DNA from: Pirellulales bacterium
Lineage (GTDB): Bacteria > Planctomycetota > Planctomycetia > Pirellulales > Thermoguttaceae
Length of the DNA stretch: 64,000 bases
Assembly: GCA_016935315.1 (NCBI GenBank)
Contig: JAFGRD010000019.1
Location: 1-64,000, forward strand
Reading direction: 5' to 3'
The notes beneath the pieces were generated by a model. It did not search any database, was not told where the DNA came from, and was given only the letters and a program-made list of their open reading frames with translations. The position numbers and the translations under genes are program-made. Positions 1 to 64,000 of the stretch are shown here, one piece after another. Every line of letters starts with the position of its first letter. Position 1 is the first letter of the stretch.

Positions 1-528
1 GCTCTCGCCGCTCTCAGTGCTCTCGGCAGTGTCGGTGCTCTCGGCAGTGTCGGCATACGAGTCGCTCTCGTCCGTGGAGGCGTCCTCGTAGCCGTTGTCG
101 GAGTACGAATAGTCGTACTGATACGGGTCGTATTCGCAAGAGTAGGTCTCGGCGCCCGCGTCGTCGTCCTCTGTGGTGTCTTCTACGTTCGCAGTGTCTG
201 CTTCCCCCTCGTTCCAATAGGCATCGTCATAGTTGCCGGCGTATCGCGATTGGTACGCGTCGTACTGATAGGAGTAGTCGTCTTCCGCGGTGGAGTCTGC
301 CGCGTAGTCGTCTCCGTTCCAGGGCTCCTCGCCGTCCGTGGCGTAGTCGTCGCTTCCGTCTGCAGCGTTTCCGTGTTGATCTGCCCGCTTCAGAGTGTCT
401 ACGTAGGTTGGTTGTTCAGGGCCAAAATCGGCGGCCGTCTCAGTCTGGCCGTCGGCGGACCCGAGTGCGATCACCGCCCCGCCGAACAGAGCTATTAGCA
501 GTGACAACGCAACGCGAGAGCACCTCAT
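1..528 (-). CDS. Acidic low-complexity secreted protein, N-terminal part (cut by window edge)
   Basis: An open minus-strand frame of 176 codons starts at ATG 528 and runs off the left edge without a stop. A GGAGGA Shine-Dalgarno site lies about 10 bases upstream of the ATG. The first ~25 residues look like a signal peptide (RCSRVALSLLIALFGGAVIA). The rest is dominated by Asp, Glu, Tyr, Ser, Thr and Ala, with recurring DDY, YQYD and TAES runs; the last coding stretch seen repeats a short DTAEST unit. No known domain was recognised. It looks like an exported, highly negatively charged and probably disordered protein. Function is unknown, and the true length cannot be seen here. Confidence 0.7.
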   Translation of the reverse strand, partial: MRCSRVALSLLIALFGGAVIALGSADGQTETAADFGPEQPTYVDTLKRADQHGNAADGSDDYATDGEEPWNGDDYAADSTAEDDYSYQYDAYQSRYAGNYDDAYWNEGEADTANVEDTTEDDDAGAETYSCEYDPYQYDYSYSDNGYEDASTDESDSYADTAESTDTAESTESGES

Positions 529-1065
529 CTTGCAATGTCCTCCCGGGAAAAACCCGACCTGAGTGGGAAAAAAGTGGTTCCATGGCCTGCCCGGCTGCCT
601 GCGACTAAGCTGGGCGGCACCGTTCGATAAGGATATCGGAGGGCAAAGTTTGAGATCATTAGGCAATTGAAGCACTCTCGATAAGATGGCGAGGTTTAGG
701 GCTTTAAGTGGATGCCGGGCCTGAGATGATCTGGTTAAGTTTACGGGAGGCAATGCGAGTCTCTTGGTTCCGTCCGTACGCAACGCAACGGTTCTCAGCC
801 CCCCGAATGGAAAAACAGGGGCGATAGGAAGACTGTGCGGAACAGTCCGACGCAGCCCGATAACTCCTGAATTGACCAGGCAATTAACCTGATTCTCACA
901 TCGAGAGTACATGCCGCCATTCCCCGTCAATGTCCCACGCTACCTGCCTGACGCATTCGCCGAATCTCTCCCCTTTCTGCGGTCATTGGCGTTCAACGGT
1001 GTTGGCCGTCCGGGTATACTTGCCGCCAACGTGGCCCGCCCGACCCTGACCAGTCTTCAGAGCAG
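529..1065. other. Intergenic region between divergent genes
   Basis: This 537-base gap separates two divergent genes. It holds the leader of the left-edge acidic protein and a candidate promoter for the permease. It is more AT-rich than its surroundings around 640-900. No convincing ORF, tRNA or terminator was seen. The short ORFs inside it lack Shine-Dalgarno sites and recognisable products. Confidence 0.5.
992..1020 (+). promoter_or_regulatory. Candidate sigma70-type promoter of the permease gene
   Basis: TTCAAC (992-997), a 17-base spacer and TATACT (1015-1020). Predicted transcription would start about 40 bases before ATG 1066. The -10 is good and the -35 is weak. Confidence 0.4.
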
Positions 1066-2976
1066 ATGCTTCCCGACGCCTGGCATCCTTGGATCAGTCT
1101 GTTGGTCACTGCGGCCGTTTTTCTGGCGATGTGGCGTCGTGGCGGGCCGACCGACCTGCTGTTTCTGGGGGCGCTGGTCGTGGTGACGGTTTGCGGCGTG
1201 ATCACGCCCGACCAGGCCCTGGCCGGCTTTGCCAACCCGGCCGTGATAACCATCGGCTCCCTGTTCGTCGTGGCGGCCGGGCTCCGCTCGACCGGGGTCC
1301 TGGACCAAGTTGGCTACCGGCTGCTGGGCACCGCGCGCACGGCCACGGCGGCCTTGGTTCGGCTGACCTATGTCCTGGTGGGCGTCTCGGCGGTGGTCAA
1401 CAACACGCCGGTGGTAGCCATGTTCGTTCCCGTGGTGCTCGACTGGTGTCGCCGGCGGGGAATCTCTCCCTCGCGGTTGCTGATCCCGGTCAGCTATCTG
1501 GCCATTCTGGGCGGCACCTGCACGCTGGTCGGCACGAGCACCAACATCATCGGCCACGGATTGCTGACCGATGCGTACCAGGTGGAGGCGCAACACGCTC
1601 GCGAAGGCCGGCGGCGCTACTCGCCCGAGTTCCATGCGCAGTTGCGCGGCATGAAGTTCTGGGAAATCGGCCAGGTCGGGTTGCCGTGTGCCCTGATCGG
1701 CAGCGTGTATCTTCTCGTGCTGGGGCGGCGTTTTCTGCCCAACCGCACCGAGCTGATCGAGCAACTCGACGAGCGACGCCGCGAGTATCTGGTCGAGATG
1801 CTGGTCAAGCCCGAGTGCCGGCTGATCGGCAAGACCGTGGAAGAGGCCGGTCTGCGGCATCTGCGCGGGCTGTTTCTGGTCGAGATCAACCGGAGCGGAG
1901 AGGTGATCGCGCCGATCACTCCCAGCGACGTGATTCGCGACGGCGATCGGCTGGTGTTCACCGGCGTGGTCACCACGATCGTCGATTTGGAGAAGATACC
2001 CGGCCTGGTGCCGGCGGCCGACTTCACCTATGCGATTCATCCGCAGGAGCGGCAACAGCGGCACCTGGCCGAGGCCGTGCTGTCCCGGTCGTCGCCGCTG
2101 ATCGGTCGCACGGTTCGCGAGGCCGCGTTCCGGCAGCGATACAACGCGGCGGTGGTTGCGGTCCACCGCAGCGGGGAGCGGCTGCCCAGCAAGATCGGCG
2201 ATATCGAGCTGCAGGCGGGCGACACGTTGTTGCTGCAAACGCAGCGCGAGTTTACCACTCGCTATCGCCACAGCCGCGACTTCTACCTGGTCGCCAACGT
2301 GGAAGGTTCCCAGCCCAGGCGACACGATCGGGCGTGGTTGGCGCTGGCGCTTGTCGTTGCCTTGATCGTCTGGCTGGTGGCCGCCAGCATGCTCGACGAA
2401 GGCCTGGTTCCGTCGGGGCTGGTGTCGCCGGCGGTGGCCGCCATCACCATCGCCGGCCTGATGCTGGCCTGCCGGTGCCTCCGGCCCGACGAAGCCCGAT
2501 CGGAAATCGATCTGCAGGTGCTGGTGACCATCGCCGGGGCTTTGGGTTTGGGCGCCGCGCTGCGCGAAAGCGGGGCGGCCGAGAGGATTGCCGCGGCCCT
2601 GGTCGACGCGATCAGTACGTGTCCTCGCACCGTCTTTCCCTACCTCCTGTTGGCCACGATCTATGCGCTGACGGTGGTGTTTACCGAAACCATCTCCAAC
2701 AACGCGGTGGCGGCCATGCTGTTTCCCATCGCCGTGGCCACCGCCGCCGCCGCCGAACTCAACCCGCGGCCCTTCGTCATGGCCATCCTGCTGGCCGCTT
2801 CGCTCAGCTTCCTGACACCGATCGGCTACCAAACGAACTTGATGGTGATGGGGCCGGGCGGATATCAGCCGCGCGACTACCTGCGGGCTGGCTGGCCGCT
2901 GACGCTGCTGGCGGCGGCCACCGCCATGGTGCTGATCCCGATGTGGTGGCCGTTTGCCCTGCCCGCGCTGCCCTGA
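1066..2976 (+). CDS. SLC13-type anion permease with two RCK_C (TrkA-C) domains
   Basis: A 636-residue inner-membrane transporter of the divalent anion/Na+ symporter (SLC13, CitMHS-like) type. Hydrophobic helices fill residues ~8-225 and ~425-630. Between them lie two soluble TrkA-C/RCK_C modules, about residues 238-318 (IGKTVEEAGLR...GDRLVFTG) and 334-395 (IGRTVREAAFR...GDTLLLQT). The signature loop VNNTPVVAMFVP near residue 123 and the matching TISNNAVAAMLFPIA near residue 545 are the paired SNT/NNT-like anion and Na+ sites typical of the fold. The substrate (sulfate, dicarboxylate or other) cannot be told from sequence. It appears monocistronic, and the next gene starts 97 bases downstream. 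Confidence 0.88.
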   Translation: MLPDAWHPWISLLVTAAVFLAMWRRGGPTDLLFLGALVVVTVCGVITPDQALAGFANPAVITIGSLFVVAAGLRSTGVLDQVGYRLLGTARTATAALVRLTYVLVGVSAVVNNTPVVAMFVPVVLDWCRRRGISPSRLLIPVSYLAILGGTCTLVGTSTNIIGHGLLTDAYQVEAQHAREGRRRYSPEFHAQLRGMKFWEIGQVGLPCALIGSVYLLVLGRRFLPNRTELIEQLDERRREYLVEMLVKPECRLIGKTVEEAGLRHLRGLFLVEINRSGEVIAPITPSDVIRDGDRLVFTGVVTTIVDLEKIPGLVPAADFTYAIHPQERQQRHLAEAVLSRSSPLIGRTVREAAFRQRYNAAVVAVHRSGERLPSKIGDIELQAGDTLLLQTQREFTTRYRHSRDFYLVANVEGSQPRRHDRAWLALALVVALIVWLVAASMLDEGLVPSGLVSPAVAAITIAGLMLACRCLRPDEARSEIDLQVLVTIAGALGLGAALRESGAAERIAAALVDAISTCPRTVFPYLLLATIYALTVVFTETISNNAVAAMLFPIAVATAAAAELNPRPFVMAILLAASLSFLTPIGYQTNLMVMGPGGYQPRDYLRAGWPLTLLAAATAMVLIPMWWPFALPALP

Positions 2977-3073
2977 CCTCGCCCGATCGACCTCGATCGC
3001 GTATCATTGCGTAAAGAGTCCAGCTTGGAGCCCGATCCCCGAATCTGATCCCCCTGGAAGAAGGATCGCCGCG

Positions 3074-4267
3074 ATGAGAAAAGCGTTTCTCCTCTGTACC
3101 GTATCGGCCCTACTGGGTGCCCTGTTGGCCATCGCGCTGTACGACCCGCCCGATAGCGAGCAGAGTTCGGTCGCCCAGGAGGCGGGCAATCCGGAAGCGC
3201 CCGTCGTCATACGCCTGGGTGCCCCGGGCGGCTCGCCGGAGGCGGCCCGACCCTTGACCGCCGAGGAGCTGACGCCGGAAGAGCGCGTCAACGTGGCCGT
3301 CTACGAGGGCGCCAACCGCAGCGCGGTCAACATCAACACGCGGAGCATTCAGACCGATCCCTTCATGATGTTCGAGCGGACCGCCGAGGGCGAAGGAAGC
3401 GGAACGGTGGTCGACGAACAGGGCCACATCCTCACGAATTTCCACGTCGTCGACGGCGCCCGCGAAATCCAGGTCACCCTGTTCGACGGCAGCCGCTACC
3501 GGAGCTACGATGCCCAGCTTGTGGGCGGCGACCCGGGGACCGACGTGGCCGTGCTGAAAATCGAGGCCCCGCCCGAAGTGCTCTTTCCGGTCGTCTTCGG
3601 CAGCTCGACGGGGCTGAAGGTCGGCCAGCGGGTGTTCGCCATCGGCAACCCCTTCGGCCTGGAGCGGACGCTCTCGACCGGGATCATTTCGAGCTTGAAC
3701 CGCTCGCTGCCCGGCCGCCGCACGCAACGGAAGCTGAAGTCGATCATTCAGATCGACGCCGCTATCAACCCGGGCAACTCGGGCGGCCCGTTGCTGGACA
3801 GCCGTGGCCGGATGATCGGCATGAACACGGCGATTGCCAGCAAAACGGGCGAAAGCGCCGGCGTGGGCTTCGCCATCCCCGTGAACACGATCGCACGGAT
3901 CGTGCCCCAACTGATCGAGCACGGGCACGTGATTCGTCCCGATATCGGAATCGAGCGGGTCGTCGAGATGGACCGCGGGCTGTTGATCGGCACGTTGACC
4001 CCCGGCGGGCCGGCGGAGCAGGCCGGGCTGCAAGGCCTCCAAGTCATCCGCCGCCGGGTCCGCCAAGGGATGTTCGTCTACGAGAAACGCTCGCTCGACT
4101 GGGCGGCGGCCGACGTGATCGTGGCGGTCGACGGCGTCCGCGTGCGCACGGTCGACGATCTGCTGACGGTCATCGAGGAGAAGCAGCCCGGCCAGGAAGT
4201 CGCGGTGACCGTCCTCCGCGACAACCAGCAGCGCCAGGTGGGCGTGAAGCTGGTCGCCGGCGAGTAG
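3074..4267 (+). CDS. S1C (HtrA/Deg-like) serine protease with C-terminal PDZ domain
   Basis: A 397-residue envelope protease. An N-terminal hydrophobic segment (residues ~4-22) is a signal peptide or anchor. The trypsin-like domain has the triad His124 (NFHVVDG), Asp157 (GTDVAVL) and Ser236 (NPGNSGGPL). A PDZ domain follows from about residue 290 to the end (GGPAEQAGL ... VIVAVDGVRV). I chose ATG 3074, preceded by GAAGAAGGA, over an in-frame start at 2954 that overlaps the permease gene and gives no signal peptide. The expected role is degradation or chaperoning of misfolded periplasmic proteins. It carries one PDZ domain, unlike DegP, which has two, so DegS/HhoA-like is a closer comparison. 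Confidence 0.9.
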   Translation: MRKAFLLCTVSALLGALLAIALYDPPDSEQSSVAQEAGNPEAPVVIRLGAPGGSPEAARPLTAEELTPEERVNVAVYEGANRSAVNINTRSIQTDPFMMFERTAEGEGSGTVVDEQGHILTNFHVVDGAREIQVTLFDGSRYRSYDAQLVGGDPGTDVAVLKIEAPPEVLFPVVFGSSTGLKVGQRVFAIGNPFGLERTLSTGIISSLNRSLPGRRTQRKLKSIIQIDAAINPGNSGGPLLDSRGRMIGMNTAIASKTGESAGVGFAIPVNTIARIVPQLIEHGHVIRPDIGIERVVEMDRGLLIGTLTPGGPAEQAGLQGLQVIRRRVRQGMFVYEKRSLDWAAADVIVAVDGVRVRTVDDLLTVIEEKQPGQEVAVTVLRDNQQRQVGVKLVAGE

Positions 4268-4340
4268 CGGGGCTGAAGGGCAGCGGCGGCGTGGCTGGAT
4301 TCGCAAGCATGTAGCCGATGCCTGGGTCTACACCACGCCC

Positions 4341-4362
4341 GCTGAGCTCTGGCGGGTTCAGC
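4341..4362. repeat. Short hairpin-forming repeat ending TTCAGCTAC
   Basis: GCTGA (4341-4345) pairs with TCAGC (4358-4362) just before CTACC. Similar small hairpins ending in TTCAGCTAC or starting GGCTGAA occur near 28566-28634 and 55754-55773. All lie in intergenic DNA. Confidence 0.35.
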
Positions 4363-4407
4363 TACCATGCCGTGTGGCGGGGGCCGGGTTGGCGCCATGG
4401 GCGACTG

Positions 4408-5349
4408 TCACGGATCGCTCCCAAACGCCGCTTTGAAGGCATTGGCCACCTCGGGGTGGACGTCGGGATTGATGCCGTCGGCGTCGTAGTCGAAGCCCAA
4501 GGCGTCCAGGTCGTGCTTCAGTTGCACGGTCTCTTCCTCCGGGCCGACCCGCGGCGGAACGTCGCGCGAGAGCGGCACCAGCCAGGCGTTGAGCGTGTGG
4601 CCGCCGTCGACCATCAGGTCGTGTCCGGTGACGAAGTTCGACGCGGCCGACGCCAGGAAGATCGCCGCCCCAAACAGATCCTCCGGCCGCTGGACGTGGC
4701 CCATCGGCGTCAGCTCGCGGATCCGCTGCCGCACCACCACGGGCGTCGAGGCATGCATCGGTGTGAGCAGGTAGCTCGGGCTGATGCAGTTGACGTTGAT
4801 GTTGCAGCGCCCCCATTGGGCGGCCAGCATCCGGGTCATTTGCACGACGGCGGCCTTCGAGGCGTTGTAGGCCGCGTTGCAGTTCGAGATCGTCGCCGAC
4901 ATCGAGGCGATGTTGATGATCTTGCCCTCGATCGGTTGTTGCCGGAGAAACTGCTGGGCCTCGGCCTGGGCACAAAGCCACGTGCCGGTCAGGTTGACGC
5001 CCATCACCTTGTTCCAGTCTTCCAACGCGAACTGTTCGTCGCCCCCGAGAATACCGATGCCCGCGTTGTTGACCGCGATGTCCAGCCGGCCGAATCGCTG
5101 CACCACCCGGGCGACCATGGCCTGCACTTGCGGTTTGTCGGAAACGTCGCAGGCGACAAACAGCGCATCGCGTCCCCGATCCTTGATTTCCTCGGCGGTT
5201 TTCGTGCCGGTGGTCTCGTCCAGGTCCACGATGGCCACGTCGGCCCCTGCCTGGGCCAGCGCCCACGCGCACCCGCGCCCGATGCCCACGGCGCCACCGG
5301 TTACCAGGGCCTTTTTTCCGGTCAAATCGAACAGCGACAAGTCGGCCAT
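4408..5349 (-). CDS. Short-chain dehydrogenase/reductase (SDR family)
   Basis: A 313-residue classical SDR. It has the Rossmann motif TGGAVGIG (17-24), NNAG (94-97) and the catalytic Ser149, Tyr161 and Lys165 (YNASK). The sequence after the core (MVDGGHTLNAWLVPLSRDV...) carries an unusual ~55-residue acidic C-terminal extension. ATG 5349 is preceded by GAGGAGAG and gives the family's usual N-terminus; a further in-frame ATG at 5406 adds 19 residues with no better ribosome site. It is probably a NAD(P)-dependent oxidation of a sugar or polyol (gluconate 5-dehydrogenase-like), but the substrate is inferred only. Confidence 0.88.
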   Translation of the reverse strand: MADLSLFDLTGKKALVTGGAVGIGRGCAWALAQAGADVAIVDLDETTGTKTAEEIKDRGRDALFVACDVSDKPQVQAMVARVVQRFGRLDIAVNNAGIGILGGDEQFALEDWNKVMGVNLTGTWLCAQAEAQQFLRQQPIEGKIINIASMSATISNCNAAYNASKAAVVQMTRMLAAQWGRCNINVNCISPSYLLTPMHASTPVVVRQRIRELTPMGHVQRPEDLFGAAIFLASAASNFVTGHDLMVDGGHTLNAWLVPLSRDVPPRVGPEEETVQLKHDLDALGFDYDADGINPDVHPEVANAFKAAFGSDP

Positions 5350-5417
5350 GGGGCTCTCCTCGGGCAAGGGACATCTCGGGCAAGGGACATCGGTTTCAGT
5401 TGTCACAACGCACCGGG

Positions 5418-6536
5418 CTAGTAGTCGTACCAGAGCCCCAGCCCGAGAAGCTCTTCGTGCGTCCGGAAGAACTGGTACTGATCGCTCATGCCGTTGAAGT
5501 AGTGCATGCCGAACCGCAGCAGGTCGCCGCTATGGCCTCGCCACTGGACGCCGGTCTCCACGGTGAAGTTGCCGCCGTAGTCGAGTTCCTCGCGGATGCG
5601 GCCGTTGAAGGCCACGAACGGGGCCGGGGCACCGCCCAGCGGCTCGGCCGGGCTGTAGTCGACGCCGAACTGGAACTCCCAGGGGCGGCTGCCCCCGTCG
5701 GTGTGAAAGGCCCAGCCTGCCTCGCTGTACAGCCGCACGTCCGGCACCGGCCGCAGGGCCACGCCGAGAGCGAAGGCGTCGCGTACGTAGTTGATCCGGG
5801 TGGCCGCGGGATAGCGGACCATGTACTCATCGCCCAGATGCGAGCTGAGGTGATAGTACGCCAGCTTGCCCTCCCAACGGCCCTCGCGGACGGTCAAGGG
5901 AACGCCCACGCGATAGTCGGCGGAAACCAGGTCGTGGCCGTGCTCAAAGTCCAATCGCGGGAAGGCGGCTCCCTCGAGGTCCAACTGCCAGCCCTCCGGA
6001 TAGGCGATCTCACCGTTGCCGTATCGCAACAGCCCGACGCGCCCGCCCAAGGCGATGTCCCACAGCCAGCCGAGTTCCCGCTCGTAGACCGTTTTGCTGG
6101 CCAGCCGCGATTCCCTGCCCCCGGCCAGGTACGATTTGTACAACAGCCCCTCCGGCAAGACGTGCCAACTCCAGCACTCGCCCGACGGAAACGGCTGTCC
6201 CACGCCGACCATGCTTTGACCCGGTGGCTGGGGGAGGAACCCAGTAGCATCTTGGGCCGGGGGCGGGTTCCAGGGGAGGCCGCCTGCGGGCAGTTGTTCG
6301 TACTGGGTCGGCTGCTGGTGCTGGGTCGGCTGCTGGTACTGGGTCGGCACGACACTGGTCGGCAGGCCGGGGCCGTAGTACCGAACGCTCGCAGTGTCGT
6401 AATTTGGTGACAGTCCGTCGGCGGTCGCCACGATCGGAGGCATGGCCCGGATTTGGGCCGCGGCCGGCGAGGCCCACCCGAACAACAGCAGCCACGCCAA
6501 GAGGGCCGACAGAGACAGACGATTGCGACCAGTCAT
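5418..6536 (-). CDS. DUF1207-like secreted protein (planctomycete type)
   Basis: A 372-residue exported protein. The signal peptide spans residues ~1-28 (LSALLAWLLLFGWASPAAA). A short Gln/Pro region follows with a repeated QQPTQ unit (DNA near 6300-6350, three near-identical 18-base copies). The main domain contains LPEGLLYKSYLAGGRESR and many alternating hydrophobic and aromatic strands, and it ends in the terminal aromatic LGLGLWYDY, as in outer-membrane beta-barrels. I recognise it as probably the DUF1207 family. ATG 6536 was chosen because it gives a clean signal peptide; an upstream start adds 13 basic residues. It is probably an outer-membrane barrel of unknown function. Confidence 0.65.
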   Translation of the reverse strand: MTGRNRLSLSALLAWLLLFGWASPAAAQIRAMPPIVATADGLSPNYDTASVRYYGPGLPTSVVPTQYQQPTQHQQPTQYEQLPAGGLPWNPPPAQDATGFLPQPPGQSMVGVGQPFPSGECWSWHVLPEGLLYKSYLAGGRESRLASKTVYERELGWLWDIALGGRVGLLRYGNGEIAYPEGWQLDLEGAAFPRLDFEHGHDLVSADYRVGVPLTVREGRWEGKLAYYHLSSHLGDEYMVRYPAATRINYVRDAFALGVALRPVPDVRLYSEAGWAFHTDGGSRPWEFQFGVDYSPAEPLGGAPAPFVAFNGRIREELDYGGNFTVETGVQWRGHSGDLLRFGMHYFNGMSDQYQFFRTHEELLGLGLWYDY

Positions 6537-6864
6537 GGCTGGAGGCCTCCGGAATCGGCGAGAAGAGCGGGGCACCGAGGTAGCGGATACCGAGGCGCCG
6601 GAAAGGGGGCGTAGTTTAGCGATTTCGGCTTTGCGGGGGGAGAGGAAAAATGAACTGCCGCAAGTTATTTGCCTGCAATAGTTTGCGGCGAACGGGCCGT
6701 TTCGCGACGTGTCGGGCGAGGCGCGGATTCTTGCAGGCCGCCGGTGGGCAGGTCTGATGCGGCCTTCCTGCCGGGTTGGTAGAATGTGGGCGGTCGCGAG
6801 CCACCTGATGCGGTTTCACGCATTGACTGTGCAAACGTCAGTAATTGGACGAAAGGCAGGAGCC

Positions 6865-7173
6865 ATGGTTGTCTTGGAGTTCAGCATGTTTCCTCTCGAC
6901 AAGGGGGAGAGTGTCAGCCCGTTTGTGGCCAGAAGCCTGGACATCATCGATCGCAGCGGCCTGGATTACCACTGCCACGCGATGGGCACCACCTTGGAAG
7001 GCGAGTTCGATCAAGTGATGGGGGTGGTCAAGCAGTGTTTCGAGGCGATGGCCACCGACTGCCATCGGATCGAGTGTTCCATCAATCTCGACTACCGCAA
7101 GGGCTACACCAATCGGCTGGAGGGCAAGGTCGCCAGCGTCCAGCAGAAGCTGGGCCGCACGGTCAAGCGATAG
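6865..7173 (+). CDS. MTH1187/YqgV-type thiamine-binding family protein
   Basis: A 102-residue small cytoplasmic protein of the UPF0045/MTH1187 (Thiamine_BP) family. It shows the N-terminal strand VVLEFSMFPL, the GESVSPFVARSLDII segment, the glycine-Thr-x-Glu loop MGTTLEGEF and the C-terminal HRIECSINLDYRKG typical of this ferredoxin-like fold. Length matches the family (about 100). ATG 6865 follows AGGCAGGAG. Homologues bind thiamine-like ligands or are thought to do so; the role in this organism is unknown. Confidence 0.82.
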   Translation: MVVLEFSMFPLDKGESVSPFVARSLDIIDRSGLDYHCHAMGTTLEGEFDQVMGVVKQCFEAMATDCHRIECSINLDYRKGYTNRLEGKVASVQQKLGRTVKR

Positions 7174-7187
7174 GCTCGCGCGGCCGT

Positions 7188-7216
7188 TTGGCACGGGTGA
7201 TTGGTCGGGCTATAAT
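7188..7216 (+). promoter_or_regulatory. Near-consensus sigma70 promoter of the glycolate oxidase operon
   Basis: TTGGCA (7188-7193), an exactly 17-base spacer and TATAAT (7211-7216). Expected transcription begins near 7223, which makes the upstream GTG at 7226 an unlikely start and favours a start at or after 7268. It is the best promoter match I found in the window. Confidence 0.7.
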
Positions 7217-7318
7217 GCGGAGAGCGTGTTCGGCGGCCCCGTGAACTGCCAATCGGCAACCGAAAACGTGTTTTGCGAGCTGATTGCGGATCGCCAGGAA
7301 GACCCCATCGAGTTGGCA

Positions 7319-8722
7319 ATGCTCCATTCGCCGGTTGTTCGAGATCTCCGCAGATGTCTGGGCAGCAGGAATGTGCTCTCGGCCCCGTCGGAGTTGGAGG
7401 TCTACGATTGCGACGGCTTCACGCTTCAGCGGCACCGCCCCGACGCGGTCGTGTTTCCCCGCGACGCGGCCCAGGTGGCCCAGATCGTCAAGGCGTGCCA
7501 GCGTCACGCCGTGTCGGTCGTCCCCCGGGGCGCCGGCACGAGCCTGGCCGGCGGCTGCCTGCCGGTCGGCGGCGGCGTGGTCGTGATGCTGACGCGGATG
7601 AATCGGATCGTCGAGATCCAGGTCCGCGATCGCATGGCCGTGGTCGAGGCGGGCGTGGCCAACATCCGCTTGAACCGGGCCCTGGCCGGCACCGGCTATC
7701 ACTTCGCCCCCGACCCTTCCAGCCAGGGCGCCAGCACCATCGGCGGTAACGTGGCGACCAATGCCGGCGGCCCCCATACCTTGAAATACGGCGTGACGGT
7801 CAACCACGTGCTCGGGCTGGAAGCCGTCTTGGGCGACGGATCGATCGTGCAACTTGGCCCCGTCGAGGATCCCGCCGGGCTGGACCTGATCGGCGTGCTG
7901 GTGGGCGGCGAGGGAACGTTGGCAATCGTCACCAAGGCGTGGGTCCGCTTGACGCCCGACCCGCAAGACTACCGGACGCTTCGGGCGGTCTTCAACACGC
8001 TCGACGACGCGACGCGGACGGTCAGCCGGATCATCGCGGCCGGCATCATCCCCGCCGCCATGGAGTTGATGGACCAGGCCATCATCTCGGCGATCGAGGA
8101 GGCGTTCCACTTCGGATTCCCGCTGGACGCCGGTGCGATTCTGATCATTGAAGTCGACGGACCCGTCGCCGGACTCGAGCGGCAGACCGAGCAGATTGTC
8201 GAGTTCTGCCGCGGCTCGGGCGCCCGCGAGGTGCTCCATGCCGCGACCCCCGAGGAGCGGGCGTTGCTCTGGAAGTGCCGCAAGTCGGCCGCCGGGGCGC
8301 TGGGGCGGCTGAGCCCCAGCTACTTCACCCAGGACGGCGTCGTGCCGCGGACCCGGCTGCCGGAGATTATCCGCCATATCCTCGCAATCGGTAAGAAGTA
8401 CGACGTGCGCATCGTCAACGTGGCCCACGCCGGCGACGGCAACGTGCATCCCGTGATGCTGGTCGATGAGCGGGACCCGCAGCAGGTCGAGCGGGCAAAG
8501 GCCGCCGGGCGGGAACTGCTCGAGGAGTGTATCCGCTGCGGCGGAAGCATCACGGCCGAACACGGCATCGGCGTGGAGAAGATCGAATTGATGGACCGGC
8601 TTTTTGCCGAAGAGGACCTGCGGGCCATGGCCCGGGTCCGCCAGGCGTTTGACCCGACCGGGCGGCTGAACCCGGGCAAGGTGTTGCCACCCATGTACAA
8701 CCTGGTCGCCGGACTGAAGTAG
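7319..8722 (+). CDS. glcD: FAD-linked glycolate/D-lactate oxidase subunit GlcD
   Basis: The catalytic FAD subunit, which oxidises glycolate (or D-lactate) to glyoxylate. It has a PCMH-type FAD domain with VPRGAGTSLAGG and DPSSQGASTIGGNVATNAGG, then the C-terminal FAD-oxidase cap with NVAHAGDGNVHP and ITAEHGIGVEK. From ATG 7319 it has 467 residues. The frame stays open to GTG 7226, and GTG 7268 is another candidate that would restore the usual ~45 residues before YDCDGF. The promoter at 7188-7216 argues against 7226. It is the first gene of glcDEF; the next starts 43 bases downstream. Confidence is high for family and moderate for substrate. Confidence 0.9.
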   Translation: MLHSPVVRDLRRCLGSRNVLSAPSELEVYDCDGFTLQRHRPDAVVFPRDAAQVAQIVKACQRHAVSVVPRGAGTSLAGGCLPVGGGVVVMLTRMNRIVEIQVRDRMAVVEAGVANIRLNRALAGTGYHFAPDPSSQGASTIGGNVATNAGGPHTLKYGVTVNHVLGLEAVLGDGSIVQLGPVEDPAGLDLIGVLVGGEGTLAIVTKAWVRLTPDPQDYRTLRAVFNTLDDATRTVSRIIAAGIIPAAMELMDQAIISAIEEAFHFGFPLDAGAILIIEVDGPVAGLERQTEQIVEFCRGSGAREVLHAATPEERALLWKCRKSAAGALGRLSPSYFTQDGVVPRTRLPEIIRHILAIGKKYDVRIVNVAHAGDGNVHPVMLVDERDPQQVERAKAAGRELLEECIRCGGSITAEHGIGVEKIELMDRLFAEEDLRAMARVRQAFDPTGRLNPGKVLPPMYNLVAGLK

Positions 8723-8765
8723 GGGCCTGTCGAAAAAACACGGTCGTTGCGACGGCTCGCTTGCG

Positions 8766-10001
8766 ATGATCACCACACGGGAAAGCCTTCCACTGATTGA
8801 AACCGTCGCACCGGCCGACCAGGCCGCCGTGGCGGAGGTCGTGCGGACCGCGCGCGACCAGGAAAAGGCGATCTATCCGATCGGCGGAGGGTCGGCGCTG
8901 GACTACGGCGTCTGTCCCGGAGTGCCGGGCGTGGGGCTTTCGCTGAAGAACCTCAAGCGGGTGGTCGATCATGCCGTGGATGACATGACGATCACGGTCG
9001 AGGCCGGCGTGACCATGGCCCAATTGTCCGAGCTCCTGGCCGCACAACGGCAGCGACTGCCGGTCGATGCGGTCCGGCCGGGGCAGGCGACGATCGGGGG
9101 CGTGGTGGCAACGGGCGCCTTCGGGCCGCGCCGATACGCCTGCGGAACGATCCGTGACTACGTGCTCGGCCTGCGTGCCGTCGACGGTCAAGGCAGTGCG
9201 TTTTCGGCCGGGGGCCGCGTGGTGAAGAATGCCGCCGGGTACGATCTCTGCAGGCTCCTGGTCGGCTCGCTGGGTACGCTGGCCGTGATCACCCAGGTCA
9301 CGCTGATGGTCCGTCCCCAGCCGGAGACTTCGGCCTTTCTCGTGGCCGACCTGCTCGATTTCGACCAGGCCGAGCGGTTGCTCGACGGCCTGGTCCGCAC
9401 CAAGACCTTGCCGGTGGCCGTCGAATTGCTGACCCGCCGGGCCCAGCAAGGCAACCCGGTGTTGGGACCGATGGTCCAGCAGAGCGCGGCCCGGCTGTTC
9501 GTCGGCTTCGAGGGAACGGCCGGCGAGGTCGAGTGGATGGTGGACCGGCTTCGCGACCAGTGGCGCGAGCTGGGAATCGCCGCGCCGATCGCCGTGGCGG
9601 CGTCCGACGCGCCCGCGCTCTGGCAGTGGCTTCGCGAGTCCGACGGTTCCGCCGCGGAAGTGCAGATCAACGTGCGGCCCGGCGCCACGGCCCGCCTGAT
9701 CGAAAACCTGGTCGAGTTGGACGGCGCCTGCTCGATTCGGGCCCACGCGGGCAATGGGGTGATTCGCCTCGGGCTGCCGCCCCGAGAGCCCGAGGATTTT
9801 GTGATGTTCTTGCGCGGGCGGCTGCGGCCGGCCGTCGTGGCGGCCAGAGGGAAGATGGTCGTGCGGTCGTATCCCGACGACGTCGAACTGACCGCCGAAG
9901 ACGTGTGGGGACCGCCCGGCGACGGCGCCGCGGTAATGCGCGCTATCAAGGACCGGTTCGATCCCGACGGGATACTGAATCGGGGACGCTTTGTGTTTTG
10001 A
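8766..10001 (+). CDS. glcE: FAD-binding subunit GlcE of glycolate oxidase
   Basis: A 411-residue second FAD-domain protein of the glycolate oxidase complex. It shows the FAD-binding core YPIGGGSALDYG, TITVEAGVTMAQL and the ATIGGVVATGAFGPRR loop, and it ends with RFDPDGILNRGRFVF, typical of the C-terminus of this family. It is slightly longer than the ~350 residues of E. coli GlcE. It lies between glcD and glcF; glcF starts 5 bases after its stop, so the two are probably translationally linked. Its job is to pass electrons between GlcD and GlcF. Confidence 0.87.
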   Translation: MITTRESLPLIETVAPADQAAVAEVVRTARDQEKAIYPIGGGSALDYGVCPGVPGVGLSLKNLKRVVDHAVDDMTITVEAGVTMAQLSELLAAQRQRLPVDAVRPGQATIGGVVATGAFGPRRYACGTIRDYVLGLRAVDGQGSAFSAGGRVVKNAAGYDLCRLLVGSLGTLAVITQVTLMVRPQPETSAFLVADLLDFDQAERLLDGLVRTKTLPVAVELLTRRAQQGNPVLGPMVQQSAARLFVGFEGTAGEVEWMVDRLRDQWRELGIAAPIAVAASDAPALWQWLRESDGSAAEVQINVRPGATARLIENLVELDGACSIRAHAGNGVIRLGLPPREPEDFVMFLRGRLRPAVVAARGKMVVRSYPDDVELTAEDVWGPPGDGAAVMRAIKDRFDPDGILNRGRFVF

Positions 10002-10006
10002 GGCCC

Positions 10007-11329
10007 ATGAGTTACGACGCCCAAGACCAACCGAACGGCTGCGAGACCCGCAACCCGGGCGCGGCGGTAGACCCCGCCCTATTCCTGGATTGCGTCCATT
10101 GCGGGCTGTGCACGTCGGCGTGCCCCACGTTTGCCGAGTTGGGCGACGAGAACGACGGGCCGCGCGGCCGGGTCCAGTTGATGCGCCTGGTGGCCGAGGG
10201 CCGGTCGGGACTGACCGACCGCATGCGCCGGCACCTGGAGTTGTGCCTGGATTGTCGCTCATGCGAAACGGCGTGTCCTTCGGGCGTGCAGTACGGGCGG
10301 ATGATCGAGCCGTTCCGGTTGGCCGTACAGGAAAACGACGAGCGGATCGAGCAGCGTTACGACTGGTTTCGCGAGATGATCCTGCTGCAGTTGTTCCCCT
10401 ATGCCCAGCGGATGCGGCGGTTGCTGGCGCCCGTACGGTTCTTGCAGCGGATAGGCGTCTATCGCGCGGCCGAAAAGCTCGGGCTGATGAAGCTGATACC
10501 CGGCCGGCTGGGGCGGATGATCCCGCTGTTGCCGCCGCCGATCAAATCGGGGCCCAAGCTGCCGAAGTTTCTGCCGGCGGTCGGCCGGAAGCGTGCCCGG
10601 GTGGCGTTCTTCGTCGGGTGCGTGGCCGATGCGATGTTTCGCCACACCCACTGGGCCACCTTGCGGGTGTTGCAGGAGAACGGCTGCGACATCGTCATCC
10701 CCCAGGGGCAGGGCTGCTGCGGAGCCATCCACTACCACGCCGGCGACGGCCTCGGGGCCCGCCGCATGGCCGACGCCAATCTGGTCGCCTTCGAACTGGA
10801 CCGCTACGACGCGATCGTGGTCAACCACGCCGGCTGCGGTGCGATGATGAAGGAATACGGCGAGCACTGGCACGACGGGCTGCAGCCGCATCGGGAGAAG
10901 TTCGCCGCCAAGGTGATGGACGTCCACGAGTTCCTCGACCAGCTCGGGGCGATTCCGCCCAGCGGGCGCATTGACGAGGTGGCCACTTACCACGACGCCT
11001 GTCACCTCGGCCACGCCCAGGAAATCACCGAAGCCCCGCGGCGGCTGCTGTCGAAGATCCCCGGGCTCCAGTTGCGCGAGCTTCCCGAGACGGAAATCTG
11101 TTGCGGCTCGGCCGGCACCTACAACCTCAACGAAGCGGAGATGTCGGACCGCCTGGCTCGCCGCAAGCTGGAAAACATCCTCAGCACGGGCGCCCGGATC
11201 GTCCTGGTGGCCAACGCCGGCTGCCTGTTGCAGATCGGCCGCGAAGTGCGGCAGAACGGCCACCCGCTGCTGGTAATGCATCCGATGGACCTGCTCGACT
11301 TGAGCTACCGTGGCGAGCAGCCGGGCTAG
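10007..11329 (+). CDS. glcF: Iron-sulfur subunit GlcF of glycolate oxidase
   Basis: A 440-residue protein with two N-terminal 4Fe-4S motifs, CVHCGLCTSACP and CLDCRSCETACP, and two C-terminal CCG modules, GQGCCGAIHYHAG and EICCGSAGTYN. It should carry electrons from the two FAD subunits to the quinone pool at the membrane. Start ATG 10007 lies 5 bases after the glcE stop; the frame is open far upstream inside glcE, but that part is out of frame with GlcE and is only a shadow. Gene order glcD-glcE-glcF matches E. coli. Confidence 0.9.
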   Translation: MSYDAQDQPNGCETRNPGAAVDPALFLDCVHCGLCTSACPTFAELGDENDGPRGRVQLMRLVAEGRSGLTDRMRRHLELCLDCRSCETACPSGVQYGRMIEPFRLAVQENDERIEQRYDWFREMILLQLFPYAQRMRRLLAPVRFLQRIGVYRAAEKLGLMKLIPGRLGRMIPLLPPPIKSGPKLPKFLPAVGRKRARVAFFVGCVADAMFRHTHWATLRVLQENGCDIVIPQGQGCCGAIHYHAGDGLGARRMADANLVAFELDRYDAIVVNHAGCGAMMKEYGEHWHDGLQPHREKFAAKVMDVHEFLDQLGAIPPSGRIDEVATYHDACHLGHAQEITEAPRRLLSKIPGLQLRELPETEICCGSAGTYNLNEAEMSDRLARRKLENILSTGARIVLVANAGCLLQIGREVRQNGHPLLVMHPMDLLDLSYRGEQPG

Positions 11330-11387
11330 AGGAACGGTGACTTGCGGGATTGCCGAAACGATCAGGACCGATTGAGGAACGAACCAG

Positions 11388-12920
11388 ATGAAACGGATGC
11401 AGATCTCCGGGTGGCAGGCGACGCTGCTGGCCCTGATGCGAATCGCCATCGGCTGGCACTTCGCTTATGAGGGACTCGTCAAGGTGCTCGACCCGCAGTG
11501 GACCTCGGCCGGGTATCTCAAGAGTGCCGGCTGGATCGGGGCCGACGCCTTCCATTGGATGGCCTCCGACCCTTCGGTGCTGAAGACGGTCGACGCCCTG
11601 AATGCCTGGGGCCTGCTGCTGATCGGCGCCGGGCTGATGCTCGGCTGCCTGACGCGGCTGGCCGCCGTGGCGGGCATGGTGCTGCTGGCCTTGTATTACG
11701 TGGCCCAGCCGCCGCTGTTTGCCGGCCCGTCGGGCGCGAACGAAGGCAGCTATCTGATCGTCAACAAGAACCTGGTCGAGCTGTTGGCGCTGTGCGTGGT
11801 CGCGGTCGTGCCGGCGACGCGTCTGGGCATCGACGGGCTGGTTGCCGGTCTGTGGCGTCTTTTCCGCGGTCGGCGAAAGACACCGCAGCCGTCCGCGGCG
11901 GAGGCCGGGCTTGCCGCCTCGTCGCCGCTGGGACGGCGCCAGATGCTTGCCACGTTGGTCGGACTTCCGTTCGTCGGCGGACTGACCTTGGCCGTGTTGA
12001 AAAAGCGCGGCTATCGCAGCGAGGAAGAAAAACAACTGGCCGCGCGGATCGACGCCGTGTCGTCGCCCTCGATCAAGAGCTTCACTTTCGAGACGCTGGA
12101 CGATCTGAAGGAGCCGGTGCCGACGGCCAAGATCATGGACGTCGAGCTGAGCCGGCTGATCATGGGCGGCAACCTGATGAACGGTTTCGCCCACGCCCGC
12201 GACCTGATCTACATCTCGAAGCTGATCAAGGCCTATCACCACCCGTGGAAGGTCTACGAAACGTTTCGGCTGGCCGAGAACTGTGGCATCAACACAATCG
12301 TGACCAATCCGATCCTTGCGCCGCGGATCGTGGAGTATTGGGAGCAGGGCTTGGGCGAGATCCAGTTCATCGCCCAGTGCAAGGGCGACACGCTTGAGGC
12401 CCTGCTGGACAACGTCAAATACTCCCTGGACAACAACGCGTGCGCGGCCTACGTGCAGGGGGCGGTGGGCGACCGCTACGTGCGCGAGGGCAAGTTCGAC
12501 TGGATTGCGAAGGCGCTGGAGTTGATGCGCGATGCGGGCATTCCGGCCGGCATCGGCGGCCACGCCATCCAGACCATTCGCGGCTGCGTGGAGCAAGGTT
12601 TCCAGCCCGACTTCTGGATGAAGACGCTCCACCACCACAAGTATTGGTCGGCCCGCAAGGAGGACCAGCACGACAACATGTGGTGCGAAGACCCCGAAGA
12701 CACGATCGCCTTCATGGAGTCGCTGCCGCAGCCGTGGATCGGCTTCAAGGTGCTGGCCGCCGGCTCGGTGGAGCCGCGCGACGGCTTCCGCTACGCTTTC
12801 GAGAACGGCGCGGACTTCCTCTGCGTCGGCATGTACGATTTCCAGGTCGTCGAAGACGTGAACGTTGCAGTGAGCGTGCTCGGCGACAAGCTGGAGCGTC
12901 GCCGCCCCTGGCGCGCGTGA
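11388..12920 (+). CDS. DoxX-like membrane domain fused to an aldo/keto-reductase-like barrel domain
   Basis: A 510-residue protein. Residues ~8-165 form a four-helix DoxX-type module (MRIAIGWHFAYEGLVKVL ... LVELLALCVVAVVPATRLGID). Residues ~182-205 read GRRQMLATLVGLPFVGGLTL, a twin-arginine-like segment that could thread the rest across the membrane. Residues ~230-500 look like a TIM barrel (SRLIMGGN, AENCGINTIVTNP, GFKVLAAGSVEP), similar to planctomycete proteins usually predicted to be exported. No catalytic tetrad of aldo/keto reductases could be confirmed. It starts 58 bases after glcF and may be in that operon. DoxX modules are associated with quinone or thiosulfate redox, so a membrane-linked oxidoreductase is plausible but inferred. 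Confidence 0.75.
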   Translation: MKRMQISGWQATLLALMRIAIGWHFAYEGLVKVLDPQWTSAGYLKSAGWIGADAFHWMASDPSVLKTVDALNAWGLLLIGAGLMLGCLTRLAAVAGMVLLALYYVAQPPLFAGPSGANEGSYLIVNKNLVELLALCVVAVVPATRLGIDGLVAGLWRLFRGRRKTPQPSAAEAGLAASSPLGRRQMLATLVGLPFVGGLTLAVLKKRGYRSEEEKQLAARIDAVSSPSIKSFTFETLDDLKEPVPTAKIMDVELSRLIMGGNLMNGFAHARDLIYISKLIKAYHHPWKVYETFRLAENCGINTIVTNPILAPRIVEYWEQGLGEIQFIAQCKGDTLEALLDNVKYSLDNNACAAYVQGAVGDRYVREGKFDWIAKALELMRDAGIPAGIGGHAIQTIRGCVEQGFQPDFWMKTLHHHKYWSARKEDQHDNMWCEDPEDTIAFMESLPQPWIGFKVLAAGSVEPRDGFRYAFENGADFLCVGMYDFQVVEDVNVAVSVLGDKLERRRPWRA

Positions 12921-12944
12921 AAACGCCGCCGGAAAACGGGCGAA

Positions 12945-12974
12945 GTGGCACGGCGATGCGGCTTGAGGTACAAT
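12945..12974 (+). promoter_or_regulatory. Candidate promoter of the exported methyltransferase gene
   Basis: GTGGCA (12945-12950), an 18-base spacer and TACAAT (12969-12974). The expected leader is about 100 bases. Support is motif match and position only. Confidence 0.35.
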
Positions 12975-13078
12975 GGACGCCAGACGCCCTCCCACGGCCC
13001 CACGCCGCGTTTTGAACGGCCCCACCACGTGTCTCGTACAGACCCACACCGCGTAACCCGAAATCGAGGAGACCTCCC

Positions 13079-13762
13079 ATGAACCGCGCATGTCGTTTTC
13101 TGTTGGCCGTAGCCGTCGTCACGATCCTCAGTTGTCCGACCCCCGGCGTCTACGCCGACACCGGGCAGAGCACGCGGATCGACAACGAGAAACAGCACGC
13201 CCGGACTGTCGGGGGCGGCTATCCTTACCGGGAGAAGAGCGAGTACGTGCTTGAAGAGCTGGACCTGAAGCCGGGCGACGTGGTGGTCGACATCGGCGCC
13301 GGCGACGGCTGGTGGACGGAGAAGATGGCCCAGGCCGTCGGCCCGGAGGGCACCGTGCGCGCCGCCGAAGTGACCCAGAGCAAAGTCGACAAGATGAAGG
13401 AGAAGTTCGCCGACCTACCGCAAGTCAAGCCCTACCTGTGCCCGACCGACGGTACGGGGCTGGAGGAAAGCTGTTGCGACCTGGCCTTCCTTTCCAAGAC
13501 CTACCACCACCTCAACAAGGACGGGCACGTCGCCTATCTGCGTCACTTGCGGTCGGTGGTCAAGCCGACGGGCCGGCTGGTGGTCATCGAGCATTATCGC
13601 GCGTTGGCTGCCGGCGGGGGGCGCGATCATGCCTGGTCGCCGGGGCTGCTGACCCAACAGGCGGAAGAGGCCGGCTGGATCCTTGTCCGATGCGAGTTGA
13701 TCACCGGTACGCAACATTTCATCGCGATCTTCGCTCACAAGGAGCTTTTTGGGGCCAGGTAG
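13079..13762 (+). CDS. Exported class I SAM-dependent methyltransferase-like protein
   Basis: A 227-residue protein. The N-terminus (RACRFLLAVAVVTILSC...VYADTG) is a signal peptide with a possible lipobox-like Cys. The Rossmann methyltransferase core includes motif I VVVDIGAGDGWWTEKMA, an acidic residue after the second strand (RAAEV) and the post-core VVKPTGRLVVIEHY. ATG 13079 is preceded by GAGGAGACC. SAM is a cytosolic cofactor, so an exported enzyme of this type is unexpected; similar exported homologues are familiar from planctomycetes and proteobacteria, but their substrates are not known to me. It lies alone between the DoxX fusion and a PEP-CTERM gene. Confidence 0.8.
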   Translation: MNRACRFLLAVAVVTILSCPTPGVYADTGQSTRIDNEKQHARTVGGGYPYREKSEYVLEELDLKPGDVVVDIGAGDGWWTEKMAQAVGPEGTVRAAEVTQSKVDKMKEKFADLPQVKPYLCPTDGTGLEESCCDLAFLSKTYHHLNKDGHVAYLRHLRSVVKPTGRLVVIEHYRALAAGGGRDHAWSPGLLTQQAEEAGWILVRCELITGTQHFIAIFAHKELFGAR

Positions 13763-13808
13763 CCGCGAAGGCGTACGCCTCTGCAAGGCGCCAGAAAAAA
13801 ACGCCCGC

Positions 13809-13838
13809 TTGACCCCTTCGCCCAATCTGGAGTATTCC
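13809..13838 (+). promoter_or_regulatory. Candidate promoter of the PEP-CTERM gene
   Basis: TTGACC (13809-13814), an 18-base spacer and TATTCC (13833-13838), about 100 bases before ATG 13937. The -10 resembles the TATTCT boxes ahead of the other two PEP-CTERM genes in the window. Confidence 0.4.
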
Positions 13839-13936
13839 GATATGTCAAGTGTCCCGTTTGCGAAGGCCGGCGGCCTATAGGTTTATGACGAAGGGTGAAT
13901 TTCACCACGGACCATTGGCAATATGAGGAGAGAGCA

Positions 13937-14602
13937 ATGAAGTCTTGGATCACAGCGGTGGCAGTGTTGGGCGTCCTGGTCGGCGCGGGGCAGGCCAACG
14001 GGGCCATCCTGGTGGGGGCCGAGGCAGTCGCCTTTCAGGACGAAGGCACCACGGCGTTGAACGTTGCCAGCGGCGTGTCGACGCTGGACGGCGTCTGGTC
14101 GCTGACCGACGTGTACCCGTTCGGGACCGTAGTCTATGACTACTACGCCACGGGGACGAGCCCGGCATGGTTCGACGCACTCAGTCTCGAATTCGCACCA
14201 GGAGCCTACGAAGACCTGTCCAACATGACGTTCCGCGCCTACCTGCAGAAGGGGGCCTACGGCAACAACTCCTGGCAGCACTACCAGATCTTGCCGGGCA
14301 AGCTCAACTCGACGAACCAGGACCTTTCCCCGGCAGCCGCGCCCGGCGCCATTCAGCACCCGACGGCCTTGGCACGCGACGAGGTCGTCGGCTGGGTGGA
14401 ATTCGACGTGGACGCCACGAGCGATCCGGCCTATTTGCTGAGCAACGGCAACGTCGCGCTGACTTTCCGGCTCTGGAACTGGCGGATTGACGCCGTGGAG
14501 CTCTCCGGAGATATCATCCCCGAACCGGCGACCATCGTCATCTGGTCGCTGCTCGGTGCACTCGGTGCCGTGGTCTGCTGGCGGCGGCGACGGGCCGCCT
14601 GA
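13937..14602 (+). CDS. PEP-CTERM sorting-domain protein
   Basis: A 221-residue secreted protein. The signal peptide is residues ~1-22 (SWITAVAVLGVLVGAGQANG). A beta-rich region without recognised domain follows, and the C-terminus is a canonical PEP-CTERM signal: IPEPATIVIWSLLGALGAVV then CWRRRRAA. Such tails are cut by exosortase, which is not encoded in this window. ATG 13937 has GAGGAGAGAGC just upstream; an in-frame start 42 bases earlier lacks one and spoils the signal peptide. Function unknown; surface or exopolysaccharide association is typical for the class. Confidence 0.85.
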   Translation: MKSWITAVAVLGVLVGAGQANGAILVGAEAVAFQDEGTTALNVASGVSTLDGVWSLTDVYPFGTVVYDYYATGTSPAWFDALSLEFAPGAYEDLSNMTFRAYLQKGAYGNNSWQHYQILPGKLNSTNQDLSPAAAPGAIQHPTALARDEVVGWVEFDVDATSDPAYLLSNGNVALTFRLWNWRIDAVELSGDIIPEPATIVIWSLLGALGAVVCWRRRRAA

Positions 14603-14680
14603 GCGGACACGATCGCGAGTTGCTCAAGAGCATGGCTCCGGGGTCTTGGGACTCGCAAGACAACAACATGGACATACACA

Positions 14681-14713
14681 AAAGAGGAAGGGCGCGCAGC
14701 GACCTTCCTCTTT
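14681..14713. terminator. Bidirectional rho-independent terminator between convergent genes
   Basis: Perfect 11-base arms AAAGAGGAAGG (14681-14691) and CCTTCCTCTTT (14703-14713) enclose an 11-base loop. The right side continues into CATTTT, and the other strand reads TTTTGTG. It sits between the PEP-CTERM gene and the kinase gene, which converge, and can serve both. Confidence 0.8.
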
Positions 14714-14744
14714 CATTTTGCGCCGTTGTTCGCCGCCCCAACGT

Positions 14745-15659
14745 TCAGAACGCCCGCTCGGAAAACGTCGCAATCTCCAACGCCGTCAGACGGTCGATCA
14801 GTTCGCGGGGCGTTTGCGGGCGGCGGAGCGGCTGCTTGGCAAGCATCTGGTGCACCAGACGGACCACGTCGAGCGGGAGGCCGGGAACCAGACGCCCCAG
14901 ATTCGGCGGCCACGATCGCTGGTGGTGCTCGGCCACGGCCGCCAGCGTGTTGCCCGCATAGGGCAGACGGCCGGACAACAGCTCGAACAGCAACGCGCCA
15001 AGGCTGTAGACGTCGCTGCGGATATCGGCGTTCCACGTCGTGCTGATCAACTCCGGGGCCATGTAGTTGCACGTGCCCAGGATGCAGCGATCGACCGCCG
15101 AACCCGGCTCGTTGCGACGCCGGGCGAAGCCCAGATCGAGCAACGTGACGTGGCCCGCGGGCGAGAGGAAGACGTTGCTCGGTTTGACGTCGCCGTGCGT
15201 GAAGCCCGCGCGGTGCAAGGCGTCGAGTGCCTGGGCGATCTGTCGGGCGATCCACAGCACCACCGGCAACTCGAACTGCCGCCCGGCAGCCAATCGGCCC
15301 GCAAGCGTCGAGCCCTCCAGCCAAGGCATCACCAAGAACGGTTGCGGCGGGCGGATGCTCGCGCTGAGGACCGGAACCAGGTGCCGGTGCGAGACACGAT
15401 GGCCCACCTCGGCCTCGCGCATCAGCAGGCCGACCATCCGCGGATCATGCTGCCGGTCGGGGCGGAGGACTTTCAGGGCATACGCGGCTGACTGATCGGG
15501 CGGGGCCTCGGCAGGTCGGGCCAGGTAGATCCTAGCCAGGTCTCCCTGGGCCGCTAGCGAGACCAGGCTCCACTGGCCTAAATGATGGGAACTCGCCCCC
15601 TCTTCGTGGCCACGGCGCGCAGCGGAAGCGGCCGTCGATCTCAACTCAATCTGGGTCAT
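14745..15659 (-). CDS. Serine/threonine protein kinase (Hanks type), soluble
   Basis: About 304 residues from ATG 15659. It has an ATP-binding Lys in YALKVLRP, Glu in MREAEVGHR, a catalytic loop HGDVKPSN (HGD instead of the usual HRD), the metal site DLGFA (DLG instead of DFG), an activation segment GTCNYMAPE and RSDVYSLGALLFELLSGRLPY. No transmembrane helix or C-terminal sensor domain follows, so it is a bare kinase domain. An alternative GTG at 15713 lies inside the dispersed palindromic element, and neither start has a clear ribosome site. HGD and DLG variants are compatible with activity. Its targets are unknown. The FHA protein at 57.2 kb is a conceivable reader of such phosphorylation but is far away. 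Confidence 0.88.
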   Translation of the reverse strand: MTQIELRSTAASAARRGHEEGASSHHLGQWSLVSLAAQGDLARIYLARPAEAPPDQSAAYALKVLRPDRQHDPRMVGLLMREAEVGHRVSHRHLVPVLSASIRPPQPFLVMPWLEGSTLAGRLAAGRQFELPVVLWIARQIAQALDALHRAGFTHGDVKPSNVFLSPAGHVTLLDLGFARRRNEPGSAVDRCILGTCNYMAPELISTTWNADIRSDVYSLGALLFELLSGRLPYAGNTLAAVAEHHQRSWPPNLGRLVPGLPLDVVRLVHQMLAKQPLRRPQTPRELIDRLTALEIATFSERAF

Positions 15660-15697
15660 CCGGTGAAGCGCGGGAATAGATGGTCGGCACGATGGGT

Positions 15698-15802
15698 CTA
15701 TTGAGGTGTGCACGGCGAAGGATCAAGGCCGCCCAACGGGAAGCCGGAGAGATCGGGCTCCCGTTGGTTGCCCTCGCGCATCGACTGTGCAAACTTCAAT
15801 AG
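15698..15802. repeat. Dispersed imperfectly palindromic element, copy A (105 bp)
   Basis: It begins CTATTGA and ends TCAATAG. Inside are near-complementary arms CCAACGGGA and CTCCCGTTGG. Its reverse complement aligns along the whole length with copies at 48529-48632 and 51167-51267. It lies beside the 5' end of the kinase gene. Confidence 0.75.
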
Positions 15803-15907
15803 AACGTGGTATCGGATCTGGCGGCCGGTAAGTTGAATGGGCGGCCAGTCGGGGGGAACAGATCCCCGATTTTACCCGGATGACCTGTCGCGTGTCGGTT
15901 CGCGCGC

Positions 15908-15936
15908 TTGTGCATCGACTCCGAGGACAATAGAAT
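15908..15936 (+). promoter_or_regulatory. Candidate promoter of the small lipoprotein gene
   Basis: TTGTGC (15908-15913), a 17-base spacer and TAGAAT (15931-15936), about 40 bases ahead of ATG 15979. The match is moderate. Confidence 0.35.
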
Positions 15937-15978
15937 GAAAGCTTACGTACTCACCATCGCAACATGAAAGGGATCTCC

Positions 15979-16095
15979 ATGCTCCGAAAGATCTTCTTGA
16001 TCTGCTGTCTGGTCGCCTTCAGCCTTGGCACGCTGGTCGGCTGCACTCCGCCCGAAGGCGACGCGGCCCCGCCCGCCACGACCGCCTCCGAATAG
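15979..16095 (+). CDS. Very small lipoprotein
   Basis: A 38-residue ORF: MLRKIFLICCLVAFSLGTLV, then GC, then a short Pro/Ala/Thr-rich tail ending TASE. The hydrophobic stretch followed by LVGC is a lipobox, so the mature peptide would be only about 15 residues. AAAGGGA lies at a suitable distance upstream; an in-frame ATG at 15964 is possible. Tiny secreted or lipoprotein ORFs of this sort are common in planctomycetes. No function is known. It has its own candidate promoter and no obvious operon partner. Confidence 0.55.
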   Translation: MLRKIFLICCLVAFSLGTLVGCTPPEGDAAPPATTASE

Positions 16096-16251
16096 CCCCA
16101 CCTTTGCGGAACGCTTCTACCCAGAATGGCATTCCGGCACCGCGCGTGCCTGCATTGACGGCTGCGCGCTGATCATCGGGCACGGTTAACGTGCGTTCCA
16201 GGCGTGCCACAATGGGGCGGTGCCCAATTCCACAGGGGGGAGGCAGCCCTC

Positions 16252-16920
16252 TTGACCACCGCGCCCGTCATCTCGTTTCAGCAAGTCACCAAGCGGTTTC
16301 CTGGGGTGATTGCCCTACAAACGGTGTCGATCGACGTGGCCCCGGGCGAGTTGCACGCCGTGGTCGGCGAAAACGGCGCCGGCAAGAGCACGCTGATGAA
16401 GTGTCTCTGCGGCGTGATTACCGACTACGAGGGGACGCTGCGGGTGCGCGGCAAGCCGGTGCGCTTTCGCGGCACCACCGACGCCGAGCGGGACGGCATC
16501 GGCATCATCCACCAGGAGCTCAACCTGGTCGAGGGGCTGTCGGCGGCCGCCAACATCTTCCTGGGGCGAGAGAAGACCAACCGGCTGGGACTGTTGAACG
16601 ACCGGGCCATGGCCGCCGCCGCCGGCAAGCTGCTGACGCAGCTCGAGTGCGACGTCCGGCCGGGAGAGCCCGTGCGGGAGCTGCGCGTCGGCGACCAGCA
16701 GCTCGTGGAAATCGCCAAGGCCGAACTCTACCGGCTGATGGACAAGCTCTGCCCCGAGGGCCTGGGCATTCTCGTTACTTCCAGCGAGCTGCCGGAGCTG
16801 CTGACCCTTTGCGATCGGATCCTGGTGCTGTGCGAAGGACACACGACCGGGGAACTCCGTCGCGAAGAAGCGACCGAGCAGCGGATCATGGAACTGGCCA
16901 CGCAACGGCCAGGCGTTTGA
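16252..16920 (+). pseudogene. Internally deleted RbsA/MglA-type sugar ABC ATPase remnant
   Basis: The frame begins like a monosaccharide ABC importer ATPase: TKRFPGVIALQTVSIDV, Walker A GENGAGKSTLMK, Q-loop IIHQELNLVEGLSAAANIFL and the signature-like LRVGDQQLVEIAKAEL. It then jumps straight to the last ~60 residues of the family's second ATPase half (ILVTSSELPELLTLCDRILVLCEGH...). Normal members have about 500 residues with two ATPase halves; this has 222. Walker B, D-loop and H-loop of half 1 and most of half 2 are gone, without a frameshift. TTG 16252 follows GGGGGGAGG; ATG 16204 is an alternative. No permease or binding-protein gene is nearby. It is most likely a decaying gene; a retained truncated function cannot be excluded. 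Confidence 0.7.
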
Positions 16921-17007
16921 CCGGTGCACGCCTCTGCCTCCCGATGCCCCCATGCGATTCACGAGCGAGCGTGCGGGATCCCCGTCGAGCCGGTTTGTGG
17001 CCGCGGG

Positions 17008-17817
17008 TCAGTCGTGGGATGCCCGCCAGCCGCCAAGGTCGGCCTGCTTCGAATGGGTCGTTCCGATGCGATGGACCGGCGGCGACGGAGGCGGCGGGGG
17101 GATCAGGCTGAAGTACGTCGCCTGGCGGATCGGACGCGCCGTGGTGTTCATGTTCGGATCGAACAGCCGCGGCGCCGTGGGCAGTGAATTCGAGTTGGCG
17201 CTGGGGATCGGCTTGAGCCGTTCCTCGGTGTCGGGCTGGGCTTCCGCCCCGGGTTGCGGCTCCTCAAACGTTTTCGCAGGGGGCGCGCCGTCCAGGCTCG
17301 GCACGGAGGTCGGCGCTTCCCCAGACGGCAGCGGCACGCTCTCGATCGGAGCACAGCCGCACGCGGACGGAACCGAATAGGTCGCGGCCGAGCAACCTCC
17401 GGCAGTCGTCCCACACGGTCCGCACGGCGTGCAAGCGGCATACGGGTTCGAATAGACCAGCCGATAGGTCGTGTAGGGAATCAATCGCGTCTGTTGGGTC
17501 CACGTCGTGATGGGGCGATAGGTGACGACCCGCGAACCGCTGCAAGGATCGCAACTCGTGATCGCCCTACAGGTCGTGACCGGGACTGTCTGGCAGACGC
17601 TCCGGTAGCACGTTTGGGGCACGTAGCTGCACGTCTGCGCCACGGGCGCCGGAGAATACGCCGGTGCGTAGGACGCGGCGTAGGGCGTTGCACACCTTCC
17701 GCCGCACCACCCGAACAGGCAGCCGAGACAGTCCAGAGCGCGACTCTCTGCCGGCACTGCCAGCAGCATTGCCGCCACGCCGCACATTATCATACACCGA
17801 GTCTTCAAGCGGGTCAT
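17008..17817 (-). CDS. Cys- and Pro-rich secreted protein, unknown function
   Basis: A 269-residue protein. The signal peptide covers residues ~1-28 (CMIMCGVAAMLLAVPAESRA). The mature N-terminal half is rich in Cys, Tyr, Thr and Pro, with repeated SYAPAYSPAP, TCYRSVCQTVPVTTC and CTPCGPCG patterns. The C-terminal half is Pro/Ala-rich and ends with a PPPPPSPPV run. No enzyme domain was recognised. Similar Cys/Tyr-rich secreted proteins are known from planctomycete genomes and may be structural envelope proteins; that is inference. Confidence 0.7.
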   Translation of the reverse strand: MTRLKTRCMIMCGVAAMLLAVPAESRALDCLGCLFGWCGGRCATPYAASYAPAYSPAPVAQTCSYVPQTCYRSVCQTVPVTTCRAITSCDPCSGSRVVTYRPITTWTQQTRLIPYTTYRLVYSNPYAACTPCGPCGTTAGGCSAATYSVPSACGCAPIESVPLPSGEAPTSVPSLDGAPPAKTFEEPQPGAEAQPDTEERLKPIPSANSNSLPTAPRLFDPNMNTTARPIRQATYFSLIPPPPPSPPVHRIGTTHSKQADLGGWRASHD

Positions 17818-18113
17818 GATTGAACTCCATGCTGGGCAGGAAGGGGAACTTCTCTATCACACCGCGGTTCCGCCGCCGCGTCAAGCGCCGCGGCCGCGGA
17901 CCGGGCTTTTTGGCCAAACATTCTCGTCACAGGGGTTCTACGCTTCAAAGAGGCTGTTCGGTTCGCGTCGATTGTGACGGCTAGCGACACGTACCGCCCT
18001 GGCAGACCCTCTCTGTATGCTAGGTCACGCGGGCCGTCTGTGCAGGCGAGAAGACAGGAAAACGGTGCAAACCGGACGGGGGCCCGCCGGCAACTCCGTC
18101 GCCGTCGGCGCGA

Positions 18114-18731
18114 TCAAGCCGACCCGCCACGCCGGCGCTGTTCGTACAAGTCATACAGATCGAACAGCAACTCGCGCAGATCCGGGCCATGTCGCGAAAA
18201 CCGCTCGGCGACGTCTTCGGCCGAGATGTGCGACGGATAGCCGTCGGTCAGCCGCCCCACAATGTGCTGGGCCAGCGGAAGGCTCGCCCCAGTGCACACC
18301 AGCTCGGGCAGACCGACGCCGGTATGGGCCGTCACCACCAGTCCCAAACGGCGCCGCCGGCAGAATCGCTTGATGCGAAACCGGCTCAGCCGGCTGAGCT
18401 GCTCGTAGCCGTCGATCACGATCACCGTCGAGCGATCCAGATCCGCCGCGTGTCTCGGCTCGAACGGCAAGCGGCGACAGCCGTCGTGAAGCTCGAAGAC
18501 CAGGGTGGGGCGTCCGGCGCGTTCGACCTCCGGCACCAGGGTGGCCAGCAAGGCCGACTTGCCCGAGCCGTGTGGCCCGACGATCTGCCCCCACCAGCCG
18601 CTGCGGTCCAGCCGATCGATCAGTCGCGCGGCACCGTCGCCGGCGACGAACAGAAAGGGCATCGCTCCGGGCCGGACCCGGCGGCTGCAGAAGGGATTCT
18701 CGGCCACCGTCGATTCGTCTCGCGCGTTCAC
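18114..18731 (-). CDS. P-loop ATPase, third gene of the DUF3592/arrestin operon
   Basis: A 205-residue protein with Walker A GPHGSGKSALLATL near residue 53, a Walker B-like STVIVIDGYEQL near residue 110 and a following GLVVTAHTG that resembles a sensor strand. The start GTG 18731 overlaps the stop of the upstream gene in a GTGA box, so translation is coupled. Frame upstream of GTG 18731 is only a shadow. It is probably a small AAA/ABC-type nucleotide-dependent regulator; a partner is suggested by the coupling to the membrane and arrestin-like proteins upstream. No specific family was recognised. Confidence 0.72.
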   Translation of the reverse strand: MNARDESTVAENPFCSRRVRPGAMPFLFVAGDGAARLIDRLDRSGWWGQIVGPHGSGKSALLATLVPEVERAGRPTLVFELHDGCRRLPFEPRHAADLDRSTVIVIDGYEQLSRLSRFRIKRFCRRRRLGLVVTAHTGVGLPELVCTGASLPLAQHIVGRLTDGYPSHISAEDVAERFSRHGPDLRELLFDLYDLYEQRRRGGSA

Positions 18732-19129
18732 GAGGCTGTGCCCTTGGTCGGCGGCACGTCGCCGAGCCGGAAGACCTTTTGGCCGACGATCTCTTTTCCA
18801 CGCTCGAGGAAAGCGCGTACGCGAACGCACCAGTGGAGTTTCACGATCGCGCCGTCGTAGCTTAGAGGGCTGGGGGGCAATACGGTGTGGAACCGTTGCG
18901 GCCGTTCCGGCCGGATCAACTCGCCGCTGTCGGCGTCGTTGCGCCAGAATTCGTGCACGGCGAAGTCCTCGTCGCCCTTGCCCTCGCTGTACCAGAGCAC
19001 GGAGACCTCGACGGCCTTGACCGCTTCGAACTCCGGCGACTCGAGCTGATACTCGCCCGAAAGCTCCTCGCCGGGAAAGTAGTCGCGGCCGTTGTCGTCG
19101 AACCGGATCGTGACCGTTGCGTCGTTCAC
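18728..19129 (-). CDS. Small arrestin-fold-like protein, second gene of the operon
   Basis: A 133-residue protein starting at GTG 19129, whose GTGA box overlaps the stop of the upstream membrane-protein gene by 4 bases. The segment DYFPGEELSGEYQLE resembles the arrestin N-terminal strand pair, and the alternating pattern VKAVEVSVLWYSEGKG ... FHTVLPPSPLSYDGAIVKLHWCVRVRAF fits an all-beta arrestin/Vps26-like sandwich. There is no signal peptide. The neighbour upstream also ends with arrestin-like strands, so the two may form a two-domain arrestin in trans. Assignment is by pattern only. Confidence 0.6.
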   Translation of the reverse strand: MNDATVTIRFDDNGRDYFPGEELSGEYQLESPEFEAVKAVEVSVLWYSEGKGDEDFAVHEFWRNDADSGELIRPERPQRFHTVLPPSPLSYDGAIVKLHWCVRVRAFLERGKEIVGQKVFRLGDVPPTKGTAS

Positions 19130-20424
19130 CGTGGGGCCCTCCCGTTGGGCGGGTGAACGATCACGAGAAAGGACCGCTTGTAGTCGGGCCAGCCGGCCAC
19201 TTCCCCTTCGACCACCACTTTCCAGTTGATTTCGTTGTGGTCTGACTTGAACGAGTGCATGGCCTGGGCGGGCACGGTCAGCTCGCACTCGGTTTCGAAC
19301 GGCAACCCGCGTTGCACGTCGAAGCCCTCGCGGCGGAGAATCTGCTGCCGGTGGACCTCGCGGGTTTCGGTTCGCGTGTCGGTTCCCTGGCGATAGGTGG
19401 CTTCCTCCTCGCAAACCAACAGCACTTCGAGCGAATGGAACGCCAGCCGGCCCGACTGGGAGATGAACAAACGGCAACAGTCGCCGGCGTGCAGCGGGTG
19501 ATCGGAAATCTCGACCAGCGTCGGTCCGATGCCGGTGGTGACCAGCAGTTGCCGGATGAACACGTAGACCAGCACGAATCCCACCAGCAGGAACGGGACA
19601 AGGAACAGCGTGAGCAGCCAGTCGGGCTCACCCGCCAGATAGTCGCCCACGGCCATGGCCACGAAGACCCCCACAATGCCGTTCCAGAACAGGCAAGCGA
19701 TCATGATGCCGAACAGGGCCCAGCCCGGCGACGTGCCGATGGGCAACCGGAACTTCAGCCGGGTGCCGGGGCTGTTGGTGATGTCGGCGTCGTCGGGAAC
19801 GTTGGGCAGTTTGCGGTTCGAGTCTCCGTTGGCGCCGAAGAGGTCGGTCTGCTGGACGCGCTGCGCCAGCACCTTGCGCCGCTCCGCCGATTTTCCCCAG
19901 TGCAGCGCGCGATAGAGAAAACCGCCACCCCCCAACGCGATGAACGACAACGGCACGATCATCACCAGCCAAATCCACGCGTTTCCTTCTCGGGACAGCA
20001 CGACCTTATGGGGATCGGCCGGATCGTACCAGCACGGATAGCGGCTGCCGGGAACGAAGCGATCCAGCGCCGCCTGTTGGTCGTCGCCACCGTTGTCGTA
20101 GACCGGCTGAACGTCATGGATCCACGTGCGGTACGTTTCCTTGCCGACCTGATACTCGACGTGAATGCCGGGCTGATGGGTCGTGCCGTCGTCGTCCTGC
20201 GTCGGTTCGGAGCGCTTGTGCAGGACGGTACACGTACCTTGCACGTACTCTTGCTGGACCTGCCATTGGGGAATCAGCAGGAAGAGGACGATGGCCACCA
20301 GCCCCGCGCAGCCGAGCAGCAGCAGCGAGGCGAAGAACAGCGCCTCGCCCACACTGGCCGCAGCCCGGGACCCGGTGCGCCGGTCTCCTCGTTTCTTTTC
20401 GTAGTAGCGGAAGTTGCGAGCCAA
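19126..20424 (-). CDS. DUF3592-like membrane protein with arrestin-like C-terminal part, first gene of the operon
   Basis: A 432-residue protein. Helix 1 is at residues ~30-54. A DUF3592-like periplasmic region (QEYVQGTCTVLHKRSE ... SRYPCWYDPADPHKVVL) precedes helix 2 at ~152-172. Two more helices lie near 238-260 and 270-295. The last ~135 residues (LVEISDHPLHAGDCCRLFISQSG ... GWPDYKRSFLVIVHPP) form a soluble beta-rich domain like an arrestin half. Start ATG 20424 has no strong Shine-Dalgarno site. Genes 2 and 3 follow with 4-base overlaps, so the three are one operon. The function is unknown. Confidence 0.72.
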   Translation of the reverse strand: MARNFRYYEKKRGDRRTGSRAAASVGEALFFASLLLLGCAGLVAIVLFLLIPQWQVQQEYVQGTCTVLHKRSEPTQDDDGTTHQPGIHVEYQVGKETYRTWIHDVQPVYDNGGDDQQAALDRFVPGSRYPCWYDPADPHKVVLSREGNAWIWLVMIVPLSFIALGGGGFLYRALHWGKSAERRKVLAQRVQQTDLFGANGDSNRKLPNVPDDADITNSPGTRLKFRLPIGTSPGWALFGIMIACLFWNGIVGVFVAMAVGDYLAGEPDWLLTLFLVPFLLVGFVLVYVFIRQLLVTTGIGPTLVEISDHPLHAGDCCRLFISQSGRLAFHSLEVLLVCEEEATYRQGTDTRTETREVHRQQILRREGFDVQRGLPFETECELTVPAQAMHSFKSDHNEINWKVVVEGEVAGWPDYKRSFLVIVHPPNGRAPR

Positions 20425-20544
20425 CGTGGTTCCTCCGCCGCGACGGAAACCCGCCGGAACTCGTTTCCCGATCCATCGCCACGGCCGGACAGCGGCAAAG
20501 GGCTCGCGTGGCTATCGCGAGCCGTCGGGCGAGGCGCCCGGGAG

Positions 20545-20847
20545 CTAACCGGAATGCAGGGCCGGTTGCCCTTGGCCGGCCATGGTGTCGCGTTTCGACT
20601 TGCGATAGAAACCGACTCCTTCCAGCGCCTTGTAGACCTCCTCTAGTGTCTTCTCGCCGAAGTTCGAGATTGCCAGCAGATCATCGCGGGTGCAGTGCAA
20701 CAGGTCGTTGACGGTGAAGATTCCTCTCTCCTCCAGGCAGTTCGTCGTGCGAACCGACAAGCCGATCTCGGCCGTGCTCATTTCCAGCTTCTCGGCCATA
20801 TCTTGCGCCTGCGTGTCGGCCCTCCTCAGCGGGATTCGGGTTCCCAT
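20545..20847 (-). CDS. Stand-alone RNA polymerase alpha C-terminal domain-like protein
   Basis: A 100-residue protein. Residues ~25-80 match the alpha-CTD helix-hairpin-helix fold: IGLSVRTTNCLEERGIFTVN, then DLLAISNFGEKTLEEVYKAL. The alpha-subunit N-terminal dimerisation domain is absent. ATG 20847 follows GGGAGGG at a good distance. An alpha-CTD binds UP-element DNA and activators, so a free copy could compete with or supplement the polymerase's own CTD. I believe similar stand-alone proteins are annotated in other planctomycetes. It is divergent from the helicase gene at 21170. Confidence 0.8.
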   Translation of the reverse strand: MGTRIPLRRADTQAQDMAEKLEMSTAEIGLSVRTTNCLEERGIFTVNDLLHCTRDDLLAISNFGEKTLEEVYKALEGVGFYRKSKRDTMAGQGQPALHSG

Positions 20848-21169
20848 GGGGTCCCTCCCATTTTGCGTTTCAACTTGCGGTCACATGTTGACACACGCGA
20901 CGAGTCCGTCTCGCCGATGTCCAAAGAGTATAGCGGCTGCGGCCGTTTTGGAAAGTAGCCTTTCGGCAAAAAGACGCGACACCGCCCGCATGCTTCCCCA
21001 GCAAACGCCCGGGCCGGGGCGACAGCGTTGCCTGCATCGACGGCAGCGTCCGGGCCTCGCATCCTCTGCCCCGTTGCGTATACTGGGTGATGGGTTGTCT
21101 GGCCGTCCGCCCAAGAAGGTCAGGCTTGGCTAATAGGAGGGACGGTGGAAGCCGCCGCGCCGCTGTCTC
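20848..21169. other. Divergent intergenic region between the alpha-CTD gene and the UvrD helicase gene
   Basis: The 322-base region carries promoter-like boxes for both directions. For the minus strand, TATACT at about 20930-20935 sits downstream of a TTTCCA. For the plus strand, TATACT is at 21079-21084. An unused GGAGGG lies at 21137-21142. No ORF with a Shine-Dalgarno site was found. Confidence 0.4.
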
Positions 21170-23491
21170 TTGTTCCGGTCGAACGCAGGGCCATTGCTGG
21201 GCGCAGGGCCGTTGCGGGACATCATCAACGCCGAGGAATCCCCGTTGCACCCGTTGTTGGAAGGTCTTACCGATGCCCAACGTGAGGCCGTTGACCACGT
21301 CGAAGGGCCGTTGCTGATCCTGGCCGGCCCGGGCAGCGGCAAGACCCGCGTGATTACCCATCGTGTGGCCTGGCTGCTCCATCAGGGGGTTCCGGCACAT
21401 CAGATTCTGGCGCTGACCTTCACCAACAAGGCCGCCGACGAAATGCGCAGCCGTGTCGAGCGGCTGGCCGACGAGCAGTCGGTCTGGCTAAGCACGTTCC
21501 ATCGGTTCTGTGCACGGCTGTTGCGGAAGTATGCGCCCGCCGTGGGGCTCCAGGAAAATTACACAATCTACGATACCGGGGACAGCAGCCAGACCCTCCG
21601 CCGCGTGATTGGCCGACTGAGGATCGAGGCGGCCGGATTCACGCCCGACACCATGGCCAAGGCCATCAGTTGGGCCAAGAACAACCTGATTACCCCGTCG
21701 CAGTACGAGCCGCGGCCCGGCCATCCCTTCGGCGCGGTTGTCCAACGCGTCTACCCGGCCTATCAGGCCCAACTGCTGGCGTGCAACGCCGTGGATTTCG
21801 ACGACCTGCTGCTGCACGTGGCCACGCTGCTGCGCGACAACCCGGAGATTCGCCAAAGTCTCGACGAGCGATACCGCTTCGTCCTGGTCGACGAGTACCA
21901 GGACACGAATCTGGCCCAGTACGCCATTGCCCGGGCGTTGTCGATCGACCACCCGAACCTGGCGGTCACGGGCGATCCGGACCAATCGATCTACGGGTGG
22001 CGTGGCGCCAATCTGAACAACATCCTCGAATTCGAGAGGGATTTTCCCGAGGTCCGCGTGGTGCGGCTGGAGCGGAATTATCGCAGCACGAAGCGGATTC
22101 TCCGGGTAGCGTCCCAGTTGATCGCCCACAATATCCGGCGCAAGGAGAAGAACCTCTACACGGAAAACGGCGAGGGGCAGCCGGTCCGCTTGATTCGCTA
22201 CTCCACCCACAAGGACGAAGCCGAGGGCATCGCCGCCCGGATTGCGGCCGACGTCCACTCGGGGCGCCGTCGGCCGCGCGACTTTGCGGTGTTCTATCGG
22301 GTCAACGCGCTTTCGCGGGCGTTGGAGTTCGCTCTGCGCGACCTGGGCCTGCCCTATCAGATGGTCAACGGCCTGGAGTTCTTCCAGCGGAGGGAGATCA
22401 AGGACGTTCTGGCCTATCTGCAATTGCTGAACAACCCGCACGATGAGATTGCGCTGTTGCGGGTGATCAATACGCCGAATCGGGGGATCGGCAAGACGAC
22501 GATCGAACGTCTGTCGGCGTACGGCTCGCGCCATGGCCTCACGCTGCTGGAGTCGGCGCGGCGTGCTCGGCAGGTCGAGTCGCTCAGCGGGCGCAGCATT
22601 TCGCTGGTCGGCAAGTTCGTGGCGCTGTTCGACCGGCTGGCCTCGGTCGCCGGCGGGCCGATCGAAGAGGTGCTCGGGTTCGTGCTCAGCGAGACCGGTT
22701 ATCAAGAGCGGCTGAAGGCATCGAAAGAGGAAGAGGACCTTCAGCGGCTGGCCAATATCGAGGAGCTGCTGACCGTTGCCCGGGAGTACGATGAACGTCA
22801 TCTCGGCGAGGGCCGCCTGGAGGAATTCCTGGAAGAATCGTGCCTGGTCAACGACACGGACGACTGGGAGGTGGACGTGGATCGGGTGACGCTGATGACG
22901 CTGCACGCGTCGAAGGGCCTGGAGTTTCCGGTCGTGTACCTGGTGGCCGTGGAGGAAGGGCTTCTGCCCCATGAGCGGAGCCGCCAGATCGCCGAGCAGC
23001 TTGAAGAGGAGCGGCGGCTGATGTTCGTCGGCGTCACGCGGGCCCAGGAAGAGCTGCAGATCAGCCTGGCCGAGTACCGCGACTTCCGGGGCCAGCGGAA
23101 GATGACGGTTCCCAGCCCGTTCCTGATGGAGCTGCCGCGGGAGGAGATGGCCTTGCAGGACGTGTACCTCGGCGAGTCGCTTCCGGCCGAATCGGTCTAC
23201 GAAACGCCGAGGGCGCCTCGGCGCGAACCACCGGCGGCGGCACGCGCCGCGTTGTCGGCGCCGCTGACCACGGCCGCCGAACTGGCCAACGGCGGCGAAC
23301 CGGCCGCGGCGGTCGCGCCCGATGCGTTTCATCAAGACATGCTGGTCCGCCATCCGCAGTACGGGCTGGGCCGGATCGTGGCCCTAAGCGGCGCCGGTGC
23401 CGGCCGCAAGGCGACGGTCGACTTCACCTCGACGGCCGGCAGGAAGAAGTTCGTGCTGGCCGAGAGTCCGGTGCGACCGGTGAAGCCGTAG
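21170..23491 (+). CDS. UvrD/PcrA-type ATP-dependent DNA helicase
   Basis: A 773-residue superfamily 1A helicase. It has Walker A GPGSGKT (53-59), motif Ia LTFTNKAADEM, Walker B VDEYQDTN (~240), motif III TGDPDQSIYGWRGA, motif IV VRLERNYRSTKRIL, motif V LMTLHASKGLEFPVV and motif VI MFVGVTRAQEEL. A C-terminal Tudor-like tail (VRHPQYGLGRIV) resembles the RNA-polymerase-binding tail of PcrA/UvrD. No ATG or GTG occurs upstream in frame; the ORF opens only after a stop at 21134-21136, so a TTG (21170, 21191 or 21212) must be used. The expected role is DNA repair and replication-transcription conflict. It converges with pyrE (31-base gap). Confidence 0.92.
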   Translation: MFRSNAGPLLGAGPLRDIINAEESPLHPLLEGLTDAQREAVDHVEGPLLILAGPGSGKTRVITHRVAWLLHQGVPAHQILALTFTNKAADEMRSRVERLADEQSVWLSTFHRFCARLLRKYAPAVGLQENYTIYDTGDSSQTLRRVIGRLRIEAAGFTPDTMAKAISWAKNNLITPSQYEPRPGHPFGAVVQRVYPAYQAQLLACNAVDFDDLLLHVATLLRDNPEIRQSLDERYRFVLVDEYQDTNLAQYAIARALSIDHPNLAVTGDPDQSIYGWRGANLNNILEFERDFPEVRVVRLERNYRSTKRILRVASQLIAHNIRRKEKNLYTENGEGQPVRLIRYSTHKDEAEGIAARIAADVHSGRRRPRDFAVFYRVNALSRALEFALRDLGLPYQMVNGLEFFQRREIKDVLAYLQLLNNPHDEIALLRVINTPNRGIGKTTIERLSAYGSRHGLTLLESARRARQVESLSGRSISLVGKFVALFDRLASVAGGPIEEVLGFVLSETGYQERLKASKEEEDLQRLANIEELLTVAREYDERHLGEGRLEEFLEESCLVNDTDDWEVDVDRVTLMTLHASKGLEFPVVYLVAVEEGLLPHERSRQIAEQLEEERRLMFVGVTRAQEELQISLAEYRDFRGQRKMTVPSPFLMELPREEMALQDVYLGESLPAESVYETPRAPRREPPAAARAALSAPLTTAAELANGGEPAAAVAPDAFHQDMLVRHPQYGLGRIVALSGAGAGRKATVDFTSTAGRKKFVLAESPVRPVKP

Positions 23492-23522
23492 GACGGGTTG
23501 CCCCGTTTGAACGGCTCGTGCG

Positions 23523-24089
23523 TTACGCCTCGGGCGGTTCGATGCCGAAATCGCGGATCGTCAGCAGGCTCGCGAGTTCATAACCTCGTTGCCGGAAGGC
23601 CTCGGCGCCGCCCTCCATGCGATCGATGATCGCGATGACCCGGGCGACCTTCAGCCCGAATTGCTCGACGCGCTCGATGGCCAGCAGCGACGAGCCGCCG
23701 GTGGTGACCACGTCTTCGACGATCACCACTTCTTCGCCGGGTTGGACGGGCCCTTCGATATACTGGTTGGTCCCGTGCCCCTTCGACTCCTTGCGGACCA
23801 TGAATCCTTTGACCGGGGTCCCTCGCACCGATGACATGGTAACCACGGAGGAAGTGATCGGGTCGGCGCCAATCGACATCCCGCCGACGGCGGCGGGAAA
23901 CGAGGTCTGCGCAAGCAGGTCGAGGATCCCCTCGGCCACCAACTGCGATCCCGTCGGGTCGAGCGTGACCTGCTTCCCATCGAGGTAGTAGCGAGCCTTC
24001 TTGCCCGAGGCCAGCGTGAACTCGCCGAACTTCAGGGCCTTCTCGCGAACCAGGGCGATCAGAGCGTCTTTGTCGTACACCGATCCCAT
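23523..24089 (-). CDS. pyrE: Orotate phosphoribosyltransferase
   Basis: A 188-residue enzyme that converts orotate and PRPP to OMP in pyrimidine synthesis. The PRPP-binding motif is VVIVEDVVTTGGSSLLAIE; LKFGEFTLASGKKARYYLD near the N-terminus is the OPRT-specific block, and KGFMVRKESKGHG carries the flexible catalytic loop lysines. ATG 24089 is directly preceded by AAAGGA without spacing; GTG 24080 lies 9 bases from that site and is an equally good start. Length fits the family. No other pyr gene is near. Confidence 0.92.
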   Translation of the reverse strand: MGSVYDKDALIALVREKALKFGEFTLASGKKARYYLDGKQVTLDPTGSQLVAEGILDLLAQTSFPAAVGGMSIGADPITSSVVTMSSVRGTPVKGFMVRKESKGHGTNQYIEGPVQPGEEVVIVEDVVTTGGSSLLAIERVEQFGLKVARVIAIIDRMEGGAEAFRQRGYELASLLTIRDFGIEPPEA

Positions 24090-24188
24090 TCCTTTCAGGC
24101 AGTGATTCACACGCAGTGGTTTTCGTGGGCCGCCCCAGCGCCGATTCTAACGTGCCATGCGACGGCCGGGCAAGGTGGGCCAAGGGAA

Positions 24189-24217
24189 TTCGATTCCACG
24201 GCCCCACCTGGTATAAT
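24189..24217 (+). promoter_or_regulatory. Candidate promoter of the DUF3616 lipoprotein gene
   Basis: TATAAT (24212-24217) with TTCGAT (24189-24194) 17 bases upstream. The -10 is a perfect match and the -35 is weak. It would give a leader of about 90 bases to ATG 24310. Confidence 0.4.
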
Positions 24218-24309
24218 GGCTGTGTTAAGTCGTGGCGACTCTGCTCCTCGGCGGCGGCCCCGGCCCAGCCGGAACGAAACCGTTGCCCACCGTGCGGGAA
24301 GGACCTGAA

Positions 24310-25476
24310 ATGTCGTTTAGAGGCTGGCTGTTGTGTCTGACGGCCGCGGTCTGTCCGTTGTCGGCGAGTTGCTCGCAAGAGTTGCCGATCGAGGATGTCT
24401 CGCCGATCGCGGACGTCTCGCGATACTCCGGAATGTGCGACGCCTCGGCGGCCGTCGCCCTGGACGCCGCCACGCTGATCGCGGCCGATGACGAGCAGAA
24501 TACGCTGAAGGTCTATCGGGCGGATCGGCCCGGCCCGCCGGTCCAGTCGATTCCCTGGGACGAGCCGCTCGGCATCGATCCAGCGCAAGACAAGCATCCC
24601 GAGGTGGATATTGAAGGGGCCACCGTGCTCGGCGGCCGCATCTACTGGATCTCGTCCCACGGCAGGAACAAGGGCGGCAAATGGCGAGCCAACCGCCACC
24701 GGCTCTTTGCGATGACCGTGACCGTCCGCGATGGCAAAGTGGTGGCTGAGCCGTTCGGGAAGGCCTCTCGCACGCTGATTGCCGACCTGGTCCGGGACGA
24801 CCGGATGAAAGGGCTCGGGCTGGCCGAGGCCCTGGCGATTGGGAAGACCGAGGTCGGAAGACTGGCTCCCAAGAAGAAGGGATTGAACATCGAGGGGCTC
24901 TGCGCGACGCCCGACGGCAAGTCGTTGCTGATCGGCTTCAGGAACCCCTGTGGCGACGGGAAGGCCTTGCTGGTGCCGCTCCACAACCCGGCCGCCGTGT
25001 TGGCCGATGGGGCGGCCCCGCGGTTCGGCCAGCCCTTCCTTCTGAATCTCCAGACCCGCTACGAAGGAGAGTCTCACGCGCTGTCGGTCCGCAGCATGGA
25101 ATACTCCGCCGGTTATGGGGCCTACCTGATCGTTGCCGGCCGCCACGACGAGCGGAAGGTCTTTGCCCTGTTTCGCTGGTCGGGCGGAGCGACCGACCCG
25201 CCCATACTGCTTCGTGACGGCACGGCGAGCATCCAACAGATTCCCGACTTCACGCCCGAGGCGCTGATCGTCTATCCCGACCGGGACGAAGTCCAGTTGC
25301 TCAGCGACGACGGTACGCTGAAGGTGAAGGTTGCCTCGGCGGCGGAGTGCGCGGAGGGCGAGTTCGACGCCGGACAGTGCGAGGCCAAGTACCTGCGGGA
25401 CGAAACGCGCAAGACCTTCCGAAGCCTTTGGATCAAGCCGGACGCATTGGGATCCGGCGCTGAGCAGCCTCGCTGA
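24310..25476 (+). CDS. DUF3616 family lipoprotein
   Basis: A 388-residue exported protein. The N-terminus RGWLLCLTAAVCPLSASC is a signal peptide with a lipobox-like LSASC, so it is probably lipid anchored. The DUF3616 hallmarks are MCDASAAVALDAATLIAADDEQNTL, DIEGATVLGGRIYWISSHGRN and LNIEGLCATPDGKSLLIGFRNP, which suggest a beta-propeller-type fold. ATG 24310 follows GGAAGGA; the frame open further upstream lacks a signal peptide. No enzymatic function is known for the family. Confidence 0.85.
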   Translation: MSFRGWLLCLTAAVCPLSASCSQELPIEDVSPIADVSRYSGMCDASAAVALDAATLIAADDEQNTLKVYRADRPGPPVQSIPWDEPLGIDPAQDKHPEVDIEGATVLGGRIYWISSHGRNKGGKWRANRHRLFAMTVTVRDGKVVAEPFGKASRTLIADLVRDDRMKGLGLAEALAIGKTEVGRLAPKKKGLNIEGLCATPDGKSLLIGFRNPCGDGKALLVPLHNPAAVLADGAAPRFGQPFLLNLQTRYEGESHALSVRSMEYSAGYGAYLIVAGRHDERKVFALFRWSGGATDPPILLRDGTASIQQIPDFTPEALIVYPDRDEVQLLSDDGTLKVKVASAAECAEGEFDAGQCEAKYLRDETRKTFRSLWIKPDALGSGAEQPR

Positions 25477-25530
25477 TGGCACTTCCTCAAAAACGGCGCC
25501 AGGAGTCTGGAAACGGGGCGACGAGAAGGG

Positions 25531-25806
25531 CTACTTCTTGCCCTCTTTGGCCGAGGCCTTGGCATCGTATTTCTCAGGCTTGGCGCGATCGCGACGCCGG
25601 GCAGATCGGCACACCAGCATCATCCCCAGGGCGATGCCCAGAATGACCAGGCCGTAGGGCAGCGTCCAGGCTGTGACGCCTCCGCCTTCGCTCTCTTCCT
25701 GGCCCGGACCTCCTCGTGCCCAGGCCGCCCCGCCCATCACCGCCCAGCAAGCCGCCATGGCGGTCAGCGACCGCAATGTCTGCCAAATCGACCGCAATCG
25801 GTTCAT
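25531..25806 (-). CDS. Small exported or membrane protein with Lys-rich tail
   Basis: A 91-residue protein. The signal peptide is residues ~10-31 (TLRSLTAMAACWAVMGGAAWA). A Gly/Glu-rich linker follows, then one transmembrane helix (WTLPYGLVILGIALGMMLVC) and a basic, Lys-rich cytoplasmic end (RSARRRDRAKPEKYDAKASA). ATG 25806 follows GGGAAGCGG. The long frame continuing further upstream is a shadow. Planctomycete genomes have many such one-helix proteins. Function unknown. Confidence 0.65.
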   Translation of the reverse strand: MNRLRSIWQTLRSLTAMAACWAVMGGAAWARGGPGQEESEGGGVTAWTLPYGLVILGIALGMMLVCRSARRRDRAKPEKYDAKASAKEGKK

Positions 25807-26069
25807 TTCGCCGCTTCCCTTCTTCGCCACCTCTACACACACCCGTCTGGCTACTATTGTAACCGAAGCCGCCCGGGTTGGGAATTCGGCCACGGTGGAT
25901 CGGGCACAGTCCCCGCAGCCGGACGCCCTCCGGCGTCTGGCGGAATATGCTGTGGCGCAAGCGGTTGCGCCTCCGGCGCACTCCGGGCGCTCTGGTGAGA
26001 CATTTCGGCTGGTGACACCACATTCAGGTCCGAACCTGCCTCTTGACAGATATCTACCCACATTGCCAT

Positions 26070-26588
26070 CTACCCACATTGCAGCAACTCCTCCAACGGC
26101 CTCGCCAGCCGGCGAAAATCGGCCGTGGGCATGGCAACCGTGTCCCAGCTTGGGGAAATCTGCCGGGCGTAGGCGAGATAGTCGGAAAAACGCACGGCCA
26201 CGAAACCATAGAGGTTGCCGTGATGCTCGAAAAGCTGCTCGGGCGGCAGCGGTGCCCGATCGCCCAACACGTCGTAAGCAAACACGAACAGACCACAGAA
26301 CCCCTCGCCGAAAAGCCGTTCCCATTGGGCCAGGCTCTCCAGGTCGTCGCGGGTCGACCAGTTTTTCCAGTACTGTTTCTGCTCGTCGCCGCTGGGAAAG
26401 CGGCGGCCCTTGACGTCGACCAGCCAAGTCGTCGGGCCGGGCGAGGACACGATGAAATCGAGGCTCTTGATCGAGGCCCCGTCGCCCAACAGGCTTCGCT
26501 TGGCCTCGTCGACCGCAATATACGGCACGCCGCGGCCGCGAAGGAACTCCTCGAAAGCCGCTTCGTAGTGGTTGTCGCGATTGGCCAT
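26070..26588 (-). CDS. HYExAFE family protein (nuclease-fold-like)
   Basis: A 172-residue cytoplasmic protein starting ANRDNHYEAAFEEFLRGRGV, matching the HYExAFE name motif of a planctomycete family. The segment SLDFIVSSPGPTTWLVDVKGRRF has the D-x(n)-D-V-K-G arrangement of PD-(D/E)xK nuclease folds, though activity has not been shown to my knowledge. ATG 26588 follows GGGGGGAC. It lies alone between the small membrane-protein gene and the response regulator. Confidence 0.82.
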   Translation of the reverse strand: MANRDNHYEAAFEEFLRGRGVPYIAVDEAKRSLLGDGASIKSLDFIVSSPGPTTWLVDVKGRRFPSGDEQKQYWKNWSTRDDLESLAQWERLFGEGFCGLFVFAYDVLGDRAPLPPEQLFEHHGNLYGFVAVRFSDYLAYARQISPSWDTVAMPTADFRRLARPLEELLQCG

Positions 26589-26847
26589 CGAGAGTCCCCC
26601 CGGAGTGTTGAGCTGACGAGGTCCATCCGCTATACCGATGGTACGGCCCGCGCCCTCTATGGTGGCAACTCGGAACTCGATTGGCAAGTCTCGCGCACCG
26701 ATGGCGATATGCTGTTGCCAAACCAAGGGTGAAAGCACACAATGGGGCTGCTCGGGATAGACCCGAACGCGACTGGAAAGGCCTGGCCTCTTCCTTCGCA
26801 CCGCACCTTGATTTGCCCCTGTAGAGCTGAAGGAAAGGAAGGACGCC

Positions 26848-27306
26848 ATGATGGGCGAGCCGGTACTGATACTGCTGGTCGAGGACAACCCGGCCCATGC
26901 CGAGATGATCCAGCGCGGCTTGAACAACCACCGGATCGCCAACAGGATCCATCACGTGGTCGACGGCGAGGCCGCATTGGACTATCTCTTTCACCGCGGG
27001 CAGTACGCCGAGCGTGCCGAGGCACCCGAGCCGCACGTGATTCTGCTGGACCTCCGGCTTCCCAAGGTCGACGGGCTGGAAGTGCTCAAGCAGGTCAAGA
27101 CCAGCGATCGGACGCGCCGGATTCCGGTGGTGATTCTTACCACCTCTGACGCCGAAAAGGACATCGCCGCCGCCTACGATTGCCGCGCCAACGCCTATCT
27201 GACCAAGCCGGTCGATTTCGAGGTCTTCATGCAACTCATGAGGGACCTGGGATTCTTCTGGTTGTGCTGGAACGTCATCACCAAGCCGCCCACCGACGAG
27301 CCATAG
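26848..27306 (+). CDS. Single-domain response regulator (Rcp1-like)
   Basis: A 152-residue receiver domain. It shows the acidic pair LVEDN near residue 11, the phospho-accepting Asp in VILLDLRLP (~residue 69), conserved Thr in ILTTSDAEKDI and Lys in YLTKPVDF. The stretch with LNNH and DGEAALDYLFHRG matches the Rcp1/CheY-like family often paired with phytochrome or hybrid kinases. There is no output domain. ATG 26848 follows AAGGAAGGA. No kinase is adjacent. Confidence 0.9.
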   Translation: MMGEPVLILLVEDNPAHAEMIQRGLNNHRIANRIHHVVDGEAALDYLFHRGQYAERAEAPEPHVILLDLRLPKVDGLEVLKQVKTSDRTRRIPVVILTTSDAEKDIAAAYDCRANAYLTKPVDFEVFMQLMRDLGFFWLCWNVITKPPTDEP

Positions 27307-27479
27307 ACGGCTGTCTGCTCGGTCCTCGGGCGTGATTTCCAGAAGGAATCTCCCCATGCGTGTCGGTTGCTGCGCTGCCGTTGCGCCGTATAGTTGTCGG
27401 GACGCCGTCCGCAGAGCGGCGCCGGCGTCTTGGTTCAGACCGATGGCAATCAGGCAATTGCAGAGAAAGGACCCCTATC

Positions 27480-28136
27480 ATGAGTACCACACTGGAGCGT
27501 CCGCCCGAGGCCGAAACGCCGGCCTACGACCTCCCCGCGCTGACCCGCGAGTTGGACTGTTTTCGACGGCAATGGCTCTGGCTGCTTGCCCTGGGCATTG
27601 CCCTGACCACGCTGGGGACGGTCGCGGTCGCCTCGTCGTTTTTCGTGTCGATCGTCACCGTGGTGATGTTCGGCGTGCTGTTGCTGATCGGCGGCGTGGT
27701 CCAGATCGTCAATTCCTTTTGGATCGGCAAGTGGGGCGGGCTTCTGCTGCATCTGCTGATGGGGATCTTCTACGCGGTGGTGGGTGTGTTGATTATCGAT
27801 GCCCCGCTGGAAGGCGCCATCGCGCTGACGCTCTTGGTGGCCATGTTTCTGATCGTCGGCGGCCTGTTCCGAATCGTCTCGGCGATGATGCTGCGGTTCC
27901 GCAATTGGGGGTGGCCGCTGCTGAACGGCTTCGTTTCGTTGCTGCTGGGGATCCTCATCTACAGGCAATGGCCGGCCTCGGGGCTCTGGGTCATCGGCTT
28001 ATTCGTCGGAATCGAAATGATCTTCAACGGCTGGTCGTGGGTGATGTTGGCCATTGACGTCCGGAGTACAAACCCGGAACAAACAGAACGCGTGCGCTCC
28101 GCCGAACGGTTTGCGGCCGGGGGCGTGCCACACTAG
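27480..28136 (+). CDS. HdeD-like (DUF308) membrane protein
   Basis: A 218-residue protein with six hydrophobic helices (e.g. LWLLALGIALTTLGTVAVAS, VTVVMFGVLLLIGGVVQIV, LLLHLLMGIFYAVVGVLII, ALTLLVAMFLIVGGLFRIV), in the arrangement of the HdeD/DUF308 family. ATG 27480 follows AGAAAGGAC. In E. coli HdeD is linked to acid resistance; here only the fold is certain. The next gene starts 22 bases after its stop, so the two may be co-transcribed. Confidence 0.85.
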   Translation: MSTTLERPPEAETPAYDLPALTRELDCFRRQWLWLLALGIALTTLGTVAVASSFFVSIVTVVMFGVLLLIGGVVQIVNSFWIGKWGGLLLHLLMGIFYAVVGVLIIDAPLEGAIALTLLVAMFLIVGGLFRIVSAMMLRFRNWGWPLLNGFVSLLLGILIYRQWPASGLWVIGLFVGIEMIFNGWSWVMLAIDVRSTNPEQTERVRSAERFAAGGVPH

Positions 28137-28158
28137 GGACTCGCAAGGGAGATCTACG

Positions 28159-28521
28159 ATGACCGATTCCATCGCCGTCGCCTCGGGCGGCAAAGTGCTG
28201 GAAGTCAGCGTGACCGGCAAGCTGACCAAGGAGTTCTACACCAGCTTCGTGCCCACCGTCGACCAGCAAATCGCCGAACATGGCAAGATCCGCGTCCTCT
28301 TTGTGATGCACGATTTCCACGGCTGGACCGCCGGAGCACTCTGGGAAGATTCGAAGTTCGACTTCCGGCACTGGCGCGACATCCAGCGCCTGGCGATCGT
28401 CGGCGAGACGCAATGGCAACACGGCATGGCCGTGTTCTGCAAGCCGTTCACGATGGCCAAAATCCGTTACTTCGACCACACCCAAATCGATGACGCCCGG
28501 ACCTGGCTCGAAGCAGATTGA
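28159..28521 (+). CDS. SpoIIAA/STAS-like protein
   Basis: A 120-residue cytoplasmic protein. The pattern VLEVSVTGKLTKEFY, IRVLFVMHDFHGWTAGALWED and IQRLAIVGETQWQ matches the SpoIIAA-like (PF11964-type) family, a STAS-like fold predicted to sit at or near the membrane. It has no signal peptide. ATG 28159 follows AAGGGAG. It sits 22 bases after the HdeD-like gene. Function unknown. Confidence 0.82.
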   Translation: MTDSIAVASGGKVLEVSVTGKLTKEFYTSFVPTVDQQIAEHGKIRVLFVMHDFHGWTAGALWEDSKFDFRHWRDIQRLAIVGETQWQHGMAVFCKPFTMAKIRYFDHTQIDDARTWLEAD

Positions 28522-28906
28522 GCCCCGTGGGCCGAGGGGCAGCGATTGATTTCCGGTGGCATATTTCAGCCCCATGGTAGCCGAGGTCGCCAGGCCTTGG
28601 CTTGGGAGCCTTCGGCCACCATGGTAGGCTGAATTCTCGCGAATCCGGCCAACCTCATGCTGCTATCCCGCTACGGGTCGCCGGCGCCGGCGCTTCGCCG
28701 CAGCGGCATGACGTCTCAGGCGGCTGCTCGCACAAATTCGCCGGCCCACCCCTCCCTCTGGTGACCATTGCTGCTCCGCTGTCGGCATGGTATGATAAGA
28801 GTCTCGATGGTGATCGTACGTTTTCGAGCGGAGAACAGGCAGGATTGATGAAGACAGAGATGTTTCCTCTCTTCTCGGTGCACGGGCAAGGCCGGAGGGA
28901 CGTCCG
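28522..28906 (+). other. Intergenic region with inverted repeat and weak promoter
   Basis: The 385-base gap holds an inverted repeat TTCAGCC (28566-28572) and GGCTGAA (28628-28634) around two copies of CATGGTAG. It also holds a palindrome-like TTCTCGCGAA. A promoter-like TTGCTG (28768-28773), 17-base spacer and TATGAT (28791-28796) precede the small membrane-protein gene. No coding sequence was recognised. Confidence 0.45.
28566..28634. repeat. Inverted repeat, TTCAGCC/GGCTGAA hairpin family
   Basis: Seven-base arms, TTCAGCC at 28566-28572 and GGCTGAA at 28628-28634. The CATGGTAG word appears next to each arm (28574-28581 and 28621-28628). It resembles the small hairpins at 4341-4362 and 55754-55773. 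Confidence 0.4.
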
Positions 28907-29092
28907 ATGTTCGCCTACTTGTTTGCCATGTCGTGGGTCGGCGTATGCGTGATCCTGGTCGGGATCTACCTGGTATATGCCGTGATTCGCGGAATCGTCG
29001 ATTTCATCCGCTGGTTCGTGGAAGACTACCTCGACGACCTGAGGGCGCGCAAGGCCTTTCCGGACCGACGCCGCGATTCTGAGCAGAGCTGA
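28907..29092 (+). CDS. Small single-helix membrane protein
   Basis: A 61-residue ORF: one hydrophobic helix (AYLFAMSWVGVCVILVGIYLV) followed by VIRGIVDFIRWFVEDYLDDL and a charged tail. GGAGGG is well placed before ATG 28907. No homology was recognised. It lies convergent to the giant surface-protein gene, whose end is 71 bases away. Confidence 0.6.
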   Translation: MFAYLFAMSWVGVCVILVGIYLVYAVIRGIVDFIRWFVEDYLDDLRARKAFPDRRRDSEQS

Positions 29093-29162
29093 AGCCCGGG
29101 CGCGCGACCGTGGGGTGCCGGAAACCTGGACGACGCCTGGGCTGGCCGGACGCGCCGCCCGC

Positions 29163-32100
29163 TCACGAATTCTCGCCGATCAACAGTGCGTCGACTGCCT
29201 CGTCCGCCAGTTCGGTCCCCCTGGCCGATGATCTGGACTGCGAGAGTTGCTCGAACTCGAACAGTCGGGCCAATTCGTTCTCGAGGCCCCGCCAGCCCGC
29301 CGATTCCTGTTGCGACGCCGCCGCAAACACCACGTCGTGCGCGGACACCGTGGCTGTAAAAGCGTCGGCGGCCGCGAGCATTTCACCCCTGCCGGGCCCG
29401 ACCGTCGGCGAACCGACGATCCCCTTGGACGCCGCCATGGTGATGGTCTTTTCGCTCTGTTCTGTCTTGCTGCCGGGCACGCTGATCAACCTCAGGGCGT
29501 TGAGGAAGTGCGTCTGGTTGTTGCGGGCCAGGAGCATGTCGGTGGCGTTGACCCGCGCGTCGCGGTTGTAGTCGTAGGCAAAATCGACCGGTGCGGGGTT
29601 GAGGAAGGTTCGCGGGTTGTTGCGGGCCAACAGCATATCGGTCGCGTTGACTTTCGCGTCGGAGGTCGAGTTGCCCCCGTCGCCCACGGCATTGCCGAAG
29701 TAGAACACGTCGGGCTCGGCGAGGCCGGTCTGCTGGTTGGCGGCCACGGTCACCTGGAGCCACTGCTTCAGGACGCCGTAGTCGGCCCAGATGATCGTCA
29801 CGCGGTCGGAGCCGCCCGTGCCGGCGCCCGGACGCAACGTGATGCTCTGGGGGATCGGCGCCGGGACCCAACTGTCGGGATCGTTGCTGTTGCCGACGGC
29901 GAACTCGAAATCGGCCGCGGAGAGCGCGCCGCCCAGGGCGAGCACGTCGATCATGATTCCGTTGATACCGCGGCTGTAGCTGGTGTAGTTGGCAAACGTG
30001 GCCGTTTGGCCCGGCAAGAGGGCCTGCTTGTCGATGGCAATCGCGTCGTCGTCGTTCTCGTTGGGCCCGGCATGGTTGCCGTCCCAGACGGAATGGTTGT
30101 AGAAGACGTGCCGAGCCAGGATCCGCGCCGGCTCGTTGTCGCGGTTGACCACGGCCACGTCCTCCGGCTGCAAACCCGAATAGTTGAGGTCGTTGCTGAC
30201 CGCCGCGGCCGCAACGATCGTGTAGCCGACATGGCCGTCGCTGGCCGCGTCGTCCACGCCGGAGACGGTCACGGTCTGAGGCAGATTCCAGTCGTCGGGC
30301 GTAAAAGTCAGGCCGGCGGGAGAGACTGTTCCTTCGGTATCGTCGCTGGAGGAGAGCGCGACGGTCACGTTCTGCGTGGGGCGAGACTCGAGCACGACGG
30401 TGAACGAGGCCTCGCCGCCCGACTCCGTGGTGGTCAACCCGGAAGTCGGCGTAACCGTAATGCCGGCCGGATAAAGGACACGGCCCGTGTAGACGTACAG
30501 TCCGCCCGGGGCTCCGTCGTCGCCTCCGGGAAGCTCGGTCCATGCCCTGGCCGCCTGGCCCGCGTAGAGCCGGACCAGTCCGTCGGCGGCCCCGACCAGC
30601 AGGTCGGCGATTCCGTCGTCGTTGACGTCGCCGACGAACGGCCGCGAGCGGGCGTCGCCGGCCAGGTCAATCACCTCGCCCGTCGTCCGCAGCGGCTGGT
30701 AGCCGCCAAAGGCAGGCGCCGCGTCGGTACCGGTGTTGGCGTAGAAGAGCAAGCGGCCGTCCGTGGTGCCCAGCAGGAGGTCCTTGCGACCGTCGCCGTC
30801 CAGATCGGCCACGGTCACGCTGGAACGGCCGCTGGGGGCGACCAGTTCGCCGGTGCCGCTGGCCACGACGATTTCGCCGCGCAGATCGGCGGGGCCGGAC
30901 GCGGCCTGGTTGAGAAACACGCGGACCTTGCCGTCCATCGCGCCCAGCACCAGGTCGAATCGGCCGTCGTTGTTCCAATCGACCAGGTCCAGCGTTGCTC
31001 GACCGCCCACGTTGATGTCGACCTTGGCGCCGGGTTGGCCGACTTGCACGTTGACGGGCGTGCCGAATTGCGGGTCGGCGTTGGTGTTTTCGTTCAGCGC
31101 CACCTGGACGCGCCCGTCGGCCAGGCCGAGCACGAGGTCCTGCAGACCGTCCCGGTTGAAGTCGAAGACCCTGGGAAAGACGCCCAGGCATCCGGCGGCG
31201 GACACAACCAGGTCGGCGCCCTGGGACTGGGCGTATAGCGGTGCGCCGTAGACCGGAATCGACGCTGTGCCCGTGTTGAGGTAGACCCGCACCTTGCCGA
31301 CGCCGGCCGGGGTCTTCTCTCCGACCACCAAATCGAGCAGCCCGTCGGAGTTCCAATCGGCCAGCGACGGCACGGAGTACGTGCCCACGTCGATGTCCGC
31401 GCCTTCGGCCTGGAGATTCGGGCCGGGAGCGAACTCGGGGAACTCGAAGAAGACCAGACCGCTGGTCCCGCCCCGCAGGAGATTGCCCGCCGTATCGGTC
31501 AGGAGACTGCCGTCGAGTTGAAGTTGATAAACGTCGTCGGGCAGCGTTTCGGCGAAGCCGACGAGCGAGAGACTCAGCCGGCGTGCCGCGGCGTCATAGG
31601 AGAGCTGGTCGTTGGCCAGCGTCACCGGCCCCCCTTCCACGCTCACCAGCGAGACGGCCGAGAGGATCGATCCACCGTCGATCAGCGACTGGAGGTTGAC
31701 CGGCTCGGAGAAGAGCACGTCGATCGATTCGGGCAGGCCGTCCAACGCGCCGTAGACCACGGCCGCGTCGACGACCACCGGAGGCGTGACGTCGACGAAG
31801 ACGTCGAAGAAGCTGTCCGCATAGTTGCCCGCCGCGTCTAGCGCCCGCGCGCGAAGCCGATGGGTCCCGCTGGAGACCAGATTGACCGACCGCGAGAAAC
31901 CCGTGCCGGTCACCCCGGCAAGGCCCAGGTCGCGGCCTGCCGTCAAGTCGAACACTTCGACGGTCAAGCCCGATTCGGCCAGGTCGCCGGAGAGCGTCAC
32001 GGCCACCGTGTTGGTGCGGCCATCGTCCGCGGAAATGCCTGCATCGGGCGAGATCGCCAGATTGGTCGCCGGATCGGGTGCCACCGTGTCCATCGTCCAG

Positions 32101-35100
32101 CTTGCGGCCGCGGTTGCCTGGCCGTCGTTGCCGGCCAGGTCTTCAACGCCCGCGGCGTCCACCGTCAGCTCGTATGCTCCGTCCACGCTGGTCAACGCGG
32201 CCAGCCCCATGATACGGTACGTCTGGCCGTCGATCTGGTCGACCTGCACGGCCGACGTGATCCGGTTTGCCCCGCCATCGAGCGTCAGCAGCAGGTCGTT
32301 GAAATCGAACGTGTCGGAGTCGATCGCTTCGGAGAACTCGACGAGCAGCGCATCCTGCGGCACGTTGGTCGCGGGACCGTCGATGCCGTGGATCGCCGCG
32401 ACGGTCGGTCCGGTCGCGTCCATCGTCCAGGAGACCGTCCCCTCTCCGATTCCCGCGCCGCCCTGCGGATCCTGCACGCCGAACGCGTCGATCGTCAGAC
32501 GATAGCCCCCTTCGGCGGCCGTCAAGGCGGCAAGCGACTCAATCTGGAACGACAGCCCGGAGGTCTGCAGGAAGGTCAAGGCGGCGCCCGCATCGATCAG
32601 ATTCGGCCCACCGTCGAGCGTCAGCGAGAGGTCCTCGAAGCCGAACGTTCCCGGGTTGACTGCCTTGGTGAACGTGACGTCGATCGTCGTCACGGGCGCA
32701 TTGCGAAGCGGGGAAGGCACGCCGTCGATGGCCAGCACGCCGGGAACGTCACCCAGCTTCGTCCACGTCGCGGATTGCGAGCCCGTGCCCGCGTTGCCGA
32801 ATAGATCCAATACGCCACCGGCATGCACCACAAACGTGTACTGCCCGTCGCCGGCGGTCAATCCGGCCAGGCCGTTGACGCGATAGGTCGTTTCGTCGAG
32901 CTGCTCGACGGTCACACCGGAGCCCGCGTGGATCAGGTTGGCCCCGCCGCCGCGCGAGAGGCTCAGATCCTGCCAATCGAAGCTGGATTGGCCGATCGCC
33001 TCGCTGAAGGTCAGTTCCAGCGAATCGACCGGTTCGACCAGCACCAGCTCCGGCTCTTCCAGCTCGATCACCCGCGGCCCGATCTGGTCGCGCGGCTGGT
33101 AGAACAGCGTGTAGGCCTGGGTCCCGTCGCCGGCCGCGGCGTCGAACAGGTGCAGCTTGTTTTCGTCGATCGGCCGGTGGCTGGGGACGTCGAAGGTCCG
33201 GTCGGTCTGCCAGAAGTTCTCCAGCGGCAGCACGCCGCCGTCGGCCCGCTCGACGCGGACCAGCCGATAGTCTTCGCCGCCGGGGTCCGTCATCCGTGCA
33301 TAGTTCCAGCCTTCGGCCATTTCCAGCCAAAGCCCGACCACGAGGTCGTCGGGCGTGACGTCGCCGTCGTATCCTCTTCCGGCCACCACGCTGACCAGCT
33401 CGATGCTTCCGTCGGAGAGATAGAGCGTGTCGGGCAGGTCGTCCGGATCTTCGACGTCGTTGACCAGGAAGTCGGGCATGGTGGGTCCGCCGGCCGGATC
33501 GGCCCCCGCGTCGACCGCATGGATCAATTCGTGAATCTCCACGTTCTTGATCAGCGACAGCCGCGGATCGCCTAGCCCGTCGAGATGTTCAAAGGTGGCC
33601 TTGTACTCGACGAACTGGCCCTGCACCGTCGATTTCAAGAGCCACTCGGCGATCTTGATCTCGCCGGGGGCCACGTCGCCGAAGTCGGCGGTCAGCGAGG
33701 GCGTGAGGTTCTCGCCCGCCACCCGGGTGGCGATGATGTCGAAGTCGATCAACAGCCCCTTCTCATTTTCGATGATCTCGGGCTGGGCCGAGGTGATCGT
33801 CAGGTTCCTTGCCGCGCCGGCCCCGTGGTTCTGGACCATCACCGCCAGGGAGTAGGGCTGCGACGGCTCGACCTCGTCGGTCCAGGGATCGTCGGCGAAG
33901 ACGTCGCGCTGGTGGAAATAGATCAGGTCCAACGCGGCGTCGGGGCGGACCACAATCGGGATCGAGTCCAGCGGCACGTTCACCCAGAGACCGCCCTGCT
34001 GATAGCGCAGCAGCCCGCCGACCTTGTACTGCCGGGGCCCGTCGGGAGCGGCCTGGTCGGTGGGGACGATCAGCCACGAAGCGGAGCCGGTCTGCTCGGC
34101 GCCCAAGCTGCCCGTGCCGTCGACCGCGCCGAGGTTCTTCAGCGTCGGCACACCGATGCTGAACAAGTCATCGGCGATATTGTCGTCCTCATCCAGCACG
34201 TGGACCTCGACCAGGACCTCGGTGAGCGTGTCGGTTGGCGAGTTGTTGATCAGTTCCAAGCCGGCCTCGAAGGCGGAGCGGGTCATCACGGCTTCCTGGT
34301 CGATGCTCAGCCGCACCCGGGCACAGACGCCCTCCTTGCTGCCTGCCGGCGTGTTGGTCGTCGAAGTTCCCGCACCGCAGCCGCAATCGATCGGCGCCGC
34401 GGCACAAATCGGCCCGAAGTCGCCCAAGGCGGCCGGCACCGCCGGGAGGATCGCCGTCGGATCGTCGGAGTACTCCACCGTGGCCTGGGAGAAGACCGGA
34501 TCGAGCATGCCCAGCCTGGCGAACTCGGCTTGCAGCATCTCGTTGATCTGCTGCTGGAGGGTCTCCAAATCGAGCTCCCCTCCGCTTCCATCCTTGGCGG
34601 GATTGCAAACGTTGGCTGGCGGAATCAGGTATCTCTTGGTTTCGAACTCGGGGGTACCGGGGTTGTCGTAAGGGCTGTACTGGTACCCGAAAGCGCTAAC
34701 GTAGGCTTCCAGATAGACTCCGTCCGACTTCAAACACGTTCGCGAACCCGTGCTGGTCGAGTAGGTCTCGCTCACGGTGACGCTGCCGAAGAGGCCGCCC
34801 GAAATGCCCACCAGGTCGTACTCGGTAGGCAACAGGGGGCCTTCCTTCTTCGCACTGATCTTCCCTTGGATTCCCGCCCGGAAACCGACCGTGATCGAGC
34901 CGCTGGCCTCGATCCGCGGATCGCGGAAGTTGCAGCCGGTGGTCACCAGTCCCGTGATATTGCCCGAGATGTATGCCTCGAGCCCCACGAAGCCCGATCC
35001 GGAGAGCGAGATCGAGCCGCCGTCGGGCAAGGGAATTCCGCCCGAGCAATTGACTGAGAAGCCGGGCCCGACGCTCAGCTTGGTCTCGACGGTTCCGGAG

Positions 35101-38100
35101 CCGCGGATCTCGATCCCCGTTCCGAAGTCCGGGTCGCAGCAGATCTTGGCACCGCCTTCGGCCTCGACCTTCAGTTCGACCGAGGTCATTGTGCTGGCCA
35201 GGGCAGCGTTAATTGCCGCCTGGGCCGCCGCCACCGGCGGGCTGAGATAGGCGGAGAGGTCCTTCTTGCCCAGCCATCGTTCCTTGCATTCGCATTCGAC
35301 CTTGATGCCGCGCGCCCTCAGTTGGCCCCCGCCGCCGCCCGCAGCGTCCGGAGCCGTCCAGTTGCCGATAGAAATCAGACCGCCTTCACAGCCGTCGTCG
35401 GCGTTGGCCATGGTCACGTCGGCATCGCCATTGACTTGTCCCTCGCCGCAGGGATAGTTCCATTTCACCTTTCCGGAAATCGTGCACTGGCCGGAGGATT
35501 CCTTGGCTCCCGCGCCACCCTCTTCCAGCGAACTCGCCGATTTGTCGATCCGAGTAATCACCACGGGGATGGTCAGCGAGCTCTTGGCCGGCAGCAACCC
35601 GATGTCTTCGATCAACGCGCTGATTTCGTAGTCCGGATGGCTGCCGAACGTCAGCCGCGCGTTCTGGGCCGCGATCAACCCGTGATTGGTGATCGTGAAA
35701 TCCACCTGCATCGTCTGGCCCGGCTGCCGCATGTCGGCCAGGTCGACCAGGGGCGGATCGATCGTGACCACGGGGGCGGGCACGTTGGTCTCGAAGACCG
35801 TCTCGACGTTGATCCGGTAGCGGTCCTGGATCTCGGTCTCCTCGACCGTCCACACGTATTGCACCGTTTGGCGCGAGATGAAGACCAACTCGTGATTCAA
35901 CCGGCCGGCCTCGACCAGAATCAGCTCCTCGTACCGGTCGTGGCTGTCGGCGCGGACTTCCAGCGTGTAGTAGCCTTCCTGGAGTTGCGTCAGGCTGAAT
36001 CCGCCTTCGGCGTCAGTCAGGCCGCGGGCGATTTCGGCGCCGCTGATCGCGTCGCGAAGAATGACCGAGGCGTCTTCCACGCGCGGCGCTTCTTCGGTGA
36101 AATAGAAGTATTCGTCGACCACGGTGACCGCCAGGTCGCCTTGGGCGTCGGAGACGCACCGAAACGCGAACGGAACCGACAGCCCACCGTCGCCGGTCCG
36201 CAAGACCAGGTTCCCGGCGTACTCGTCCAGAGCCAGGTCGTCGGGCGGGGTCAACAGCAACGTGACCGTGGCCGACTGGCCGGGCAGCAGCGAAGCCATG
36301 GCCGACGGGGTGGCCAGCGAGAGCCAGGCAATCGAGGGCAGCTCCACCTGGATCTCGCCGGTGGGGGCCCCGCCTTCGTTGGTGACGTGGAACTCGACCG
36401 ACCGTTGCTCGCCGCGGAGCATGGCGGCCCGCAACGGCGCCGCGTCGGTCGTCAGCCGCGACCGCAGCTCCCTGACCGTCACGTCCACCGGCACGTCCAG
36501 GGAAGCCCCTTCGGCGGAGCTGACCCGCAGAATCACGGTGGCTTGCGCCACGGAGGCGTCGGCAGCCGTGATTTCATAGTCCAGCGGGAGCGTGCCCGAG
36601 CCCGTCAGCAGATCGCCGCCGGTGAGCGTGGCGGTCACTTCGAGGTTCGTCGGCGCGTCGATCACCTCGACCGTCAAGCCGGTCAGGGCGACGTCGGCCA
36701 GGTTGTGAAGCGTCACGCGGCCCGACTCCGCGACTCCCCCCACGACCGTCACCGCCGGCCGTGCCGGCTCCGCCCGCATGCCCAACAACAGGAAGTCGTC
36801 CTGCACCGGTGCCGTCGCCTCGCCGGGATGGGCGGCGCCGACGGTGTAGTGCCCACCTTCGCCAGGCAAGGGCGTGAACGTCGCCGAGAACTCGCCGAAC
36901 TGGTTGGTCAACGCGGCAATCATGCGACGCGTCCCGCGGACATTCAGGTGGATATTGACCAGTTCGAAGGCGGCGGGCAGACCGCTGTCGCTCTTGACGG
37001 CCGTCCCATACAGGGGGACCGGGCTGCCGGTGAAACTCACGTCCACGTCCGTCTGCACCGTGGCCGTATAGGCCGCCTCCACCTGCATCGGCTGGACAAT
37101 GATGCGGCTGTTGTTGCTCTCAACGCCTTCGACCACCATATTGTCCAGGTCGGTGGTCACCACCAGCCAATACGCGCCCGGCTCACGGGGCGCACGCAGC
37201 GACACGGTCCGTTCGAAGTACAACTCGACGGGCAACGTGCCGGTGAACTCGAAGGTGGCCAGCAGCATGTCGTTGCCGACAATCGGGTCGTCGGAGAGGA
37301 ACACCCGCTCCTGCCACGAGCCCGGGAAATCGCCGAGGGCATTGGAGGCCACGGCGGTGGCCAGCCCGTGGTTCGCCACCCGGTACGTCGCGTCGAAATA
37401 CGCCTCGGTGAGCACCGCCAAGGGCGCATCGAGATCCTCGACAACCAGGTCGGGCAGATCGATGTCCGAGACGATCAGCGCATCCGAGCCCGACGTGAAG
37501 CCGGCGACCGAAGCGGTGACGGCCACGGTCTGGTTGCCGTCGGCGATACCGTCCTCGACCGTGTCGGCGTCGAAGGTGTAGGAGCTTTGCCCGGCCGGAA
37601 TGGTGACCTGCGCCGGCACGGTCAGCTCGCCGACGTCGCTGGACAGCAGATCGACCGTCAGGGCGCCCGCCGTGTCCGTATTGCGCGATACGGTCACGGC
37701 CGTGGCGCCCACGCGCCCCTCGGCGACCAGGTCGCGGGCGATCACCACCGACAGCGTGGGGCCGTCGTTGTCGGCCACCTCGAGGTCGGCCGCGTCCCAG
37801 CCCGTCTCCAGCGGATAGCCCAGGTAGCAGGTCGGCCGGGCGGTGATCGTCACGGTCTGCGGCCCGTCGACCTCCGCGTCGTCGACCGCGGTGATCGCGA
37901 ACGTCGTCGAGTTCTGGCCGGCGGGGATTCTCACCTCGGCCGGAACGCGGGCCTCGCTGGTGTCGCTGCTGGTCAGCTTCACCACCAACTCGGCGGTCGT
38001 GACCGGGTCGCGCGTGACGGTCGCCGTGGCGGCCACGCCCGCGGCGCCTTCGCTAATCGAGCCGGTGCCAAGCACCAGCGTCAACTGAGGCCAGTCGTTG

Positions 38101-41100
38101 TCGAGGATGGAGATCTCGGCTTCGTCGCCGATGTATCCGGCGGTCGCGGCCCCGACCGAGAGCACCAGCGTGGTCCGGACCAGGGCGTCGTCGATCGCCG
38201 TGGCCTGGAAGGTCACCGACGGCTGCCCGGCGGGGATCTCCACCGCGATCGGCACGTCCAGCACCCTGAAATCGGGACTCACCAACGTCACGATCAACGG
38301 CTCCTCGGTGACCAGGTCGCGCGAGACCGTGCCCGTGACGGTCCCGCCTTCGGCGACTTCCGGGGCGTCGAACTCCAGATAGACCGAGGGCCGATCCACG
38401 TCGGTCACCACGACGCCGGCCACGTCGGAGACGGCGCCGGCCGCGCTGGCCTCGATCACCACGGACTGCAGGCCGTCGACCACACCGTCGTGGACGACGT
38501 GGATCGGGAAGCTGCGCATCGTCTGCCCGGCGGGAATCGTTACCGTAGGCGGCACGGTCAACTCGGCCGTGTTGCTGCTGGTGAGCGTCACCACCAGCGG
38601 ATCGCTCAGATCGCCGTTTCGCACGACCGAAGCGAGGATGGCGGGATTCGATGTGTTTTCGGAGACTTGCGTCACGGGAACCAACAGCGTCAGCGCCGTG
38701 GGCACGGTCATGGCCGCATCGCCGATGGCCGCGTTGTTCGCCTCGTCCAGCTCAAATACGGCGCTGCCCGTATCCACCCGCACGACGAACCGTAGCTCGC
38801 CCGAAGCGCCGACGGTCGGCACGGTGATCGTCTCGGTGCGAACCACCGGCGGATCGATCGAATCGAGCGGGCCGTCGTAGGAAAACGTGGCCACAAGCAG
38901 ATCGTCGCCGAGCACCTCGTCGGAAGACAGGTAGACGGCCTCCCGCCAGGGGCCGGACGCCATGGCCGTGCCCTGGTTGGCCACCGTCCACGACAGCTCG
39001 ATCGCCATGCCCGGCTGCGCCAGCGACGGGGCCACGATCTGGCTGACGGTCAAATCGGGCAAGGGCGGATAAGACAGCGCGATGGGGCGGCTGCCCACGT
39101 TGTTCTGCTCGTCGGCCTCGGCGACGGCCGTGTCGCCGTCGGTGGCCACCAGCAGGAAGTAGGTCCCTTCGGGCAACCCTGCAACCATGGGTAGCGCGAC
39201 TGACGCGCTGGCGGGGTATTCGCTTGCGGGGGCCAACGGGCTTATACCGACCTCACTGCCCAGGAGGATGTCGTCCTCGTCCAGCAGCGTGTCCTGCGAG
39301 AGCCAGAGCCGGTCGGACCAGGGGCCCGCCGCCGCTGCGGTGCCCGCGTTGTCTACCTTCCACTGGACGCCGATCGTCTCGCCAAAGAGGGCCACGGCGG
39401 GGGCGCTTAGAGTTTCCGGGTCCGCCGGGTCCAGCCACAAGTCGGGCAGCGAGAGCGTGAAGGTCGCCTCGTGGGCCGCCGCCATGGGATTGCCCGCCGT
39501 ATCCTCGATCTGCGGCCCGACGGTCAGATGGTAGGTGCCGTTGGCACGTTGTTCGGCAAACCGTGCCCGGTACGTATTGCCGCCCAGCGGCTGCACTTCG
39601 GTGACGGCGATCGGCGTGCCGTCGGGATCGGTCAGCACGAGGTCGCCGGCTTGCAGCGTCGTCGCGGCGATCCCCTCGCCGAACGCCAGATCGACGTAGC
39701 CGACCGGCGCGAGAACGATACCCGCGGGCGAAACGTCGATCACGGTCGGGGCCATCTTGTCGATCGTAAAGGACGCCCGGTAGGTGGCCCTTAAGGGGTT
39801 GCCCGCCAAATCGGTGATCGTCCGCGCAAGGCTCACCGAGTACGTGCCTTCGGCCGTGAGGGTCGGCGCGGCGATCTCGAACTGGCGGTCGCCCGTCGGC
39901 AGGATGCTCAGCGACGCCGGATCGACGGGGCCGCCGGGCCCACTGAGCGAGACATCGGCCGGCTCGAAGCTCGCCGGAACCATCGCCTCGTTGAACTGGA
40001 CCACCAGGAGCGAGACGTCCTGGTTTTGCGGCCCCAGCGGGGAGAACGCCGTCACGTACGGCAGCGTCGTGTCCGGCATCAGGGTAAAATCATGGCTGCC
40101 GGTCGGCGCGACGTTGCCGGCCCGGTCTTCAGCCCCGCCGACCTCCAGCGTGTAGACGCCCGCCGTAACGATCGGCTCGAAGGCAACGTGGTACGTGCTG
40201 CCGGAGCCGGTCAGCCCCGTGACCGTGGTAGACTGCGGCCCCGTCACGGAAACGCTTGCAGCGGCGACGCATCCGGCCACCAGCGGTTCGTTGAAGCCGA
40301 TGTCGCGGCCGTACGCCGGGGCCTGCTCATGGGCCGCGCCGGCCAGCAGCACCGGAGGCTGGGTGTCGACGGTCACGGTGAGGAAATGTTGATCGGGCGT
40401 GCCCACTGCCGGCGTCAACGTGGCCCTGACGACCCACGCGGCGTCGGCAAGCGGACCGGCCACAAAGGCATGGGTGCCCGCACTGTCGGCCAGCACAACC
40501 TCGTCGGGGGTGCCGTCGTTATCGAAATCGACTTCGACGAGCCCGGCCTCGTTGATCGTCACGTCGAACACCGGCTCGGTGACGTTGGTCACCCGGTCCC
40601 CCGGGATGCCCGAATCGCTGCCGGCCTGCAGGGCCACCGTCACCGAGGCCGGCTGCGTGTCCAAGCCCAAGACGACTTCGTAGTCCACGCCGCCACCCAG
40701 CGGGTTGCCGGCCAGGTCCCGCACATAGCCGGGGGCCGTGGCGTTGATCGCCAGCCGGTATCGCTCGTCCGGAAGCGTGTCGGAGAACACCAGCGTGGCC
40801 ACGCCGCTGGGCGGGTCGAAACCGATCGATTCGATTCGCGACGACAGATCCACGTCGTTGCCGTTGTCAAAGGCCCCATCGCCGCCGCTGGCCAACAACG
40901 CGTAGTTCGCCGCGTCGGTTACGCTGTCGGCGTCGATGCCGCCCACGTCGATGTACCGGACGGTGATCGTCGCCGCGGTAAGATCGACGTTGGCCACCTC
41001 CGGCCCAAACACGTCGGGGTCCAACGCCACGATGACCTCCGCCGCCGCGCTCATCGGGTTGCCCGCGATATCGGCGACGTTCGGCCCGATCAGGAACGTG

Positions 41101-42725
41101 TAGTTGCCCATGGCGACCTGGTAGGGGAACGTCAGCGTGTAGTCGGTTCCGCTTCCGGTGACCGCGTCGATGGCCACCGGACTGCCGGCATGGTCGGTGA
41201 ACACGACGTCCTCCGGCCCGAACGTGGCCGCATCGATCGGCTCGTCGAACGTCAACTCATACTGCGACCAGGCCGCCTCGGCCTCGACCGGGCCGGGCAG
41301 CAACTGCGGCGCGGCCGTGTCGACGGTCACGTCCAACACGGCGTCCGCCGCATCGCCCGAGGCCGCCACGAAATGGGCCGTCACCGTGTAGGTAGCGTCG
41401 GCCGGGTAGGAAGTCGTCAGCGCATACGTTCCCGGCGCCGAAACGAATTGCGATTGGTCGGCCACCGCATCGCCATCGAAATCGATTTCGATCCGGCCGA
41501 TCTTGTTGACGGTTACGTCAAAGGTCGGCGAAGCGACGTTGGTGACGCTATCCGCCGCCGCCGAGTCGCTTTCCGGCTGCAGGACAAGGTCGATCGTTGG
41601 GACATACGTGTCGATGCCGAAGACGGTGACGAAGTCGTCGCCGCCGGTGCCGTCGCCGTCGCCGTCCAGGGCGTTGCCTTCCAGGTCGCGCAACCCCGGC
41701 TCGCCGGAGCGGGCGGTCAGTTGATAGTAGCCGTCGGCCAACCCGTCGAGGTAGTTCATGTTCGTGTAGCGAACGCCGGGCTGGCTGAAGTTGTAAAAGC
41801 CCACCTTGCCGCCGCCCAGCGGCGCGGCGTCCACCTGCTGCAGTGCCCAGACCATCTGCCCGTCGGTCGCCTGGAACACTTCCAGCTCGATGGTGCCGTC
41901 GGAGCGGTAGTCGACCAGGAAGTCGTACTCGACGCTTTCCTGCCACCCCACGGCCGGCCCCGTGGCCAGGATCTCGATGTGCGGATCGCTCGATTCCAGG
42001 TTCCACAGATCGGGCGGGTTCAGCAGCAGGCCCGTATCGGTGATCTTGGCCAGCTTCAGGCCCGCCTCGGCGGTCCCCTGCTCGGCCTGTTTCCAACTGA
42101 GCAGATAGTAGCTGTCCGGCTTGCCGGTGATCGGGTGTTGCTGCAATCCGAAGACCATCCCCACAAAGTCGTCGTCGCCGGCGGCCTCTTCGACGACCAT
42201 CCGCCCGACGAACTGGCCGCCGATCAGGTCGAAGTCGCTGAGGAAGAAGGCCGTGCCGCCGTCGGCCGTCTGCGTCACACTGGTGCCGTCCGGCTCGACC
42301 TGCCAATCGCCGTGGATTCCGGGCGGGAATGCGTAGTCCGCTTCGCTCCATGCGCTCAAGTCGGTGAACGTGGTAATCTCGATCTGCGTGCCGCCGTCGA
42401 GATACTTCGGGAGGATTTCGATCGGCAGGTCGTCGCCGCCGCCCACCGCCCGATCGGCCCCCAGGTGGACCAGCTCATAGCTGGCCGCGTCGCGGGCGTC
42501 GTCGCCGGCCACGGCCTCCGACAGCTCCAGCGTGATCGCGGAGACCGGATCGTGCGTCAGACCGTCGGGATCGTGGGCCAGGACAGTGGGATTGCCGTCG
42601 AGCAGATACCGCGATTCGAGAGTTTCGAACGCGTGTGCATGGCGGCGGACAGCCGTCCCCTTTCGACAACAACGGCCGGCACGGTCTCGTCCCGATGGAA
42701 GTCGAAGCAGGTTGTGCAGATTCAT
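29163..42725 (-). CDS. Giant multidomain surface protein with LEPR-XLL-like N-terminus, CARDB, Calx-beta-like, FG-GAP and dockerin modules
   Basis: A 4520-residue protein. Residues ~33-44 read AFETLESRYLLDG, an LEPR-XLL-like motif of planctomycete giant proteins. Residues ~110-320 resemble a thrombospondin C-terminal/lectin-like domain (GDDDFVGMVFGLQQ). Several Ig-like Big_5-type units follow (~350-1090). CARDB domains (PDLWLDPADP, PDLTVSQIV, PDLVVEDLD) lie near 1100-1340 and 1758-1870, with Calx-beta-like repeats between. A carboxypeptidase-regulatory-like domain is near 2190-2280, and a Cys-rich region near 2400-2710. More Ig-like units precede FG-GAP/VCBS-like repeats (~3770-4060). A pair of dockerin-type EF-hand loops (DAKVNATDMLLARNN, DARVNATDMLLARNN) lies near 4350-4415. 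Start ATG 42725 gives the shortest N-terminus; TTG 42740 is possible. No signal peptide precedes the motif, as is usual for this class. Likely cell-surface or matrix protein. Confidence 0.9.
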   Translation of the reverse strand: MNLHNLLRLPSGRDRAGRCCRKGTAVRRHAHAFETLESRYLLDGNPTVLAHDPDGLTHDPVSAITLELSEAVAGDDARDAASYELVHLGADRAVGGGDDLPIEILPKYLDGGTQIEITTFTDLSAWSEADYAFPPGIHGDWQVEPDGTSVTQTADGGTAFFLSDFDLIGGQFVGRMVVEEAAGDDDFVGMVFGLQQHPITGKPDSYYLLSWKQAEQGTAEAGLKLAKITDTGLLLNPPDLWNLESSDPHIEILATGPAVGWQESVEYDFLVDYRSDGTIELEVFQATDGQMVWALQQVDAAPLGGGKVGFYNFSQPGVRYTNMNYLDGLADGYYQLTARSGEPGLRDLEGNALDGDGDGTGGDDFVTVFGIDTYVPTIDLVLQPESDSAAADSVTNVASPTFDVTVNKIGRIEIDFDGDAVADQSQFVSAPGTYALTTSYPADATYTVTAHFVAASGDAADAVLDVTVDTAAPQLLPGPVEAEAAWSQYELTFDEPIDAATFGPEDVVFTDHAGSPVAIDAVTGSGTDYTLTFPYQVAMGNYTFLIGPNVADIAGNPMSAAAEVIVALDPDVFGPEVANVDLTAATITVRYIDVGGIDADSVTDAANYALLASGGDGAFDNGNDVDLSSRIESIGFDPPSGVATLVFSDTLPDERYRLAINATAPGYVRDLAGNPLGGGVDYEVVLGLDTQPASVTVALQAGSDSGIPGDRVTNVTEPVFDVTINEAGLVEVDFDNDGTPDEVVLADSAGTHAFVAGPLADAAWVVRATLTPAVGTPDQHFLTVTVDTQPPVLLAGAAHEQAPAYGRDIGFNEPLVAGCVAAASVSVTGPQSTTVTGLTGSGSTYHVAFEPIVTAGVYTLEVGGAEDRAGNVAPTGSHDFTLMPDTTLPYVTAFSPLGPQNQDVSLLVVQFNEAMVPASFEPADVSLSGPGGPVDPASLSILPTGDRQFEIAAPTLTAEGTYSVSLARTITDLAGNPLRATYRASFTIDKMAPTVIDVSPAGIVLAPVGYVDLAFGEGIAATTLQAGDLVLTDPDGTPIAVTEVQPLGGNTYRARFAEQRANGTYHLTVGPQIEDTAGNPMAAAHEATFTLSLPDLWLDPADPETLSAPAVALFGETIGVQWKVDNAGTAAAAGPWSDRLWLSQDTLLDEDDILLGSEVGISPLAPASEYPASASVALPMVAGLPEGTYFLLVATDGDTAVAEADEQNNVGSRPIALSYPPLPDLTVSQIVAPSLAQPGMAIELSWTVANQGTAMASGPWREAVYLSSDEVLGDDLLVATFSYDGPLDSIDPPVVRTETITVPTVGASGELRFVVRVDTGSAVFELDEANNAAIGDAAMTVPTALTLLVPVTQVSENTSNPAILASVVRNGDLSDPLVVTLTSSNTAELTVPPTVTIPAGQTMRSFPIHVVHDGVVDGLQSVVIEASAAGAVSDVAGVVVTDVDRPSVYLEFDAPEVAEGGTVTGTVSRDLVTEEPLIVTLVSPDFRVLDVPIAVEIPAGQPSVTFQATAIDDALVRTTLVLSVGAATAGYIGDEAEISILDNDWPQLTLVLGTGSISEGAAGVAATATVTRDPVTTAELVVKLTSSDTSEARVPAEVRIPAGQNSTTFAITAVDDAEVDGPQTVTITARPTCYLGYPLETGWDAADLEVADNDGPTLSVVIARDLVAEGRVGATAVTVSRNTDTAGALTVDLLSSDVGELTVPAQVTIPAGQSSYTFDADTVEDGIADGNQTVAVTASVAGFTSGSDALIVSDIDLPDLVVEDLDAPLAVLTEAYFDATYRVANHGLATAVASNALGDFPGSWQERVFLSDDPIVGNDMLLATFEFTGTLPVELYFERTVSLRAPREPGAYWLVVTTDLDNMVVEGVESNNSRIIVQPMQVEAAYTATVQTDVDVSFTGSPVPLYGTAVKSDSGLPAAFELVNIHLNVRGTRRMIAALTNQFGEFSATFTPLPGEGGHYTVGAAHPGEATAPVQDDFLLLGMRAEPARPAVTVVGGVAESGRVTLHNLADVALTGLTVEVIDAPTNLEVTATLTGGDLLTGSGTLPLDYEITAADASVAQATVILRVSSAEGASLDVPVDVTVRELRSRLTTDAAPLRAAMLRGEQRSVEFHVTNEGGAPTGEIQVELPSIAWLSLATPSAMASLLPGQSATVTLLLTPPDDLALDEYAGNLVLRTGDGGLSVPFAFRCVSDAQGDLAVTVVDEYFYFTEEAPRVEDASVILRDAISGAEIARGLTDAEGGFSLTQLQEGYYTLEVRADSHDRYEELILVEAGRLNHELVFISRQTVQYVWTVEETEIQDRYRINVETVFETNVPAPVVTIDPPLVDLADMRQPGQTMQVDFTITNHGLIAAQNARLTFGSHPDYEISALIEDIGLLPAKSSLTIPVVITRIDKSASSLEEGGAGAKESSGQCTISGKVKWNYPCGEGQVNGDADVTMANADDGCEGGLISIGNWTAPDAAGGGGGQLRARGIKVECECKERWLGKKDLSAYLSPPVAAAQAAINAALASTMTSVELKVEAEGGAKICCDPDFGTGIEIRGSGTVETKLSVGPGFSVNCSGGIPLPDGGSISLSGSGFVGLEAYISGNITGLVTTGCNFRDPRIEASGSITVGFRAGIQGKISAKKEGPLLPTEYDLVGISGGLFGSVTVSETYSTSTGSRTCLKSDGVYLEAYVSAFGYQYSPYDNPGTPEFETKRYLIPPANVCNPAKDGSGGELDLETLQQQINEMLQAEFARLGMLDPVFSQATVEYSDDPTAILPAVPAALGDFGPICAAAPIDCGCGAGTSTTNTPAGSKEGVCARVRLSIDQEAVMTRSAFEAGLELINNSPTDTLTEVLVEVHVLDEDDNIADDLFSIGVPTLKNLGAVDGTGSLGAEQTGSASWLIVPTDQAAPDGPRQYKVGGLLRYQQGGLWVNVPLDSIPIVVRPDAALDLIYFHQRDVFADDPWTDEVEPSQPYSLAVMVQNHGAGAARNLTITSAQPEIIENEKGLLIDFDIIATRVAGENLTPSLTADFGDVAPGEIKIAEWLLKSTVQGQFVEYKATFEHLDGLGDPRLSLIKNVEIHELIHAVDAGADPAGGPTMPDFLVNDVEDPDDLPDTLYLSDGSIELVSVVAGRGYDGDVTPDDLVVGLWLEMAEGWNYARMTDPGGEDYRLVRVERADGGVLPLENFWQTDRTFDVPSHRPIDENKLHLFDAAAGDGTQAYTLFYQPRDQIGPRVIELEEPELVLVEPVDSLELTFSEAIGQSSFDWQDLSLSRGGGANLIHAGSGVTVEQLDETTYRVNGLAGLTAGDGQYTFVVHAGGVLDLFGNAGTGSQSATWTKLGDVPGVLAIDGVPSPLRNAPVTTIDVTFTKAVNPGTFGFEDLSLTLDGGPNLIDAGAALTFLQTSGLSFQIESLAALTAAEGGYRLTIDAFGVQDPQGGAGIGEGTVSWTMDATGPTVAAIHGIDGPATNVPQDALLVEFSEAIDSDTFDFNDLLLTLDGGANRITSAVQVDQIDGQTYRIMGLAALTSVDGAYELTVDAAGVEDLAGNDGQATAAASWTMDTVAPDPATNLAISPDAGISADDGRTNTVAVTLSGDLAESGLTVEVFDLTAGRDLGLAGVTGTGFSRSVNLVSSGTHRLRARALDAAGNYADSFFDVFVDVTPPVVVDAAVVYGALDGLPESIDVLFSEPVNLQSLIDGGSILSAVSLVSVEGGPVTLANDQLSYDAAARRLSLSLVGFAETLPDDVYQLQLDGSLLTDTAGNLLRGGTSGLVFFEFPEFAPGPNLQAEGADIDVGTYSVPSLADWNSDGLLDLVVGEKTPAGVGKVRVYLNTGTASIPVYGAPLYAQSQGADLVVSAAGCLGVFPRVFDFNRDGLQDLVLGLADGRVQVALNENTNADPQFGTPVNVQVGQPGAKVDINVGGRATLDLVDWNNDGRFDLVLGAMDGKVRVFLNQAASGPADLRGEIVVASGTGELVAPSGRSSVTVADLDGDGRKDLLLGTTDGRLLFYANTGTDAAPAFGGYQPLRTTGEVIDLAGDARSRPFVGDVNDDGIADLLVGAADGLVRLYAGQAARAWTELPGGDDGAPGGLYVYTGRVLYPAGITVTPTSGLTTTESGGEASFTVVLESRPTQNVTVALSSSDDTEGTVSPAGLTFTPDDWNLPQTVTVSGVDDAASDGHVGYTIVAAAAVSNDLNYSGLQPEDVAVVNRDNEPARILARHVFYNHSVWDGNHAGPNENDDDAIAIDKQALLPGQTATFANYTSYSRGINGIMIDVLALGGALSAADFEFAVGNSNDPDSWVPAPIPQSITLRPGAGTGGSDRVTIIWADYGVLKQWLQVTVAANQQTGLAEPDVFYFGNAVGDGGNSTSDAKVNATDMLLARNNPRTFLNPAPVDFAYDYNRDARVNATDMLLARNNQTHFLNALRLISVPGSKTEQSEKTITMAASKGIVGSPTVGPGRGEMLAAADAFTATVSAHDVVFAAASQQESAGWRGLENELARLFEFEQLSQSRSSARGTELADEAVDALLIGENS

Positions 42726-42820
42726 GGTTTCGGCCTGCAAGATCGGTTAGGACTCGTAAGAGAATAAGTCGGTCAGCGTGATCCCCGGTCAAGGGTGGAA
42801 CGCGTCGAAGCAAAGCGGTC

Positions 42821-45800
42821 CTATGCCCGGCGCCGGCGCCAAAGCAACCACAGCGCGGCCATCGCCAACGTGCCCAGCAACACCAGGCTGGAAGGCTCCG
42901 GCACCATGATCGTCCCGTGCGAGAAGGGCGCCGCCATCGCGCCGGGGCTGATCAGGCTGTTCAGATGGACCATGCTGCCTTCGACCATCGCGTAGACGTT
43001 GACGTTGTTGAGCACGAGCGTCGATCCGTCGACCAGCTCCAGCCCGTCCAGGCCACCGACCCCGTAGAGATAAAGGGCTTCGTGGGCGCCGCCGGTGCGG
43101 TTGCCGTTGTCGAACAGATCGAGTGGCATCACGGACGTCGGCTGGCCCTCCTGGCCAACCACCAGTCGCCCGATGCCGAAGTTGCCCGCGGTGCTCCCGT
43201 CTACCCCGAGATCCTCGCCGCCGACCTCCAGAAACTGAATGCCGGAGCCGTTGAACTCGAAGATGGCCGTGTCGGTGGCCAACCGGCTGGGGTCGGTGTA
43301 GGCGTAGTACAGGGCGCCTTCGATCGCCATGGCGGCCCCTTCGGCCATGACCAGGCTGCTGGAGCCGCTGAGATAGAGGCTTCCGTGGACGTTGACGTCG
43401 GCTCCGGGATGGTTGACGTAAAGCTGCGTCGTCTCCGTCACGGCCACGTCGCCGAGCGTGAGGATGCCGTCGGCGCCGACGCTCAACTGCACGCGCCCGG
43501 TCAGGGAACGGACGCTCGAGAGATCGATTTCGCCGCCGGAATCGATCAGGAACCTGACCCAATCGTCCTGGCCCGCACCGGCGACCGAGGCGGCGCCGGA
43601 GAGATCGACCTTCCCGCCGTTGCTGGCCACGACATCGTAATAATACGTGGCGTAGCTGCCGTACGACGCCATGGTGACGCTCTGCACCGCCGAGAGGTCG
43701 AGCAATGACCCGGGCCCGTCGGCCGAAAGGACCGTGGCGCTGACACGGTAGTCGTTGATGGCATAGCGATAGGTCTCGACCGCGTCGAGCGACCAGGTCA
43801 CGCCGTCGCGCACGCGGAGCTCCGATTGGGTCACGTCGGTGATCACCCCGTGGTTGAAGGTCTCGTTCGGCTCCAGTGTGATCGTGCAATCGGTCAAGGC
43901 AACCAGGTTCGGGGCGTTTAGCGTGCCGCCCGGCGCAATCGAAACGGTGGCCGAGCCGATCGACACCAGCTCATCCGCCTGCAACAGCGCGGCGTTGCCC
44001 ACCGAGACGGGACCGCCGGCGGCCTCGATGGAAGTCAGCCTCGACGCGTTGAACGTCGCGCCGTCTTGCACGTCAATGCCGCAGCCCCCGCCGGACATCG
44101 AGACCAGTTCAGGCACGTTCAGTATCCGGCCCGGCCTGATCGTGAAGTAGGTATCGGCGACGGTCTGAAGCGAGGGCAGACTGTACTGATCGACGTCGAC
44201 GACGAACTGCGTCCGCCCGCTGACGGTCGTCAGCAGGGGCAGGCGGATATCACCCTCCGCTTCGATGAACAGCCGCACCCGGTCGTTGTCGCCGGCGCCG
44301 GTAAGCGAATCGACTGAAGAGAAATCGATCACGCCGTGGTCCCGGGCGATGATGTCGTAGTTGTTGGTGCTGTAGTAGCCGAAGGAGGCCGAAGTGACGC
44401 TGCTTACCGCGGACAGATCGAGGAGCGAACCTTGCCCTTCGACGGACAGCAGGGTGAGGCTGTTGCGGTAGTCGCTTAACGTGTTGACGTAGCTCTGCAC
44501 GTCGTCGAGGACCCAGGTGGCTCCGTCGCGGAGGTGAATTTCGGAGTAGTTGACGTCGGTGATGGTCCCGTGGTTGAACGTCTGATCCGGCCGCAGCGTG
44601 ATCGAGCTGTCCGTGAAAGCCTCTAGCAGGGGCGCATTCAACTCGCCGCCGGCGCTGATCGACAGGGCGGCCCCGTTGATCGAGAGCAGGGCGCCCGCAT
44701 TAAGCGAGGCCGCCGCGCCGACCGAGATCGGGCCGCCGGAGGCCGAGATCGCACTGAGGTTCGGGGCGTTGAGGGTCGCGCCGTCGGCCACGGCGATCCC
44801 ACTTCCGCCGCCGGACATGGAAGTCAGAGCCGGCAGCTCCAACGTCCGGCCCGACCGCACGGTGAAGTAGGTGTTGTTGGCCGTATCCAGCAGCGGCAGA
44901 CTGTAGTTATCGACGTCGACGACGAATTGCGTCCGCCCGCTGACGGTCGTCAGCAGCGGCAGCCGGATGTCGCCCTCCGACTCGATGAACAGCCGCACCC
45001 GGTCGTCGTCGCCGGCCCCGGTAATCGAATCGACCGAGGAGAAATCGATCACGCCGTGGTCCCGGGCGATGATGTCGTAGTTGTTCGTGCTGTAGTAGCC
45101 GTAGGAGGCCGAGGTGACGCTTCTGGCCGAAGACAGGTCGAGCAAGGAGTCCTGGCCCTCGACCAACAGGAGCGTGACACTGGAACGGTGATCGCTCAGC
45201 GTGTTGGTGTAGCTCTGCACGTCGTCCAACACCCAGGCCACGCCGTCGTGGAGGTGGATCTCCGAATAGTCGATGCTGGTGATCGCGCCGTGGTTGAACG
45301 TCTGATCCGGCCCCAGGGTGATCGTGCTGTTGGTGAAGGCCTCCAGCTTGGGGGCGTGGAGGGTGGCCCCGCTGCCGATGGAGACGGCGGCACTGCTGAT
45401 CGACAGCAGTTCGCCGGCGTTGACGGTGGCCGTATCCTGCACGCTGATGCCGCTGCCACCGCCGCTTACGGAGACCAGAGCCGGCAGATTCAACGTGCGT
45501 CCGGCGCGAACGGTGAAGTTCGTGTTGACGGCCGTCTGCAGCGCCGGTAGATCGTAGCTGGCAACGTCGACGATGAACTGCGTCCGGCCGGAAACGGCCG
45601 TCAGGCCGGTCAGGACAATATCGCCCTCGCTCTCGATGAACAACCGCAGCCAATCGTTGTCGCCGGCGCCGGTGATGGAACCGACGCTGGAGACATCGAT
45701 CACGCCGTGATTGTCGGCCACCACGTCAAAAAAGTAGGTGGCATAGGCCCCGTAGGACGCCGAAGTGAAGCTCAAAGCCGACGACAGATCGATCAGCGAT

Positions 45801-46363
45801 CCGTCCCCATCGACCGACAAGAGGGTCACGTTGGCCCGACGATCGGCAAACGTTGCCGAGTAATCCAGGGCCCCGAGACTGATCTGGCCGGAGGCCGAGG
45901 CAAACAGACGCCCCCGGTTGTTCAACAGTTGGGCCCCCGGGCCCGGTGCGCTGAAGGTGCCGCCGGCCGTGCTGATCACGCCGGAGATCCGCGCGTCGTC
46001 GAGCACCTCGAGTTGTTCCCCCGGGGCAATCGTCAGCGTGGCGTCGGTGCCGAGGGTCAGGTCCGTCACCTCGTGAATCCCGTCCACGTCGTAGAGCACC
46101 CCCTGACCGCCGGGAATGACGACGTTGTACAGGTTCGTAGCATCGTTGGCGGGCACGAGGAGCGTGTCCCAGTTGTCCGGATCGGCGTAGCTGTTGGTTC
46201 CAGCGCCGCCGGTCCAGTTGGCAGTGACCTCGGCTTGGGCTTTTACCCCAGAGGCGACCGGCCCCAGAAAAGCCACCAGGCATGTCAGGCACGCAACGGC
46301 ACGAAGTGCGGTAGATAATATGGCTCTTTTTCTGCTGGACGGATCTCTCGACGGCATCGACAT
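42821..46363 (-). CDS. Large repeat-containing PEP-CTERM protein
   Basis: A 1180-residue secreted protein. Its signal peptide covers residues ~13-45. A G-rich NWTGGAGTNSYADPDNWDT motif near residue 50 resembles autotransporter-type beta-helix strand repeats. Four near-identical units of about 220-240 residues follow, with FNHG, LLDLSS, SASYG, SGRTQF and SGGGSGI as landmarks. The DNA of neighbouring units is highly similar, for example around 44200 and 44920. The C-terminus is PEP-CTERM (VPEPSSLVLLGTLAMAALWL, then LWRRRRA). ATG 46363 follows GGGAGG; a good promoter lies 140 bases upstream. It is followed 95 bases later by the giant gene on the same strand. Probably a beta-helical surface protein. 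Confidence 0.9.
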   Translation of the reverse strand: MSMPSRDPSSRKRAILSTALRAVACLTCLVAFLGPVASGVKAQAEVTANWTGGAGTNSYADPDNWDTLLVPANDATNLYNVVIPGGQGVLYDVDGIHEVTDLTLGTDATLTIAPGEQLEVLDDARISGVISTAGGTFSAPGPGAQLLNNRGRLFASASGQISLGALDYSATFADRRANVTLLSVDGDGSLIDLSSALSFTSASYGAYATYFFDVVADNHGVIDVSSVGSITGAGDNDWLRLFIESEGDIVLTGLTAVSGRTQFIVDVASYDLPALQTAVNTNFTVRAGRTLNLPALVSVSGGGSGISVQDTATVNAGELLSISSAAVSIGSGATLHAPKLEAFTNSTITLGPDQTFNHGAITSIDYSEIHLHDGVAWVLDDVQSYTNTLSDHRSSVTLLLVEGQDSLLDLSSARSVTSASYGYYSTNNYDIIARDHGVIDFSSVDSITGAGDDDRVRLFIESEGDIRLPLLTTVSGRTQFVVDVDNYSLPLLDTANNTYFTVRSGRTLELPALTSMSGGGSGIAVADGATLNAPNLSAISASGGPISVGAAASLNAGALLSINGAALSISAGGELNAPLLEAFTDSSITLRPDQTFNHGTITDVNYSEIHLRDGATWVLDDVQSYVNTLSDYRNSLTLLSVEGQGSLLDLSAVSSVTSASFGYYSTNNYDIIARDHGVIDFSSVDSLTGAGDNDRVRLFIEAEGDIRLPLLTTVSGRTQFVVDVDQYSLPSLQTVADTYFTIRPGRILNVPELVSMSGGGCGIDVQDGATFNASRLTSIEAAGGPVSVGNAALLQADELVSIGSATVSIAPGGTLNAPNLVALTDCTITLEPNETFNHGVITDVTQSELRVRDGVTWSLDAVETYRYAINDYRVSATVLSADGPGSLLDLSAVQSVTMASYGSYATYYYDVVASNGGKVDLSGAASVAGAGQDDWVRFLIDSGGEIDLSSVRSLTGRVQLSVGADGILTLGDVAVTETTQLYVNHPGADVNVHGSLYLSGSSSLVMAEGAAMAIEGALYYAYTDPSRLATDTAIFEFNGSGIQFLEVGGEDLGVDGSTAGNFGIGRLVVGQEGQPTSVMPLDLFDNGNRTGGAHEALYLYGVGGLDGLELVDGSTLVLNNVNVYAMVEGSMVHLNSLISPGAMAAPFSHGTIMVPEPSSLVLLGTLAMAALWLLWRRRRA

Positions 46364-46502
46364 GAGTTGCCTCCCTTTTTCGCGGAATGGTCGGGGGGGA
46401 CGGAGTCTCGGAAGTGCGCTCCATCACACGGCGATTCGGGAACCCCGCCGAAGCGATAGATGACCGGCAGATACCCCCCCGGGAATGAGCGCGCTAAGCC
46501 CT

Positions 46503-46531
46503 AGAATAAACGTCTTCCCACCGCGAGTCAA
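46503..46531 (-). promoter_or_regulatory. Promoter of the large PEP-CTERM gene
   Basis: Read on the minus strand: TTGACT (46531-46526), a 17-base spacer and TATTCT (46508-46503). The leader to ATG 46363 is about 130 bases. It is a strong match to the sigma70 consensus. Confidence 0.65.
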
Positions 46532-46700
46532 GCATTTTCGCCAGCAACCTCGGGGGATATCCTGGCCGATCTCCGGGGGCTCGCGGGCCCGCTACAAGAG
46601 CGTAGCGGTATGATGCCTTTCCGCGCAACCAACTCGGGCGCGGTCATGGGTCCAGCGGACCGCGGTGGTCGGCTCATTCCACCCAACACCGAGAGCCGAC

Positions 46701-47348
46701 TCAACGAATCCCGGTGCTCGGATAGAACGGAATCGGCTCGTTCGGCGAATCGCTCGCCGAAGCCTCCAGGGCGACGGAGGCGACCTCGCCAACCGGGGGC
46801 AGGCGGCGAATCCCACGATCGGAATCGACCACCTTGCCGACAGCTACGTCGGCAGCGATTGTTTCGGTGCCTTCCGAGTCGCCCGACTTTGGCTCCATGC
46901 CGGCCGCACTCGATCGCGCCACCGGCACCAATGGCTTGCTCGATGCCGACTCGCAGAGCGGATCGATGCTCCCGGACAGAGAGGCATATCGGATCGAAGA
47001 CGGCGTCCTGTCTGCCCGCGTCGGCTCGGGTAGGTTGTCGACCGACGGCTGCAGGGCGGCTCGGCCGCCGAGGGTACGCTCCATGTCGGTCTCGCTCGGC
47101 ATCTCTTTCGGCAGCGCAATGGGCGTCATCTGCCAGGAGCCCGGCGATGGCGACGATGGTTCCGTTTGGGAAACCGATACGGTTTCCGGGAGGGCTTCCG
47201 GCTGCGTCGCCCGGTCGGGCTGGTCCGGCTGCGGAAGCTGCGACGGCGTACTGACCATCTCCCATACCTTGGGATATCGCGCCATGTTGAACCCGATGGA
47301 AAGCACGATCAGCACCAACGCGCCGAAGGAAGCCGCAATCCTGGGCAT
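46701..47348 (-). CDS. Membrane-anchored periplasmic protein, unknown function
   Basis: A 215-residue protein with an N-terminal transmembrane helix (AASFGALVLIVLSIGFNMA) and a long Pro/Ser/Thr/Glu-rich, probably disordered periplasmic region. No domain was recognised. ATG 47348 follows AAGGAGGAG at ideal spacing. The frame continues upstream but without a plausible start. Such anchored low-complexity proteins are typical of planctomycetes. Confidence 0.7.
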   Translation of the reverse strand: MPRIAASFGALVLIVLSIGFNMARYPKVWEMVSTPSQLPQPDQPDRATQPEALPETVSVSQTEPSSPSPGSWQMTPIALPKEMPSETDMERTLGGRAALQPSVDNLPEPTRADRTPSSIRYASLSGSIDPLCESASSKPLVPVARSSAAGMEPKSGDSEGTETIAADVAVGKVVDSDRGIRRLPPVGEVASVALEASASDSPNEPIPFYPSTGIR

Positions 47349-47540
47349 GGTCTCCTCCTTGCTTGTGCGATGCGGCAGAGGGGTTGCGTCGAAAACATAC
47401 ACCAGAAAAGCCCCGCGGCAAGGCGATTGGGGCGGAATAGCCAAGAACGACCGACCGCCGGGGAACGGCCGAGTCGGTTGGGCAAACTCTAGCAATTCCT
47501 GCACGGTCGCAGCCGACCCCTCGACACGGGCAACGCCGGA

Positions 47541-48506
47541 TCAAACCGGCACGTCGACTGCCGGAGTTCCCCGCTCGTCCAGGGCCTGCCGGACTTCCGC
47601 TTGCTGCTGATCGCTGAGCCGCCAGCCGGCTCCCCCGGCCGTTTCGCGAATCTGGTCGGGCCGCTTCGCGCCGCACAGCGCCGAGGTCACGCCCGGCTGA
47701 TGGATCGTCCAGTTGATCACCAACTCGGCCACCGTGTGGCCAGCCGAGTCGGCGATGCCGCGAAGCCGGTCGATCAGATCGAGGTTCTTCCGCCACTCCT
47801 CGCCGTGGAACATAGGGTATTTGCGCCGGCTGTCCGTTTCGGCGAAAACGTGGTCGCGGGCGAGCTTCCCGGCCAGCAGCCCCTTCATCAGCGGCCAATA
47901 GACCAGCACGGCCACGTTCCGCCGGCGGCACCAGGGCAAGGTGTCCGCCTCGATCTGGCGCTGCAGCATGTTGTACGGCGGCTGGTAGGCGGCAATCGGA
48001 CACTCGGCCGAGAAGGCCTCGAGCTGAGCCACCGTGAAGTTCGACACCCCCACGCTGCGCGTCTTGCCCTCGTCGAGCAGTTCTCTCAGCGCGCCGGCCG
48101 ATTCGGCCACCGGCACGTTTTCGTCGGGTGCGTGCAGGTAAAGCAACTCGACGCGGTCGGTCGCCAACCGGTGCAGGCTTTCCTCGCACTGCCGGCGGAG
48201 CATGGCCGGCGTGGCGTCGTGCGCCATCTGTCGCTGTTGGTTCCAGTGCAGCCCGCACTTGGTGGCAATCACCATCTCGTCGCGGCGGTCGCCGAGCGCG
48301 CGCCGAATCAGCTTCTCGCTCTCGCCGTCGCGTCCGTAGTTGTGGGCCGTGTCGAGATGGTTGATGCCCAGCTCGAAGCACGCCCGGATCGTGGCCAGAC
48401 TGTCTGCGTCGCTGGTGCCCGGACTGGTCAGGCCGGCGATCGGCCAACAGCCCAAGGCGACTTCGGAAACCTGAATTCCCGTCTTGCCGAGGGGACGGAG
48501 TTCCAT
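47541..48506 (-). CDS. Aldo/keto reductase
   Basis: A 321-residue AKR-superfamily (beta/alpha)8 enzyme. It shows the N-terminal LGKTGIQVSEVALGCW, catalytic Asp52 and Tyr57 (LDTAHNYG), the Lys in IATKCG and the His in LLYLHAPD, plus the NADPH-binding C-terminal segment. The second ATG (48506) sits 7 bases from GGGAGC and is preferred; ATG 48512 would lie directly on that site. The substrate is unknown. A copy of the palindromic element (48529-48632) lies directly upstream. Confidence 0.9.
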   Translation of the reverse strand: MELRPLGKTGIQVSEVALGCWPIAGLTSPGTSDADSLATIRACFELGINHLDTAHNYGRDGESEKLIRRALGDRRDEMVIATKCGLHWNQQRQMAHDATPAMLRRQCEESLHRLATDRVELLYLHAPDENVPVAESAGALRELLDEGKTRSVGVSNFTVAQLEAFSAECPIAAYQPPYNMLQRQIEADTLPWCRRRNVAVLVYWPLMKGLLAGKLARDHVFAETDSRRKYPMFHGEEWRKNLDLIDRLRGIADSAGHTVAELVINWTIHQPGVTSALCGAKRPDQIRETAGGAGWRLSDQQQAEVRQALDERGTPAVDVPV

Positions 48507-48528
48507 GCCCATGCTCCCTGATGGATGC

Positions 48529-48632
48529 CTATTGACACTTGTACACTCGATACGCGAGGGCGACCAGCGGGCGCCCGACTTGTCCGGCCTCCCGTTGGTC
48601 GGCCTGGATCATTCACAATGCAAACACTATTG
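48529..48632. repeat. Dispersed imperfectly palindromic element, copy B (104 bp)
   Basis: It starts CTATTGACACTTGTACA and ends near ACACTATTG. Internal arms ACCAGCGGGC and CCTCCCGTTGGT pair. It aligns end to end with copies A and C. It covers the last codons and stop codon of the Arc-like gene: the minus-strand CAATAG at its right end supplies the TAG. Confidence 0.75.
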
Positions 48633-48854
48633 GGAGGTTGATTCCGGCCGCGGAGGCGAGTCTTCGTCGCCAGGCGGGCGGTCCCGCGGCGCGGCCGCTT
48701 CCGCTGGGATTGCCCGGCGTCGACGTCTGACCGCCTCCTGCAAGAGATACTCGATTTGCCCGTTCACGCTGCGCAACTCCTGCCGGGCCCATGCCTCGAT
48801 CTCTCGATGGAGTGCCGGGCTGACCCGCAGCAAGAACGGTTTTCGCGATTTCAT
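48627..48854 (-). CDS. Arc-like ribbon-helix-helix DNA-binding protein
   Basis: A 75-residue protein. [19 protein letters not shown], then [18 protein letters not shown] is the beta-strand and two-helix pattern of the Arc/MetJ family (residues ~5-45); a Pro/Glu-rich tail follows. It sits 82 bases after the SPFH gene on the same strand. An SPFH/Arc-like pairing is common in bacteria, and it probably regulates that promoter, whose palindromes fit an RHH dimer. The C-terminal end and stop fall inside palindromic copy B. No ribosome site stands out. Confidence 0.8.
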
Positions 48855-48936
48855 GCCAGCGCTTTTGGGGTCTCATGCCGCAACTGCTGCGCGTCCTTGC
48901 GCTTTCATGCACGTCCAACTTGTTCTTTGGCGAGTC

Positions 48937-49836
48937 CTAAGTATAGAGCGTTCCCGTGTTGATTACGGGGTGGGCCTCCGTTTCGCCGCAGAGGACCACT
49001 AGCAGGTTGCCGACCATCGCTGCCTTGCGTTCCTCGTCCAGCTCGATCACGTTCTGCTCGGCCAGATCGTGCAGGGCCATCTGTACCATGCTGACCGCGC
49101 CGTGGACGATCTTCTGCCTGGCGGCGATGATCGCTTCGGCCTGCTGGCGGCGGAGCATCGCTCCGGCGATCTCCGGGGCGTAGGCCAGATGGGTCAACCG
49201 AGCCTCTTCCACTGCCACACCGGCCTTCGCCAGCCGCTCCTGCAACTCCTGCTGCAAGGCGGCGTTGATCTCTTCGACGCCGCTGCGCAGCGTGGTCTCG
49301 CCCTCCTCGCCATGGTCGTAGGCGTAGCAGTTGGCCAAATGGCGCACAGCCGATTCGCTCTGGACTTCCACGTACTCCACGTACTGGTCCACGTCGAAGC
49401 ACGCCTGGGCCGTATCCTGGACCCGCCACACGACGACCACGGCAATCTCGACCGGATTCCCCCGCTTGTCGTTGACCTTCAGCTTCTCCCCGTTGAGATT
49501 TCGCGACCGCAGCGAGATCCGCTGCTTCGTGTTCAGCGGATTCGTCCAATGGAAGCCGCTTTCGCGCACGGTGCCGCGGTAGGCGCCGAAGAGGATCAGC
49601 ACGCGGCCCTCGTTCGGTTGCAGCGCGAAATGCCCGAAGCACAAGAAGACGCCCGAAGCGATCACGAGGGCGCCGCCAATCAGCAGCCAGAAGTTCGGCA
49701 ACCCGTTCACCCGGTCGGCCTCGACCGCCGAAAAGATGAACGCGACCACCAGCGCCAAACCGCCGAGCAACACGACAATGTTCAGCAGCAGCATGGCCCA
49801 ACCGTTGAGCACGTGAATCTCTCTTTCCCGGTTCAT
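48937..49836 (-). CDS. SPFH/Band 7 domain membrane protein
   Basis: A 299-residue protein. Two hydrophobic helices lie at residues ~15-37 ([20 protein letters not shown]) and ~47-67 ([20 protein letters not shown]). The SPFH core follows: [51 protein letters not shown] and the coiled segment [28 protein letters not shown]...[13 protein letters not shown]. No NfeD partner is adjacent. The C-terminus is [15 protein letters not shown]. Such proteins scaffold membrane microdomains. It is regulated by a promoter with overlapping palindromes (49872-49918). Confidence 0.9.
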
Positions 49837-49871
49837 GGCAGAGTCTCCGAGGGTCTGCGAAGAGACAACTT

Positions 49872-49918
49872 ATATCGTAATGATATCACATTGATAGCTC
49901 AGGTCAATAAGTGATCAC
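49872..49918 (-). promoter_or_regulatory. SPFH/Arc-like promoter with overlapping palindromic operators
   Basis: On the minus strand, TTGACC (49907-49902), a 16-base spacer and TATCAT (49885-49880) form a promoter 45-70 bases before the SPFH start. It is overlapped by palindromes: ATATC/GATAT (49872-49886), TGATATCA (49881-49888), ATTGA/TCAAT (49890-49908) and GTGATCAC (49911-49918). They are plausible sites for the Arc-like protein encoded downstream. Confidence 0.55.
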
Positions 49919-50021
49919 CAGTTTTCACCTAAGTGGTTTTCAGAAAGAGAGTTGCGACAGGCCATTTGCCCCACGGGAGCACCCTGCCCAGGCACGAACC
50001 CGGCGATCGCCGGCGTCGGCG

Positions 50022-51134
50022 TCAACTCCCGGGACAACAGTCGGGGGGGCAGTGATCCGGGAAGGGGCCGTCCGGCCCCAGGGCCAGCCGCTCCGGGTAC
50101 GGCTGGATCCGCTCGTTGATCAGCTCGCGGATCATCTGCACGAACCGACCGTGGCAGCCCACCACGGCCGCACGGACCATGTTCAGCCTGAGTTGCTCGC
50201 ACACCGAGCGGGTGGCAAGGTCCAGGTCGTAGACAATCTCCATGTGCTCGGACACGAAACCGATGGGAACCACGACCACATCGCCGCCCGGATGGTCCCC
50301 AGCCCACTGCCGCAGGTAGTTGCCGATGTCCGGCTCCAGCCAGGGCTGCGAAGGCGGGCCGCTACGGCTCTGGTAAACGAGTTGCCAATCGCGAAGCCCT
50401 ACCCGTTCGGACACCAGGCGACACGCCTCGCGAAGCTGCTGTTGGTAGGGACAGGCTTGGGCCATCGCCAGCGGCAGGCTGTGTGCCGTATAGATCACCC
50501 GCGCCGCCGTCCGGCGCTCGGCCGGAATCTCGGCCAAAGCCGCTTGAAGCCGCTCGGCCATCGGCTCGATGAAGCCCGGATGGTTGTAGAAGACCCGCAG
50601 CTTATCCACCTGCGGAGCGTTTTCGCCGACCTCTTGCCGCGCGTGCTCGATATCCTCCAAATAGGCTCGACAGCCCGGGTAGGAGCTGAATGCCGAGGTG
50701 ACGAATGCCAAAGCATGCTGAATCCCGTCGTCGGCCATTTGGCGCAAGGTATCAGCCAGCATCGGGTGCCAGTGGCGATTTCCCCAATAGACGGGCAGAG
50801 CCGGTCCGTGGGCGTTGAGCTCATTGACCAGGGCGGCCAGCAGCGCTCGGTTCTGGGCATTACTGGGGCTGAAGCCCCCGAAGAGCTCGTAGTGTTCGGC
50901 AACGGCCAGGAGTCGCTCGCGGGGGACCTCCTTGCCGCGCACCACGTTTTCCAGGAAGGGAATCACGTCCCGGGAACGCTCGGGGCCGCCGAAAGAAATC
51001 AGCAACAGAGCGTCGTAGCTGACAGACACGGCCGCAGGACTCGGGGGGTTGACGCGGATGTTCGCAGAACGGCGAGTCAAGGACGAAGCGCGAATGACCT
51101 GTGCCGAATTCCGGGCCGTCTCGTCACGGTTCAT
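50022..51134 (-). CDS. hemH: Ferrochelatase
   Basis: A 370-residue enzyme that inserts iron into protoporphyrin or coproporphyrin in haem synthesis. It contains the N-terminal LLLISFGGPE, YWGNRHWHPM, TAHSLPLA and the EPDIGNYL...VVVVPIGFVSEHMEIVYD block with conserved His and Glu. The C-terminal DHCPPDCCPGS is unusual and Cys-rich. The usual family start lies a few residues before the LLLISFGGPE block, so GTG 51029 may be the real start; the first ATG (51134) adds about 35 residues. Ribosome sites do not decide. Neighbour tsaB is on the same strand, 354 bases before its start, with tRNA-Glu between them. Confidence 0.9.
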   Translation of the reverse strand: MNRDETARNSAQVIRASSLTRRSANIRVNPPSPAAVSVSYDALLLISFGGPERSRDVIPFLENVVRGKEVPRERLLAVAEHYELFGGFSPSNAQNRALLAALVNELNAHGPALPVYWGNRHWHPMLADTLRQMADDGIQHALAFVTSAFSSYPGCRAYLEDIEHARQEVGENAPQVDKLRVFYNHPGFIEPMAERLQAALAEIPAERRTAARVIYTAHSLPLAMAQACPYQQQLREACRLVSERVGLRDWQLVYQSRSGPPSQPWLEPDIGNYLRQWAGDHPGGDVVVVPIGFVSEHMEIVYDLDLATRSVCEQLRLNMVRAAVVGCHGRFVQMIRELINERIQPYPERLALGPDGPFPDHCPPDCCPGS

Positions 51135-51166
51135 TCACGCTGGTCCGCCGACCCATTGCAGTCCCC

Positions 51167-51267
51167 CTATTGACGCTTGCACACTCAATGGACGAGGGCG
51201 ACCAACGGGAGCCCGACTTGTCCGGCCTCCCCGTTGGCCTGGATCCTTCACAATGCAAACATCAATA
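51167..51267. repeat. Dispersed imperfectly palindromic element, copy C (about 101 bp)
   Basis: It begins CTATTGACGCTTGCACA and ends AACATCAATA. It has the same internal arms (CCAACGGGAG, TCCCCGTTGG) as copies A and B. It lies between ferrochelatase and tRNA-Glu, ending 3 bases before the tRNA 3' end. Confidence 0.75.
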
Positions 51268-51270
51268 AGG

Positions 51271-51344
51271 TGACCCCGACGGGATTTGAACCCGTGCTGC
51301 AGGCTTGAAAGGCCTGTGTCCTAACCTGGCTAGACGACGGGGCC
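51271..51344 (-). tRNA. tRNA-Glu (UUC)
   Basis: A 74-base cloverleaf on the minus strand. Acceptor stem GGCCCCG/CGGGGTC, discriminator A. The anticodon stem-loop is CAGGC CTTTCAA GCCTG with anticodon TTC. The T arm is CACGG GTTCAAA TCCCG-like. CCA is not encoded. A promoter lies just upstream at 51396-51425. Confidence 0.92.
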
Positions 51345-51395
51345 CTAGCCTGGGCCAACATCGGCCCGGCACGCCAACTCTCCGTACACTCCCTC

Positions 51396-51425
51396 TTTGT
51401 ACTCCCTCAGCGGAGACCGCGTCAA
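51396..51425 (-). promoter_or_regulatory. Candidate promoter of tRNA-Glu
   Basis: Minus-strand TTGACG (51425-51420), an 18-base spacer and TACAAA (51401-51396). Its position about 50 bases before the mature tRNA 5' end fits. Confidence 0.5.
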
Positions 51426-51487
51426 GGGGGCCGACCTGGAGGTGACACACCACACCAGGCCGCCTGGGCCGCCATTTGGCCGAGGTG

Positions 51488-52162
51488 CTACCCTTCCGCC
51501 TTCTCCTCGGCGGCGCTGCGTCGGCAGTAGTGGGGCGACAGACTCCAGATGTCGTCCCTCCGGCCGGCAGCGTAGTCTCTGGCGGCCAACTGTGCGAGCG
51601 CGGCGGCCCTGGGCTCCCGGTATTGTCGCTCCAGTACCATGACGTGTTCCGGGACCCGGCCGGCCAGCTTCTGGAGCACGGGACCGCTGACCACCGTATC
51701 CGGCTGGATGGCCGCCAGCCAGGTGTCAATGTCGAGCAGGCGTGCGGCCGCCTCCGGACAAAGCCGACCGGCATCGTTTCTGCGGAACGACTGGGCAACG
51801 ACATCCCCCCGCTGGGCGTCAACGGCCACCGAAATCGACTGGATCTGGCCGGGGGCGCGGGCGGCAATCACCTCGAGCGTCCCGACCCCCAAGACCTCGG
51901 CGTTTGCGGCGTAAGCAAAGGCCTTCGCCGCAGCCACGCCGACCCGAAGCCCGGTGAATGATCCCGGGCCGATACACACGGCCACCAGATCGATGTCCCT
52001 CGGCCGCCACTGGAGCTGCCGAAGCAGCGCCTGCAAGCCCGGCGCAAGCGACTGGGCGCTTCGTTGTTGTCGGTTTAACTCTATTTCCAACAGCAGTTTA
52101 CCGTCGCACATCGCCGCCACGGACCCGGTCTTCTCGGTAGTCTCCAGGGCAAGGATTCGCAC
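51488..52162 (-). CDS. tsaB: tRNA threonylcarbamoyladenosine biosynthesis protein TsaB
   Basis: A 224-residue ASKHA-fold protein. ILALETTEKTGSVAAM is the N-terminal phosphate motif, and VCIGPGSFTGLRVGVAAAKAFA the hallmark TsaB motif. It pairs with TsaD in the t6A modification of ANN-decoding tRNAs; tsaD and tsaE are not in this window. GTG 52162 gives the correct N-terminus; a GGGG run lies 5 bases upstream. A longer frame upstream is a shadow. It is divergent from the metallophosphoesterase gene. Confidence 0.9.
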   Translation of the reverse strand: MRILALETTEKTGSVAAMCDGKLLLEIELNRQQRSAQSLAPGLQALLRQLQWRPRDIDLVAVCIGPGSFTGLRVGVAAAKAFAYAANAEVLGVGTLEVIAARAPGQIQSISVAVDAQRGDVVAQSFRRNDAGRLCPEAAARLLDIDTWLAAIQPDTVVSGPVLQKLAGRVPEHVMVLERQYREPRAAALAQLAARDYAAGRRDDIWSLSPHYCRRSAAEEKAEG

Positions 52163-52288
52163 GGCAACCCCGTCACCAGGCGTTGGATGTGGTTCGGCTC
52201 TCAGCCAGTCGAAAAAGTCGAGTCGGGCCACTATCCCGGCTGAGCCCTGCCACACCTTTGGTGGTGGTTGGCAGACGCCCGCCTCGGC

Positions 52289-52328
52289 TTGACCGCCCGC
52301 TTCTACAACCATAAACTGTGGTATGGTT
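52289..52328 (+). promoter_or_regulatory. Promoter of the metallophosphoesterase gene with palindromic operator
   Basis: TTGACC (52289-52294), a 17-base spacer and TAAACT (52312-52317). A perfect inverted repeat AACCATA (52307-52313) / TATGGTT (52322-52328) with an 8-base centre covers the -10 and start, an arrangement typical of a repressor site. Confidence 0.5.
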
Positions 52329-52405
52329 AATGACGACCCCCTCTTTCTGTAACAGCCTTCCCGCGCGCCCGCCGCTTGCCGCGGGCATCTGAAAGATCCG
52401 ACAGC

Positions 52406-53155
52406 GTGAAACGAGCCCTCATCAGCGATATCCACAGCAACCTCGAGAGCCTCGAGGCCGTGTTGGCCGACATCCAGGAGCAGGGGATTACGGAAATCTA
52501 CTGTCTGGGAGATGTCGTCGGCTACGGGCCCAATCCGCGCGAGTGCATCGACCGGATCATGCAGTGCCAGGTATGCCTTTTGGGCAACCATGACCAGGGG
52601 GCCCTTTTTGACCCGGAAGGATTCAACTCGGGCGCCGAGCGGGCGATCTTCTGGACCCGAAGTCAGTTGGAGAACTCCGACGGCACTCCGGCCACGGTCC
52701 ACCGCCGCTGGGACTTTCTGGGTGAGTTGCCCAGGAATCACCAGGAGGACGACTTGTTGTTCGTACACGGGTCGGCCAGAAATCCGCTGAATGAATACGT
52801 TTTTCCCGAAGACATCTACAACAAGCGAAAGCTGGAAAAGATCTTCGCGCTGATCCATCAGCATGCCTTTCAGGGACACACCCACGTCCCGGGAGTCTTC
52901 ACCGAGGATTTCAACTTCTTCAGCCCGGAGGAAATGGACCATGAGTACCGCCTGACCGGCGGCAAGACCATGATCAACGTCGGTTCGGTGGGCCAGCCTC
53001 GTGACGGCGATCCTCGATCGTGCTACGTCGTGCTGGAGGACGATCTGGTCCGCTTCCGTCGGGTCGAATATCCCCTGGAGAAGACCATCGAGAAGATCTA
53101 CGCGGTCGCGGAACTCGACAATTTTCTGGGCGACCGGCTTCGCGACGGGCGGTAA
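52406..53155 (+). CDS. Metallophosphoesterase (YfcE/diadenosine-tetraphosphatase-like)
   Basis: A 249-residue calcineurin-like phosphoesterase. Metal-binding motifs are all present: ISDIHSN (Asp and His), [24 protein letters not shown] and GHTHVPG. The start GTG 52406 gives the usual N-terminus; TTG 52376 adds 10 residues. The substrate is unknown. It is divergent from tsaB and controlled by a palindromic promoter. YidC begins 98 bases after its stop. Confidence 0.9.
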
Positions 53156-53253
53156 CCGGCCGAGAGGGCCGATCGATACCGCCGCTGATCGTCACGCACC
53201 GCCAAGGATGCTCCGGCCGCTGCCCGGCGGCCCATACCAGAGGTTTTTCACAC

Positions 53254-55617
53254 ATGGAACGGCGATTCGTCCTTTTCCTGGTTCTTTCGTTTGCCGTCCT
53301 GTTCGGACACATGGCGTTGATGGCGCGTCTGAACCCACGGCCGAAGAAGGACGCCGAGGTGGCCGCCCCCGGCGACGTGGCACAGCAACCGGCGGAACCG
53401 GCGTCGGACCCCGAGAAAGAGCCGCCTGGCCAGAAGCCGCCACAGCAGCCACCTGAGGAGGATGCGGCACCGAAGCCGGCCGACAAGCCTCAAGACCAGC
53501 CGCCGAAGCCGGCGGCAGCCCCCGAAGAAATCCCGTCTCAGTGGATCACCCTCGGCTCAGGCGACCCGAAGGACCCCTATCGGATGCTGGTTACCCTGAC
53601 CAGCCACGGCGCCGCGGTGGCTCGGATCGAATTGAACAGCCCTCGATACACCGACCTGGACGACCGCAGCGGCTACCTGGGCCACTTGATCGTGGATGCG
53701 TCGGCCGCCGAGAAGGCCTCGGCCGGCAAAGGCTGCCCGGTTCAGGTGGTCGGCCCCGGAACGCCCGCCGCCGAAGCCGGCCTGAAGCCGGGCGATTTGA
53801 TCGTGGCCCTGCGCGACCGGGACGTCACCCGGGAAGTCACCGACCCCGACGCGCTGGACCGTCTGATGGAGGGGACGAGACCCAAGAGGACGATCGAGCT
53901 TACGGTGCTGCGAGACGGGCAGAAGCTCAGCTTGCCGGTCAAGTTGGAGCGTCGTCCGCTGGAAGTCGTGCGGCCCGAGGGCGACGACCCGCTTTCGTTC
54001 CTGCTGACGTTGCAGCAGATCGACGACCAGAAGCTCATCCGCGACGAAGCGGCCGAAGGCGTCGATCCGGGAGGCGAGTTGGAGGGCCTGGACCTCTGGA
54101 CCGGCAACTGGGAAGTGACGGCCCGGAACGAGTCGAGTGTCACGTTTCGTCGGCTGCTTACCGAGAAGGGCCTCGAGCTGACCAAGACTTATCGCCTGGC
54201 GCGCGTGCCCGCGGAAAAGGCAAGCGACGCGGACCATGGGGCCTACCACCTGGTGTTCGACGTCGGGATGCGGAACATCGCCGACAAGCCACATCAGGTG
54301 GCCTATCAGCTCGACGGCCCAACCGGCTTGCCCGCCGAGGGCGCCTGGTACGCGTACAAGGTCGGCCGCGCGTGGACCGTCGGCTTGCGCGACGTCGTGG
54401 TCTCGTTCGACCATGCCATCCCCAGCCAGATCGGCTGTCCGAAAATCGCCGACGACTCCGTCGGCAAGCCCTGGCAGGACCAGTCGCTGACGTACATCGG
54501 CGTGGACGCCCAGTACTTTGCCGCCGTGCTGCTTCCGCAGAAGGAGGACCCCAGCGCGATCTGGTTTTCGCAGTCGCAGCCGTTGCGGGTGGGACCGGTG
54601 AATGAGGAGCAGAAGAAGCTCACCAACACGTCGTGCCGGATGATCAGCAAAGTGCACGAGTTGGCGCCTGGCCAGTCGCTCTCGCACCGTTTCGAGATCT
54701 TCGCCGGCCCGAAGAAACCCGCCGTGCTGGCCCACTACGGACTGGACGAGTTGGTCTACTACGGCTGGTTCAGCTACTTCGCGCGGCCGATGTCGTGGAT
54801 TCTCCACGCGTTCTACGCGGTGGTGGGCAACTACGGGCTGGCCATTTTGATGCTGACGGTCCTGGTCCGCGGCTGCATGTTCCCCCTGAGCAAGAAGCAG
54901 GCCTTGGGGGCGCAGAAGATGCAGCAATTGCAGCCGGAAATCAAGAAGCTCCAGGAGAAGTACAAGAAAGACGTCGAAGGGCGAACCAAAGCTCAACAAG
55001 AGCTGTTTCGCAAGCACAACTACAACCCTTTGAGCGGCTGCCTGGTGTTGTTTGTTCAGTTGCCGATCTTCGTGGCCTTGTATCGATCGCTCTCGGTAGA
55101 TATCGAGCTGCGCCAGGCCCCGCTGCTTTCTCAGAGCATCCGCTGGTGCTCGAACCTGGCGGCCCCCGACATGCTCTTCGACTGGAGCCGATACATGCCC
55201 GACTGGTTCAACGCCGGCTCGGGAATGTTCGCCCTGGGACCTTATTTCAACCTGCTGCCGATCCTGACCATCATCCTGTTCATCGTTCAGCAGAAGATGT
55301 TCATGCCGCCGGCGACGGACGAGCAGACCGCCATGCAGCAGAAGATCATGCAGTACATGATGATCTTCATCGGGGTGATGTTCTTCAAGGTGGCCAGCGG
55401 GCTGTGTATCTACTTCGTGGCCTCCAGTTTCTGGGGACTCGCCGAGCGGAAGTTGCTGCCCAAGCACACCCCGGCGGCCGCGGCCGAGAAACCGCAGACC
55501 CGCGCCGACGCCAAGGCCTTGGCCGCCCGGACGCAGGCCAAAACGGCGTCGCAGCCTGCGTCCGATCGCAACGGGGGCTCTGCGCGCAAGAGCAAGAAGA
55601 GCCGCGGGAAGAAGTAG
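53254..55617 (+). CDS. yidC: YidC membrane-protein insertase with an inserted PDZ domain
   Basis: A 787-residue insertase, longer than the ~550 of E. coli YidC. Residues 1-20 are the first helix. Residues ~30-95 are a Pro/Glu/Lys/Ala-rich linker. Residues ~153-236 contain a PDZ domain (VVGPGTPAAEAGLKPGDLIV). The large periplasmic domain follows, then the conserved core from ~510: GNYGLAILMLTVLVRGCMFP with the groove Arg539, then ALGAQKMQQLQPEIKKLQEK and NPLSGCLVLFVQLPIFVALY. The tail is Lys-rich as in many YidC proteins. The start ATG 53254 removes a shadow frame. It probably inserts and folds inner-membrane proteins; a PDZ domain here is unusual. mnmE follows 192 bases downstream. Confidence 0.92.
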   Translation: MERRFVLFLVLSFAVLFGHMALMARLNPRPKKDAEVAAPGDVAQQPAEPASDPEKEPPGQKPPQQPPEEDAAPKPADKPQDQPPKPAAAPEEIPSQWITLGSGDPKDPYRMLVTLTSHGAAVARIELNSPRYTDLDDRSGYLGHLIVDASAAEKASAGKGCPVQVVGPGTPAAEAGLKPGDLIVALRDRDVTREVTDPDALDRLMEGTRPKRTIELTVLRDGQKLSLPVKLERRPLEVVRPEGDDPLSFLLTLQQIDDQKLIRDEAAEGVDPGGELEGLDLWTGNWEVTARNESSVTFRRLLTEKGLELTKTYRLARVPAEKASDADHGAYHLVFDVGMRNIADKPHQVAYQLDGPTGLPAEGAWYAYKVGRAWTVGLRDVVVSFDHAIPSQIGCPKIADDSVGKPWQDQSLTYIGVDAQYFAAVLLPQKEDPSAIWFSQSQPLRVGPVNEEQKKLTNTSCRMISKVHELAPGQSLSHRFEIFAGPKKPAVLAHYGLDELVYYGWFSYFARPMSWILHAFYAVVGNYGLAILMLTVLVRGCMFPLSKKQALGAQKMQQLQPEIKKLQEKYKKDVEGRTKAQQELFRKHNYNPLSGCLVLFVQLPIFVALYRSLSVDIELRQAPLLSQSIRWCSNLAAPDMLFDWSRYMPDWFNAGSGMFALGPYFNLLPILTIILFIVQQKMFMPPATDEQTAMQQKIMQYMMIFIGVMFFKVASGLCIYFVASSFWGLAERKLLPKHTPAAAAEKPQTRADAKALAARTQAKTASQPASDRNGGSARKSKKSRGKK

Positions 55618-55753
55618 GCGGCGCGTCGGGCCAAGCCCTGCCCCGGCCTTTCTACCCATAAGAACGCCCAATCGACGCAAGCGGAGTCAACGCCGGGTTG
55701 ACCAGCCCGGTGCAGACATCCATAGATTGTTGTGCTCGTAGCAGGTCCCAAAT

Positions 55754-55773
55754 CTGAAGTTCTGCGACTTCAG
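55754..55773. repeat. Hairpin CTGAAGT/ACTTCAG
   Basis: Perfect 7-base arms CTGAAGT (55754-55760) and ACTTCAG (55767-55773) around TCTGCG, followed by CTACG. It has no T-run, so it is unlikely to terminate transcription alone. It lies between yidC and mnmE and belongs with the small CAGCTAC-type hairpins at 4341 and 28566. Confidence 0.45.
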
Positions 55774-55809
55774 CTACGCATGGCCGCAACGTCGTAGAAG
55801 GCAAGTCCC

Positions 55810-57201
55810 ATGGCCGCGCTGGACGACACGATCGTTGCGATTGCCTCGCCGCCCGGCGGAGCGGCGCGGGGCATCGTCCGCGTCAGCGGGTCCGAGGTGG
55901 TGGCGAGTCTGCGGCCGTACTTCCGAACCGCCAGGGAGTTTCCCTCGTGGCAAGTGGCCCATCCCACGGCCATCTCCGGCTCGCTCTGCCTGCCGGGCCT
56001 GGCCTCGCCGCTGCCGTGCGAGCTTTATCTGTGGCCCCAAGGGCACAGCTACACCGGCGACCCCGTGGCGGAAATCCATACGTTGGGATCCGGCCCACTC
56101 CTGGAGGCCGTTTTACAGGCGGTCTGCGACGCGGGAGCGCGGCTGGCCGAACCGGGCGAGTTCACCCTGCGGGCATTCCTGACAGGCCGGATCGACCTGA
56201 CGCAGGCCGAGGCCGTCTTGGGAGTGATCGACGCAGCCGATCCGGCCCAGCTCGACGTGGCGCTGAGCCAACTGGCCGGCGGCCTGGCCGGGCCGCTGGG
56301 CGCATTGCGCGATGCGCTGCTGGAGCTGCTGGCACACCTGGAAGCCGGCTTCGATTTCGCCGACGAGGATCTGTCGTTCATCACGGCCGACGAGCTGAAG
56401 CGGCAGCTTCGCGAGGCGTCGCGGACCGTGGCGCAACTGGCCGGCCAGATGCGCTCGCGCAACGAGTCGGCCGCAACGCCCCGCGTGACGCTGGTTGGCC
56501 GCCCCAACACCGGCAAGAGCAGCCTGTTCAACGCCCTGGCACGCCGGGCCGGGGCGCTGGTCTCCGGGCTGCCCGGCACCACGCGGGATTATCTTGTCGC
56601 CGAACTGGACCTCGACGGCGTGAAGTGCCAACTGATCGATACAGCCGGCCTTGCGGGCGGGCCTTCCGATCCGGCCGATCTCGCACGAACCCCGACCGGC
56701 GTCGAACAGGCCGCCCAAGCGGCCGCTTCCGAGCAGTACCGCCGGGCGCACATCCACGTCCTCTGCCTCGATTGCACGCGTCCGGCGGACCCGTGGGAAC
56801 GCGACGAACTCGCCCGGCCGGTCAAAAACGAGCGGGTCGTCGTGCTGACGAAGATCGATCTGGCCCGGAACCCGGAACAGGTGCCCAACAGCGTGCCGAC
56901 CAGCAGCCTCACCGGCTCGGGCATCGATGCCTTGCGCGAGGAGCTTCGCGGTGCCCTGCTGAGGGTTGCGGCCTCGGATTCGGGCGCGGTGGCCGGCACG
57001 GCCGTCCGCTGCGGCCGGTCGTTGCGGTTGGCCGCTGCAAGCCTGGACCGCGCGCGCGAGCTTGCCGCCACGGACGGTCGCGAAGAGCTGATCGCGGCCG
57101 AGGTTCGCGTGGCGCTGGACGAGTTGGGCAAGGTCGTCGGCGCCGTCTACTCCGACGACGTGCTCGAGCGGATCTTCAGCCGGTTTTGCATAGGTAAGTA
57201 G
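55810..57201 (+). CDS. mnmE: tRNA modification GTPase MnmE (TrmE)
   Basis: A 463-residue GTPase that, with MnmG, makes cmnm5U34 in tRNAs. N-terminal domain DDTIVAIASPPGGAARGIVR; the G domain has G1 GRPNTGKSS (~230-238), G2 region with GTTRD, G3 DTAGL and G4 TKID. The C-terminus FSRFCIGK is the invariant MnmE ending with the catalytic Cys. Length fits the family (about 455). It overlaps the end of the convergent FHA gene by 26 bases. MnmG is not in this window. Confidence 0.93.
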   Translation: MAALDDTIVAIASPPGGAARGIVRVSGSEVVASLRPYFRTAREFPSWQVAHPTAISGSLCLPGLASPLPCELYLWPQGHSYTGDPVAEIHTLGSGPLLEAVLQAVCDAGARLAEPGEFTLRAFLTGRIDLTQAEAVLGVIDAADPAQLDVALSQLAGGLAGPLGALRDALLELLAHLEAGFDFADEDLSFITADELKRQLREASRTVAQLAGQMRSRNESAATPRVTLVGRPNTGKSSLFNALARRAGALVSGLPGTTRDYLVAELDLDGVKCQLIDTAGLAGGPSDPADLARTPTGVEQAAQAAASEQYRRAHIHVLCLDCTRPADPWERDELARPVKNERVVVLTKIDLARNPEQVPNSVPTSSLTGSGIDALREELRGALLRVAASDSGAVAGTAVRCGRSLRLAAASLDRARELAATDGREELIAAEVRVALDELGKVVGAVYSDDVLERIFSRFCIGK

Positions 57202-57508
57202 GCGACGGCCGGAGGCTCTGCCGGTACTGCACCTGGAAGCTGCTCACGCCGACCGTGAGCCGGTCGCCCGGTTTCAGGTGGGCTTCGGTCACCGCGTGTC
57301 CGTTGACGAACGTGCCGTGCGTGGAGCCCAAGTCGCGTACGACCAAGGTCCCGGCAACCTCGTCAATCTCGCAGTGATACCGGCTGGCCCAGCGGTCGTC
57401 GATCCGGATGGCCACGTGTGGTCCGCGGCCCAGGATGGCCGGGAGCTTCGGCACGGGAATCTTGCGCTGCGACATCCAACCGTCGAGGCTGATCAGTTTC
57501 GCTTTCAT
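57176..57508 (-). CDS. FHA-domain protein
   Basis: A 110-residue protein that is essentially one FHA domain, which binds phosphothreonine peptides. The motifs GRGPH (conserved Gly-Arg), SRYHCEI (Ser and His) and LGSTHGTFVNG are complete. ATG 57508 removes a long upstream shadow frame. There is no membrane helix or second domain. Its 3' end overlaps the convergent mnmE by 26 bases. It may read phosphorylation by Ser/Thr kinases such as the one at 14745-15659, but this is inference. Confidence 0.87.
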   Translation of the reverse strand: MKAKLISLDGWMSQRKIPVPKLPAILGRGPHVAIRIDDRWASRYHCEIDEVAGTLVVRDLGSTHGTFVNGHAVTEAHLKPGDRLTVGVSSFQVQYRQSLRPSPTYLCKTG

Positions 57509-57860
57509 GGCAAACAGACTGCTCCAGAGCGCCGCAAGGAACGCTCGGAAAGACAGAATCGGTGGGGGGTGATTCTGGCGGGGGGGAGGCCGACTCGCGT
57601 CATGACCGAGCCAACTCGACTCGCGACTGCGTAAACGAGCAACTATATACGGCTCGCACGGAACGTCAAGCCGTTCCAGGCAGAATCGGGCAAGAAATCG
57701 AGACTTCGGGAATGGGGCGATCCGTGGCAGCCCGCCAACGCTTCGGCGAAGATTCGAGACGAGCCTCGCGGTTTGCGGCAACTTGCATCCCGGACGAGGC
57801 CCGGTTACCTTGGCGTCGGGTGGCGGACGCGTCACGAATACTCACCCAGGGAGGCAATCC

Positions 57861-58592
57861 ATGACGACCACACGACTGATCGGCTCGGCGGCCCTCGCTC
57901 TCGCGATGACCCTCGGCCTGCCGCAAGACGGCATGGCCGCGCAACAGAAAACGCAACCACAGCAGCAGGCACAATCCCGGCAGCCACGGGCGCTTCCCCC
58001 AGCGCTGGCGCCGATCGACGACGACCCCACATTGCCCCGGGTGTTGCTGATCGGCGATTCGATCTCGATCGGCTATATGCTGCCGGTGCGGGCCGCCCTG
58101 GCCGGCAAGGCGAACGTCCATCGCCCGCCGACCAATTGCGGGCCGACGATTCGCGGCCTCGAACAGATCGACCGGTGGCTCGGCGAGGGTCGCTGGGACG
58201 TGATCCACTTCAATTGGGGCCTGCACGACCTGAAGTTCATCGAAGGCAAACGCCAGGTCCCGCTGGTCGAGTATGAGAAGAACCTCCAGCGGCTGGTCGC
58301 CCGGATGAAGAAGACCGGCGCACGGTTGATCTGGTGCAGCACGACCCCCGTGCCGAAGGGTTGCTCGCCGCCCCGCACCAACGACGACGTCGTGGCCTAC
58401 AACGCGGTGGCAAAAAAGATCATGGACGCCAACGGGATCGCGATCGACGACCTGTACGGCTTCGCTTTGCCGCGGCTGGCGGAGATTCAGCTACCGGCAA
58501 ACGTCCACTTCACGCCGAAGGGCTCGAAAACCCTCGCCGGGCAAGTGGCGGCTTCGATTCGTGTGGCTTTGGAAAAAGAGGACGAAAAGTGA
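57861..58592 (+). CDS. Secreted SGNH/GDSL hydrolase
   Basis: A 243-residue exported hydrolase. The signal peptide covers residues ~6-27 ([21 protein letters not shown]), then a Gln-rich linker. The SGNH core has block [10 protein letters not shown] with the nucleophile Ser, the glycine block near [11 protein letters not shown] (where the usual block III Asn is present) and the final HF block NVHFTPKG with the catalytic His. ATG 57861 follows AGGGAGGC. The next gene, also secreted, starts 8 bases after its stop, so the two form an operon. The substrate is unknown; an ester or acetyl sugar is typical. Confidence 0.88.
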
Positions 58593-58600
58593 GGTGCGCC

Positions 58601-60001
58601 ATGAAAAAGCGAGGTCGCAGGCGATGGCTTCCCGTCGCCCTCGGGCCGGCGGTCGTTCTCGGGCTGGTGCTCTGCTTCGGCGGCGGCGCGTGGGCGGAGT
58701 CGAGCCAACTGGTCGGCAACCCGGATTTCGCTCTGGCGGGCGAGCAAGGCCTGCCTGCCCGCTGGTCCCTCTGGACACCCGGTTGGCAACCGGCGAGTTG
58801 TTCGGTGCGTCGCGAGGCGGACGGGCTTCGCATCGACGGCACCGGCCGGCCCTACGCGGTCGGCGGCGTTTGGCAGAAACTGACGGAAGTCAAAGGGGGA
58901 CAGGCCTATGCGATCGAGGCGACTTGCCGGGCGAGGGCCATTCCGTCGCCACTACAGTCTCTGCTGGTGCGGCTGATCTGGACGCATGACGGAAAGCCTC
59001 TGCACCCGGCCGGGATGCTGATTCGCGGTCCTTCGCCCGCACGAACCGAGGCCGGCGGCTCGCCGCAGGACCTCCGGTTTGCCGACGTGCTGGTTGCGCC
59101 CGAGGAAGCCGACGGCGCCCGGCTGTCGCTGGAGGTGAAGTGGCCGCGCGGCGGCTCGGTCTGTTGGAGGCGCGTCAGCGTTTGCCCCTGTGCGGCCCCG
59201 CCGCCGCGGAAGGTCAAGATCGGCACGGTCTTCCTGCGGCCACGCAACAGCACGCCGGAGAAGAACCTCGAACTGTTCTGCCGGCAAATCGACGCTGCCG
59301 CAGAGTTGGGACTGGACGTCGTCTGCCTCGGGGAAGCAATCACGATGGTCGGCACCACGAAGGGCGCCGGCGACGTGGCCGAGCCGATCCCCGGCCCGTC
59401 GACCCGGCGGCTGGGACAGGCTGCCCGAGAGGGTGGGCTCTGGGTGGTCGCCGGGCTGACCGAACGCGATGGAGAAACCGTCTACAACACGGCCGTGCTG
59501 ATCGACCGCAAAGGCCAGGTGGCCGGCAAATATCGCAAGGTCCACTTGCCTCGCGAGGAGTGGAACAAGGGGATCACACCGGGCCACGAGTATCCGGTGT
59601 TCCAGACCGATTTCGGGACCGTGGCCATCCAAATCTGCTACGACTGGTTCTTCCCCGAGGCCGATACGATCTTTGCCCTGCACGGGGCCGAGATCATCTT
59701 CGCGCCCACCTGGGGCAACACACTGCCCGACGAGGAAGGCCGCGTCGACGGCGAGACAGTCTTCCGCGTCCGTGCCCGCGACAACGGCGTCTACCTGATC
59801 CCCTCGGTCTACGACGGCAACAGCATGGTGATCGACCCGATGGGGCGAATCCTGGCCAGCAACCAGGGCCGCGAAGGCGTGTTCTGGGCGGAAGTGGACT
59901 TGAGCCGGCGGGAGCCGCTCCGCTGGGTCGGCTATTGGCGGTCCATCGGGCCCCGGCACCGGATGCCTGCCACGTACGGGCCGATGGTCGCGGAGCCATA
60001 G
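58601..60001 (+). CDS. Secreted nitrilase-superfamily protein with N-terminal beta domain
   Basis: A 466-residue exported protein. The signal peptide spans residues ~8-30. Residues ~33-200 form a beta-sandwich-like domain (LVGNPDFALAGEQGLPARWS...) resembling a carbohydrate-binding CBM_4_9 type. The C-terminal carbon-nitrogen hydrolase domain (~205-460) has the triad Glu in VVCLGEAI, Lys in KYRKVHLP and Cys in IQICYDWFFPEA. Amide hydrolysis is the family's chemistry. Its start lies 8 bases after the SGNH hydrolase gene, and the two secreted enzymes are probably expressed together. Confidence 0.87.
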   Translation: MKKRGRRRWLPVALGPAVVLGLVLCFGGGAWAESSQLVGNPDFALAGEQGLPARWSLWTPGWQPASCSVRREADGLRIDGTGRPYAVGGVWQKLTEVKGGQAYAIEATCRARAIPSPLQSLLVRLIWTHDGKPLHPAGMLIRGPSPARTEAGGSPQDLRFADVLVAPEEADGARLSLEVKWPRGGSVCWRRVSVCPCAAPPPRKVKIGTVFLRPRNSTPEKNLELFCRQIDAAAELGLDVVCLGEAITMVGTTKGAGDVAEPIPGPSTRRLGQAAREGGLWVVAGLTERDGETVYNTAVLIDRKGQVAGKYRKVHLPREEWNKGITPGHEYPVFQTDFGTVAIQICYDWFFPEADTIFALHGAEIIFAPTWGNTLPDEEGRVDGETVFRVRARDNGVYLIPSVYDGNSMVIDPMGRILASNQGREGVFWAEVDLSRREPLRWVGYWRSIGPRHRMPATYGPMVAEP

Positions 60002-60018
60002 GGCTCGCGATCTGCTTT

Positions 60019-60831
60019 TCAGGCAGCGCCGCGACGGCGGTGGCGAACCACCAACAGCCCGACGACCGCCAGCAGCGACCAGACGATCAGGCTGGCCGGC
60101 TCGGGGACGTTCCCCTTGGGCAGGTCGACCGTCTCGTGGATCACGTCGTTGCCACACTGCATGGCGAAGCCAATGGTCAGCGTGCTCGCGCCGCTGAGGT
60201 CCAGGCCGCCGCCCGGCAAGCTGGTGAAATCGAAGAAGGAGACTCCTGGATTGGCATAGTCTTGCCAGCCGCTGAACACCACGTTTCCGGCCATCAGCTT
60301 GTCGGCGTCGGGCGCGGCCAGGGCCCAGGGGTGCCAATCGCGGATGTTGTAGCCGGTCCAACTTCCGCCGGCGCGACGCCTGGCCTGGCTGCTGTACTGG
60401 TATGCCGTGGGGCTGCCCAAGGCGATGGGAGCGGCCGAATAGTCGTAGATGCACAGGGCGATGTTCGTTTGTGCCATCGCGGCCCTCTGGTCGCCGCCGC
60501 CAAAGACGTGGGTGCGAACGACGTAGTCCCATTGCGAATCGCCGTCAACGCCTAGAAAGAGGTCGCCGTAGAGCAACTCGGGGCTGCAGGCCGCGGCCGA
60601 ATTGTAGGAGAACGTGATCTTCTGCAGCAGGCCGTTGGCACCCAAGTCCACGCCGCCGGCCGCGTCGTTGAGAAAATCCGGCGTCCCGATCACGTCGCGG
60701 GCGTCGTCGCCCGACCCGTTGTTCCAGCCCGCCCAGTACTTGCTCGTATCGCCGAAGCCGATTGCGGCGTTGACCACGCCGACGTTGGCCGCCACGAAGA
60801 CGGCCGCCAGACCCAACACCAGCCGATTCAT
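60019..60831 (-). CDS. PEP-CTERM sorting-domain protein
   Basis: A 270-residue secreted protein. Signal peptide residues ~1-22 (LVLGLAAVFVAANVGVVNAA), a beta-rich body without a known domain (contains GDLFLGVDGDSQWDYVV) and the C-terminal PEP-CTERM motif VPEPASLIVWSLLAVVGLLV then RHRRRGAA. ATG 60831 follows GGGAGGAGAGGCG. The promoter has TATTCT. It is convergent with the nitrilase gene (17-base gap). Function unknown. Confidence 0.87.
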   Translation of the reverse strand: MNRLVLGLAAVFVAANVGVVNAAIGFGDTSKYWAGWNNGSGDDARDVIGTPDFLNDAAGGVDLGANGLLQKITFSYNSAAACSPELLYGDLFLGVDGDSQWDYVVRTHVFGGGDQRAAMAQTNIALCIYDYSAAPIALGSPTAYQYSSQARRRAGGSWTGYNIRDWHPWALAAPDADKLMAGNVVFSGWQDYANPGVSFFDFTSLPGGGLDLSGASTLTIGFAMQCGNDVIHETVDLPKGNVPEPASLIVWSLLAVVGLLVVRHRRRGAA

Positions 60832-61424
60832 CGCCTCTCCTCCCGTACTCATCTCCAAGGTGTAGAAATCATCTGCTGCAAACAGTGCCGGAGGACTCCC
60901 GCCTCTCCATAGACAGATAGGCCGCCGGTAGAATAGATAAGATACGCATTTTGAAGAATTTAGGCGAATTGCCTCCAAGGTGGCATTAAAGGAAAGGTTT
61001 TTTCCCCAGTCGGGTGGTTCATGGCCTCGCCTGCCCTACTCCCCGACTGGATCTCCGGCGGCAAGCCACAGGCAGGCCCATCCTTGGTCGTGCCCCACCC
61101 AAGCCGGGGGATTCCCGGCGCGACGACGATCGAACGCCAACGGCAGTGCGAGCGTAGAACTCCTCGCAAGACGCTGCCAGCCTCAAAAAACCGGCCAATG
61201 CTCCGACCGGCGGACGATACTCTATGGTGGCCCGCACGGGGAATGCACGAAAGCGTTCCCGCGTCAGGCCCTGCCGGCGGGTTGGCGAAAAATCACGAGT
61301 CCGATGGCAGGGCATGCAGCAATACGAGGTCGAGATTGAGAGAAACGCGGCGGCGCCGCCTTTCCCCCAATTTGCAGGCCTAAGTGCCGTTTTTTCAGAA
61401 AGTGCAGAAGAAGGCGTCCCGACC
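60832..61424. other. Divergent intergenic region between PEP-CTERM and radical SAM genes
   Basis: The 593-base gap holds a candidate minus-strand promoter for the PEP-CTERM gene (TTCTTC, 17-base spacer, TATTCT near 60920-60960) in an AT-rich block. The remainder is GC-rich with short ORFs that lack Shine-Dalgarno sites. No gene, tRNA or terminator was recognised. Confidence 0.5.
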
Positions 61425-62798
61425 ATGAAGACCTCGGAACGGCTCCAGGCGGCCGGAGCCCTTGCACGGCTGCTGCTGCGGCTGCCGCCGGCCACGACCT
61501 GGTTTCTGCTGCGGCGGATGAAGAACACCAAGCGACGATGGCACCGAGGCCTCGCGTATCTCAACACGTTCTATCCCCCATATCCCTCGAAGGCCTTCGA
61601 TCGCTTCTGCGGCCATCTGACGCACCGGCGCCGCCTGCCCGTCTCGGTCTATATGGCCACCACGCCGCACTGTCCGTGCAAGTGTGCCCACTGCAGCTAC
61701 GCGCATCGTGACGTCCGCGAGATGTCGGCTGAGCAGATGCTCGGCGCGGTGCGCCAGGTTCGCGAGCTGGGGGCCTGCATTATCGGTTTCAGCGGCGGGG
61801 AGCCGCTGCTGCGACGCCAACTGGCTGACTGGATCGCCGAGGTGTCGGAGGATACCGCTACGCTGATCTTTACCACCGGCCACGGGCTGACGCCGAGGCG
61901 GGCCCACGAGCTGGCCGAGGCCGGGCTGACGGCCGCCGTGGTGGGCCTGGACTCGTCCGATCCCCGGCAGCACGACGCCGTGCGCCGCTCGCCCGGCTCG
62001 TTCGACCATGCCCGGCGGGCCATCGAGGCCTGCCACGCGGCGGGCATCTACACGTCGGTCTCGACGATCGGGTTCGCCGAGAAGCTCGAAAGCGGCGAGT
62101 TGGAGCGGATCTACGACCTCTGCCGGCGATGGGGCGTGGCCGAGCTTCGCGTGCCGAACCCGGTGCCGACCGGCGGCTTCGCCGGCCGCACGGAGGCTCT
62201 GCTGAACGCGGAGACGCGGCGCCGGCTGTATGACTTCCACGTCGAGCACAATCGCCGCAGAGACGACGGCGGACCGACCGTCACCTGCTTCGCCTACATC
62301 GAATCGGAGGAGCTCTTCGGCTGCGGCGCCGCCTATCACCACCTGTTCGTGGACGCCGCCGGCGAGATCTCGCCCTGCGACGTGACGCCGCTGTCGTTCG
62401 GCAATCTCAACCAGCGACCGCTTCGCGAGATCTGGGACGAGCTCGGGCGGTACTTCGCCCGCCCGCGGTGCCGTTGCGTGATGGCCGAGATCGGCTCGCA
62501 ACTCTCCGGCGACGATCCCCTTCCCTTGCCGCCGGAGAAGAGCAGGGCGCTGGTCACGCCGGCCACGGACGCCACGCCGTTGCCCAAGGGTTACCGGGCG
62601 CTGTTGAAGGGCGTCCCGTGCCGTGTCGCTCCGACTCCATCGGCGGCCGGGGGCGATGGAACCGGACCGTGCGGCGGTGCTGCACCCCATCGGCTCCGTG
62701 GCGACTCAGCCGATGGCCAGACGGGTTCGGTGGCGACCCCGGTCGGCTTCGATCCCACCGAGCTGCCCGACGTGGGTTGCCCCCGGGACGCCTGGTAG
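61425..62798 (+). CDS. Radical SAM/SPASM-type protein
   Basis: A 457-residue protein. The radical SAM cluster motif is Cys83, Cys87 and Cys90 (PHCPCKCAHCS), with Cys85 as an extra. GFSGGEPLL is the SAM-binding GGE motif. The SPASM-like C-terminal part has CGAAYHHLFVDAAGEISPCD plus PRCRC, for auxiliary clusters. The last ~90 residues are Gly/Pro-rich and appear disordered. ATG 61425 was chosen over an upstream start that has no ribosome site; the ORF also opens at 61224. The substrate is unknown; neighbours give no peptide precursor. It is convergent with the repeat protein at the right edge. Confidence 0.87.
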   Translation: MKTSERLQAAGALARLLLRLPPATTWFLLRRMKNTKRRWHRGLAYLNTFYPPYPSKAFDRFCGHLTHRRRLPVSVYMATTPHCPCKCAHCSYAHRDVREMSAEQMLGAVRQVRELGACIIGFSGGEPLLRRQLADWIAEVSEDTATLIFTTGHGLTPRRAHELAEAGLTAAVVGLDSSDPRQHDAVRRSPGSFDHARRAIEACHAAGIYTSVSTIGFAEKLESGELERIYDLCRRWGVAELRVPNPVPTGGFAGRTEALLNAETRRRLYDFHVEHNRRRDDGGPTVTCFAYIESEELFGCGAAYHHLFVDAAGEISPCDVTPLSFGNLNQRPLREIWDELGRYFARPRCRCVMAEIGSQLSGDDPLPLPPEKSRALVTPATDATPLPKGYRALLKGVPCRVAPTPSAAGGDGTGPCGGAAPHRLRGDSADGQTGSVATPVGFDPTELPDVGCPRDAW

Positions 62799-62846
62799 GG
62801 CCGGCCGGGCCGGATTGCCGATCGGGCGCGGTGCTGCTGCCAAGGG

Positions 62847-64000
62847 CTACTGCTGCCAAGGGCCCTGCAGATCGAGGTCGAACGTCAGCGAGGCCCAGTC
62901 GATTTCCGCACGGTCGTCGGCGTTGCTGGCGGTCGCCGTGATGCGGTCGAAGTGGGCCGCCTCCAGCAGGAAATCGATCGCGGAGTTGGAGAATCGGGCC
63001 GAGTCCGCGGAGGCCTCCAGCAGATCGGCCGACGGCGAATCGTCCAGGTCGGCCACGTCGTCCTCTCCTTCACCGGCGTCGGCGTGGACTTCCTCGAAGT
63101 ACTTCGCCCGGTTGTAGAAGCCGTCGCCCCAAAGGGCCGCTTCGGTGGGCGACGCGTAGAGGTGATCGTCCTGGGCGCTGCCGCGCAGCGTCGCCACGTC
63201 GTGGCCGCCGGCGGTGGCGTAGGCGTGGACGCCCTCGAAGCCGACGGCTCGCAACAAGGACTCGCCGCCGGCCAATTTGAGCTCCGCCATCTCCGGCAGG
63301 CCGCTCTCCGCTCGCACCTCGGTGACGAATTCATCGTCTCCGGCCGAATCGTAGATCTTGGCCACGTCGTTTCCGTACGCATCGACGCCGGTTCCATCGT
63401 CAACCTTCTGTGCCGTTGCGACAACGGTCTCGAAATTGCGGGCTTCCGCGTGGAAGCCGCCGCCGTACTCGCCGGAGAGCGAGCCGTACTGGGGCGTCGC
63501 CACGAACTCGTCGTTGCCCGGCGAATCCTCGAACGTCGCGGAATCCGATTGGCCCGCGGTGGCGAAGGCCAACACGCGGTCGAATCCATTGGCCGTATTC
63601 CGATAGCCCGAGGCAAGCGGCGGCACGTAGGTGTCGCTGTACATGACGCCGGAGTTCGCTTCGGCGGAGAACTCGAAATTGTCGGTGTCCACCGAATCGT
63701 ACAGCCTGGCTTCGTCGAATCCTCCGGATCCGGCATCGGCCGTGACTTCGTCGAAATGCTTGGCTCGATTATAGAAACCCTCGCCCCAGAGGGCCGCTTC
63801 GGTGGGCGAAGCGTGAAGGTGATCGTCCTGGGCGCTGCCGCCCAAGATCGCCTTGTCGTGGCCGCCGGCGGTGGCATAGGCGTGGACGCCCTCGAAGCCG
63901 ACGGCTCGCAGCCAGGACGCTCCGCTGTCGATGTTGAGCACGGCCTCTTCGGGCAGCCCGCTCTCACTCTGTACGGAGGCGGTGAACACATCGTTGCCCG
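62847..64000 (-). CDS. C-terminal part of a repeat surface protein (cut by window edge)
   Basis: An open minus-strand frame enters at the right edge and ends at 62847 after about 384 codons. It contains two copies of a ~219-residue unit with recurring D-N-F/V-F-x-A and SPTEAALWG[ED]GFYNRAK motifs. The intervening motifs GNDEFVATP and GDDEFVTE are Ca-binding or RTX-like in spacing, though not canonical GGxGxDxxx. The C-terminus is LQGPWQQ with no anchor motif. The DNA of two 130-base segments is about 90 % identical. Planctomycete LEPR-XLL-type giant proteins have such tails. Start and true length are beyond the window. Confidence 0.8.
   Translation of the reverse strand, partial: GNDVFTASVQSESGLPEEAVLNIDSGASWLRAVGFEGVHAYATAGGHDKAILGGSAQDDHLHASPTEAALWGEGFYNRAKHFDEVTADAGSGGFDEARLYDSVDTDNFEFSAEANSGVMYSDTYVPPLASGYRNTANGFDRVLAFATAGQSDSATFEDSPGNDEFVATPQYGSLSGEYGGGFHAEARNFETVVATAQKVDDGTGVDAYGNDVAKIYDSAGDDEFVTEVRAESGLPEMAELKLAGGESLLRAVGFEGVHAYATAGGHDVATLRGSAQDDHLYASPTEAALWGDGFYNRAKYFEEVHADAGEGEDDVADLDDSPSADLLEASADSARFSNSAIDFLLEAAHFDRITATASNADDRAEIDWASLTFDLDLQGPWQQ
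63124..63910 (-). repeat. Tandem DNA repeats inside the right-edge repeat protein
   Basis: Segments 63124-63253 and 63781-63910 (each 130 bases) are nearly identical, with about a dozen mismatches by eye. They are offset by exactly 657 bases (219 codons), indicating in-frame duplication of a coding unit. Confidence 0.75.

Follow-up and report, generated by a model that had tools for sequence, protein, structure and literature searches.

The arrestin fold is best known from the control of animal receptors. Classical arrestins have a polar core between their two lobes, a finger loop and a mode of recognising receptor phosphates, and the alpha- and beta-arrestins are eukaryotic, soluble proteins that carry both lobes on one chain, in the order N-C, and are not known to have an ATPase subunit. 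Spo0M, the sporulation-control protein of Bacillus subtilis (PDB 5cl2) and a bacterial member of the clan, is likewise a soluble single-chain protein that contains both lobes and has no known ATPase partner. VPS35 and VPS29, the partners of VPS26 in retromer and Commander, are not known to be AAA+ proteins. VPS26 itself is an arrestin-fold adaptor at the cytoplasmic face of the membrane within a multi-subunit complex, and the arrestin clan (Pfam CL0135) was represented in archaea and bacteria by the Spo0M family, of which little was known at the time, according to a 2008 account (PMC2515105).

Here we describe an operon of three genes, g1, g2 and g3, in the 64,000-nucleotide stretch of Pirellulales DNA that we analysed (the window). 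It most likely encodes something new, an arrestin split in two and anchored in the membrane, together with an ATPase. In contrast to Spo0M, the lobes are encoded by two genes and one lobe is membrane-bound, with an AAA+ ATPase coupled to the pair. Among the papers listed by searches of one open-access library, none described such an operon in its title or abstract opening.

Results

All three genes lie on the minus strand and, by inspection of the sequence, successive pairs overlap by GTGA at exactly the two places named in the original prediction:

19126..20424, minus strand: g1, membrane protein, 432 aa, TTG start, GGAGGA at 20436-20431
19126..19129, minus strand: GTGA overlap of g1 stop and g2 start, GGGAGGG upstream at 19143-19137
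18728..19129, minus strand: g2, arrestin-fold domain, 133 aa, GTG start
18728..18731, minus strand: GTGA overlap of g2 stop and g3 start
18114..18731, minus strand: g3, AAA+ ATPase with a three-helix lid and no further domain, 205 aa, GTG start

A mechanical ORF listing gives longer frames with starts further upstream (249 aa for g2, 238 aa for g3). Many homologues have a start codon aligned with the GTG starts of g2 and g3 in the window, often as a 4-nt overlap, the aligned position being an extrapolation from the window's own start. With starts picked by the analysis script, on which these counts depend, the overlap is exactly 4 nt at 27 of 47 g1-g2 junctions (counting the window, and with one fusion among the 47) and at 15 of 41 g2-g3 junctions.

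The g1 protein combines four predicted membrane helices and a DUF3592 domain with an arrestin-fold C-terminal domain:

20269..20358, minus strand: residues 23-52, transmembrane helix 1 (helix 20-58 in the fusion model described below)
19984..20241, minus strand: residues 62-147, DUF3592 domain, predicted exoplasmic (Pfam and fusion model)
19909..19977, minus strand: residues 150-172, transmembrane helix 2 (fusion model and alignment)
19546..19719, minus strand: residues 236-293, transmembrane hairpin (TM3, TM4), inside the single-chain arrestin match
19153..19536, minus strand: residues 297-424, arrestin-fold domain, predicted cytoplasmic, matching the single-chain C-lobe

The N-terminus ahead of helix 1 is strongly positive (mean K+R 7.1, D+E 0.8 over 48 rows) and is therefore predicted to be cytoplasmic by the positive-inside rule, under which positively charged flanks face the cytoplasm. 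The match to DUF3592 (PF12158; E 6.1e-11, 43.3 bits) passes the gathering cut-off of 25.3, and the domain was matched in 44 of 49 g1 rows (Pfam, E ≤ 0.01) and is missing from 13 of 80 related loci. A free-standing DUF3592 protein (L313) matches g1 over 34-428, and in its genome (G117) neither g2 nor g3 is matched at E ≤ 0.001. Pfam CaKB was matched in four of the 49 rows; the likeness of TM1-DUF3592-TM2 to the BK-channel beta subunit (Z 9.2 but rmsd 7.4) was judged too weak, and the sole PDB match of the g1 profile, a splicing factor at E 0.47, was taken as chance. At E ≤ 0.01 the 49 g1 rows contain no Spo0M match (PF07070) and no Pfam arrestin domain, Arrestin_C included; the latter result is a point against the split-arrestin model described below.

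For g2, Pfam Arrestin_N is found in 20 of 50 family members (E ≤ 0.1, best 8.9e-10), and 21 of the 22 PDB sequences matched by the g2 profile (E ≤ 10) belong to the arrestin superfamily, the best being ARRDC3 (E 0.0029) and TXNIP (0.011). An N-type lobe is thus recognisable by sequence in the g2 family, as the original prediction of an arrestin-like second gene had it. Two results count against the split-arrestin model: the window's own g2 has no Pfam domain at E ≤ 1, and the g2 and g1 profiles compared directly give a non-significant E of 0.11. Spo0M was not matched among the 50 g2 rows (Pfam, E ≤ 0.1).

The relation between the two domains emerges from single-chain proteins of other Planctomycetota, nine of which, with the order N-lobe, TM hairpin, C-lobe, make up profile A8. 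At E ≤ 0.001 Pfam assigns Arrestin_N to eight, Arrestin_C to seven and Spo0M to five of the nine; the single-chain relatives match TXNIP at E 3.4e-10, and in one of them (L219) Arrestin_C covers the C-lobe at residues 218-333 (E 1.8e-11). Positions 4-107 of A8, the N-lobe, match g2 at 18806-19120 (E 6e-9), and positions 159-343, the TM hairpin and C-lobe, match g1 at 19153-19701 (E 2.4e-23). The match of one profile to the window thus falls into two pieces on separate genes, and a split arrestin is the most likely product of the operon. The original prediction had treated the C-terminal half of g1 and g2 as separate arrestin-like units; the folds stand, and judged from sequence the two are most likely the lobes of one arrestin, g2 the N-lobe and the g1 C-terminal domain the C-lobe, the latter recognisable from the single-chain profile and the model fold. 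The classical arrangement of both lobes in one chain, N then C, is replaced in the window by two genes.

At two loci in draft genomes, L092 and the distant L205, a single frame encodes both g1 and g2, with the C-lobe before the N-lobe. A model of the L092 fusion (mean pLDDT 82.9) has arrestin-fold matches across residues 296-573. Its g1 C-terminal domain superposes on the TXNIP N-domain (Z 11.2, rmsd 2.7 over 128) and on Spo0M 5cl2 (Z 9.9, rmsd 2.8 over 123 residues), which agrees with the original prediction of a DUF3592-like membrane region followed by an arrestin-like half. Alpha-arrestins (TXNIP, ARRDC3) and beta-arrestins give the best sequence and fold matches of the g2 profile and the g1 domain, and VPS26 is among the top fold matches of the fusion model. 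Superpositions across both lobes reach rmsd values of 12.6-19.8 Å among the arrestin-clan matches listed and the alignment rows are unpaired, so that the fusion model cannot show lobe docking. The row set behind it was picked for its alignment (45/45 g1 rows and 6/6 g2 rows placed correctly); A7 repeats this row set, its columns judged from identities only. With so few g2 rows, the g2 lobe of the model rests on seven sequences. Three mixed MAFFT alignments, A4 (99 rows), A5 (45) and A6 (53), were rejected because the g1 arrestin domain had slid wholly or partly onto that of g2, as judged from identities for A4 and by column check for A5 and A6.

The third gene had been called a P-loop ATPase with the Walker A motif GPHGSGKSA. 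The ATPase motifs are present, GPHGSGKS being the motif proper and the reported string one residue too long, and the protein is more than just a P-loop protein. Its conserved elements are as follows:

18690..18698, minus strand: residues 12-14, NPF motif, invariant (47/47 rows)
18555..18578, minus strand: residues 52-59, Walker A GPHGSGKS (K58 in 46/47 rows)
18411..18425, minus strand: residues 103-107, Walker B strand ending in D107 (47/47)
18324..18332, minus strand: residues 134-136, sensor-1 region TAH (H136 in 47/47 rows)
18174..18176, minus strand: R186, sensor-2 position in the lid, invariant (47/47 rows)

GYEQL directly follows D107, with E110 in 45 of 47 rows; the names sensor 1 (TAH) and sensor 2 (R186) are our assignments by position. 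With Walker A, Walker B, sensor 1 and sensor 2 positions on an AAA+ fold with a helical lid, g3 is, as modelled, an AAA+ ATPase. The single-domain model (pLDDT 93.7) has the AAA+ fold with a three-helix lid and matches 7jgr_G, from the Drosophila ORC-DNA-Cdc6 complex, at Z 13.4 and rmsd 3.4 over 194 residues. Fold and motif positions are shared with the ORC/Cdc6 and RFC ATPases; unlike these, g3 has no winged helix or other DNA-binding domain, and its putative partners are arrestin lobes. A role in DNA replication or clamp loading was therefore dropped, and matches to RecA and ABC proteins were read as P-loop matches. In the monomer model no helix lies between the sensor-1 strand (130-135) and the next strand (143-146), again unlike ORC/Cdc6 and RFC. 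The trans-acting arginine finger of AAA+ proteins sits on the helix after sensor 1, so the usual finger may be absent and strong remodelling activity is not assured. Weak Pfam matches among the 47 g3 rows are to AAA_16 (24), NACHT (11) and nSTAND_NTPase5 (10). STAND and NACHT NTPases are large multidomain proteins with sensor repeats and an effector; g3, with 205 aa, a single domain and weak P-loop model matches, does not have this architecture.

Conservation was assessed in 60 genomes of the window's order, the window's own included, by searches that score only part of the first-look candidates, so that weak matches may be missed. The genes g1, g2 and g3 were found in 57, 58 and 56 genomes, respectively, hence the arrangement is not chance; 55 hold all three and 39 have best hits contiguous as g1-g2-g3. 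In 16 of the 55 the best hits are non-contiguous, partly from contig ends, a point against a fixed unit; the original claim that the proteins are almost surely made in fixed ratio is thus too strong. All three genes are missing from two of the 60 genomes, one of which (G032) is 94% complete. One genome (G037) has a second complete triad, and another (G034) has a divergent complete triad and a further copy with only g2-g3, at a contig end. Across 199 genomes of the phylum, the same 18 hold both a strong g1 (E ≤ 1e-40) and a strong g3 (E ≤ 1e-30) and all 18 hold g2 (raw counts, uncorrected for phylogeny; cut-offs set after viewing wide gaps in the E-value lists), and 181 have no strong g1 or g3. 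The triad is contiguous in 15 of the 18 and has g3 elsewhere in the genome in the other three (G083, G195, G251). The neighbourhood comparison proposed with the original prediction therefore came out in favour of linkage. That so many species keep the three genes together points to a membrane machine not described so far. Blastopirellula marina DSM 3645 is among the carriers of the triad (L259). Taxa outside Planctomycetota were covered by one genome scan, with g1 as the only query, which confirmed 241 relatives, the best 80 being kept.

Single-chain arrestins are linked to an ATPase in a second gene order. A strong single-chain arrestin (E ≤ 1e-100) occurs in 7 of the 199 genomes, and a related ATPase in four, all among those seven, lying directly upstream of the arrestin at L300 and L303; an ATPase end is placed likewise at a contig edge at L302. 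Against the g3 profile the ATPase of L303 scores E 3.1e-8, and that of L300 only 0.0018, equal to an L312 ORF not known to be related. A related ATPase (E ≤ 1e-4) is missing from three of the seven genomes, and at L308/L309, where the lobes are split, none of the neighbouring genes seen is an ATPase; both are points against an obligatory ATPase.

The upstream neighbours in the window's order are an RNA polymerase alpha-CTD-like gene and UvrD, and similar ORFs are present at 28 and 25, respectively, of 63 other loci compared. Neighbours elsewhere are unrelated (tRNA synthetase, anthranilate synthase, hydantoinase B, GDPD, permease), and the gene neighbourhoods checked gave no functional clue. 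A TrkH gene directly follows the single-chain arrestin of L219, a possible hint at a client.

Discussion

The domain identities, topology, conservation, co-occurrence and fusions reported above were read from the sequence or predicted from it. Linkage and fold largely support the original idea that the three products may form a new membrane-associated complex. On balance we lean, if only slightly, towards a membrane complex of the three proteins with a split arrestin at its core, the arrestin acting as an ATP-switched adaptor. In this complex g1 would anchor the C-lobe at the cytoplasmic face of the membrane, g2 would be the N-lobe as a separate subunit docking on g1, and the dispensable outer DUF3592 domain could sense or bind something. 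By inference the two lobes bind each other, g3 works on them and there is a client; the nucleotide state of g3 would then control either lobe assembly or the grip on a client membrane protein, and the arrestin could help to sort membrane proteins, regulate them or control their quality.

Several other readings have to be weighed against the ATP-switched adaptor. An unlikely one, though still to be taken seriously, is a signalling switch in which g3, as a STAND-like ATPase, reads a signal that g1 relays from the outer DUF3592 domain, and g2, a regulator resembling Spo0M, is held or released, with gene regulation or kinase control as output. The weak AAA_16, NACHT and nSTAND_NTPase5 matches, the helix missing after sensor 1 in the g3 model and the protein-kinase gene preceding the ATPase-arrestin pair at L303 would fit such a switch, as would the appearance among the fold matches of Spo0M, described as an inhibitor of sporulation (PMC2515105). 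It sits poorly with a g3 that has neither sensor repeats nor an effector domain, with g2 rows that lack a Spo0M match and with the absence of a regulator as constant neighbour among the genes checked. We consider improbable a structural role, namely a membrane scaffold for the shape, budding or invaginations of the Planctomycetota cell with an ATPase that only aids assembly: the genes are near-universal in the window's order and spotty outside it, as a scaffold of this kind might be, but the genomes that lack all three or have no strong g1 or g3 mean that the complex is not essential to the body plan.

That the three genes are functionally separate and stand together by chance or general chromosomal synteny deserves very little weight. 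The shared alpha-CTD-like and UvrD ORFs do make the region partly syntenic in the order, but strong g1 and g3 co-occur over the 199 genomes even where g3 is unlinked, and further evidence against it comes from the fusions, the second triads and the related ATPase found in another gene order. Least credible of all is a part in anti-phage defence or in some other mobile accessory module. In its favour, g3 belongs to the small P-loop ATPases of the AAA/STAND kind, yet PADLOC gave no match for g1 or g2 and only mad8 for g3, at E 0.0083 and over the P-loop region, and the genes are near-universal in the order, in a partly conserved chromosomal setting.

Planctomycetota are known for unusual membranes and budding division. 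The wider form of the adaptor reading is possible and offered tentatively: an adaptor machine of the phylum in which a dedicated AAA+ ATPase would assemble and release a split membrane arrestin that handles membrane proteins, with an omissible extracytoplasmic sensor domain. In principle, though not necessarily by descent, it would be the prokaryotic counterpart of cargo adaptors of the arrestin and retromer type. Since nature supplies split, fused C-N and single-chain N-TM-C forms, with or without DUF3592 and with or without a nearby ATPase, the roles of the parts are separable experimentally. If the operon turns out to be no more than a private regulatory module, it remains a family without a previous description that occurs in 55 of the 60 sampled genomes of the order; if the adaptor reading is true, a membrane arrestin tied to its own ATPase would give the prokaryotic arrestins a testable mechanism.

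Gene organisation and junctions

The DUF3592 membrane protein (g1), the arrestin-fold protein (g2) and the AAA+ ATPase (g3) are encoded in a 7.1 Mb genome, on a 153,661-base contig:

20424-19126, minus strand: g1, open reading frame with a TTG start behind GGAGGA
19129-18728, minus strand: g2, open reading frame, GTGA overlap with g1
18731-18114, minus strand: g3, open reading frame, GTGA overlap with g2

As to the TTG start, the alignment with most homologues begins at the first residues of g1. Both GTGA overlaps of the original prediction are present at the junctions. The fixed ratio of products that had been claimed from them does not follow, since a 4-nt overlap is found in 27 of 47 loci at the g1-g2 junction and in 15 of 41 at the g2-g3 junction, and the best hits are non-contiguous in 16 of 55 genomes.

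A free-standing RNA polymerase alpha C-terminal domain protein of 100 aa (20545-20847, minus strand, E 1.5e-19) is encoded a short way upstream of g1 in the same orientation, and downstream of g3, again on the same strand, a 259-aa Cys-/Pro-rich protein (17008-17787, minus strand) for which Pfam gave nothing at E<=0.001; homologous ORFs occur in 28 and 18, respectively, of the 63 other loci compared. The window also holds a 238-aa ABC-transporter ATPase (16204-16920, plus strand, ABC_tran E 2.2e-21), which by eye looks like a sugar-type double ATPase with its first and last parts joined directly, as though the middle had dropped out, and a 4525-aa open frame (29163-42740, minus strand) that is very long for a single gene.

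Conservation of the three genes

An order-level sample comprised 60 genomes, that of the window and 59 relatives; g1, g2 and g3 are all present in 55. When the best hit for each gene is taken, g1-g2-g3 are contiguous on one strand in 39 of these 55; in the remainder only g1-g2 (6) or only g2-g3 (5) are adjacent, or none are (5), some of these cases being contig ends. G034, counted as g2-g3 only, also has a divergent contiguous triad (L111) on another contig, and G037 has a second contiguous triad (L110) lacking DUF3592. Two of the three genes are found in G022, G036 and G041, and none in G010 (68% complete) and G032 (94% complete). The ordered triad is likewise present in 69 of 80 named loci, the best 80 of 241 relatives from the genome scan, and absent in 11, some at contig ends; these loci are not independent of the 60-genome sample because many are the same assemblies. 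Most are titled Pirellulales, Planctomycetaceae or Planctomycetota, and they include Blastopirellula marina DSM 3645 and Aeoliella straminimaris. Six loci (L223, L268, L274, L276, L295, L299) in assemblies titled Candidatus Nealsonbacteria or Candidatus Kuenenia stuttgartiensis carry the Pirellulales-type operon, and these titles look wrong.

At the phylum level 199 genomes were compared, including that of the window, and the 18 with a strong g1 match (E<=1e-40) are also the 18 with a strong g3 match (E<=1e-30). Both cut-offs were chosen once the E-value lists were known, at gaps in them: the poorest best match among the 18 and the next genome stand at 1.8e-49 and 6.1e-25 for g1, and at 2.7e-31 and 4.1e-6 for g3. 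g2 is present in all of these 18 and in a further 9. The genes are contiguous in 15 of the 18; in G083, G195 and G251, all of one genus, g1 stays with g2 and g3 lies at another place in the genome. Families f21, f30, f36, f39 and f76 each include sampled members with all three genes and others lacking strong g1 or g3, a patchiness that points to joint gain or loss of the three.

A probable arrestin split between g1 and g2

For the window's own g2, Pfam yields no domain at E<=1. Within its family of 50 members, however defined by the looser limit of E<=0.1, Arrestin_N is matched by 20 (best 8.9e-10), Arrestin_C by 16 and Vps26 by 3. Searched against all PDB sequences, the g2 profile gave 22 matches at E<=10, 21 of them to the arrestin superfamily (ARRDC3, TXNIP, VPS26, ARRD and beta-arrestins; best E 0.0029).

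The phylum search also identified single-chain proteins, ~345 residues long, that carry in this order a g2-like domain, a transmembrane hairpin and a g1-like C-terminal domain. At E<=0.001, nine such proteins match Arrestin_N (8/9, best 4.1e-16), Arrestin_C (7/9) and Spo0M (5/9), and a profile of the nine retrieves TXNIP at E 3.4e-10. That profile also detects two separate segments of the window, positions 159-343 matching 19153-19701 in g1 (E 2.4e-23) and positions 4-107 matching 18806-19120 in g2 (E 6e-9); therefore g2 matches the N-lobe, and the C-terminal half of g1 the hairpin plus C-lobe. Direct comparison of the g2 and g1 profiles gave E 0.11.

g1 and g2 form a single frame in L092 (G057) and in L205 (G248, another family); both are draft genomes, and a sequencing error in either may account for it. 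The named record QQVP01000011.1 (L250) and L092 are apparently one contig. The predicted model of the L092 fusion (mean pLDDT 82.9) has the following elements:

20-58, 150-178, 235-264 and 270-300: helices
61-143: DUF3592 beta domain
303-422 and 453-570: beta sandwiches

Structural alignment places the first of these sandwiches on a TXNIP domain with Z 11.2 (rmsd 2.7, 128 residues) and on Spo0M with Z 9.9 (rmsd 2.8, 123 residues), and ARRD-6 and VPS26 lead the Foldseek matches of the whole chain. Confidence is lower for the g2 part (pLDDT averaged over 10 residues is 63-88 across 451-570), and superpositions spanning both lobes have an rmsd of at least 12.6 A among the arrestin-clan matches listed.

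Membrane layout of g1

DUF3592 occupies residues 62-147 of g1 (Pfam, E 6.1e-11), between helices 1 and 2 of four hydrophobic helices. Family-wide charge counts give a mean K+R of 7.1 versus D+E of 0.8 at the N-terminus, 7.8 versus 5.3 in the stretch 173-232 and 13.0 versus 15.1 in the DUF3592 part. From this sequence signal the N-terminus and 173-232 are predicted to be inside and DUF3592 outside, and the C-terminal domain is therefore predicted to be cytoplasmic. The DUF3592 part is absent within one frame in 13 of the best 80 of 241 relatives, and is thus dispensable. In three draft genomes (L208, L211, L273) a stop or frame change, reflecting sequencing error or decay, interrupts g1. Proteins with a g1-like layout or part thereof also occur at L311 (6603-8126) and L313 (5667-6947), in genomes with no strong g2 or g3; the arrestin-like domain may be general to long DUF3592 proteins.

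The ATPase and its association with arrestins

The predicted g3 model (mean pLDDT 93.7) has its structural matches among AAA+ ATPases such as ORC/Cdc6 and RFC (Z 13.4, rmsd 3.4, 194 residues). The Walker A lysine is conserved in 46 of 47 rows, while Asp107 (Walker B), His136, the lid Arg186 and an NPF motif (residues 12-14) are present in all 47; sensor 1 and sensor 2 are names that we assign presumptively, by position in the fold. The model lacks a helix after the sensor-1 strand, with which either a strong remodeller or a slow switch may be compatible.

In a second gene order, a related ATPase lies directly upstream of a single-chain arrestin at L300 (ATPase end 5222, arrestin from 5271) and L303 (5678 and 5665), and at L302 the end of one lies at the contig edge (8764-8985), with the arrestin gene from 8566 downwards. 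The L300 and L303 ATPases are 56% identical; against the g3 profile L303 scores E 3.1e-8, and L300 E 0.0018, no better than an L312 ORF of no known kinship. With a profile built from these two sequences, matches were obtained in 4 of 199 genomes, each of which belongs to the 7 that have a strong single-chain arrestin (E<=1e-100); the fourth is G177, where ATPase and arrestin are on different contigs. The related ATPase is absent at E<=1e-4 in the other 3 of the 7, and at L308/L309, where the lobes are split over overlapping genes, no ATPase is among the neighbours seen. Both observations count against a strict arrestin-ATPase rule.

At L308 (5597-7928, minus strand) and L309 a radical-SAM gene (match tested in L308) overlaps the start of the gene for TM plus C-lobe, which in turn overlaps the N-lobe gene, making this a third arrangement. 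At L219 (838-3583, plus strand) a TrkH cation-transport gene (E 1.3e-47) follows a single-chain membrane arrestin by 19 bases, a possible hint at a client.

Proposed mechanism

AAA+ and DUF3592 are families already known, and bacterial arrestin-clan proteins are known as Spo0M (PMC2515105). We found no description of the g1-g2-g3 combination in one open-access library, where most subscription journals are missing, and therefore call the assembly an undescribed variant. That the three genes are one functional unit is well supported, and the single-chain relatives and fusions support the pairing of the g1 C-lobe with the g2 N-lobe. In the best-supported reading, the membrane-held C-lobe and the separate N-lobe would form an arrestin on the cytoplasmic face, which presumably has a client, and g3 would act on the lobes as its nucleotide-dependent switch.
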